IMG/VR virus record: IMGVR_UViG_3300025141_009279
Location: 1-30,905 of that record
Strand: one strand, 5' to 3'
Origin: a virus
DNA: 30,905 bases
Each line of letters starts with the position of its first letter. The first letter of the stretch is position 1. The notes beneath the pieces were generated by a model, which did not search any database, was not told the origin of the DNA, and saw only the letters and a program-made list of their open reading frames with translations. This document shows, piece after piece, positions 1-30,905 of this stretch. The position numbers and the translations under genes are program-made.

Positions 1-91
1 CAAGCGTTGAGGCGACATTGTCTGCTAATTTATTAACGCCTTCAAGTATTTTCTGTTGTAGATCTTGGTGGGAACTGAATTTTCTGGACAC
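1..91 (-). CDS. groEL: GroEL-type chaperonin large subunit, N-terminal fragment (cut by window edge)
   Basis: Only the first 30 codons are inside the window; the gene runs off the left edge. Translation from a GTG at 91 gives MSRKFSSHQDLQQ, then KILEGVNKLADNVASTL. This matches the start of GroEL, where a variable head is followed by a conserved 'R..ml.GVn.LAdaV..TLGPKGRNV' segment that begins the equatorial ATP-binding domain. A strong Shine-Dalgarno AGGAG lies five bases before the GTG, which decides the start. GroEL forms the 14-mer folding chamber in the cytoplasm. The gene for a matching GroES-like cofactor lies about 17 kb upstream, so the phage seems to bring both halves. The 94 bases between this start and the upstream gene hold an AT-rich stretch but no promoter I can defend. 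Confidence is limited only by the short length. Confidence 0.8.
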   Translation of the reverse strand, partial: MSRKFSSHQDLQQKILEGVNKLADNVASTL

Positions 92-185
92 AAGTGCTCC
101 TAATGTGTGTTTATATTACCATGAGTTGTTAGGAATTTAAATAGATTTGTTACTTTTCGATATGTTTTGCGCGGAGGTTCTTCAA

Positions 186-1877
186 TTAGTCGGAGCCAAC
201 TTCTTGCTCAACTTTCTTTGTCTTCTCGCCGATGGAGTTTGATGCTGCGATGGCTGCATTTGCCGGGTCGGTCTTGAGACCTCCGCCGAAGAATTCTTGT
301 AGACTGCTTGTTAACACTTTAAGCTCACGGAAGATGGAGAATACTTTCTCATTAATAATATCCCCATACATTTCAACCATTTCGTGCACATAGGACTGGC
401 CGACAAACAGTCTTCCAATATAGGGTTCTTTCTCGCCGAGGGCCCTCGCAACAGTTTCTATCCCGTTTTTATTGATTAGCCACTGCTTCCGTGTGACATA
501 ACCGTAAGTCTTCAACAACGCATCAAAAAAGACTTTCCTATCTCCAGCAGCCTGCAGTTCTCTCAAGTATTTTACCGAATCCTCAGCGGAAGCATAATTT
601 TTCGTAACGCTGGCAGATGCCTTAGCGCTCGATCTCGCTTTGGATGCTGCAGCAATGAGCGCTTTGTGTCTAGTTCTGAGCGTATCGCTAACCCTCCCAG
701 CAAACCTATAAAGGTCAAGTGTTTTAATGTGGCTAGCGGCCCGGGCCGACTTCTCGGGCATTAGATCGCGCACCAGTTGTATACGTGATTCGGAACTAGC
801 TTCTCCAGTCTCTTTGTCGAAGGCGTCAAAGACGGCGTCCTTAAAATCTTCGGCGTCCGAAATGTCAGCCGCGGCTGCTACATCATCATATACCTCTTCA
901 AAGTGCGCTTCCCACCAGTGGCGACCGTCATCATCGACCACCTCACCAACGTAATTCGGAACAGGCTCAACATATGTGAGCGCTCGTGATGCATCTGGGG
1001 AGATACCATCCTCCCCCAAAGGTAGTCTTAGGTTTTCTTGGTATTTGCCACCAGTGTGGGACAGGATATCCAACAGGTTTTCAAATCTGAATGTAAACCG
1101 AAAAAACTTAATTTCCCCAACGAGATCCGAGCCTTCGCCGTCCAAGAGTTTCAAAGCCACAATATATTTCATCTCCTCAACCGGGACTGAGCCTAGGCCG
1201 GCGAGATCTTTAATAAGATCCTCAATCGAACCCTTGACAACTGGAGCGTCGTCGGACAGAAGTTTAAGACTTATGGGTTCGCCGGTGCCACTGGTGAGAT
1301 CCGCGATGGTTTGGTTACCGGTTGGGATTTGTTCTCCGCCGAGCAACACGGCCACAAAAGATTCAAATGTGAAGCCGGCCGAAGATGCGTTAAAGTTCTG
1401 GAGTATTCGTGTAAGAGTCTTATAGAAAACTAGATAACCTAGAATTCTACTAATTGTTTGTTTGGAATCATTCAGGTCGATCCCGGCCCCTTCCATGTCT
1501 GCAGAACGAGCAACATCCCTAGTTGTTGTTCTGCTGTAGAAGGAAGAAAGTGCTCGCAACTTACCAGCAAAATCTTTCGTGCGCCCAATACCAATCTGCT
1601 CCAAAAATCTTTCAAGCTGAATTCTAGCGTCCGACGGGTTCTCACCCTCGGCTGTGGCTGCACCCCAAGCCAACTCGGTTAACTGAAGTTCTGGAATGCC
1701 GTCCCATGATAAAGTAATCCCCTCCCTAGGAGAGGCTTCTTCCTGCAGAAGCGGGGCGTCCACGTCCATTGCCTGTTCCACCATCTCCAAGAGAACACCT
1801 AAATTAAGAAGGGTTTTCTTTTTCTTGGGCTTGAAGAAATTTTCTACAAGAAGGTCGAGGTCTTTTTTACTTTCCAT
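186..1877 (-). CDS. Large unknown phage protein with a possible PD-(D/E)XK-like core
   Basis: This 563-aa protein is not one I can name. The N-terminus is Lys-rich (KPKKKK near residue 17). The middle is mixed, with the string AGFTFESFVAVLLGG (about residues 165-180), then IADLTSG and EPISLKLLSD about 20 and 30 residues later. That order of Glu in a helix, Asp, then a Ser-Leu-Lys strand resembles the E...D...xLK layout of PD-(D/E)XK nucleases. This is inference from spacing, not a confident family match. Residues 330-420 are acidic and Ala-rich with probable long helices, and the C-terminus ends in Lys/Glu-rich sequence. Similar long proteins occur near structural genes of marine myoviruses, so a virion or internal protein is the main alternative. 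It sits 14 bp after the amidase gene and 94 bp before groEL. Confidence 0.6.
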   Translation of the reverse strand: MESKKDLDLLVENFFKPKKKKTLLNLGVLLEMVEQAMDVDAPLLQEEASPREGITLSWDGIPELQLTELAWGAATAEGENPSDARIQLERFLEQIGIGRTKDFAGKLRALSSFYSRTTTRDVARSADMEGAGIDLNDSKQTISRILGYLVFYKTLTRILQNFNASSAGFTFESFVAVLLGGEQIPTGNQTIADLTSGTGEPISLKLLSDDAPVVKGSIEDLIKDLAGLGSVPVEEMKYIVALKLLDGEGSDLVGEIKFFRFTFRFENLLDILSHTGGKYQENLRLPLGEDGISPDASRALTYVEPVPNYVGEVVDDDGRHWWEAHFEEVYDDVAAAADISDAEDFKDAVFDAFDKETGEASSESRIQLVRDLMPEKSARAASHIKTLDLYRFAGRVSDTLRTRHKALIAAASKARSSAKASASVTKNYASAEDSVKYLRELQAAGDRKVFFDALLKTYGYVTRKQWLINKNGIETVARALGEKEPYIGRLFVGQSYVHEMVEMYGDIINEKVFSIFRELKVLTSSLQEFFGGGLKTDPANAAIAASNSIGEKTKKVEQEVGSD

Positions 1878-1891
1878 GCTATTAATTAGTT

Positions 1892-2800
1892 TTAATCTTC
1901 GTTAAGTTCTTTAATAATTTCACCGAGTTTCAAGCCAGCGCAGTCAATCTTCCTCTTGGAAAGATTAAAGTGACAGACGACTCCGCGGAAAAGACCCTTT
2001 GCGGAATCAACGTGATAGCCTGTCTTGTAATTGCCGTTAGGGTCTTCGGGGCAAGCCAGTGGAATCTCATAATGCTTGCACAAAACCCTGAGAAGTTCCC
2101 GATAAGAATCTAGTTGACTCGGGTAGTAACCCAAGTGAGGGGGGTGCTTGCGCCCGTGGGTCACAGAGTCGTCCAGTATAGGACGGCGTCCAAACCCCTT
2201 CTTGGTGTACCACTTTTGATACTTCGCGTAGTATGCATTGCTAAAATCGATACCGATACTGATATCATTAACGCCGCGTGCATGCCACGCAACGTTATTC
2301 GTATCCACCATCTGATAGATGGTACCATCGTTATCTATAACGAAGTGAGAAGAGATCTTTCTTTTCTTTAGGATCTTAAAACAAGATTGTGCGCTAAGCG
2401 CGGCGTCCCAATGAGTGACGATCATGGTTGGCTTGCGCTCAAAATTCAAAGAAGTTTGATAACTGGATGGTGGAAGCTCTAGGGCACCGTCTTCATTCAT
2501 GGTCACAGTGTTGCAACCGATGGGCACTTCCTCACCATTGCAAATGATGTGATCAGTCGTGACGGTGGGGGTGTGCACTTCTTCCATCGGCTCAATACCA
2601 TCGGCCTCCCTTTTGGTCAAAGCTCTTCTGAAAGTCGTTGGACCAACAAGGCCGTCAACCGTCAAGCGATGTTGATTTTGAAAAATCTTAATCTGCTTTA
2701 CTAGCTCGGAGTCCTGTTCGGTACCACCAAACCACGACGGGTCCCACCCATTTTTTTTCGCAGAACTAGAGTTATATTTTATTATATCTACAAACTTCAT
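1892..2800 (-). CDS. Endolysin: N-acetylmuramoyl-L-alanine amidase with N-terminal peptidoglycan-binding domain
   Basis: The enzyme cleaves the bond between N-acetylmuramic acid and L-alanine in murein at lysis. Residues about 30-65 form a PG_binding_1 module (IKIFQNQHRLTVDGLVGP). From about residue 115 an Amidase_2 (T7 lysozyme-like) domain follows. It has a zinc ligand in IVTHWDA, the strand SSHFVIDNDGTIYQMVD, the WHARG segment, and a C-terminal CHFNLSKRKIDCAG carrying the His...Lys-x-Asp-Cys ligand set. No signal peptide is present, so a holin or other release route is needed. I chose the ATG at 2800, ten bases after the clpP stop. An upstream in-frame ATG at 2836 would add 12 residues encoded inside the end of clpP and looks incidental. 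Neither start has a strong ribosome site. Confidence 0.9.
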   Translation of the reverse strand: MKFVDIIKYNSSSAKKNGWDPSWFGGTEQDSELVKQIKIFQNQHRLTVDGLVGPTTFRRALTKREADGIEPMEEVHTPTVTTDHIICNGEEVPIGCNTVTMNEDGALELPPSSYQTSLNFERKPTMIVTHWDAALSAQSCFKILKKRKISSHFVIDNDGTIYQMVDTNNVAWHARGVNDISIGIDFSNAYYAKYQKWYTKKGFGRRPILDDSVTHGRKHPPHLGYYPSQLDSYRELLRVLCKHYEIPLACPEDPNGNYKTGYHVDSAKGLFRGVVCHFNLSKRKIDCAGLKLGEIIKELNED

Positions 2801-2810
2801 CTTAAACCAA

Positions 2811-3452
2811 TTAAATAATCTCGTCCACAATCCCATATTTTAGTGCCTGCTGGGCGTCAAAGTAGACATTCACCTTTTGGTCAAGAATCTTTTTAATTTG
2901 TCTCTTCTTAAGTTTACTCTCTTGTTCCAAGGCAGCAAAGTATCTTTCCTGCACCCATTTAAATTCATCGAACTCATTTTCTAAACTGAATATTGCCCCG
3001 TGATGGCCAGCGGAAACGCTGTGAAGCATGACGCGACAATTCGCACCAATCTTCCGCTTCCCCTTCGTTCCAGACGCTAACAATAAGACGCCGGCAGACA
3101 TGACCTCCCCCAAACCAATCGTACTAATTTCGCAGTCTGCTCTAACGACTCTCATCGCGTCATAGATAGCAAACATGTCAGACGCGGCGCCTCCGGGGGT
3201 GCAGAGCACCACGTCAATGGGCTTGAAGGACACAGCACCAGTGTCTGGATCAACTTCCTTCCCAGTCTCTCTCAGAGAGAACAAACCGTATACAGTCTCC
3301 ATCCCCCTCTCGTCGTCAATGCTTCCGTACAATCCGATGGTACGCATTTCCGGCTTTGGAGGAGGGCCCATCATTATTGGCGGCATGACAAAGTCTAGTT
3401 CTTCGTCAACACAGTTCGGGCAGGCCGGGCAGCCCTTATCACTGCTACTCAT
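2811..3452 (-). CDS. clpP: ClpP-family serine protease with an altered triad
   Basis: This 213-aa protein has the ClpP/crotonase-fold order. A first strand contains GLYGSIDDE, then DVVLCTPGG corresponds to the ClpP 'INSPGG' oxyanion loop. GEVMSAGVLLLASG carries the nucleophilic Ser (about residue 118), and RVMLHSVSAG carries the His. The C-terminus YFDAQQALKYGIVDEII matches the conserved 'A.EA.eYGliD' end. By alignment to that end, the third catalytic residue (Asp in E. coli ClpP) falls on Asn. The first 25 residues include CPACPNC, a zinc-finger-like Cys cluster absent from ordinary ClpP. Phages use ClpP-type enzymes for prohead maturation or partnered with host ClpX/ClpA; I cannot tell which here. 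It lies between a small unknown and the amidase. Confidence 0.88.
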   Translation of the reverse strand: MSSSDKGCPACPNCVDEELDFVMPPIMMGPPPKPEMRTIGLYGSIDDERGMETVYGLFSLRETGKEVDPDTGAVSFKPIDVVLCTPGGAASDMFAIYDAMRVVRADCEISTIGLGEVMSAGVLLLASGTKGKRKIGANCRVMLHSVSAGHHGAIFSLENEFDEFKWVQERYFAALEQESKLKKRQIKKILDQKVNVYFDAQQALKYGIVDEII

Positions 3453-3749
3453 TTATTTTCCTTTTTTAATTAGTTTGAACGAACCGTTTTTCTTCAACTG
3501 ATAGAACGGGTGGGGGAAACTCTTGACCCACGCTTTCCACTCTTTCTCGGAGGAAAACTCCTTGCGGTAACCTAGAATAACTTTCTTCTGTTTGCGAGAA
3601 CCGCCCTCGATACATTGAATCCAGTCTTTAAATAGCTTAACTACTTTATTCTGTTTTCTCTTCGGTGTATCAACAAGTTCAAGTTGGACTTTGTAGTGCA
3701 GCTTACCGCTGTCATCGACAGACTCCTTCCATGCGTATGCTTCTACCAT
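3453..3749 (-). CDS. Small basic protein of unknown function
   Basis: This 98-aa protein is strongly basic (many Lys, for example TPKRKQNKVVKLFKDW and SRKQKKVILGYRKEF). No family is recognised. The start is set by AGGAG seven bases before the ATG at 3749, giving MVEAYAWKES; an in-frame upstream start would lie before that ribosome site. The sequence alternates short strands with aromatic residues (FPHPFYQLKKNGSFKLIKK). This suggests a small beta-rich fold that could bind nucleic acid, but that is a guess. The stop is directly followed by the ATG region of clpP without a gap. Confidence 0.65.
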   Translation of the reverse strand: MVEAYAWKESVDDSGKLHYKVQLELVDTPKRKQNKVVKLFKDWIQCIEGGSRKQKKVILGYRKEFSSEKEWKAWVKSFPHPFYQLKKNGSFKLIKKGK

Positions 3750-3778
3750 TGTATCTCCTATATTCCTATATAGTAACA

Positions 3779-4177
3779 TTATTGTGTATCTTCCCGGTTC
3801 ATTGAATCAAGGGCATACTGAACAGCACTGTTCCAGTCCTTGAATGGTAAAATTCCGTGCATCTTGCGCGGATATGTAGTAAAAAACTTCTGAATTATTC
3901 CCGTCTGCCACGAGACGAGTACTCTGTTATCGATTTCTCTGATGAATTTGATCTCCTTCTTTGCCATCCCCGACTGTTCAAGGTGTTCGTATTTCTTCTT
4001 GCAGATGAACTCCATATCAGAGTTCATGTGGTATGCTAACAATATTATTTTCTTATTTAGTTCTTCAAAGACAACTGTAAGTTGTCCCAAGAAGACTAGG
4101 GCGTGTAGGATTTTGTAGGTAAAGGCGCCACAGACAAACCAAAGGAGAGTCTTGACGAGTTGAATATCGAGTTCCAT
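3779..4177 (-). CDS. Small protein with N-terminal membrane segment, unknown function
   Basis: The 132-aa product has one hydrophobic helix near the N-terminus (about residues 8-36, LLWFVCGAFTYKILHALVFL...). A long charged, probably helical segment (FEELNKK to KKKYEHLEQ) follows, then a C-terminal region with HGILPFKDWNSAVQYALDSM. The layout suits an inner-membrane-anchored protein facing the cytoplasm. It is not an obvious holin or spanin because it has a single helix and a long soluble tail. No strong ribosome site is visible before the ATG. The function is unknown. Confidence 0.6.
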   Translation of the reverse strand: MELDIQLVKTLLWFVCGAFTYKILHALVFLGQLTVVFEELNKKIILLAYHMNSDMEFICKKKYEHLEQSGMAKKEIKFIREIDNRVLVSWQTGIIQKFFTTYPRKMHGILPFKDWNSAVQYALDSMNREDTQ

Positions 4178-4211
4178 GCTTTACAGCATATCACAAAGGG
4201 GTGGGTTATTC

Positions 4212-4237
4212 AAGTAAAAAGTGGATTTATTTTACTT
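4212..4237. other. AT-rich perfect inverted repeat at the 3' end of the acidic-protein gene
   Basis: AAGTAAAA and TTTTACTT pair perfectly over 8 bp around a 10-base loop, and the repeat overlaps the stop codon of the gene ending at 4232. On the plus strand it runs into TTTTT. On the transcribed minus strand no U-tract follows, so it is not a convincing terminator for these genes. Confidence 0.35.
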
Positions 4238-4852
4238 TTTTGCGTCACGGACAAGACGGGCAGCGACGCGTCGTGTCAGTTTTTCGACAAGCTTGGCTGG
4301 AATTCGGCCTTCTTTGTTGAGTCGCTCTCCTCGCTCCTCGACATCTTCGTCGGAAGCTTGACCGGGCTTACCTGAGTGCGTTTCCTTTTTACGATCGGCG
4401 TCAGGGATATCGCCCTTGTTACCACCGTAGGGTGCTTCCTCTTCTAGAGCGGGCTCTTCTTCGGGGAGTTCGACATCAGTGATCTCTACATCCTCGACCT
4501 CTCCCTCTCCCTCGGGAGGCAGTTCCTCGCCGGGGCCTTCATCACTACTTACGGTCACCTCAGTACCGGTAACATCACCAATGGCATCGGCGATGGCAGA
4601 GACAAGCGCCTCAACAGTCTCAGGATCCACGTCAAGAGCAGCCTCATCATCAACGACAGCCAGTTCATCAGCCTCTTCGTCGGCGACATGATCCTCAGCA
4701 CCTAGTTCATCTTCGGTAGCATGAAGCTCAGACTCTAATTCGTCTTCTTCATCCAAAGTATCAACAAAAGTCTCCGTGAGATTGTCTAGGGTAGCTAGCT
4801 TCATGAAGCGTCTGACGGTACCCTCGGAAAGTAGTGATTTGCGGCTGCTCAT
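4232..4852 (-). CDS. Highly acidic protein, possible prohead scaffold/core component
   Basis: This 206-aa protein opens with MSSRKSLLSEGTVRRFMKLATL. It then becomes extremely acidic (DEEDELESEL..., EEADELAVVDDE, EGEGEVEDVEITDVELPEEEP) for some 120 residues. It ends in a basic helix (KLVEKLTRRVAARLVRDAKK). A 'LLSEGTVRRFMKLA' head is a form I associate with small acidic proteins of marine T4-like phages. An acidic, low-complexity centre with a basic C-terminal helix is typical of scaffold proteins. The function is therefore inferred from composition only. The start has AAGGAG upstream (TTAAGGAGAACACG then ATG). A possible promoter with a perfect TATAAT lies about 40 bp upstream. Confidence 0.6.
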   Translation of the reverse strand: MSSRKSLLSEGTVRRFMKLATLDNLTETFVDTLDEEDELESELHATEDELGAEDHVADEEADELAVVDDEAALDVDPETVEALVSAIADAIGDVTGTEVTVSSDEGPGEELPPEGEGEVEDVEITDVELPEEEPALEEEAPYGGNKGDIPDADRKKETHSGKPGQASDEDVEERGERLNKEGRIPAKLVEKLTRRVAARLVRDAKK

Positions 4853-4889
4853 TTATCGTGTTCTCCTTAAAAACAATAGCATGTTATCA

Positions 4890-4918
4890 ATTATAAGTAG
4901 TCGTAATGGTCGTTAACG
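4890..4918 (-). promoter_or_regulatory. Weak candidate promoter upstream of the acidic-protein gene
   Basis: The minus strand carries a perfect TATAAT (complement of 4890-4895). No good TTGACA lies 16-18 bp upstream; the base run at that spacing is CGTTAA. It could be an activator-dependent or late promoter, or chance in this AT-rich 60-bp gap. Confidence 0.25.
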
Positions 4919-5167
4919 GCAATTATTTATTCTGTTTAAATTGTTGATTCTTTTCTTCATCTTAATCTTCAAACCATCCTCGATTTGTTTGATCCTAACA
5001 AAGCTGACTCCGATTCTTTCAGAGATTTCCCGCAAAGTCATCTTCCCATGTTTGGCGACCGCTATATCGGTGCAATTTAGGTCTTCATCGTACTGTATCC
5101 ACAAACGGCAATCCTCAACGGGACATGCAACGTCGTGCTTAACACATGTTTCAGCACATTCTCTCAT
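4913..5167 (-). CDS. Small HTH protein resembling sigma-factor region 4, with Cys-rich head
   Basis: The 84-aa protein has an N-terminal Cys cluster (CAETC, then CPVEDC, then LNC, within residues 4-32), likely a small zinc site. It then has a helix-turn-helix: TLREISERIGVSFVRIKQIEDGL (about residues 44-66). That HTH matches the 'TL.EIg..lGVs..RvrQIe..al' signature of sigma-70 region 4.2, which contacts the -35 element. A basic tail follows (KIKMKKRINNLNR). It may be a transcription regulator or a stand-alone region-4 protein acting on host RNA polymerase, but this is inference. The stop of the upstream 108-aa gene overlaps its start by one base. Confidence 0.7.
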   Translation of the reverse strand: MRECAETCVKHDVACPVEDCRLWIQYDEDLNCTDIAVAKHGKMTLREISERIGVSFVRIKQIEDGLKIKMKKRINNLNRINNCR

Positions 5168-5493
5168 TATATATCTTCTCCTGTTTTTATTATATCAAAT
5201 ATATCTTCTAATTCTTTGTCGGAAAAAACAAATTTATCAAGTTCCTCTTTTCCTTTCTCAATTAATTTCATAGATTTTTCTCGCTTCTTAATACTTTGAA
5301 TGTTATTTTCTTCTTTGTACCCGTTAATGTATTGTAGAATTAACTCATTGTTTTCCAAATATCCGTCGACCATTGCTTTAAAAAAACGCACCTGAGACAG
5401 ATCATCGTGCCGCAATCTTATGCGAAGATCTACGTGTTTCTTTACTTCTATCGCAAAGTTAATCTTTTTATGGTCCGGGCCGTAGCGATTCAT
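5167..5493 (-). CDS. Unknown 108-aa protein, possibly ribbon-helix-helix-like
   Basis: The protein begins with a short beta-like segment (INFAIEVKKHVDLRIRLRHDDLSQVRFFKAMVDGYL), followed by helical charged sequence. A strand then two helices with 'D.SQ..FF.a.v.gYL' resembles ribbon-helix-helix proteins. The rest is Lys/Glu-rich with a probable coiled coil (SIKKREKSMKLIEKGKEELDKF). The gene overlaps the end of the IMPDH-like gene by four bases (ATGA type). The function is unknown. Confidence 0.6.
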   Translation of the reverse strand: MNRYGPDHKKINFAIEVKKHVDLRIRLRHDDLSQVRFFKAMVDGYLENNELILQYINGYKEENNIQSIKKREKSMKLIEKGKEELDKFVFSDKELEDIFDIIKTGEDI

Positions 5494-6509
5494 TTGTTTA
5501 GGATATGTGTTGAGCTTTCAACTCGGCCGGCAGGTGTCTGCCGTATAAACTCTGCCTTCGCCCACAATCCATTTATATTTTTCGCGCCACTATATGAAAA
5601 TCCCGAGAGAATACCAGCCCGCAATTCAGTGAGCACAGCTATAGCATCACCCTTATAGGGGATGGTAGTAGCAATCCCCTCCGCGAAGGAGTATTCCCCC
5701 TTCCAGTCGGTTTGGGCCGCGGGCGAGGCCATACCACGATAGGATTTGTGTTCCATCCCATCAACACTTATTATATCACCTGGGGCTTGTGTGGTGCCTG
5801 CCAGCAGAGAGCCGACCATTACGAAGTCAGCGCCTGCAGCAAGAGCCTTAACAATGTCCCCAGAGTTTTTGATGCCGCCGTCGGCAATAATCGGTATGGC
5901 CAGATCAAGCTCTGCACACCTTCGGAGAGCCTCTATGCTGGGGACGCCATGGCCCGTCTGAATTCGGGTAGAACAGATAGAGCCCCCGCCAATACCGACA
6001 CGTACACTGTGGGCACCCCAGTCACACAAATCCTGATAAGCCTCAGCCGTCGCGACGTTGCCAGCCATGATGTGGGCGTTGTTACTAAACTCTAAATTCA
6101 ATTGTTTCAGCGCCTCTCTCACCATAGAGTGATGTCCGTGAGCCACATCAACACAGAGAACCTCAGCACCGACCTCTATCAAGGTGGAGGCGCGCTCCAT
6201 ATAATCGCCGTTTACCCCGATGGCAGCGCCAATGGGTGCGTTGGACCGGGCAAACATCGTAGCCCTTTTAACCATCTTCGCTTGTTGGGTGACGTTGTTG
6301 TATCTGTGTATGATACCCAAACCCCCTTGGCCGGCCATGGCTGCGGCCATCTCGCTCCCGCAGACAGTATCCATTGGACTAGCGATGATGGGGAGAGAGA
6401 GGTGGGTAAGATCATCCAAGTCATTCCCTATATCTATTTCCTTTCTACTGCCCACATCACTGTACTTTGGTACGAGCAAGACATCGTCGTAAGTTAGGGC
6501 TTCATTCAT
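5490..6509 (-). CDS. IMP dehydrogenase/GMP reductase family protein without CBS domains, probably GMP-reductase-like
   Basis: The 339-aa TIM-barrel enzyme shows the family hallmarks. It has the N-terminal [27 protein letters not shown] and GIIHRY, the active loop [11 protein letters not shown] with the catalytic Cys at about residue 178, the phosphate loop [25 protein letters not shown], and KSYRGMAS. The CBS (Bateman) insert of most IMP dehydrogenases is absent. The segment between YRGM and FAEG is only about 16 residues and lacks the Arg-Tyr pair IMP dehydrogenases use to hydrolyse E-XMP. This points to GMP reductase (GMP + NADPH to IMP + NH3). Other segments, such as SYSGAKNI and [10 protein letters not shown], look more like IMP dehydrogenase, so the direction is not settled. 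The ATG at 6509 has AAGGAA upstream; 18 extra upstream residues are unlikely. Confidence 0.85.
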
Positions 6510-6741
6510 TTTGGGTTTCCTTATAACATTTCGGACAGAGAAGTCTTGTCGCGCCGCTCTCAAAATTGCATTCTATTCTCCATGTGTTAACCGTCTCCTG
6601 AGTTCTTTCAAAAGGCGCATCACATGTAGCACAATTGTGGGGCATATTCTGCATATGTTCCAACTGTCGTGACATCTCGTTAATAGCATCCTTATCCCGA
6701 GTCCGCTGCTTACGTCTCTTCATTTTTCTTTCAACACTCAT
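6502..6741 (-). CDS. Small zinc-ribbon-like protein
   Basis: This 79-aa protein has a basic head (MKRRKQRTRDKD) and a helix. Two Cys pairs follow, CATC (about residue 38) and CPKC (about residue 70), spaced like a zinc ribbon. No enzyme family is recognised; a nucleic-acid-binding or adaptor role is possible. The gene overlaps the start of the IMPDH-like gene by eight bases and the end of the methylase by four, so translation is probably coupled. Confidence 0.65.
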   Translation of the reverse strand: MSVERKMKRRKQRTRDKDAINEMSRQLEHMQNMPHNCATCDAPFERTQETVNTWRIECNFESGATRLLCPKCYKETQNE

Positions 6742-7214
6742 ATTGCTCCCATTGTGCCAACAAGTGGCATGCCGTTGTTTGTTCCATCGAAGACAACAAT
6801 CATCGATGGAAAGGGGGCACTATTTTTAGAGTCCCCGAATTTTAAACGTCCCTTGACAAAATAAAGTAAATCAGATCTCATACAATAATTGTGAAAATAC
6901 TTGGTATCTGTCCTGGACGGGATCAAGCATACCACAGAGGTGTTATCTTTCTGGCCTTCTTCGTGAGCCTTCTTAAGCCACTCTCCGATCCCTCTCCCAT
7001 ACGGTGGGTTCATAAAGACACTATGCCCTGACCAGTCTTTATTTAAACCGTTATCCTCTTCTGTGAAATACGATGCGCACTTGGCAGTCTTCTCGGACGC
7101 ACAAGGGTCCAGGGTGAATGTATAAGTTTTATTCAGTTTGTCGTAAAAAGACTGCGGAGTGGCCCACGAATCTGTCTTCGAACTGAAAATTGTTTTCAGT
7201 GTTCTCTCGTCCAT
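6738..7214 (-). CDS. Phage-type DNA N6-adenine methyltransferase
   Basis: The 158-aa protein matches the phage N-6-adenine methyltransferase family (PF05869 type). It opens with an SSKTDSWATPQSFYDKLN motif and continues with FTLDPCASEKTAKC. The catalytic NPPY is in FMNPPYGRGIGEWL (about residue 70), followed by VVCLIPSRTDTKYFHNYC and a C-terminal GRLKFG segment. Such enzymes methylate the N6 of adenine in short sites and can shield phage DNA from restriction. The recognition sequence cannot be read from this. The ATG at 7214 shares one base with the dUTPase stop; a GTG one codon upstream is an alternative start. Confidence 0.88.
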   Translation of the reverse strand: MDERTLKTIFSSKTDSWATPQSFYDKLNKTYTFTLDPCASEKTAKCASYFTEEDNGLNKDWSGHSVFMNPPYGRGIGEWLKKAHEEGQKDNTSVVCLIPSRTDTKYFHNYCMRSDLLYFVKGRLKFGDSKNSAPFPSMIVVFDGTNNGMPLVGTMGAI

Positions 7215-7696
7215 CACAACAAACCTGTTGAACCAAACCCGCCAGTTGCGCGCTCCGAGCCTGTATTCAATAAATCTTCATAAACCTCCTCAATACCACA
7301 AGTAACGATAGGAGTCAAAACGGCCTGAGCGATTTTCTCTCCTGGTTCGATAGTTTGCGTTTCGGCACTTGTATTGTGGAGATTAACATAAACCTCACCA
7401 TCGTAGCCAGAGTCAACCACACATGCGCCGACCAAGAGTTGGCGCTTCGAAGCGATTCCCGATTTATTCTTTATTTCAAGCATATGATTCTCGGGGACCT
7501 CCACCTTAATTCCCGTGGGAAGTAGGCACGAGGCCCCCGGGGACAACGCATATGAGCCATCAACCTTGACGACACACGGAACCTGAAAGGATGTCACATT
7601 ATCCGGACAATAAAACAAGTCCATGCCTGCATCAGTCTCGTGGGCTCGAACTGGCAATTTTGCATTATCTCTAATTCTGTATACTTTAATATTCAT
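7214..7696 (-). CDS. dut: Trimeric dUTPase
   Basis: The enzyme hydrolyses dUTP to dUMP and pyrophosphate, keeping uracil out of DNA and feeding dUMP to ThyX. All five motifs of trimeric dUTPases are visible in 160 aa: ETDAGMDL (I), KNKSGIASKR (II), VVDSGYDGEVYVNLHN (III, with the catalytic Asp and Tyr), IEPGEKIAQAVL (IV) and the Gly-rich tail ERATGGFGSTG (V). The true start is the ATG at 7696, seven bases after AGGAA. A longer reading of 23 more residues overlaps the upstream gene without reason. The C-terminal arm is complete, so the enzyme should be active. Confidence 0.95.
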   Translation of the reverse strand: MNIKVYRIRDNAKLPVRAHETDAGMDLFYCPDNVTSFQVPCVVKVDGSYALSPGASCLLPTGIKVEVPENHMLEIKNKSGIASKRQLLVGACVVDSGYDGEVYVNLHNTSAETQTIEPGEKIAQAVLTPIVTCGIEEVYEDLLNTGSERATGGFGSTGLL

Positions 7697-8265
7697 TTGT
7701 TTTCCTGTGTTAGAAGTTCCCTTAAATGTTTGCGTGGATCCTGTGCGTCTAAAACAGTTCCCCACTCCTCAAGTTTTGACCAGCTTATTTTAGGATCGTT
7801 AAGCTTTGTTCCTCGCCGATATGTCTTCTCGATCTTTGCGACTTCGGCAGGAGCGAAGCACTCCTCCAACATGCCACGGATGCGAGGCCACACATCAAGG
7901 CCAGCGCCTCGTCGAGCCGTCCCTTTGTTCTGTTTTTCAATCTGTTTATCGAAAAACGGGCGCAATTGCTCATGTGTGCAATGGACATGCTTCGTAAACT
8001 TAATACCCCGCTCTGTCTTTTCAAACCGACTGAAGACAAATCCGTCATTAGTTTTCCAAGCCTCTATTTTATCTATCCCAAACTCTCTCGACGTACTAAC
8101 GTGTCCCTTGACAGCATCACAGGATTTTAGTTCCACCATGTATTTCTTGCCATTATGCGTCCAACTTGCATCCGAAGTATATTTGTTAGATCTTCCCTTC
8201 TCTGCGGTTAGTCCAAACAACTTAATTTGCTTGTTCTCTCTTCCGTCGTCCTGCGTAGTTCTCAC
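7693..8265 (-). CDS. Unknown protein with PD-(D/E)XK-like motif
   Basis: The 190-aa protein contains SDASWTHNGKKYMVELKSCD (about residues 31-50). An Asp followed 15 residues later by a Glu-Leu-Lys strand is the core layout of PD-(D/E)XK nucleases. The rest has several basic, Trp-containing helices (VWPRIRGMLEECF, ISWSKLEEW) and no other recognised domain. It is sandwiched, with four-base overlaps, between deoxynucleoside kinase and dUTPase, so a role in DNA processing or degradation of host DNA is plausible but unproven. The start is a GTG with AGGAG six bases upstream. Confidence 0.65.
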   Translation of the reverse strand: MRTTQDDGRENKQIKLFGLTAEKGRSNKYTSDASWTHNGKKYMVELKSCDAVKGHVSTSREFGIDKIEAWKTNDGFVFSRFEKTERGIKFTKHVHCTHEQLRPFFDKQIEKQNKGTARRGAGLDVWPRIRGMLEECFAPAEVAKIEKTYRRGTKLNDPKISWSKLEEWGTVLDAQDPRKHLRELLTQENK

Positions 8266-8963
8266 AATGTTCTCCTGTGAAGATCCAGAAACAAATCTTT
8301 CGGTTGTGATTCCAGAATCTGTGCGGCAATCTCGTTTACTGAATTTACTCTTGCCTCGCGGGTTCCCCTGTCAGCGTCCCACGGTACATGGATGGTTTGC
8401 ACCCCCTGATCCGTCAGGACGTTGGTCATGTGAGTAATCTCTCTATCAAGTTCTCGCAAATAGTTGATATCAATAACGTTTTCGCATGTACGTCCGGTCT
8501 GCAACTCCATCCGTTTGCGGATTCTCTCTGCCGCAACCTCAGGACTTACCACTAGTCGCACGCATACACTTGGGAGCAGCACACTAGCAGTCATAGCATG
8601 GTAAATGCTGCGGTAAGTCTCGAACTCGTCTTCTGTCATTCCGCCAGTCTTCACTTGCAAGCGTGCAAAGGAGGTGTCACCAAAGTAGCTTCGGTCAAGA
8701 ACCGCATGCCCTTGTTTATTCATAGCGTGCCACTGAGCCTGTAAGTGCATCATGTAGCGCGCTTGAAGCAAGTGAACTTGCATCGTAAAAGCCCAGCGTT
8801 CCTGATTCTCGTAGAAAGAAGCAAGATAGGGGTTGGCATTGTCCTTCTCATCCGGCTCCATCAGAGTAAGGGTGCCCTCCCCTAGGGCTTCACCGAGTTC
8901 TTTTGAAAGAGAACTCTTGCCCGCACCAATCAAACCTTCTACGATTACTACTTTGTTGTTCAT
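8262..8963 (-). CDS. Deoxynucleoside kinase
   Basis: The 233-aa protein belongs to the dNK/dGK/TK2 family. It has the P-loop EGLIGAGKSSLSKEL at residues 9-23 and an EPDEKDNANPYLASFY region where substrate-binding residues lie. It also has QVHLLQARYMMH, the DRS motif in VLDRSYFGD, and the LID-type Arg cluster AAERIRKRMELQTGRTCE. It phosphorylates deoxynucleosides to monophosphates with ATP, salvaging products of host DNA breakdown. Substrate preference cannot be read safely. It overlaps dnaE by four bases (ATGA) and the downstream gene by four, typical of coupled translation. Confidence 0.9.
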   Translation of the reverse strand: MNNKVVIVEGLIGAGKSSLSKELGEALGEGTLTLMEPDEKDNANPYLASFYENQERWAFTMQVHLLQARYMMHLQAQWHAMNKQGHAVLDRSYFGDTSFARLQVKTGGMTEDEFETYRSIYHAMTASVLLPSVCVRLVVSPEVAAERIRKRMELQTGRTCENVIDINYLRELDREITHMTNVLTDQGVQTIHVPWDADRGTREARVNSVNEIAAQILESQPKDLFLDLHRRTL

Positions 8964-11900
8964 CCCAACATCCTAAATGTGTGTCGAATCGATCGCGTGC
9001 TGAATCCCCACTGGTCGTTGTAATCGAGTTTGGCCATGTACGGATGGTTGAGAACAATCTTGTCTCGTGACGTGTTCGCATTCCAACACTTAATAGTTTC
9101 CGCAGTACTCGTCGAGTCAATAGTTTTGATAATCAAGAAGTTCTTGCCATTGCGAGTCTTCTTCTGAATTACTTCTCTCGGAATAAACCATGCTACCCCC
9201 AGCCGATCGTCCCATTCTCCCAAAGGGGGCACCATGTGCTCCTCAAGTTTCCGAAGGATGTGATCGTCCATAACCAAGTCGAAGGGAAAAACTCCAGTCA
9301 AATCAACGAGATACTGGATTCTCTCCTCGTCTGTAAACTCCCCCTCACTCCTATACTTCTCGATATTCTCAAGAAGATTCTTTTCCTTCCTCGGTCGGTC
9401 AACCGCGACGGCAGTCCAAAAATGCTTGGCACCGTCGAACCTCTCGTCAATGAGAGAAGTCATAGCACCGGACCGAGTGAGAGCATCTAACGCTTTCTTA
9501 TTAAGTTTACTATAAATAATGTTTTCATTAAAGATAAATTCTTCAATATTTTTAAAAGGTCGGTTGGCCATGATTTGGTCAATGGCTACGTCCCCCAAGC
9601 CTTTAATCGAAGTGAGAGGCTGAATCAGAGTCTTGTTGTCGGGTGCAATTTCCCACACCTTTCCAGAAGAATTGACATCGAGGGGTTGTAGTTCGAACCC
9701 ACACTTCATAGCCAGGTTGATGGCCCTCTCCTTACGGCCCTCTGGTTCCTTATCGAGGAAGGCCGCGGCCCACTCAATCGGGTAGTAGTTCATCAGCCAC
9801 GCGCACTGGAACGAGAGCATGGAGTACGAAATGGCGTGCGACTTGTTGAAGCCATAGCCTGAGAAGTACTCGAAGAGATCCCAAATCTGTTGAGAGGTTG
9901 CGTAGTCGATCTTCTTCTGCTCGCAGCCATCAATGAACTTCTTCTTGATTTTATTCTTTTCTTTCTCAACCTCGTCAACACCCTTCTTGGTGAGCAGCTT
10001 GCGTAGTTTGTTGCCCTCGTCCAAAGAAATGTTGTGCCCCAATCTGTGAGCCAATTCAGCAATCTGTTCTTGAAAAATTAAGAACCCTGCTGTATCCTTT
10101 GTTACATTTTTGAAGATCTCGTGCGGATATTCTACGGAATCAGGATCTCGTCGGGCAGCAACGTAACTTTTGTCCACGCCGGCGCTCAGTGGGCCCGGTC
10201 GATAGATTGAGGTGATGGCTGCCAAGTCAACCAAGCTTGTTGGCATAACCCTTTGGCACAGTTTTTGCGCACCATTCTCCGTAAACTGAAAGATGCCAAC
10301 CCATTTCCCTTCGTGAAAGATATTTTTGTAAACATCTTGATTCGCAAAGTCCATCTTCTCTGGGTGGAGATTATCATTGTAGAACTGGCGCACGTCATCA
10401 AAAGATGGATCTGGATTGTTGTGATGCCGTTTCAAGATGTGACGAACAGCCTCCTCCATCATACGCAACGACGCGAGGCCAAGAATATCAAACTTAATGA
10501 AGCCCATCGGCTCCAAGTGCCTGACGTTTTGACCCTCTGTCCAAGGGGTTTGTCGGACGCCCTTGCTATTAATGAGAGGCATTCTCTGGTCTAGGTTTTC
10601 GCCAATGACAACGCCGCCGGCATGCCTAGAGCAACTACGGATCTGTCCGTAGAGAACATTAATGTGAGTCTCCACCATCGGGTACTTCTTCAAGAAGTCT
10701 TGCAGAGACTTACTGTACAACATCACTTCTTTGAATGTGGGCACGTACACGCCCGCCTTGATTCCGTGCGCCTTCTTGGCCTCCGGAGTTGCTTCGTGAA
10801 GCATCCTACCTGTTACAAAGTTGACCTCTGTAAAAGGAATATCATAAAACTTTGAAATGTCCTTGATAAGACTGCGCAGTTGAAGAGTGTTCCAGTTAGA
10901 GATTGGCACAACCGTCGTGTCGCCCCACTCCTGAATCAAATCTTCCTTCAACGACATCGGGTCACTTACATCATAATCGATATCCGGGTACCCGGTGCCC
11001 TCTTCTGTCAGGAACCGTGAAAATTGTAGCTTGTATTTCAAAGGATCAACTTGAGTAATCCCCATCACGTACGAAATCAAAGAACCAGCAGCAGATCCGC
11101 GGCCCGGGGCGACCAACTGGTCTTGCACGGCCCTGTCTGCGATTGCCTTCATCGTGAGGAAGTACTTGGAGAAGCCGCGCTTTTGGATAACGCCAATTTC
11201 ACCCTTCAACCGATCGACATACTCTTGATCATCCTGCAGTCCATTGGCCTTCAGCCCGTCAACACAGTATTGTACAAGAGCCTGATCTGCGCTCATCCCA
11301 TCGGGTACCACAAAGTTTGGAAGGCGAACTTCTGTGTCGGGAAAGAAAGACCCCACCCGTTCGTGGGCAATCTGGTGTGTTCGGAGCAATGACTCCATCA
11401 CTATATCGTCATCGTAGGATACATTGAGTTCTTTCGAGAACTTCTTATATGCGTCCCACATAGCGTCGCCATTCTTCGGGTATAGCTCGTAGTCCATGTC
11501 ATCAAGTGTTGCCGGCAGGTCGATATCCAGCCACTCCGGCCGGCGATTTTTCCCAATCCATCCAAGGCGGCGATATAGCTCGCGATCCTTGAAGGTGCCC
11601 TCCGACGGAAAGTGGCTATCGGCCGTGGAAATCAAGTCGACGCCCATTTTTTGGCACGTCTTAATGATATATTGATTTAGCTCATGCTGCTCGGGGATGC
11701 GGTTCCATTGAATCTCGCCATACCATCGGTCCCCAAAGATCGCTTGCATTTGTTGAGTGGTCTCGGCCATGGCATCCATGACGGCACTCGTGCCTGCGTC
11801 GCGATTTTTCCAATAATCTTGGGCGTATACGCCACCTAGGCATGCGCTACTCGCGATGATTCCCTCGCCATACTTCTTGAGCAGGCGGTAATCCATACGC

Positions 11901-12370
11901 GGATAGCGATAGAAGTTCTCCTCTTTGAAACTTTCCGAAACCAACTTGAAAAGATTGTTGAGACCCGTCTGGTTTTGAGCCAACAAAATCAAGTGGCTTC
12001 GGCGACGGAGCAAGTCCTTCTTTTCGCCGCGAGTCTCCTCCTCAACGAAAGTACCAATCTCCTCGGTCGTCCTTTTCTCTTTGAGGGCCTCGACCTCCTG
12101 CTTCCACTTGGAAATCGAGGGAAGGAAGTAAGCCTCGCAGCCAAACACTGGCTTGAAGTCCTTACCCTCCTTCTGCATCTTCTTGGCGTGCGTCACCTGA
12201 TATGCAAGATTGTTCATGTTGCCGTGATCGGTCAACGCTAGCGCAGTCTGGCCCGTTTCAAACGCATAATCCATGTGCTCGTCGGGATATCCCAAACCAT
12301 CAAAGATGCTTGCGTTTGAGTGGGCGTGAAGCCCCACGAATTTAATGTCTGACTTATTCTTCTTCTTCAT
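8960..12370 (-). CDS. dnaE: DNA polymerase III alpha subunit (C-family replicative polymerase)
   Basis: This is the phage replicative polymerase, 1136 aa. An N-terminal PHP domain keeps metal-ligand-like residues (LHAHSNASIFDG with His15 and His17; ALTDHGNMNN with Asp48 and His49). The palm contains GRGSAAGSLISYVMGIT and GYPDIDYD (about residues 460-466), the paired catalytic Asp. The third catalytic Asp is in FDILGL (about residue 627). GYGFNKSHAISYSML and the helix-hairpin-helix segment IKGLGDVAIDQIM follow. Length and order fit bacterial DnaE rather than the family B polymerase of T4-type phages. The PHP ligands leave proofreading or pyrophosphatase activity possible. No separate proofreading exonuclease or clamp gene was found in the window. 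The start ATG has AGGA upstream and overlaps the preceding gene by 17 bases. Confidence 0.96.
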   Translation of the reverse strand: MKKKNKSDIKFVGLHAHSNASIFDGLGYPDEHMDYAFETGQTALALTDHGNMNNLAYQVTHAKKMQKEGKDFKPVFGCEAYFLPSISKWKQEVEALKEKRTTEEIGTFVEEETRGEKKDLLRRRSHLILLAQNQTGLNNLFKLVSESFKEENFYRYPRMDYRLLKKYGEGIIASSACLGGVYAQDYWKNRDAGTSAVMDAMAETTQQMQAIFGDRWYGEIQWNRIPEQHELNQYIIKTCQKMGVDLISTADSHFPSEGTFKDRELYRRLGWIGKNRRPEWLDIDLPATLDDMDYELYPKNGDAMWDAYKKFSKELNVSYDDDIVMESLLRTHQIAHERVGSFFPDTEVRLPNFVVPDGMSADQALVQYCVDGLKANGLQDDQEYVDRLKGEIGVIQKRGFSKYFLTMKAIADRAVQDQLVAPGRGSAAGSLISYVMGITQVDPLKYKLQFSRFLTEEGTGYPDIDYDVSDPMSLKEDLIQEWGDTTVVPISNWNTLQLRSLIKDISKFYDIPFTEVNFVTGRMLHEATPEAKKAHGIKAGVYVPTFKEVMLYSKSLQDFLKKYPMVETHINVLYGQIRSCSRHAGGVVIGENLDQRMPLINSKGVRQTPWTEGQNVRHLEPMGFIKFDILGLASLRMMEEAVRHILKRHHNNPDPSFDDVRQFYNDNLHPEKMDFANQDVYKNIFHEGKWVGIFQFTENGAQKLCQRVMPTSLVDLAAITSIYRPGPLSAGVDKSYVAARRDPDSVEYPHEIFKNVTKDTAGFLIFQEQIAELAHRLGHNISLDEGNKLRKLLTKKGVDEVEKEKNKIKKKFIDGCEQKKIDYATSQQIWDLFEYFSGYGFNKSHAISYSMLSFQCAWLMNYYPIEWAAAFLDKEPEGRKERAINLAMKCGFELQPLDVNSSGKVWEIAPDNKTLIQPLTSIKGLGDVAIDQIMANRPFKNIEEFIFNENIIYSKLNKKALDALTRSGAMTSLIDERFDGAKHFWTAVAVDRPRKEKNLLENIEKYRSEGEFTDEERIQYLVDLTGVFPFDLVMDDHILRKLEEHMVPPLGEWDDRLGVAWFIPREVIQKKTRNGKNFLIIKTIDSTSTAETIKCWNANTSRDKIVLNHPYMAKLDYNDQWGFSTRSIRHTFRMLG

Positions 12371-13244
12371 CGATTCCTATTGGGTTAAGCTCTCTATAAT
12401 ATAACATACTTTTATGTGGCCTGGCAAGTAAATTCGACTCTTCGGACCCTAAAAAGTTCGTTAAGTTTTCCCAATTATCTATGGGATAATACCACGGCAG
12501 TTCAACCTCTTTTGCTCCCTCTATTGTAACAGTTTCAAAGACTTTGTCAAGAGAAAAATTTCGAGCCGAATCTCTTTCACTAGCTGGCAATCTGTCATGC
12601 ACCTCCCCATACACATACGTCTCCGGATCATGCACGCCTGTGCCCGTTCTCATTTGTTTCAATATTGTTTTGTAATCTTCTTCTCGAAAAGAAAACCCCA
12701 GGTACTCTCCATCTTTAAAAGTTTTTCCTTCGTGAGATAGATAAAACAAATCTTTTCCCGCGATATCACGACGATGCTCCCTCAACAGCCTGGGATCATA
12801 TGCCCCGTAAGGATAGGAAACATAATATTTCTTGGGTACCGCCCACTTGCTTATTCGATGAGATACCCACCATGACATAAGGGCGCCCTGCATGACGCTC
12901 CAACCATAACAATCTATCTTGTCTCGATACTTGGGGTTGATGGGAACATAAAAAATAGGAATTGGTTTTTTGTTTTCGTAAGCGTGCCTATCAAACTTTC
13001 GATAAAGCCACACAGGATCCTGAACATACTCACCGAGTCGGTGCCTTATCAGGGGCTGAATGTCATCGTTGCATACTATCCAAATTGTGTCAGCACCAGC
13101 ATATGCACATTCCACGACAGACCTTTCTATGGCAAGATAATTCTTCGCAATCGGCTGCATGCATGCGGGCCACGGGAACCCAAAATCAGAATCAAAACCG
13201 GCGACGGGAATGACCCCCACCATATGGTCGTGAGGTCTACTCAT
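12354..13244 (-). CDS. GT-A-like nucleotidyltransferase domain protein, unknown role
   Basis: The first 75 residues read like a sugar-nucleotidyltransferase: GVIPVAGFDSDFGFPWPACM, then QPIAKNYLAIERSVVECAYAG, then ADTIWIVCNDD. This is the 'iP.aG...r......k.l.pi....i...v..a..aG...i.iv' pattern of the GT-A fold. The canonical Lys/Arg of the G-x-G-T-R signature is not kept, so activity is uncertain. The remainder (about 220 aa, with KKYYVSYPYGAYDPR and GEYLGFSFREEDY) is not recognised. Proteins with this opening recur in marine myoviruses without a known function. It overlaps dnaE and the upstream unknown gene, so it probably travels with the replication string. Confidence 0.65.
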   Translation of the reverse strand: MSRPHDHMVGVIPVAGFDSDFGFPWPACMQPIAKNYLAIERSVVECAYAGADTIWIVCNDDIQPLIRHRLGEYVQDPVWLYRKFDRHAYENKKPIPIFYVPINPKYRDKIDCYGWSVMQGALMSWWVSHRISKWAVPKKYYVSYPYGAYDPRLLREHRRDIAGKDLFYLSHEGKTFKDGEYLGFSFREEDYKTILKQMRTGTGVHDPETYVYGEVHDRLPASERDSARNFSLDKVFETVTIEGAKEVELPWYYPIDNWENLTNFLGSEESNLLARPHKSMLYYRELNPIGIDEEEE

Positions 13245-14055
13245 CAGGGTTGAACCTCATGTTGCCAACCGTTCTCGACAAGAGTGAATTACTTTCCACA
13301 ATCTCGCGTCCTTCAAATTCGATCTTCACCGACAGTCGGTAATGCTCGCCAGTCTCTGGGTTGGTGCCGTTCTTCCTCCCCTTTATGCCGGCCTTTTTCA
13401 ATATGTCAAGAATCTCATATCTAGTGTAAATTTCTAGATTATTACTGTCGTTGATCTCGCCTTCGGTGAGGTGCGAGACGGCAACCAGGCGCCTCGATTT
13501 CCAATGCTTGTCCGAGGTGGTGAAATATATTTCCCCTATGGTCCCATCTTGCGACGTGATCTTCTCAATGTCAGATTTGGAGGCCGATTGCAGATGGTAC
13601 CAATCTAGAACTCGATGGTGTGGCTGCTCGGCTTGGTACGCGAACTGGACGCCTTCAATATTCTTGTCATCAAACAAGAATAAATTATTATATCTTATTT
13701 TGTAAACTCGGGAGTTCTCTGTGACCACCTTAAGGCTCTCGTCGCTAACCCTCACGGCGTTAACTTTATCTGAAAACATATTTAACCCTTCCAAGCTTAA
13801 AAGGGATAAGAAATAGTTTCTCAAATTCCGAGTTGAAATCTGCGGATTCTCTAATTGAAAATCTGCAGCAATTTGCCCCGAAAGACTCTCGTCTTCTAGA
13901 GATTCCAAGTCAGTGAAATCGAAGAAGGGGATATACTCTAGTCGATTATTTAAAATTGGATATGCGTGCTCGTAACTGTAACGTGACGCTCTTAAGGAAC
14001 TCCCAACAACTAAATTGTCGAATTCATAAACATGTTTATTTAATTGTTGCCGCAC
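13237..14055 (-). CDS. Unknown 272-aa protein with Rossmann-like start
   Basis: The N-terminus DNLVVGSSLRASRYSYEHAYPIL has the hydrophobic strand, Gly-x-Ser turn and helix of a nucleotide-binding Rossmann motif, though the Gly pattern is incomplete. Afterwards come FFDFTDLESLEDESL, an Arg/Leu helix (ISTRNLRNYFLSLLSLEG), and a C-terminal part rich in strands. It is not assigned to a family. The start is a GTG 20 bases inside the transglycosylase gene, with no strong ribosome site; no ATG in this frame lies nearby. It precedes the nucleotidyltransferase-like gene with an 8-base overlap, and the two are probably functional partners. Confidence 0.6.
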   Translation of the reverse strand: MRQQLNKHVYEFDNLVVGSSLRASRYSYEHAYPILNNRLEYIPFFDFTDLESLEDESLSGQIAADFQLENPQISTRNLRNYFLSLLSLEGLNMFSDKVNAVRVSDESLKVVTENSRVYKIRYNNLFLFDDKNIEGVQFAYQAEQPHHRVLDWYHLQSASKSDIEKITSQDGTIGEIYFTTSDKHWKSRRLVAVSHLTEGEINDSNNLEIYTRYEILDILKKAGIKGRKNGTNPETGEHYRLSVKIEFEGREIVESNSLLSRTVGNMRFNPDE

Positions 14056-14563
14056 AGTTGTCTATATATGGGTCCAATCGATTCGCAATCGAAAGATGAG
14101 AGTTTGCAGCACGAGCAATTCGGGCGGCGCGCCTCAAGATGCGCTTCGCATATCGGTGCCCGTTCTCCGAATAAGATGCAGAGTTCTTCTTGCAGCGGTA
14201 GCCGGCATTGTAGGTGCACAACGCAGTCTTATAACTTTGTTTCGCGTACGATGAATAATAAAATTTACTCAAAGTTTTGGAACCTGCTTCAATTGCAACT
14301 CGTGGATTCTTTAATTGCCGACAAGAAAGTTTTGGATTTTGAGTGTACTTTGGCAAAACCTGTGTAAGGCCACATGCGCCGGCTCGGCTAACTGCGTTGG
14401 TTTTGTAACGACTCTCCTCATGTATGAGAGCAACCATCACCGCAGGTCGGATATCATACTTTTCAGACATTTCTAGTATTGTCGGTAATTGCGCACACGC
14501 CTGCTCTGCATTTGGTATCGCCAAACCCATCAGGGACGCGCATATGGCATTGGCGACAAGCAC
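14036..14563 (-). CDS. Secreted lytic transglycosylase (SLT/goose lysozyme-like)
   Basis: The 175-aa protein starts with a hydrophobic, signal-like segment (MLVANAICASLMGLAIPNAEQA). An SLT domain follows: IRPAVMVALIHEESRY carries the catalytic Glu in HEES (about residue 48), then RAGACGLTQVLP and ALCTYNAGY. This order is diagnostic. Six or more Cys residues (CGL, LSC, ALC, RCKK, NC) suggest disulfides and a periplasmic location. It would cleave murein beta-1,4 bonds during entry or lysis. It sits oddly inside the nucleotide-metabolism string, with its GTG start sharing a base with the purA stop. The lack of positive charge at the N-terminus makes export less sure. Confidence 0.88.
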   Translation of the reverse strand: MLVANAICASLMGLAIPNAEQACAQLPTILEMSEKYDIRPAVMVALIHEESRYKTNAVSRAGACGLTQVLPKYTQNPKLSCRQLKNPRVAIEAGSKTLSKFYYSSYAKQSYKTALCTYNAGYRCKKNSASYSENGHRYAKRILRRAARIARAANSHLSIANRLDPYIDNCAATIK

Positions 14564-15552
14564 TAAATAACTTCTTTGCTAGAGCTAAAAACAACATTGA
14601 TGTTTTCGTCTAAATTGCTGGTTATGTAATCCTTCATTACCTCAACTGTGTCAAACTCTATCACTTTCTGATCTACTATCATCTTATAGGCGTCAACGCC
14701 CTCTAGAACATCAACCTTGTTGATAATCATATCTGTGACGCCGTTGATATTCGAAGCCTTTCTTAAGAGGTTCCAGTTCATCCAGTTGCACTGTCTCGGC
14801 CGGCCAGTAGTGGCTCCGTATTCCTCGCCGGCCTCCCGAATCTTGTTAAAGATCTCTTCGTTAGGTTGGAACTTCTTTGCGCCAACATAAGTCTCGTACA
14901 TTTTAGCGACGCCGTAAACATTTCTTATAGATTGAGGGGGTACTCCGTTAAGAAGTGCAGAAGCAGACGTGCAGTGAGATGAAGTAACAAAAGGATAGTC
15001 ACCCCAATCAACGTCCAGTCCAAATCCCTGTGCCCCCTCAAAAAGGATGCGAACCTCGTCATCGCTGTTGTGAAGTTCATCATATATGTCCACGATGTAA
15101 TCTTGAAGCGCTTCCACATCCTCCGCCCTTACTCCGGTCCGCGAGTACTTATCGCGATAGGCGGGGCCATTGCCACGTTTCGTTGTTCCGATAGCATCAT
15201 CTCTTCCATCTTCGCGGACATGGGCTCGTGTGATAACATGTGTATTCCTTGCAACACGTACAAATCGTCTAGCGGGTATTCCTGCATCTTCGAGTTCTTT
15301 GATTTCAGCAAACAACTGATCAGGATACACCACGCACCCAGGGCCAATAATAGATTTAATGCCATGAAGAACGCCACAAGGGATGTGATGAGTGATGAGT
15401 TTTCGACCATTATGGTAAATAGTATGGCCCGCGTTACAACCACCATTATAACGTATTACGTGAGTGTAGTCCTCAGTCTTGCACAGGTGATTAGTCACCT
15501 TTCCTTTACCGCAATCTCCATACTGGAGGTCTACTACAACATCTGCAATCAA
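14563..15552 (-). CDS. purA: Short adenylosuccinate synthetase (PurA/PurZ family)
   Basis: This 329-aa member of the adenylosuccinate synthetase family is about 100 aa shorter than E. coli PurA, like archaeal PurA and phage PurZ. Motifs seen: QYGDCGKGK (residues 10-18, catalytic Asp13 kept), GGCNAGHT (His43, first His of 'GGHNAGHT' changed to Cys), GTTKRGNGPAY, FEGAQGFGLDVDWGDYP, GATTGRPRQCNWMNW (aspartate loop with both Arg) and NKVDVLEG (GTP-type guanine-binding motif). PurZ of 2-aminoadenine phages lacks the catalytic Asp. Its presence here favours IMP + Asp + GTP to adenylosuccinate, although PurZ0-type enzymes are said to keep it. The start is TTG, seven bases after AGGAG and overlapping the thyX stop. 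Confidence 0.88.
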   Translation of the reverse strand: MIADVVVDLQYGDCGKGKVTNHLCKTEDYTHVIRYNGGCNAGHTIYHNGRKLITHHIPCGVLHGIKSIIGPGCVVYPDQLFAEIKELEDAGIPARRFVRVARNTHVITRAHVREDGRDDAIGTTKRGNGPAYRDKYSRTGVRAEDVEALQDYIVDIYDELHNSDDEVRILFEGAQGFGLDVDWGDYPFVTSSHCTSASALLNGVPPQSIRNVYGVAKMYETYVGAKKFQPNEEIFNKIREAGEEYGATTGRPRQCNWMNWNLLRKASNINGVTDMIINKVDVLEGVDAYKMIVDQKVIEFDTVEVMKDYITSNLDENINVVFSSSKEVI

Positions 15553-16268
15553 TTACCTTCTCCTTTTTTAATCTCTGTGTATGCGCCAACAGTTATCGGA
15601 AACAACCCTGTGAGAATGTCTAGCACAGCTTGTCCAACTCTCTGAATCTCCCATTGCGCGTGAGAGTCTAATCTTAAATCAATAAATTTTAAAATATTAC
15701 TGAGGTTTGCTGTTCCGTAATATTCGGTATACATGTTCTGTGGAAGAACCCCGCGGGCCTGTTCTCTGCATACTCCGGCCGCGGTCAATTCCTCATACAA
15801 TGTGACCGAGTTAACATGGTGACTTCTCACTTTATCGCTCGCTTTCAAATAGAAATAGTGCTCCAACTCTGGGTTAATCAATTCATCCTCGTTAGAGGCT
15901 TGTCTATTTATCTTATGTTGAGTTCGAAAAGCGTCAGGTTCATAAAACTGTAAATTCTCATCCGTATATCTACGCGATATCTCATTGTAAGACCACGTTC
16001 TATGGCGATGGTGTTGACTTCGTACAAACAACGGAACGACAAATTTGAATGTTGCTCCACAATGCTCTAGAGTGCTGGTGTGTCGATTCTTGATCAGATA
16101 CTTAATCAACTTTTTATCGCGATCGTCGATTTTCTCCTTATGTGCCCCGTGAGAGACGCGAGCGGAGTTAACCACCATTTTGTCATCACCGTAATGTTGT
16201 ATTAGTTGGACCTTTCCTATGCCGTCCCCGTATAAATCGATGGACGTGCCGTTTGGTTCGTCACTCAC
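15549..16268 (-). CDS. thyX: Flavin-dependent thymidylate synthase
   Basis: The 239-aa protein has the ThyX signature RHRTWSYNEISRRYT (RHRxxS type, about residues 93-107), preceded by the helix STLEHCGATFKFVVPLFVRSQ. It also has the C-terminal EQARGVLPQNMYTEYYGTANLSNILKFIDLR, which holds the substrate-binding Gln/Arg. It methylates dUMP to dTMP with FAD, NADPH and methylenetetrahydrofolate, and yields tetrahydrofolate rather than dihydrofolate. It pairs with the dUTPase and deaminase that produce dUMP. The start is GTG, with GGGGC a few bases upstream, inside the end of the adenylyltransferase gene (8-base overlap). Confidence 0.96.
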   Translation of the reverse strand: MSDEPNGTSIDLYGDGIGKVQLIQHYGDDKMVVNSARVSHGAHKEKIDDRDKKLIKYLIKNRHTSTLEHCGATFKFVVPLFVRSQHHRHRTWSYNEISRRYTDENLQFYEPDAFRTQHKINRQASNEDELINPELEHYFYLKASDKVRSHHVNSVTLYEELTAAGVCREQARGVLPQNMYTEYYGTANLSNILKFIDLRLDSHAQWEIQRVGQAVLDILTGLFPITVGAYTEIKKGEGN

Positions 16269-16674
16269 TCATCGCCCCTAAGTAAGTCTCGACATGTTCC
16301 CAAATCTTTTCGTCAACATTCTCCTTCCAGGATTCATCAGAATTTTTAATCCGTTCTCGAATCGAGGTCGCTGACACAAAACCCACATCGGGGGGTGGAA
16401 CGTGTTCGTTGATTTCATAACCGACGCCGCGGCCATAGTTGACACTTTCAATGTCCGAAATAACCACCACCTCCACATCATTGTCTTTGTAAGCCGTTTG
16501 TAACATTTCAACAGTCTGTTCGGTGGTGAAAGGATTCTTTTCATCAGGGGGAATGTCCCGAACAGCCACAAGGACCGGGATATCCTGGTCCAGCTTCTGA
16601 CTTATCAACCACTTATGTCCGTTATGTAAAGGTTGCCAGCGGCCGATGAACATCGCTCGTTTCTTAGTTTGCAT
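16261..16674 (-). CDS. HxGH-motif adenylyl/cytidylyltransferase, NadM-like
   Basis: The 137-aa nucleotidyltransferase has MFIGRWQPLHNGHKWLI (HNGH, the HxGH ATP-binding motif), NPFTTEQTVEML, and VSATSIRERI corresponding to the ISGTxIR phosphate-binding motif. The combination 'GR.QP.H.GH ... NPFt..er.eM' is closest to archaeal-type NMN adenylyltransferases (NadM). Pantetheine-phosphate or glycerol-phosphate transferases, or even an ATP-sulfurylase-like role, cannot be excluded. If it is NadM-like, it makes NAD from NMN. The ATG at 16674 follows GGAG five bases upstream; a TTG seven codons earlier is less likely. It lies 21 bp after the APS-kinase homologue, which hints at a joint pathway. Confidence 0.8.
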   Translation of the reverse strand: MQTKKRAMFIGRWQPLHNGHKWLISQKLDQDIPVLVAVRDIPPDEKNPFTTEQTVEMLQTAYKDNDVEVVVISDIESVNYGRGVGYEINEHVPPPDVGFVSATSIRERIKNSDESWKENVDEKIWEHVETYLGAMSE

Positions 16675-16695
16675 TTTTTCTCCATTTTCTTTCAA

Positions 16696-17202
16696 TCATG
16701 TGCAAGCCAGGATAAAATCACATAGCTGCTTCGTGCAATTCTGTATAGTGTCCTTGTCGGTCTCTATCACCAGATCAGGAGCAACGGGCTCTTCAAAGGG
16801 ATCTGAAATTCCCGTAAAATTAGGAATTTCACCACTCAAGGCTTTCGCGTAGAGGCCCTTGACGTCTCTGTCAATCACCGCTTCCAAGCCAGTCTTGATG
16901 TAAACTAGCTTTCCGCCGATCTCTTGACGCACCTCCTCGTAAGGGTTAATCGCTGACATGATCGCGATCACATTATTCCTTGCTAGAACTCGCCCCACGA
17001 ACCCAAGGCGTCGGACATTCGTATTGCGATCTCCCTTCGAAAAACCCAGGTCCGAGCACAGCCCTGCGCGATATTCGTCACCATCAATTATTTCAATATT
17101 TTGAATACCACGAGAAATCAACTCTTCTCGGACAGCCATGGCCAAAGTTGTTTTGCCAGCGCCCGAGAGGCCCGTCATCTGTATAAAGATTCCCTTACTC
17201 AT
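16696..17202 (-). CDS. cysC: Adenylylsulfate kinase homologue
   Basis: The 168-aa protein is a clear CysC homologue. It has the P-loop MTGLSGAGKTTLA (residues 9-21), DGDEYRAGLCSDLGFSKGDR (APS-binding DGD..R..L..dLGFs..DR), and the C-terminal DRDVKGLYAKALSGEIPNFTGISDPFEEP. Canonical enzymes phosphorylate APS to PAPS. The 'ISPyr..R' loop with the phospho-accepting Ser of bacterial CysC reads INPYEEVR here, so that Ser is replaced by Asn86. The substrate may have changed. No ATP sulfurylase or PAPS reductase is in the window. The ATG at 17202 has AGGA upstream and overlaps the GroES-like gene by eight bases. Confidence 0.88.
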   Translation of the reverse strand: MSKGIFIQMTGLSGAGKTTLAMAVREELISRGIQNIEIIDGDEYRAGLCSDLGFSKGDRNTNVRRLGFVGRVLARNNVIAIMSAINPYEEVRQEIGGKLVYIKTGLEAVIDRDVKGLYAKALSGEIPNFTGISDPFEEPVAPDLVIETDKDTIQNCTKQLCDFILACT

Positions 17203-17473
17203 GTACAATTCCTACGACGTGATTCTCCAAGACCAAACAAACTGCAGCGTCCAGAACTTTGATCTTCTCTATCATCGGCATATTAACCACGACCAAAGAT
17301 TTCTCCTTAAAATGCGTGGCGCAATCATCAGAGACAGCGACAATCCTACAAAGTTTGTACTGTTCGTCGGGCGTTCTATAATCCTCTGGAAGAAGAACTT
17401 TGGGAGCGCTCTTCTCTTGGGGAAGGACAACCACCTCCACCTGTAAGTGCCTGTTTACTGGCTTGAAATTCAT
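17195..17473 (-). CDS. groES: GroES-like co-chaperonin
   Basis: The 92-aa protein has the GroES outline. FKPVNRHLQVEVVV matches 'ikPL.DRvlVk..', then VLLPEDYRTPDEQYKLCRIVAV is the mobile-loop region followed by 'G.VvAvG'. FKEKSLVVVNMPMIEKIKV, and finally CLVLENHVVGIV, correspond to 'vGd.Vl....' and '..l.E.dILavi'. Divergence is large, as with T4 gp31, so the annotation rests on pattern and length (GroES is about 95 aa). It caps GroEL during folding of large proteins such as capsid protein. The phage's own groEL starts at the left edge. The ATG follows CGGAG, which is also the end of the preceding gene. Confidence 0.78.
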   Translation of the reverse strand: MNFKPVNRHLQVEVVVLPQEKSAPKVLLPEDYRTPDEQYKLCRIVAVSDDCATHFKEKSLVVVNMPMIEKIKVLDAAVCLVLENHVVGIVHE

Positions 17474-17475
17474 GT

Positions 17476-17739
17476 CTACTCCGAAATGGTGCGGCCCAAC
17501 ATCTTGTCGATTTGGCCGTAAACTTCCTTAATGCTATCAATGTCAATACCGCCCTTGTGAAGGCGATATGCTCTGATTGTAGCACGAATTTCATCCTTAG
17601 TTAACCATCCGTTGTCGGAATATTCCTTTCGAAGTTCCTTTTTTTGTTCCTTGAAGGGTTCAATAGCCTCTTCGATCGAGTATAGAGATTTGATATAATT
17701 CTCAATGTATTGTTCCTTCTTGGTCTTTGTCTCTCCCAT
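17476..17739 (-). CDS. Small helical protein of unknown function
   Basis: This 87-aa protein is almost wholly charged and helical. KTKKEQYIENYIKSLYSIEEAIEPFKEQKKELRKEY suggests a coiled coil, and the C-terminal IKEVYGQIDKMLGRTI suggests another helix. There is a faint resemblance to GapR/DUF2312-type coiled-coil DNA-binding proteins (helix of Glu/Lys, then 'n.w..k..ir..ir..r'), too weak to assign. The ATG has AGGAGAAAAG upstream and the gene is the first after the promoter at 17767-17798, so it probably heads the long string running to ~5 kb. Spacing to groES is two bases. Confidence 0.65.
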   Translation of the reverse strand: MGETKTKKEQYIENYIKSLYSIEEAIEPFKEQKKELRKEYSDNGWLTKDEIRATIRAYRLHKGGIDIDSIKEVYGQIDKMLGRTISE

Positions 17740-17766
17740 CTTTTCTCCTTTTAGGGGGTTAGTTTG

Positions 17767-17798
17767 ATAATATTAACAGATATTACCAGTAGTGTCAA
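17767..17798 (-). promoter_or_regulatory. Sigma-70-type promoter for the GroES to GMP-reductase string
   Basis: The minus strand has TTGACA (complement of 17793-17798) and, after 17 bp, TAATAT; an alternative TATTAT sits 20 bp away. It lies six bases beyond the protease stop, and the first gene starts 28 bp downstream with AGGAG. Confidence 0.75.
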
Positions 17799-17804
17799 GA
17801 ACTT

Positions 17805-18647
17805 TTATTCATCGTCTTCTTCGTCGGCATCAACGTCGGGCGCCTCGATAATCTCTTCGCCGCGGAGTTCCGCACACTGGTCAAAAGACATTTCTTTATC
17901 AAAGATAAAATGGTAATCATTGTCTCTCAAAAGAGAATATACACGTTCGATTGGAATAAAGTATCCCATGTGCGTAATTGGATCTTTTGTAAAGCCCATG
18001 GGCTGCACAGTAATCCGGGATGGAATGCCGATGTATTCGTATTTCTTTCGTTCCTCAGAGTAACGATAGAGAGCACCTCCGGAGTTTCCAAAAATCGTCT
18101 GGGCGGTGGACATCCAATAACGGTAGTGACTAATCTCGTCATCCATATAACAGATATGCCCATTTGTCGCGATGGGGGCGTGGCCTAGCGACGCTCCGAC
18201 GGCGTAACAATTATCAAAAATATGAATGCTTTCAATATCGTCCTCAGGAAAAAGGGTTGCAATGTACGGAGCTTGGGCTTCCCTGTCCCGTACACGAAGG
18301 AGAGCCCAGTCTTGGCCACCTTCCACCTCTGAGTAAGCGACGATGTCGGCCTCAATAGCAAAACTTCCAATACAGTGAGAATAATTATTATATTTAAAAT
18401 ATTCCACATATACTGTATCTAAGATTTCAGTATCCATCTTCTTTTTCTTAACAGGATTCCATCTTTTCTCTACCTTGATACACTTTGCGACTACATGGTG
18501 ATTTGTTATAACATATGTGTGGTATTCGCCGTTATGCTTCTCTGAGTATACGACGGTACCACTGCCGCCCGAACCTTTTGCGCGGATCCGAACTGTGGGG
18601 TAAAACATCTCTTCGTGTTTTTTAACTATTTTAGATGATACTGGCAT
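17805..18647 (-). CDS. Trypsin-like serine protease, probably intracellular
   Basis: The 280-aa protein has the chymotrypsin/HtrA-fold triad. GGSGTVVYSE is the first strand set, His is in VITNHHVV (about residue 51), Asp in GGQDWALLRVR (about residue 112), and Ser in TIFGNSGGALY (about residue 189). There is no signal peptide, and a C-terminal tail of Asp/Glu (VDADEEDDE) follows. Phage members of this family are little studied. A maturation protease or one cleaving host proteins is plausible. The ATG has AAGGAG 13 bases upstream (spacing long). It is preceded by NrdJ with a 55-bp gap holding a small hairpin and followed by a promoter. Confidence 0.9.
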   Translation of the reverse strand: MPVSSKIVKKHEEMFYPTVRIRAKGSGGSGTVVYSEKHNGEYHTYVITNHHVVAKCIKVEKRWNPVKKKKMDTEILDTVYVEYFKYNNYSHCIGSFAIEADIVAYSEVEGGQDWALLRVRDREAQAPYIATLFPEDDIESIHIFDNCYAVGASLGHAPIATNGHICYMDDEISHYRYWMSTAQTIFGNSGGALYRYSEERKKYEYIGIPSRITVQPMGFTKDPITHMGYFIPIERVYSLLRDNDYHFIFDKEMSFDQCAELRGEEIIEAPDVDADEEDDE

Positions 18648-18671
18648 TGTGCGTAGTTCTCCTTGTCTGCC

Positions 18672-18689
18672 TGGAGAGTTAAGTCTCCA
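18672..18689. other. Small hairpin between nrdJ and the protease gene
   Basis: TGGAGA pairs with TCTCCA around a six-base loop in the 55-bp intergenic gap. On the minus strand no U-tract follows and the protease ribosome site lies just downstream, so it may act on translation or be nothing. Confidence 0.35.
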
Positions 18690-18702
18690 TCTTTAATTAG
18701 TC

Positions 18703-21117
18703 TTAACCACACTTAGCATACCCACAAGATGTGCATGTTACGCACCCGTCTTGGTAAAGAAGAGTCTCCGCATTACACTCCGTGCACAGTTTGTCACTAG
18801 GCAGTTCCCCGTCCTCAATATAATTCTTAAGAATTCGAGCGATGCAGCGCGCAAAGCTAAACATGTCAGAGGCTTTGTCCTTCTGAAGTTGCTCAACCAT
18901 GAAGCGTGCTTTTGCGCCATGGCGGAGGCCCAAGGAAATCATGCGAGTGAATGCAGAATTGTTTGGATTATCGAAAACCTTAACGACGTCCTTTATAAGA
19001 ATTGTATCCCCGTTAAAGCCAAAAGATAAGTCATACCTATTATTTTTTGTCTTAAAACAATGTTTTGTTAAAAGACCCTTGTTATATTTCTTTGGAATCT
19101 CGATAAGGCTTGCTTCTCCCGCAAGAACCTCGTAAGGTTGGTCGGCTAGAATTCCCACCAAAACAACCCATTTTTCCCCACCGATGGTGGTGTGGTGTAT
19201 GTCGCAGTCTAACTCTTGTGGTCTCTTTGGCGCGCTCACATGTGGGAATTCCTCCGCTGCCTCAGGGGTCCCTTCTTCTGTGATTAGGACTCCGCTGCGA
19301 GAGCCATCCACATATACTGTAATTCCTTTGAGGCCACTCTTCCATCCCTGTAAATACAATTCTCCCACAACGGACGGCTCCGTATCTTTTGGTAAGTTAA
19401 TTGTTGAAGAAATAGAGTGGTCAATGTGTTTTTGGATTGCAGCCTGAATCTCTATCCTCTTCTTCCAATCTATTTGATCTGACGTCACAAAAAAACTTGG
19501 AACGTCCGACTGTTTCAGCAAATTCAAAAATTCTTTAACATTGTGATGAAAAACACTATACTCAACCCAGCGATCACCCAGATCGTCAACGAAGTCTGCT
19601 TCCAAAGCCTGTTCGTTATGGGAAAGTTTCCGTCTACGAATGTAAGAATTTCGGAACACTGGCTCGATGCCTGTGCTAGTCTGTGATAAGAGCGAAACAG
19701 AACCAGTTGGGGCGTTGGTGAGGATGGAGATATTCCGGCGGCCGTGCGCACGAATCTGTGCTTGCAAAACTTCGGGCAAATCCTTAATAAAAGAATTATC
19801 CTTCTCCGTCTCCCAGTCAAACGCAGGAAACTGGCCTCGCTCCTCAGCCATCTTAACACTTTCCTCGTACGCGCTTATTTTCATAATCCTGTAAAGGTCA
19901 TCTACGAAGCAGATGGCGGCCGGATCGTCGTAAGGGAGGTTGAGGCAAGCGATGGCATCGGCTAGACCGTGAGTTCCCAAACCAGTTCTGCGGCCATTGG
20001 TGCATGCAGCGATCATATTGTCCCACAGTTCCCTTTCGTCATCAGTGTCACATGTGCTCTTAATTTTTAAAAGCTTTTCGTTTTCCAATTCAACCAAGTC
20101 ATCCGAAAGGCGCGTAGCTATCCGAATAACATTGCTGAACTCTTTCAGATCAAACTTTGCTTTCTTCGTGAACGGATCTTTCACAAAGTTTTTCAGATTT
20201 ACCGAAATTAATCTACAAGAGTCATAAGCCGAAAGGGCAATCTCTGCACACGGATTGACACAAATTGTCTTGAACTCGTCGTACTCGTTTGCAGGAAGTC
20301 TACTTGTGATGTTGTCCCACATCAAGAGACCCGGTTCAGCAGTCTTGGTGGCTGATTCGATAATCGATTCCCATAAGTCGGTGGCAGCAATCGTTCGAGT
20401 GTGTGTTGGGTTGTCAGAATCGACCGGAAATTGAAGAGTGAATTCCCCACCCTCCTCCACCGCTTCCATGAAACTGTCGCTTATTTTAACCGAAACATTG
20501 GCGCCCGTCACCTTTGTGAGGTCTTCCTTCATCTTCACGAAGTTCTCAATGTCGGGGTGTCGAACATCCATAGAAATCATGAGGGCGCCGCGGCGTCCGT
20601 TCTGTCCGATCATGCGACAAACGTATGAATAAAAATCAGCGAAGCTCCATGCACCGGTGGTTGTGCGCGCAGCGTTATTTACAACTGCGTTCTCTGGGCG
20701 AAGTTGTGAAATATCGAGCCCGACGCCACACCGATTTTTGAACAAATTGGCTAATTGCTTGCCGGAGTCCATGATGGAAGAAATGTTGTCTTCCGGGGAG
20801 GCGACGACAACACAATTGGACAGCGATGCATTAACATAATCATTCCCTATCCCGAACATCGGGGAACCTTGGGGAACAATATAATCAAACCCTTTCAGAA
20901 GTTTATAAATCTCCTCTTCTTTCAAAGAATTTTGAAACCCACTTTCAATTCTAGCAAATTCAGCGGCGAGGCGGCGATGCATATCGTCTGGATTCTTTTC
21001 CATGTGATTGCCGAGTTTGTCTTTAAGACAATACTTCGTCATCCACACGTTTGTGGCCAACTCGTCGCCATCAAAGTATTCTAGAGTTTCCTTCTTAACT
21101 TGCTGTTCGTTGTGCAT
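18703..21117 (-). CDS. nrdJ: Ribonucleotide reductase, class II (adenosylcobalamin-dependent)
   Basis: The 804-aa enzyme reduces ribonucleotides to deoxyribonucleotides. It has SLSNCVVVASPEDNI (first redox Cys), RCGVGLDISQLRP, GRRGALMISMDVRHPD, and the radical-site CVNPCAEIALSAYDSC (NPCxE, about residue 290). GRRNISILTNAPTGSVSLL and YVDGSRSGVL follow. A C-terminal tail CTECNAETLLYQDGCVTCTSCGYAKCG carries the CxxC type cysteines typical of NrdJ. No separate NrdB-like radical subunit or NrdI/NrdG is in the window, which agrees with class II. The enzyme needs B12, so the host must have or import cobalamin. The start overlaps the helicase end by 23 bases with GGAAGGG upstream. Confidence 0.94.
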   Translation of the reverse strand: MHNEQQVKKETLEYFDGDELATNVWMTKYCLKDKLGNHMEKNPDDMHRRLAAEFARIESGFQNSLKEEEIYKLLKGFDYIVPQGSPMFGIGNDYVNASLSNCVVVASPEDNISSIMDSGKQLANLFKNRCGVGLDISQLRPENAVVNNAARTTTGAWSFADFYSYVCRMIGQNGRRGALMISMDVRHPDIENFVKMKEDLTKVTGANVSVKISDSFMEAVEEGGEFTLQFPVDSDNPTHTRTIAATDLWESIIESATKTAEPGLLMWDNITSRLPANEYDEFKTICVNPCAEIALSAYDSCRLISVNLKNFVKDPFTKKAKFDLKEFSNVIRIATRLSDDLVELENEKLLKIKSTCDTDDERELWDNMIAACTNGRRTGLGTHGLADAIACLNLPYDDPAAICFVDDLYRIMKISAYEESVKMAEERGQFPAFDWETEKDNSFIKDLPEVLQAQIRAHGRRNISILTNAPTGSVSLLSQTSTGIEPVFRNSYIRRRKLSHNEQALEADFVDDLGDRWVEYSVFHHNVKEFLNLLKQSDVPSFFVTSDQIDWKKRIEIQAAIQKHIDHSISSTINLPKDTEPSVVGELYLQGWKSGLKGITVYVDGSRSGVLITEEGTPEAAEEFPHVSAPKRPQELDCDIHHTTIGGEKWVVLVGILADQPYEVLAGEASLIEIPKKYNKGLLTKHCFKTKNNRYDLSFGFNGDTILIKDVVKVFDNPNNSAFTRMISLGLRHGAKARFMVEQLQKDKASDMFSFARCIARILKNYIEDGELPSDKLCTECNAETLLYQDGCVTCTSCGYAKCG

Positions 21118-22486
21118 CGCCCTTCCCTTCCTCCTTCCAGGACATATATTTCTTCTTTATTTTGCTCATTTGTTGATCGGCAGCTTTCACGTTGATCTCT
21201 TCGATAGTCTCGTTGGTAGGCTCGAACACTTTGATCTTTACGTTGCTGGTGTCCATGAACATAGGGTAAATCATTCCATCATAACCTTGTCTGTTTTTAG
21301 CAACAAACATCCTCCCCGTGTTGGCGGCCTTGTCTTCGATGGTTCTGGATACGGTGCATATAAAGTCTGCCACAAAACATTTATTGAAGGCCTCGCTAAT
21401 TGCTTCCATGGTGATCACTTCGGCGTTCAACCCCGACCGGTTGGTTTGGGACGCAGTCCAAAAAACACACTTAAACTCTTGTGCTAGCCCACGCAACTCC
21501 TCGTACAAACTTTCAAGCTCATGTCTTTTCTCTCTCTCAACGCGTTTAGGGCGCAGAAGATCGGCATAGTCAACGATAACCATATCGACATCAATTCCGC
21601 GTGTTCGCAATTTCTCCAGATGTGTTTTTATAGTACTCGTGCTTGCCGTTTTCGAGGGGTACTCTTTAATTATCAACGTGCCATCAAAATCGGTCACTTT
21701 ATCGTAAACTTGTTCTTTAAAAATGGGGAGATCGTTGATTGCCACCCCCGTTAGGCAACTGTCATACCTAAGACCGATAGACATATCTTGCAACTCTAGC
21801 GTGTAGTGCACAACAGTCTTACCCTCTTTGACAGCCTGCGCGCCTAGATGCACAAGGACCATTGACTTACCGGCGCCCGTTGGCGCGATGACCACCCCAA
21901 GTTCGCTATTGCCAAGACCTCCATTTGTGATATCATCAATCAATTTCCAACCGGTGGTCACCGGGTGTCGCATCTTGGGTACATATCTTTGTTCAAAATC
22001 AGTAATATACTCATAACCAAAGTCATTGTCAGAACCAAGCTTGATGGCATCGTTAATGACTGAACTAATCTCATCAAAAGAGGAGTGCTGCAACAGATCA
22101 ACCGACTTGATCATGGCCTCCTTGAGCTTTTGCTTTTTGCAAAAATCCAAGGAAACATCTTTGATGTATTCAGCCTCCTGAATTTCCTTGGAGACTAGTG
22201 AGCGAGCCAAAAAGTCTCTTGTTTGCTTGCGTACAGCCTCGTTCTCGTCTTCGAGTTCCGACCTCAAAATGGTCGTCATGATCTCGTATGTCGGGTGAGT
22301 TTCGTACTTCTCCCGATAAGCAAAAATCTTCTGTACGAAGACCTGCAAGTACTTCAACTCGAAGAAGCCAATGGCGAGCACTTCCTGCATCTGGTCACAG
22401 AAAGTTCTTTCCTGCAAAATTAAGTGAGCTAGCTTATCCTGGAAGGACTTCCCAAATTTAGAAAAATCAACTTTTTCATCGTTCAT
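21095..22486 (-). CDS. dnaB: DnaB/gp41-like replicative helicase
   Basis: This 463-aa RecA-fold helicase has an N-terminal helical domain (about 180 aa). Then come the Walker A VIAPTGAGKSMVLVHLG (about residues 200-207), the strand TVVHYTLELQDMSIGLRYDS, and the Walker B DMVIVDYADLLRP (about residue 305). FWTASQTNRSGLNAEVIT (motif H3) and FVAKNRQGYDG (Arg-finger region) complete it. The pattern is that of T4 gp41/DnaB hexamers that unwind the fork 5' to 3'. It overlaps the upstream unknown by four bases and nrdJ by 23. Primase is not obvious in the window and is probably elsewhere. Confidence 0.94.
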   Translation of the reverse strand: MNDEKVDFSKFGKSFQDKLAHLILQERTFCDQMQEVLAIGFFELKYLQVFVQKIFAYREKYETHPTYEIMTTILRSELEDENEAVRKQTRDFLARSLVSKEIQEAEYIKDVSLDFCKKQKLKEAMIKSVDLLQHSSFDEISSVINDAIKLGSDNDFGYEYITDFEQRYVPKMRHPVTTGWKLIDDITNGGLGNSELGVVIAPTGAGKSMVLVHLGAQAVKEGKTVVHYTLELQDMSIGLRYDSCLTGVAINDLPIFKEQVYDKVTDFDGTLIIKEYPSKTASTSTIKTHLEKLRTRGIDVDMVIVDYADLLRPKRVEREKRHELESLYEELRGLAQEFKCVFWTASQTNRSGLNAEVITMEAISEAFNKCFVADFICTVSRTIEDKAANTGRMFVAKNRQGYDGMIYPMFMDTSNVKIKVFEPTNETIEEINVKAADQQMSKIKKKYMSWKEEGKGDAQRTAS

Positions 22487-22788
22487 GTGGTAGTCGACTC
22501 CACCTTCCTCAGAAGCAGTTCGTTCATTACACGAACTTTTCTTGTCAAAGAATCCTCAAGCAACACGGTGACAGGGGCCAGTGGGGACTTTATAGAAAGC
22601 ACCTCTCTGGAAGGGTCTGCTTTCCCATCCTTCGCCCAAGTGAACGAGACCTTCAAGTCTTTGTGTAGCCCCGTGCCGAGTTCCTCCACCCTGTGGTACC
22701 CTAGCAGCGTCCCATCGTCGCCCTCGATCTTCGAAGACGAGTAGAAGTATGCGCCAATAAATTGTTTGTAATCAAAATCAAATTCCAT
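22483..22788 (-). CDS. Unknown 101-aa protein
   Basis: A short protein with mixed strands (MEFDFDYKQFIGAYFYSSS, VSFTWAKDGKA, VTVLLEDSLTRKVRVM) and no recognised motif. It is tightly packed: a one-base gap to the upstream gene and a four-base overlap with the helicase. Its constant place next to the helicase suggests an accessory role in replication, but nothing in the sequence proves it. Confidence 0.6.
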   Translation of the reverse strand: MEFDFDYKQFIGAYFYSSSKIEGDDGTLLGYHRVEELGTGLHKDLKVSFTWAKDGKADPSREVLSIKSPLAPVTVLLEDSLTRKVRVMNELLLRKVESTTT

Positions 22789-22789
22789 T

Positions 22790-23098
22790 CTATCTTGCTG
22801 TTCTTCCTTCCCAAATACTATTCTTAACCTTGATGGTTACGTGCCATCGGTGGTGCACTTCTGAGGCAATCCGTTCTTTCAGGGGGCTGATCATTGTATG
22901 TGTCAATCGAGTATCATAAGGTGATTGTTGTTGGACAATGACCAGTTTCACTTGGCCATCAAATTCTAGAAACTTATATCTAACCCCCTCTTTTAGAAAG
23001 AGTTTTTCGCTCTCTTCCCCACAAATCACCTCGGCCAATGCAACCTTCTGTGTGAAACTCTCTTGTTTCCTGATTGCTCGTTCTGCGGCTGTTGCCAT
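22790..23098 (-). CDS. Unknown 102-aa protein
   Basis: The protein begins with a helix (AAERAIRKQESFTQKVALAEV) and continues with strand-forming segments (RYKFLEFDGQVKLVIVQQQ, VHHRWHVTIKVKN). It has no family I know. It is the first protein gene after tRNA-Ile and is probably co-transcribed with it from the promoter at 23216-23244. The ATG has GAGG a few bases upstream. Confidence 0.6.
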   Translation of the reverse strand: MATAAERAIRKQESFTQKVALAEVICGEESEKLFLKEGVRYKFLEFDGQVKLVIVQQQSPYDTRLTHTMISPLKERIASEVHHRWHVTIKVKNSIWEGRTAR

Positions 23099-23127
23099 GA
23101 ATCCTCATCCTTTTATTTAAACACCGG

Positions 23128-23201
23128 TCGGCCCAGTGGGATTTGAACCCACAACCTCAGCTTTATAAGAACCGCGCTCTAACCTTTGGAGCTATGGGCC
23201 A
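23128..23201 (-). tRNA. tRNA-Ile(UAU)
   Basis: A 74-nt cloverleaf on the minus strand: acceptor TGGCCCA/TGGGCCG (first pair U-G wobble), U8, D stem GCTC/GAGC, anticodon stem CGGTT/AGCTG with loop CTTATAA (anticodon UAU), and T arm GTGGG/CCCAC with loop TTCAAAT. Discriminator is A; CCA is not encoded. It would read AUA codons directly, whereas most bacteria use a lysidine-modified CAU tRNA. A promoter lies 14 bp upstream and the next gene 30 bp downstream. Confidence 0.9.
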
Positions 23202-23215
23202 GTAAATACTCCATA

Positions 23216-23244
23216 AGTATATCGGAATATACTCATGAAGTCAA
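23216..23244 (-). promoter_or_regulatory. Sigma-70-type promoter for tRNA-Ile and the helicase-nrdJ string
   Basis: The minus strand has TTGACT (23239-23244), a 17-bp spacer and TATACT (23216-23221). Transcription would start about 7 bases before the tRNA. Confidence 0.8.
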
Positions 23245-23250
23245 GAGTTA

Positions 23251-24258
23251 TTAGCGCACTTTCCGCATATGATACAAATTTTCTTTGTTAACCCCCGTTT
23301 TGAATTGAGGGAGAAAATAGAGGCCTGCGAAAACATGATACTTTCCATTAATCTTATCGTATTCCCTAATACAGGTTTCTCTTTCCGACTTAATCTTCTC
23401 ATCGTCTTTGCCAGTCAAATCGCCCACCCAATACACCATGTAAGCCTTCACAGTTGGATTGTCGATCCTCTTGTACGCTGCGTTGGCAAATGCATCTTTC
23501 CTAACTTCGCGGCCAATGTCAGCACAAGGATAAAAACAAATATTATTTGAGATATCCCCAATAGCATTCTTGGTGTTTTGTTTGGCTGTCGCCCACCCAA
23601 CCTTGTTCTGATTTTTGATATAAGTCATAGCTGATCTCTTATCGTAGTTCTCGTACATTGAACTGATGGTCCCAGAAAGGGCTTTCTTCACAAAATTCCT
23701 GTACTTCACTATCGTGTAGCCGCCGCCCGATCCGTGTTTATATACGGTCTTGAGGTGGGCGGCTGCGCGCTTCAAAAACTCCTCGGGCTGATCAATATAC
23801 TTAAAACCAACAGTGCGTTCTAAGCCTCCGTTGTCAACTCGATATTGGATTTGAGCTTTGATGTCCTCCTCTGAATTGCTTGTTTGTGGCGGATGATCGT
23901 TGCTGCTGCACTGGAAATCGTACCATTCATCCGCGGTCCAGCCCAAGGTGTCATGGTAAAAGGACACTCGAATCTTTTCTAGGTCTGCGTCGCGCATGGC
24001 CAACACCCGGGTGGCGCCGTCCTTCAACTCATATTTACCATTCCCCTTCCGTATTACAGAAATTGGCGTCTCTTGTCCGCCTTTAAGAATAGACTGGGCC
24101 ATGGAAGAGACCTTGCGAAAAACATGGCCTTTTTGTCGAATCTGTGAATTGTAGACGTCGAACTCGATGTCAACAATCGGTACCTCCATAGTATATCGTT
24201 GATCAAAGTTTGGAAGGTCGGGTCGTCTTTTGAGATCGCAGTATGTCTCTCTTTTCAT
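23251..24258 (-). CDS. ParB-like nuclease/N-domain protein
   Basis: The 335-aa protein carries a ParB/Sulfiredoxin-like N domain at about residues 25-95: VPIVDIEFDVYNSQIR, then GQETPISVIRKGNGKYELKDGATRVLAMRDAD. The 'Q.tPi.V....g.Y.L.DG.tR..A' pattern is the family core. The remaining 240 residues are unknown, with Lys/Tyr-rich helices. Stand-alone ParB-like proteins in phages act as nucleases, DNA-binding proteins or CTPase-like switches; which is not clear. No partner ParA is in the window. Its ATG shares a base with the stop of the small membrane protein (TAATG), with GGGAGAGGG upstream. Confidence 0.85.
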   Translation of the reverse strand: MKRETYCDLKRRPDLPNFDQRYTMEVPIVDIEFDVYNSQIRQKGHVFRKVSSMAQSILKGGQETPISVIRKGNGKYELKDGATRVLAMRDADLEKIRVSFYHDTLGWTADEWYDFQCSSNDHPPQTSNSEEDIKAQIQYRVDNGGLERTVGFKYIDQPEEFLKRAAAHLKTVYKHGSGGGYTIVKYRNFVKKALSGTISSMYENYDKRSAMTYIKNQNKVGWATAKQNTKNAIGDISNNICFYPCADIGREVRKDAFANAAYKRIDNPTVKAYMVYWVGDLTGKDDEKIKSERETCIREYDKINGKYHVFAGLYFLPQFKTGVNKENLYHMRKVR

Positions 24259-24452
24259 TATCCCTCTCCCTGGTCAATCCAATTACTGACTGCAGTTGCA
24301 ACTACGGCCCAAACAGAACCAGCGGCGAACAATCCAAGCACAAACTTGATTGCCGCTTCTGCGTCGTCCGTAGCGAACCACAGGCATGTGAATGAAAATA
24401 CTACCGACAGTAGCAAACCTACCAGTGATCTAGCTGTCTTTGTCCTAAACAT
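24258..24452 (-). CDS. Small two-helix membrane protein, holin candidate
   Basis: The 64-aa product has a basic start (MFRTKTARS), a hydrophobic helix (LVGLLLSVVFSFTCLWFA), a short polar turn with DDAEAA, and a second helix (FVLGLFAAGSVWAVVATAV), with a short acidic end. Size and topology fit class II holins, which would release the amidase. Holins cannot be proven from such shape, and lysis genes here are scattered. It has its own strong promoter (24476-24504) and a full AGGAGG five bases before the ATG. Confidence 0.7.
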   Translation of the reverse strand: MFRTKTARSLVGLLLSVVFSFTCLWFATDDAEAAIKFVLGLFAAGSVWAVVATAVSNWIDQGEG

Positions 24453-24475
24453 AATAACCTCCTTGATTATGGTTT

Positions 24476-24504
24476 ATAATATCTTATCTAGTAGCTCTTG
24501 TCAA
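24476..24504 (-). promoter_or_regulatory. Sigma-70-type promoter for the membrane-protein/ParB-like pair
   Basis: TTGACA (24499-24504), 17-bp spacer and TATTAT (24476-24481) on the minus strand. It lies just beyond the stop of the TSP3 gene. Confidence 0.85.
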
Positions 24505-24512
24505 GAACTATT

Positions 24513-25379
24513 TTATCGTCTTCGTAGCAGAGCGGGAATGGGGCTGTCCAGTGGAAGCACCACGTTGCAGCCCGTCAAGTCCTCTCCGGAGCCTACCACA
24601 TCAGTCTTGCCTACTTCCTCGCACTCTGCGGTGTTGACAAAACCTACTGCCCCATTCGCGCAATAATCGTCCGGACTCCACTCAGATACGTCTGAGATTC
24701 CATTGCCGTCCATATCAAAGTCGCACTCGTCCCCAATGCCATCTTGGTCTGAATCGATCTGATGAAAATTGTAGACTGTGATACAGTTGTCTACATGATC
24801 ATGAACTCTATCTCCATCGCGGTCCGTTACACACTGCATATTCTTGGTGTAGTCGCGCCTATGCAATAGGGGGCATTCATCAGTCACATCGAGGACTCCG
24901 TCGTTGTCGTCGTCCGAATCACACACGTCTCCCCACCCATCACCATCCGTGTCTACTTGGCTAGGATTGGCAACATCTGAGCAGTTATCATCAGGATTGT
25001 TCACCGAATCTCCATCCAGATCCTCGTCACAAGAATCTCCTAGGCCGTCGGCGTCTCTATCAAATTGATTTGGGTTCCAACTGGTGCGACAAGTGTCACA
25101 CGCGTCCCCCCAGCCATCCGAGTCTACATCCATCTGATCTGGGTTAGCGGCCCATGGGCAGTTATCGAAGTCATCCTCCATCCCATCCTCATCAAAGTCG
25201 TCAGCAAACTGCTGAGTGTCGCCCTGGTCAGTATTGGCGATTAGAACGCTCCCACCGCCTCCTCCACCCCCTCCGGATTCCTCCGGGGTCCCACAGAGGC
25301 CTCCGGCGCACTCGCCCTCCTCGTCGGCGTGAGCAACGTTTACGAACGCCAAGCTAATCATAATCATATTCTTCAACAT
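24513..25379 (-). CDS. Secreted thrombospondin type-3 repeat (Ca-binding) protein
   Basis: The 288-aa protein starts with a signal peptide (MLKNMIMISLAFVNVAHA, cleavage after AHA). An acidic linker with eight Gly and then tandem thrombospondin type-3 repeats follow. Units include DFDEDGMEDDFDNCPWAANP, DVDSDGWGDACD, DRDADGLGDSCDEDLDGD, DTDGDGWGDVCDSDDDNDG and DSDQDGIGDECDFDMDGNG. Each carries the D.D.DG..D..D calcium loop, and paired Cys form disulfides. The C-terminus GCNVVLPLDSPIPALLRRR has a Cys, a mildly hydrophobic stretch and three Arg. That recalls a shortened MYXO-CTERM-like sorting tail, a resemblance I rate as weak. Such proteins are usual on the surface of marine myxobacteria and relatives. 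A phage copy is odd and may alter the infected cell surface. AGGAG precedes the ATG. Confidence 0.88.
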   Translation of the reverse strand: MLKNMIMISLAFVNVAHADEEGECAGGLCGTPEESGGGGGGGGSVLIANTDQGDTQQFADDFDEDGMEDDFDNCPWAANPDQMDVDSDGWGDACDTCRTSWNPNQFDRDADGLGDSCDEDLDGDSVNNPDDNCSDVANPSQVDTDGDGWGDVCDSDDDNDGVLDVTDECPLLHRRDYTKNMQCVTDRDGDRVHDHVDNCITVYNFHQIDSDQDGIGDECDFDMDGNGISDVSEWSPDDYCANGAVGFVNTAECEEVGKTDVVGSGEDLTGCNVVLPLDSPIPALLRRR

Positions 25380-25404
25380 TTTAAACTCCTAGTTTAGTTC
25401 TTAG

Positions 25405-25485
25405 TAGGGAAGGCGGGATTTGAACCCGCAAGCCGCGAGGCGGGAGATTTTAAGTCTCCTGTGTATGCCATTCCACCACTTCCCC
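25405..25485 (-). tRNA. tRNA-Leu(UAA)
   Basis: An 81-nt class II tRNA on the minus strand. Acceptor GGGGAAG/CTTCCCT, anticodon stem GGAGA/TCTCC with loop CTTAAAA (anticodon UAA), a long variable arm (CGCCTCGCGGCTT region), and T arm GCGGG/CCCGC with loop TTCAAAT. The discriminator is A, and no CCA is encoded. It reads UUA, useful for an AT-leaning phage. Confidence 0.92.
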
Positions 25486-25498
25486 AAATCATAGTAAC

Positions 25499-25527
25499 AT
25501 AATACACGTTTTTGAGGAAAGTGTCAA
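25499..25527 (-). promoter_or_regulatory. Sigma-70-type promoter for tRNA-Leu and the TSP3 gene
   Basis: TTGACA (25522-25527), 17-bp spacer, TATTAT (25499-25504), ending 13 bp before the tRNA. The best promoter in the window. Confidence 0.88.
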
Positions 25528-25570
25528 CCCTTTTCTTTTCTTTCCTATTGGGGCAGACTGGGCAACCCGT

Positions 25571-25631
25571 TATCATAGCCAGCTAATCACGTACCCGTTA
25601 CTATCATAACCAACTAATCACGTACCCGTTA
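25571..25631. repeat. 31-bp tandem duplication of the Smr gene 3' end
   Basis: Two 30-base units (25571-25600 and 25602-25631) are identical at 28 positions. The right one holds the real last codons and stop of the Smr gene. The left one, downstream of that stop, could encode the same NGYVISWL plus stop, and both differences are synonymous (AGT/AGC Ser, TTA/CTA Leu). An 8-base ACCCGTTA occurs a third time at 25565. Confidence 0.85.
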
Positions 25632-25867
25632 TTAACACCATCCCCAATCTGAAAATTTAGTTGATACTCTTCCAAGATGTCCAATACAATCTCTCTCATG
25701 GAGAGGGAATAGCCCGTTATAAAGTGTGCTTCCATATCACTCCCCCAATGTAATTCAATAAACTCAATGCACATTCTTCTAGCGTCTTCGTGCTTGACGT
25801 TGTGCAAATCCAACTGAGGTGTAGGCAGTTCCTTGCTCTGTTTCTGAGTGCGCTTATTTCTTGGCAT
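25604..25867 (-). CDS. Smr-domain protein
   Basis: The 87-aa protein is a minimal Smr domain. TPQLDLHNVKHEDARRMCIEFIEL is the LDLHG-type helix-turn, and HFITGYSLSMREIVLDILEE corresponds to the 'iitG.G......v...l' part. The second Gly of the TGxG motif is Ser here. Smr domains bind or nick nucleic acid, often as C-terminal parts of MutS2. A phage stand-alone copy next to a flap nuclease suggests a branched-DNA or mRNA role. It overlaps the nuclease gene by 14 bases. The gene ends in a copy of a duplicated segment (see repeat). Confidence 0.8.
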   Translation of the reverse strand: MPRNKRTQKQSKELPTPQLDLHNVKHEDARRMCIEFIELHWGSDMEAHFITGYSLSMREIVLDILEEYQLNFQIGDGVNNGYVISWL

Positions 25868-26828
25868 TATGATCGGAGATATTCCTTTTAAAATTCTGAA
25901 ACAGGTCGACCAGCGAGATCTCCCCTATCCCATCTTGCACCATCATCTTGCGAACGCCGGTCTTATTCAAGAGCGGCTTAAAGTTTTTGAAAATGTCGTT
26001 TATGTGTTGCTTCTGTTGAATTGAAATAGAAGGAGCGTAAAGTTGCATCAACTTATAGTTCTCTCTTATAATCGTCTCTCCCTCAACAATGTTTGTGTGG
26101 GCACCAACTTTATTTTCTACGGCCTCGCAATAGTCAACGACCTCTTTGATTGAGCAGTCTCGTTCCTCGGACAGAAACGGCAGTCTCTTTGCCACCGTGG
26201 CCAATCCGACGCGTCCTACGCCAGAAAGATTATCGCTTTTGTCACCCACGATGGCCCGGGCCAACGCGAAGTTGCGAGGATGAATGCCGAACTTCTCGAC
26301 TACCCTGTTTTTATTCAAAACTTCCTTTTGTATGGGGCGATAGAGAACTGTCTCCTGATCAAGCAATTGAATAAAATCCTTATCAGAACTTACAATTATC
26401 TTTTGCCAACCTTGATGGACTCGGTGGTTTACCACATAGGAGATAACATCGTCTGCTTCGACACCATCTGACACCAACTGAATCATTGGCATTTCATTCA
26501 AGTATTCAAAGAGGCGAGTTTGTTGCCAAATCTTATTAGCAGTCTCCTCGTTCTCAGAGAGGTTCCGGATTGTACGGTTAAGCCTGATTGGCTTTCTCCC
26601 CTCCTTATAACCTTTGTTGACTGACTTTCGCTTTTGAGAACCACCTTGGCCATCCCAACAGATGATAATCCTGTCTGGGCTCATCTCTCGTACAAGTCTG
26701 TTTGTTATTTTTAGAAAGCCCTTGAGGCCTCCAATTGGTTGTCCGTTTGAGGACAGTGATGGGTCTACGATATATGCTCGGATAAACTGATTAAGAGCAT
26801 CCAGCACCAGCAACTTCTTCGGTTTCAT
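25854..26828 (-). CDS. T4 RNase H-like 5'-3' exonuclease/flap endonuclease
   Basis: The 324-aa member of the FEN/5'-exonuclease family removes RNA primers and flaps during lagging-strand synthesis. Metal-binding motifs: LLVLDALNQFIRA (first Asp), IICWDGQGGSQKRKSVN, GVEADDVISYVV (about residues 120-131), IVSSDKDFIQLL (about residue 146), and GDKSDNLSGVGRVG (helix-3-turn-helix with Asp pair, about residue 195). No polymerase domain follows, as in T4 rnh. The start ATG has only a weak GCGAG upstream. Confidence 0.92.
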   Translation of the reverse strand: MKPKKLLVLDALNQFIRAYIVDPSLSSNGQPIGGLKGFLKITNRLVREMSPDRIIICWDGQGGSQKRKSVNKGYKEGRKPIRLNRTIRNLSENEETANKIWQQTRLFEYLNEMPMIQLVSDGVEADDVISYVVNHRVHQGWQKIIVSSDKDFIQLLDQETVLYRPIQKEVLNKNRVVEKFGIHPRNFALARAIVGDKSDNLSGVGRVGLATVAKRLPFLSEERDCSIKEVVDYCEAVENKVGAHTNIVEGETIIRENYKLMQLYAPSISIQQKQHINDIFKNFKPLLNKTGVRKMMVQDGIGEISLVDLFQNFKRNISDHNAKK

Positions 26829-26841
26829 TTTCTCGCTTTAA

Positions 26842-27054
26842 CTATTCTTTTTCTATCTTTGTAGAATTGACAAGTATTAAATCTTCTTCTTCAAACCAGC
26901 GGAGCGCTTTTCGATCGAAGAAATAAACAACATATATAGTATACTCTCCCCACGGCTCAATGTCAACTATTATTCCTAAACCCTCTATCGGGTCGAAGGG
27001 GACATCGAGAATCTTCTTGGCCCTCACCAAATCCCCGATTGAGAGTGTTGTCAA
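26842..27054 (-). CDS. Small beta-rich protein, unknown
   Basis: The 70-aa protein has strands typical of an SH3-like barrel (IGDLVRAKK, GLGIIVDIEPWGEYTIYVVYF, LRWFEEEDLILV). This pattern is frequent in small phage proteins with no known job. Start is TTG overlapping the upstream stop (TTGA), with AGAGGG before it. It is followed closely by the flap-nuclease gene. Confidence 0.6.
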   Translation of the reverse strand: MTTLSIGDLVRAKKILDVPFDPIEGLGIIVDIEPWGEYTIYVVYFFDRKALRWFEEEDLILVNSTKIEKE

Positions 27055-27260
27055 GCATCGTCCCTCTTTTTGCCCTTATGCTTTCGAGCCTTTTGGAGGT
27101 GATTCTCAATTTTGTTATATAACATAACTTTCCAGGAAGGGTCATCGGCGGATGCAGCGGATTGAAGTAACTCCAAGATATATGCCAACTCTTTTTTTGA
27201 CAAGAATACGCGCCTTAAAAAAGGTAGCCTCTTGTGAGGAGAGTCTTCCGGTGAATCCAT
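27051..27260 (-). CDS. Small basic protein, unknown
   Basis: The 69-aa product ends in a strongly basic run (HLQKARKHKGKKRDD) after a helix (KKELAYILELLQSAASADDPSWKVML). No family is recognised. It may bind nucleic acid by composition alone. Its stop overlaps the following TTG start by four bases. The ribosome site is weak (GAGG about nine bases upstream). Confidence 0.55.
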   Translation of the reverse strand: MDSPEDSPHKRLPFLRRVFLSKKELAYILELLQSAASADDPSWKVMLYNKIENHLQKARKHKGKKRDDA

Positions 27261-27310
27261 TCATAGGTGCCTCGTTTCCAACAGTAACTAGAAGGAGTAT
27301 CTGGAAGAAG

Positions 27311-27335
27311 AAGATTAAATCTACAATTTAATCTT
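27311..27335. other. Perfect 10-bp hairpin at the deaminase 3' end
   Basis: AAGATTAAAT and ATTTAATCTT pair fully around a 5-base loop. The stem covers the last codons and stop of the deaminase gene on the minus strand. It is AT-rich and no long U-tract follows, so it may slow 3' decay or weakly terminate. Confidence 0.5.
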
Positions 27336-27719
27336 GGCTATCTGATCTTCACTCTTTGTATAAACAACTCTCTTGATTCCGCAAAAGCGAAGCACCTGCT
27401 CACACATGGGGCAAGGCTTCGACATCCGGAACTTTCCTTCGCGGTTTGTTCTGCAAACATATAGAGTTGCGCCCTGTGTGGTGGATCGATCCAAACCAAG
27501 TATTGCACCAAGTTCGGCGTGATGTGTGGCGTGGCCGCGGTCGCGAACGTTCCGGAACCTGTTACCAAACCTCTTGTGTTGTGACTTGTTATAAGAAGTG
27601 TTAAGCACGGAGCCCCCTTTAACCAAGACGGCTCCGTGCTTAAATGTATCATGCTGGCTTTGCTGCGCGGCCCTCTTCGCTAAGTTCAAATAGTTTCTAG
27701 TCTTATTCGAAGTCTTCAT
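27321..27719 (-). CDS. Cytidine/dCMP deaminase family protein
   Basis: The 132-aa zinc deaminase has HGAVLVKGGSVL, the HAE motif in HATHHAELGAI (about residue 68, zinc His and catalytic Glu), and the PCxxC in SKPCPMCEQVLRFCGIKRVVYT (about residue 102). It probably makes dUMP from dCMP or uridine from cytidine; the small size leaves the substrate open. It would feed ThyX. The start ATG lies seven bases after a strong -10 (see promoter), so the mRNA may be leaderless, and the ribosome site TTAAGA is very weak. Confidence 0.85.
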   Translation of the reverse strand: MKTSNKTRNYLNLAKRAAQQSQHDTFKHGAVLVKGGSVLNTSYNKSQHKRFGNRFRNVRDRGHATHHAELGAILGLDRSTTQGATLYVCRTNREGKFRMSKPCPMCEQVLRFCGIKRVVYTKSEDQIAKIKL

Positions 27720-27725
27720 TCTTAA

Positions 27726-27754
27726 ATGATACCAGACATCACAGTGATTGTCAA
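27726..27754 (-). promoter_or_regulatory. Sigma-70-type promoter abutting the deaminase gene
   Basis: TTGACA (27749-27754), 17-bp spacer, TATCAT (27726-27731) on the minus strand. Six bases (TTAAGA) separate the -10 from the ATG, which falls where transcription should begin. Confidence 0.82.
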
Positions 27755-27761
27755 GTTTTAT

Positions 27762-28886
27762 TTATGGTGAAGCTTCAACCGTGGTATCGACTTCACCATC
27801 GATTTGATAGAAGTCATCTGCATTACCGGTCTTGCTCTCGAACTTAAGGATAACCTCTTCATCCATGAGTTGAAGCACGCGCTTGCGAAACTTCTCATCC
27901 TGTAACTTATCTAGCCACGTTGCCTTCTGAAACTTCTCTACGGCACCATCCTCGTAATGAAGACTAAACCATGCGCCGGCATTCGTGAGGTGCTCTGAAG
28001 ACTTGATCGCCTCAAACCAGGACTCTTCGTCCTGAATGGCCACATCCTCACCACCCCACACAATCTTAAATGTGCAGACTCGCCCTTGCGTTCCGAATCG
28101 AGACTTCTCAATTTTAGCTTTCACCTCAGAACCAACTCGGAAACCCTTTTCATCAGTGATGAAGCTGGCCTTCGCCTTGCGGCCTGTTAGCCACACTCGC
28201 AAAGAATAAGAATAATTCAAAGCCTTACCACCAGGGGTGAAATACGGTGTCGTCATCGCCTCCGCAATGTTGGAAGTAATGTTGGTCTTCAATTGATTCA
28301 GAATCAATAGCGTCGAAGAACTATTTGCAATTGGCTGTACAAGCTTAGAGAGCCCTTTGGACAGAATCCTAGGTTTCACCGCCATGCTGGACAACGGATT
28401 GAAGTCTCCTTCGATATCCGACTTGCTTGGGGTGAGAGCGAGGCTGTCCCAGATAAAAAGGAACTGATTCCCCGTTCCGAGAAGTTCCTCGATATACTCC
28501 AACACAGCCTCAACACTTGTAGCTTGGACGTATAGGACGTTGTCCACGTCACAGCCGGCCTTTACAAGAAAAGAGGAGTCCAAGGCTGACTCGGAATCAA
28601 AGTAGACTACATCAATGCCCATCTTTTGAGCATTCGCCGCAATCTGCGACGCCATGTATGATTTACCAGTTGACTCCAAGCCGGCTATCTCTGCAATCTT
28701 TCCCATAGGAATTCCGGCATGCTTGCCGCGGGCGATGATCGAATCAAGCCAACGAGAACCTGTGGGGATCCACTCCTTCACATCTGTGGGATTGTCTTCG
28801 TTCAAGTTGTAGGCAACGCTTCCGCCTGCCTTCTTGTTGAGAAGCTTCCGCATTTCTGCGATACTGACCTTTCCATTATCAGCCAT
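27762..28886 (-). CDS. uvsX: RecA/UvsX-type recombinase
   Basis: The 374-aa ATPase forms filaments on ssDNA and drives strand exchange. Walker A is in IAGLESTGKSYMASQIA (residues 68-75). VVYFDSESALD matches RecA's 'fIDaEhALD', and FIWDSLAL is Walker B. LLILNQLKTNI and TTPYFTPGGKALNYSYSLRVWL correspond to the 'NQiR..ig.mfg.pe.ttGG.alkfya..rl' region. RecA-like length and order, with T4 UvsX-like divergence. The C-terminus is acidic, as usual for the regulatory tail. Overlap with the upstream gene is eight bases. Confidence 0.94.
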   Translation of the reverse strand: MADNGKVSIAEMRKLLNKKAGGSVAYNLNEDNPTDVKEWIPTGSRWLDSIIARGKHAGIPMGKIAEIAGLESTGKSYMASQIAANAQKMGIDVVYFDSESALDSSFLVKAGCDVDNVLYVQATSVEAVLEYIEELLGTGNQFLFIWDSLALTPSKSDIEGDFNPLSSMAVKPRILSKGLSKLVQPIANSSSTLLILNQLKTNITSNIAEAMTTPYFTPGGKALNYSYSLRVWLTGRKAKASFITDEKGFRVGSEVKAKIEKSRFGTQGRVCTFKIVWGGEDVAIQDEESWFEAIKSSEHLTNAGAWFSLHYEDGAVEKFQKATWLDKLQDEKFRKRVLQLMDEEVILKFESKTGNADDFYQIDGEVDTTVEASP

Positions 28887-29340
28887 TAATTGTTAGTTCT
28901 CCGATGTTGGTGGGAACAGTCGCACTCCAGCCGATGAAGAGGCTTTCGGGACTAGCCATAATATCTCCCACCGTAGTGGTCACAGAGGCCTCAAATGTTA
29001 GGAACCCGCGCTTGTAATCATATTGTTCTAAAGTGGTGTCTAGAAAACCAAGCTCGTAAAAGTTCTCGTTAATGGCTTCGGAAACGAAGTACTCGAACCC
29101 CGAACCATCGCGCTCATAATCCTCTAGAAAATCTTGACCACGCATATCGTTAATGGCCTCGTTATTAAATCCGCCATGACAGATGACGCCAGCAACAGTG
29201 CTGGCAAAGTCGGTGTCGTTTAGCGCATTGTGAAAGTGACCATCGTAGGCGTGAATAACATCAGCGCCTGCCTCAAACCTGAGCGTGATCTCGAAATCGT
29301 CAGCCAAGTCGGCCTCACGCAATTTATTCTGTAAACTCAT
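28879..29340 (-). CDS. Unknown 153-aa protein between gp32 and recombinase
   Basis: An acidic protein with strands and no motif I recognise (MSLQNKLREADLADDFEITLRF, EAINDMRGQDFLEDYERDG, GFLTFEASVTTTVGDIM). AAAAGGAGAAAG directly precedes the ATG. Its place in a recombination block hints at a mediator function comparable with T4 UvsY, but no similarity is visible to support that. Confidence 0.6.
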   Translation of the reverse strand: MSLQNKLREADLADDFEITLRFEAGADVIHAYDGHFHNALNDTDFASTVAGVICHGGFNNEAINDMRGQDFLEDYERDGSGFEYFVSEAINENFYELGFLDTTLEQYDYKRGFLTFEASVTTTVGDIMASPESLFIGWSATVPTNIGELTING

Positions 29341-29370
29341 CTTTCTCCTTTTAGAAATGTTGAGACATCT

Positions 29371-29399
29371 GTAACCCCATGCCTCCCTGCGGGTATTAC
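29371..29399. other. Hairpin after the gp32-like gene
   Basis: On the minus strand GTAATACCC can pair with GGGGTTAC (one bulge, one G-U) around a 12-base loop, beginning a few bases after the gp32 stop. No U-tract follows. It could stabilise the abundant SSB mRNA. Confidence 0.4.
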
Positions 29400-29402
29400 G
29401 TC

Positions 29403-30164
29403 CTAGCCCAATAGCTCGTTAAACGCATCCTCTACCGAAGAGGGTTGCGTTCCAGTCGCGGTGGGACCCGAAGCGTACTTCGTGGTCTCGGACGACTGCG
29501 ACTCTGCCGACTGGTCGGTAGACAGGAACTCATCCAGAAGAGTGCCGACCTCGGCCGCAGTCTTCCGCTCAAAGAGTTCATCAAAATTCGGAATCGAATC
29601 CAACCAGTCAGACGTGTTGGTCTCTTCCTCGGAGAGAAGAGAGGGTCGCCGGCGGGGCGTGATATCGGTCTTGGGGTAAGACGCGCCCGCGGGCTTGTCA
29701 TACTTAATAACCAAATCAGTGCCGGCTTCGGGGTCAGTGATATCACCGTAGTCCGGGTTGAGAACCAGATTCAAGAGAGTCTGGTAAACCATCTTACCGT
29801 AACCCCAGACCTGAACTCCCTTATCCTCTTGACCGCGAACGATCACGGGAGAGAAGAACCGTTGGCGAGCCATGAGGTTCTTGGCCATCTTGATGGACTC
29901 CTCGTCTCCCTCGTTAAAGAGGTTCCGAATGAAGGAATCTAGCGGATCATCTTCTCCGAAGTTCTTCTTCGGAGACAAGAAACCAGGGTTCTTGCCAACG
30001 TTGTAGTGGAAAAAGAATTCCTTGAAGGGATCGCCATCCTCAGTAGGTAGGATGCGAATCGTCGTGTCCGACCCTTCCTCGGGTCGCCAGAAGTTGCCAC
30101 GGTTTCCGCCGCGGCTTTCGAGGGCAGTCTTCTTATCCCTCATCTTGTCCATATTAATAGCCAT
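29403..30164 (-). CDS. 32: gp32-like single-stranded DNA-binding protein
   Basis: The 253-aa protein has the gp32 layout. A short basic head (MAINMDKMRDKK) would serve cooperative binding. A core has the strands TTIRILPTEDGDPFKEFFFHYN, QRFFSPVIVRGQEDKGVQVWGYGKMVYQTLL and DLVIKYDKPAG. A Ser/Asp-rich linker ends in the acidic tip SSVEDAFNELLG that recruits partners. It coats ssDNA at the fork and helps UvsX. The zinc-finger Cys of T4 gp32 are absent, as in many marine relatives. AGGAGAAAACTAC precedes the ATG, and a leader hairpin and promoter lie upstream. Confidence 0.92.
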   Translation of the reverse strand: MAINMDKMRDKKTALESRGGNRGNFWRPEEGSDTTIRILPTEDGDPFKEFFFHYNVGKNPGFLSPKKNFGEDDPLDSFIRNLFNEGDEESIKMAKNLMARQRFFSPVIVRGQEDKGVQVWGYGKMVYQTLLNLVLNPDYGDITDPEAGTDLVIKYDKPAGASYPKTDITPRRRPSLLSEEETNTSDWLDSIPNFDELFERKTAAEVGTLLDEFLSTDQSAESQSSETTKYASGPTATGTQPSSVEDAFNELLG

Positions 30165-30192
30165 GTAGTTTTCTCCTTTTTTAAGCTAAAGT

Positions 30193-30216
30193 ATGATTGG
30201 CCAATTTCCCAACCAT
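30193..30216 (-). promoter_or_regulatory. Leader hairpin upstream of gp32 mRNA
   Basis: In the mRNA, ATGGTTGG pairs with CCAATCAT (8 bp, one G-U) around an 8-base loop, between the predicted start (about 30219) and the ribosome site. T4 gene 32 is autoregulated through a leader pseudoknot, so this may be the equivalent operator. Confidence 0.5.
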
Positions 30217-30225
30217 CTGTGTAAC

Positions 30226-30254
30226 AGTTTATCAAAAATAAGCTGCTTTGTCAA
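30226..30254 (-). promoter_or_regulatory. Sigma-70-type promoter for gp32
   Basis: TTGACA (30249-30254), 17-bp spacer, TAAACT (30226-30231) on the minus strand, just after the stop of the tubulin-like gene. Confidence 0.7.
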
Positions 30255-30261
30255 GAACTAT

Positions 30262-30905
30262 TTACTCTTTTTTTAATTGAATTTGAGAAGTGTATGCTTT
30301 GCAGAATACGTAGTCCTGTTCGTACTCCGTGGGGAAGACCCCGTAAGATACTCGTATGTTTTCTTGAATCTTTGATTTCACCTGACTCTTTATTTTCTTT
30401 ATAAGAGTGCCGTCCTCTTCCAGTCGTTTCTTATTGATAGCATAATAATAACACCTCTCTCTCGTTAAGTCAAGAGAATAAAATAAATTCTCTTCACCAC
30501 TCTCAAGGTCCGCAATCCCAAAGGTGGCAATCCGATTGCACTCCTGAGGTCTTTGTAAAGATCCGATCAAAGGGTTTGAATTCTCAAAGACATTTATCAT
30601 GTGAAGGGTGGAAACAATTATATCATTAAGAGAGTCATAGTATTTTGTAACAGGAATATCTCCCAAGAAATTCTCAACAATGGCGTTGTCCACCAGATAG
30701 ATTCGGTTAAGGGCCGCGGAGCGGGCATACTCTTGCAAGACTCCCCTTAGGAGGCGCTCTTTAAGCTCTCCTTCAACGTTGAGAAGCTCGACATCTGGGC
30801 GCATATATAAGACGCTTGGAGAATATCTTTTAAGTTGCTCCAAAACCCACAAGGTTGCGCCTGGTGTATCTCCGGATCCAGCGACAGCGAAGCAAACTTC
30901 CTCTG
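30262..30905 (-). CDS. Tubulin/FtsZ-like protein, C-terminal fragment (5' end beyond window)
   Basis: The reading frame is open to the window edge, so the gene is cut. The first residues EEVCFAVAGSGDTPGATLWVLEQLKRY occupy the place of the tubulin T4 signature 'fV.aGmGGGTGtGaap..a...k', in a degenerate AGSGD form. Downstream, VLYMRPDVELLNVEG, then ALNRIYLVDN and IPVTKYYDSLNDIIVSTLHMI follow the order of FtsZ segments with the P, E, N and D/N residues around the nucleotide and the T5-T6 loops. The C-terminus is Lys-rich. Phage tubulins such as PhuZ position DNA in the cell. This is pattern inference and another fold is possible. It is followed by the gp32 promoter. Confidence 0.5.
   Translation of the reverse strand, partial: EEVCFAVAGSGDTPGATLWVLEQLKRYSPSVLYMRPDVELLNVEGELKERLLRGVLQEYARSAALNRIYLVDNAIVENFLGDIPVTKYYDSLNDIIVSTLHMINVFENSNPLIGSLQRPQECNRIATFGIADLESGEENLFYSLDLTRERCYYYAINKKRLEEDGTLIKKIKSQVKSKIQENIRVSYGVFPTEYEQDYVFCKAYTSQIQLKKE

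Follow-up and report, generated by a model that had tools for sequence, protein, structure and literature searches.

Evidence for a phage-captured, C-terminally shortened copy of the myxobacterial cohesion gene mtsC on a virus fragment

The record studied here is a virus fragment of 30,905 bases, and the whole of this stretch is called the window below. According to the sequence comparisons, one of its genes can firmly be regarded as a phage-captured, C-terminally shortened mtsC, the gene for a cell-cell cohesion protein of myxobacteria. Phage-borne genes for host-surface proteins are already known, but we know of no phage that carries a bacterial cohesion protein. As a tentative wider reading, which we hold as possible rather than probable, several groups of T4-like ocean phages may have captured and reshaped this Myxococcota protein to control the contacts between host cells. 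If true, viruses would act on the cell-cell adhesion and the multicellularity of predatory Myxococcota, and the gene would probably mark the host of marine T4-like phages that have not been cultured. The truncated, anchored and full-length phage forms would then also constitute a natural set for dissecting the roles of the parts of MtsC.

The reading frame at 24513-25379 (minus strand) is intact, starts with ATG and encodes 288 amino acids. The Pfam family TSP_3 (PF02412) matches the protein with E = 1.8e-32 and 111 bits, far above the gathering cut-off of 25. The N-terminus, MLKNMIMISLAFVNVAHA followed by DE, reads by eye as a classical Sec/SPase I signal, and its shape is kept among the relatives with different letters. 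The window protein is likely exported. It is followed by an N-terminal module typical of MtsC, of which the poly-Gly tract is a part, and then by the TSP3 array (Table 1). The exported TSP3 protein of myxobacterial type, which had been proposed in the preliminary description, is borne out. The repeats resemble those of eukaryotic thrombospondin and COMP (3fby, 1yo8) in their calcium-type sequence and spaced Cys, whereas the other thrombospondin domains are missing from the window protein, and the kinship lies at the level of the repeats alone. The AlphaFold model of the window protein is poor (mean pLDDT 50).

Table 1. Features of the mtsC-like gene and its surroundings in the window (positions in the window; residues in the 288-aa protein)
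Feature	Positions	Strand	Basis or remark
MtsC-like secreted TSP3 protein, 288 aa	24513..25379	-	ORF, Pfam and NCBIfam matches
Putative Sec signal peptide, residues 1-18 (cleavage between AHA and D)	25326..25379	-	Inspection; shape kept in relatives
MtsC N-terminal module, residues 23-74 (ECAGGLCGTPEESGGGG..SVLIANTDQGD..ADD.DEDG...DNC)	25158..25313	-	N-terminal HMM; genome specificity; DNA match to bacterial mtsC
TSP3 repeat array, about residues 61-234	24678..25199	-	Pfam; likeness to calcium-binding repeats of COMP/TSP-1/TSP-2
Rudimentary sorting tail GCNVVLPLDSPIPALLRRR, residues 270-288; retains the Cys and the Arg end but lacks a membrane helix	24516..24572	-	Tail comparison, Cys count
tRNA-Leu(TAA), same apparent transcription unit	25404..25485	-	24 nt upstream of the gene
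Sigma-70-like promoter, exact TTGACA-N17-TATTAT, upstream of tRNA-Leu	25499..25527	-	Kept in L007-L009 and L012; variant in L013
Second exact TTGACA-N17-TATTAT, which closes the unit immediately behind the gene	24476..24504	-	Motif scan
Cargo block flanked by DnaB (21095-22486) and exonuclease (25854-26828)	22487..25853	-	Junction comparison in relatives

Then, which TSP3 protein is it? The NCBIfam model NF047638 (MtsC, myxobacterial cell-cell cohesion MYXO-CTERM protein) matches the window protein with E = 1.5e-83 and 281 bits, below the curated cut-off of 350, and the match spans model positions 8-246 of 428. This score alone was not used as proof, as about 200 bits per stretch are also obtained by ordinary TSP3 proteins. 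Because the TSP3 repeats alone score highly on NF047638, the non-TSP3 N-terminus was tested separately, with an HMM built solely from 20 bacterial MtsC N-termini and with phage sequences left out. The window-type protein obtains 76 bits with this model and all 43 phage proteins obtain 70-100, while 13 other TSP3 proteins do not exceed 18. A generic TSP3 match was consequently rejected, as the phage-free model splits the MtsC types from other TSP3 proteins. The preliminary description of a TSP3 surface protein in general had the kind right and was too weak, the match being to one specific cohesion protein, MtsC.

The likeness reaches the DNA, where window positions 25156-25317 show 73% identity over 162 nt with a bacterial mtsC (E = 1.2e-18). 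In the phylogenetic tree, the phage proteins of the window type (group A) are sister to the lineage of this bacterial mtsC with support of 93/90, although the bootstrap is not fully settled, and groups A and B, described below, form one clade each (100/98). In these comparisons, the closest bacterial MtsC is that of one lineage, down to the DNA level. The preliminary description had called for the nearest homologues, and the nearest non-phage ones are MtsC of Myxococcota; the homologues are not confined to phage tail or fibre proteins. One apparent bacterial homologue (L027, PBOB01000052.1, from an Acidiferrobacteraceae MAG, 73% identity) was rejected, as its contig belongs to a phage related to that of the window.

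The window protein shares with MtsC the signal-peptide-like start, the module EC..CGTP..SGGG..L[IV]..TD.GD..Q, the TSP3 array, and a tail with a Cys and a basic end. However, it is phage-encoded and has 288 aa compared to about 440 aa. The C-terminal domain of MtsC, FCYVV...CLDP...ANR...W, is missing from it, as indicated by the alignment and by the end of the match at model position 246 of 428; the lost domain had no significant match in PDB. Moreover, the tail of MtsC has a membrane helix, while that of the window protein has none.

The preliminary description had compared this tail to a shortened MYXO-CTERM signal (TIGR03901, handled by the myxosortase MrtX), and the comparison holds: GCNVV..ALLRRR is present, and a GC...RR(R) tail recurs in nearly all close relatives. 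The GC motif and the C-terminal Arg cluster (RRR in the window protein) are common to both. The middle of the window tail, however, is short and broken by Pro or charged residues, and it is therefore without a transmembrane helix; its longest run free of charged residues, N/Q/H and Pro is 3 residues, versus 12-26 in the bacterial tails. The group A tails are alike: they start with GC and, after about 10-17 residues, end with RR or RRR (one exception), and their hydrophobic runs are mostly short. The tail Cys, C271, is invariant across the phage alignment and is the odd one out: of the 15 Cys of the window protein, 14 belong to the body and one to the tail, and an even body count with a further tail Cys was found in 30 of 30 full-length phage proteins tested, which are related sequences and not 30 independent trials. 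Since the body count is even, the tail Cys would be left unpaired. No MrtX was found in the three phage contigs searched.

The window is not an isolated case. Close IMG/VR loci with the window-type gene number 11 (identity 85-100%), and a DNA pattern search for the N-terminal module returned 43 viral stretches; most members of groups B and C were found by this pattern, so that the presence of the module there is partly by construction. The preliminary description regarded such genes as unusual in phages, which is contradicted by the dozens of uncultured phage contigs carrying MtsC-like genes. Besides that of the window, at least two other phage groups carry related versions of MtsC. Group B comprises AT-rich phage contigs encoding a protein of about 210 aa with a Cys, a membrane helix and usually a basic end, which also lacks the MtsC C-terminal domain according to the alignment; T4-like gp23 occurs on the two of these contigs that are longer than 200 kb. 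Group C is full-length MtsC with the Cys, the membrane helix and the basic tail, on two large phage contigs. One of them (L084, 190,698 bases, with gp23) encodes at 578-1858 (minus strand) an MtsC with 461.7 bits, above the NF047638 cut-off, and the other (L225, 153.8 kb) is distantly related to the window phage. With three representatives as queries, no match was found in INPHARED (50,697 phage records), and for the three forms tested, the window protein included, PHROGs gave no match, structural or otherwise. The plasmid search gave no match.

In group B, the short mtsC is adjoined by the gene for a lipoprotein with a C39-like peptidase domain (for example L073, 2399-3226, minus strand, and 12 further contigs). 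In most cases this gene is located just a few bases ahead of the short mtsC, and the two form a conserved two-gene unit in the 13 contigs.

On the bacterial side, 379 genomes of the phylum of genome G008 were searched for the MtsC N-terminal module, which occurred in 22 of them (two more had weak matches alone). It occurred in one of 398 genomes of the Pseudomonadota-type phylum of an Acidiferrobacteraceae MAG, where the match is itself a phage contig, and in none of 247 genomes of the Bacteroidota-type phylum of a Flavobacteriales MAG; the phyla of the three sets are named from MAG titles and from MtsC, MYXO-CTERM and MrtX-like genes, not from a label. MtsC, MYXO-CTERM tails and myxosortase-like genes occur in all 12 genomes tested of the phylum of G008, from which we infer that it is Myxococcota. 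A Myxococcota host is probable for these phages. No CRISPR match linking phage to host was found, and in the single genome that the class of the closest lineage contains, the DNA matches were limited to the mtsC region and a weak one of short length among the TSP3 repeats. Relatives such as a Red Sea MAG contig indicate a marine origin, and the IMG sample numbers are presumably marine as well.

What could a phage do with a shortened MtsC? In bacteria, MtsC (printed 'MstC') takes part in cohesion, S-motility and development (PMC11980579), and its gene can adjoin that for an mtsD-like VWA lipoprotein. We favour, with a probability of roughly 45%, an exported MtsC mimic, by which either contacts that depend on MtsC or the access to a receptor would be blocked on a Myxococcota host. 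The product would be made during infection, exported by Sec, and then probably moved outward via the host type II pathway; TraA from which MYXO-CTERM has been removed passes into the medium through the T2SS (PMC11980579). The phage product would be released, or held loosely at the surface through the lone tail Cys. With its N-terminal module and TSP3 rod it would there take up the binding partner of host MtsC, which may be MtsD or the exopolysaccharide/pilus surface. The competition would loosen cohesion, so that progeny could escape aggregates, and/or would mask the surface from additional phage. The retention of module and rod, together with the loss of anchor and C-terminal domain, would fit such a competitor of host MtsC.

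On the other hand, the sorting tail is complete in groups B and C, whose proteins could add to cohesion instead of blocking it. A phage might supply a working adhesin that keeps infected cells within aggregates, or brings them there, so that infection spreads to their neighbours. The full-length MtsC with complete tail on two large phage contigs, one above the curated cut-off, and the anchored short forms of group B agree with such a role, but neither the C-terminal domain nor the membrane anchor is present in the group of the window, and group B also lacks that domain; we consider it quite unlikely.

Masking of the surface could also be the main effect rather than a by-product. If MtsC, or an MtsC-organised surface, is the phage receptor, the mimic might exclude superinfection by shielding infected cells or soaking up rival virions. 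That separate phage groups have repeatedly captured one and the same surface protein of the host speaks for this, and the gene's own sigma-70-like promoter would permit early expression. A precedent may be seen in phage-encoded surface lipoproteins of the Ltp type, which serve in exclusion (PMC3952083) and are likewise phage gene products placed or predicted at the host surface. However, the window protein has no visible N-terminal lipoprotein signal and derives from a host cohesion protein, its exclusion role is putative, and the classical cases are temperate phages. We hold this explanation to be rather unlikely.

Among the genes of the window are those for a DnaB-like helicase, SSB, a UvsX-like recombinase, an exonuclease, DNA polymerase III alpha and ribonucleotide reductase, and the contig of a close relative with the same mtsC-like gene (G002) carries a T4-like gp23 capsid gene; based on these genes, the phage origin of the setting is sound. 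A virion-associated adhesin or tail decoration, sticking particles to host aggregates, would suit the arrangement in L065, where a short mtsC (1655-2353, minus strand) lies close to tail genes, including that for baseplate J protein. The window gene, in contrast, has a signal peptide, lies among replication genes and lacks a PHROG match, tail or otherwise. No observation connects its product with the virion, and such a role is very improbable.

The gene lies in a block of 3.4 kb between exonuclease and DnaB. Among 64 relatives in which both genes are readable, the gap is 3.4-3.8 kb in the four carrying the gene and mostly less than 100 bases in the 60 without it. Some of these 60 (among relatives L145-L222) hold other inserts of 0.3-4 kb. 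Since the junction is nearly closed in most non-carriers and filled differently in some, it may be regarded as a cargo slot, and the cargo-like insertion of the preliminary description is confirmed; as in moron-type cargo, the gene is inserted into an otherwise conserved gene order and has its own promoter-like sequence. The promoter motif occurs five times in the window with no more than one mismatch, against 0.18 expected. The preliminary description had the gene share a promoter with a tRNA. TTGACA-17-TATTAT does stand ahead of tRNA-Leu, but the link to the tRNA is not fixed: the same kind of promoter drives the mtsC-like gene directly in L013, and the gene follows another ORF in L010.

In L014, mtsC is 99% identical to that of the window while the flanking genes are about 50-76% identical, a contrast which shows that mtsC is swapped between phage backgrounds. 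Such swapping would suit a passive passenger, that is, a host gene gained by recombination and without a role. Yet omega is about 0.03-0.05 where dS is computable, with dS near saturation, pointing to strong purifying selection; the gene is present in every close relative covering the locus, its promoter is kept in several, and the even-Cys pattern is maintained. A gene without a role is the least probable of the explanations.

Other window genes may also be mentioned. Three proteins (186-1877, 12354-13244 and 13237-14055) have no PHROG match, the latter two being conserved in the group. The window further carries a large nucleotide-metabolism set, namely IMP dehydrogenase/GMP reductase (5490-6563), adenylosuccinate synthetase (14563-15552), adenylylsulphate kinase (16696-17208) and a nucleotidyltransferase (16261-16695).
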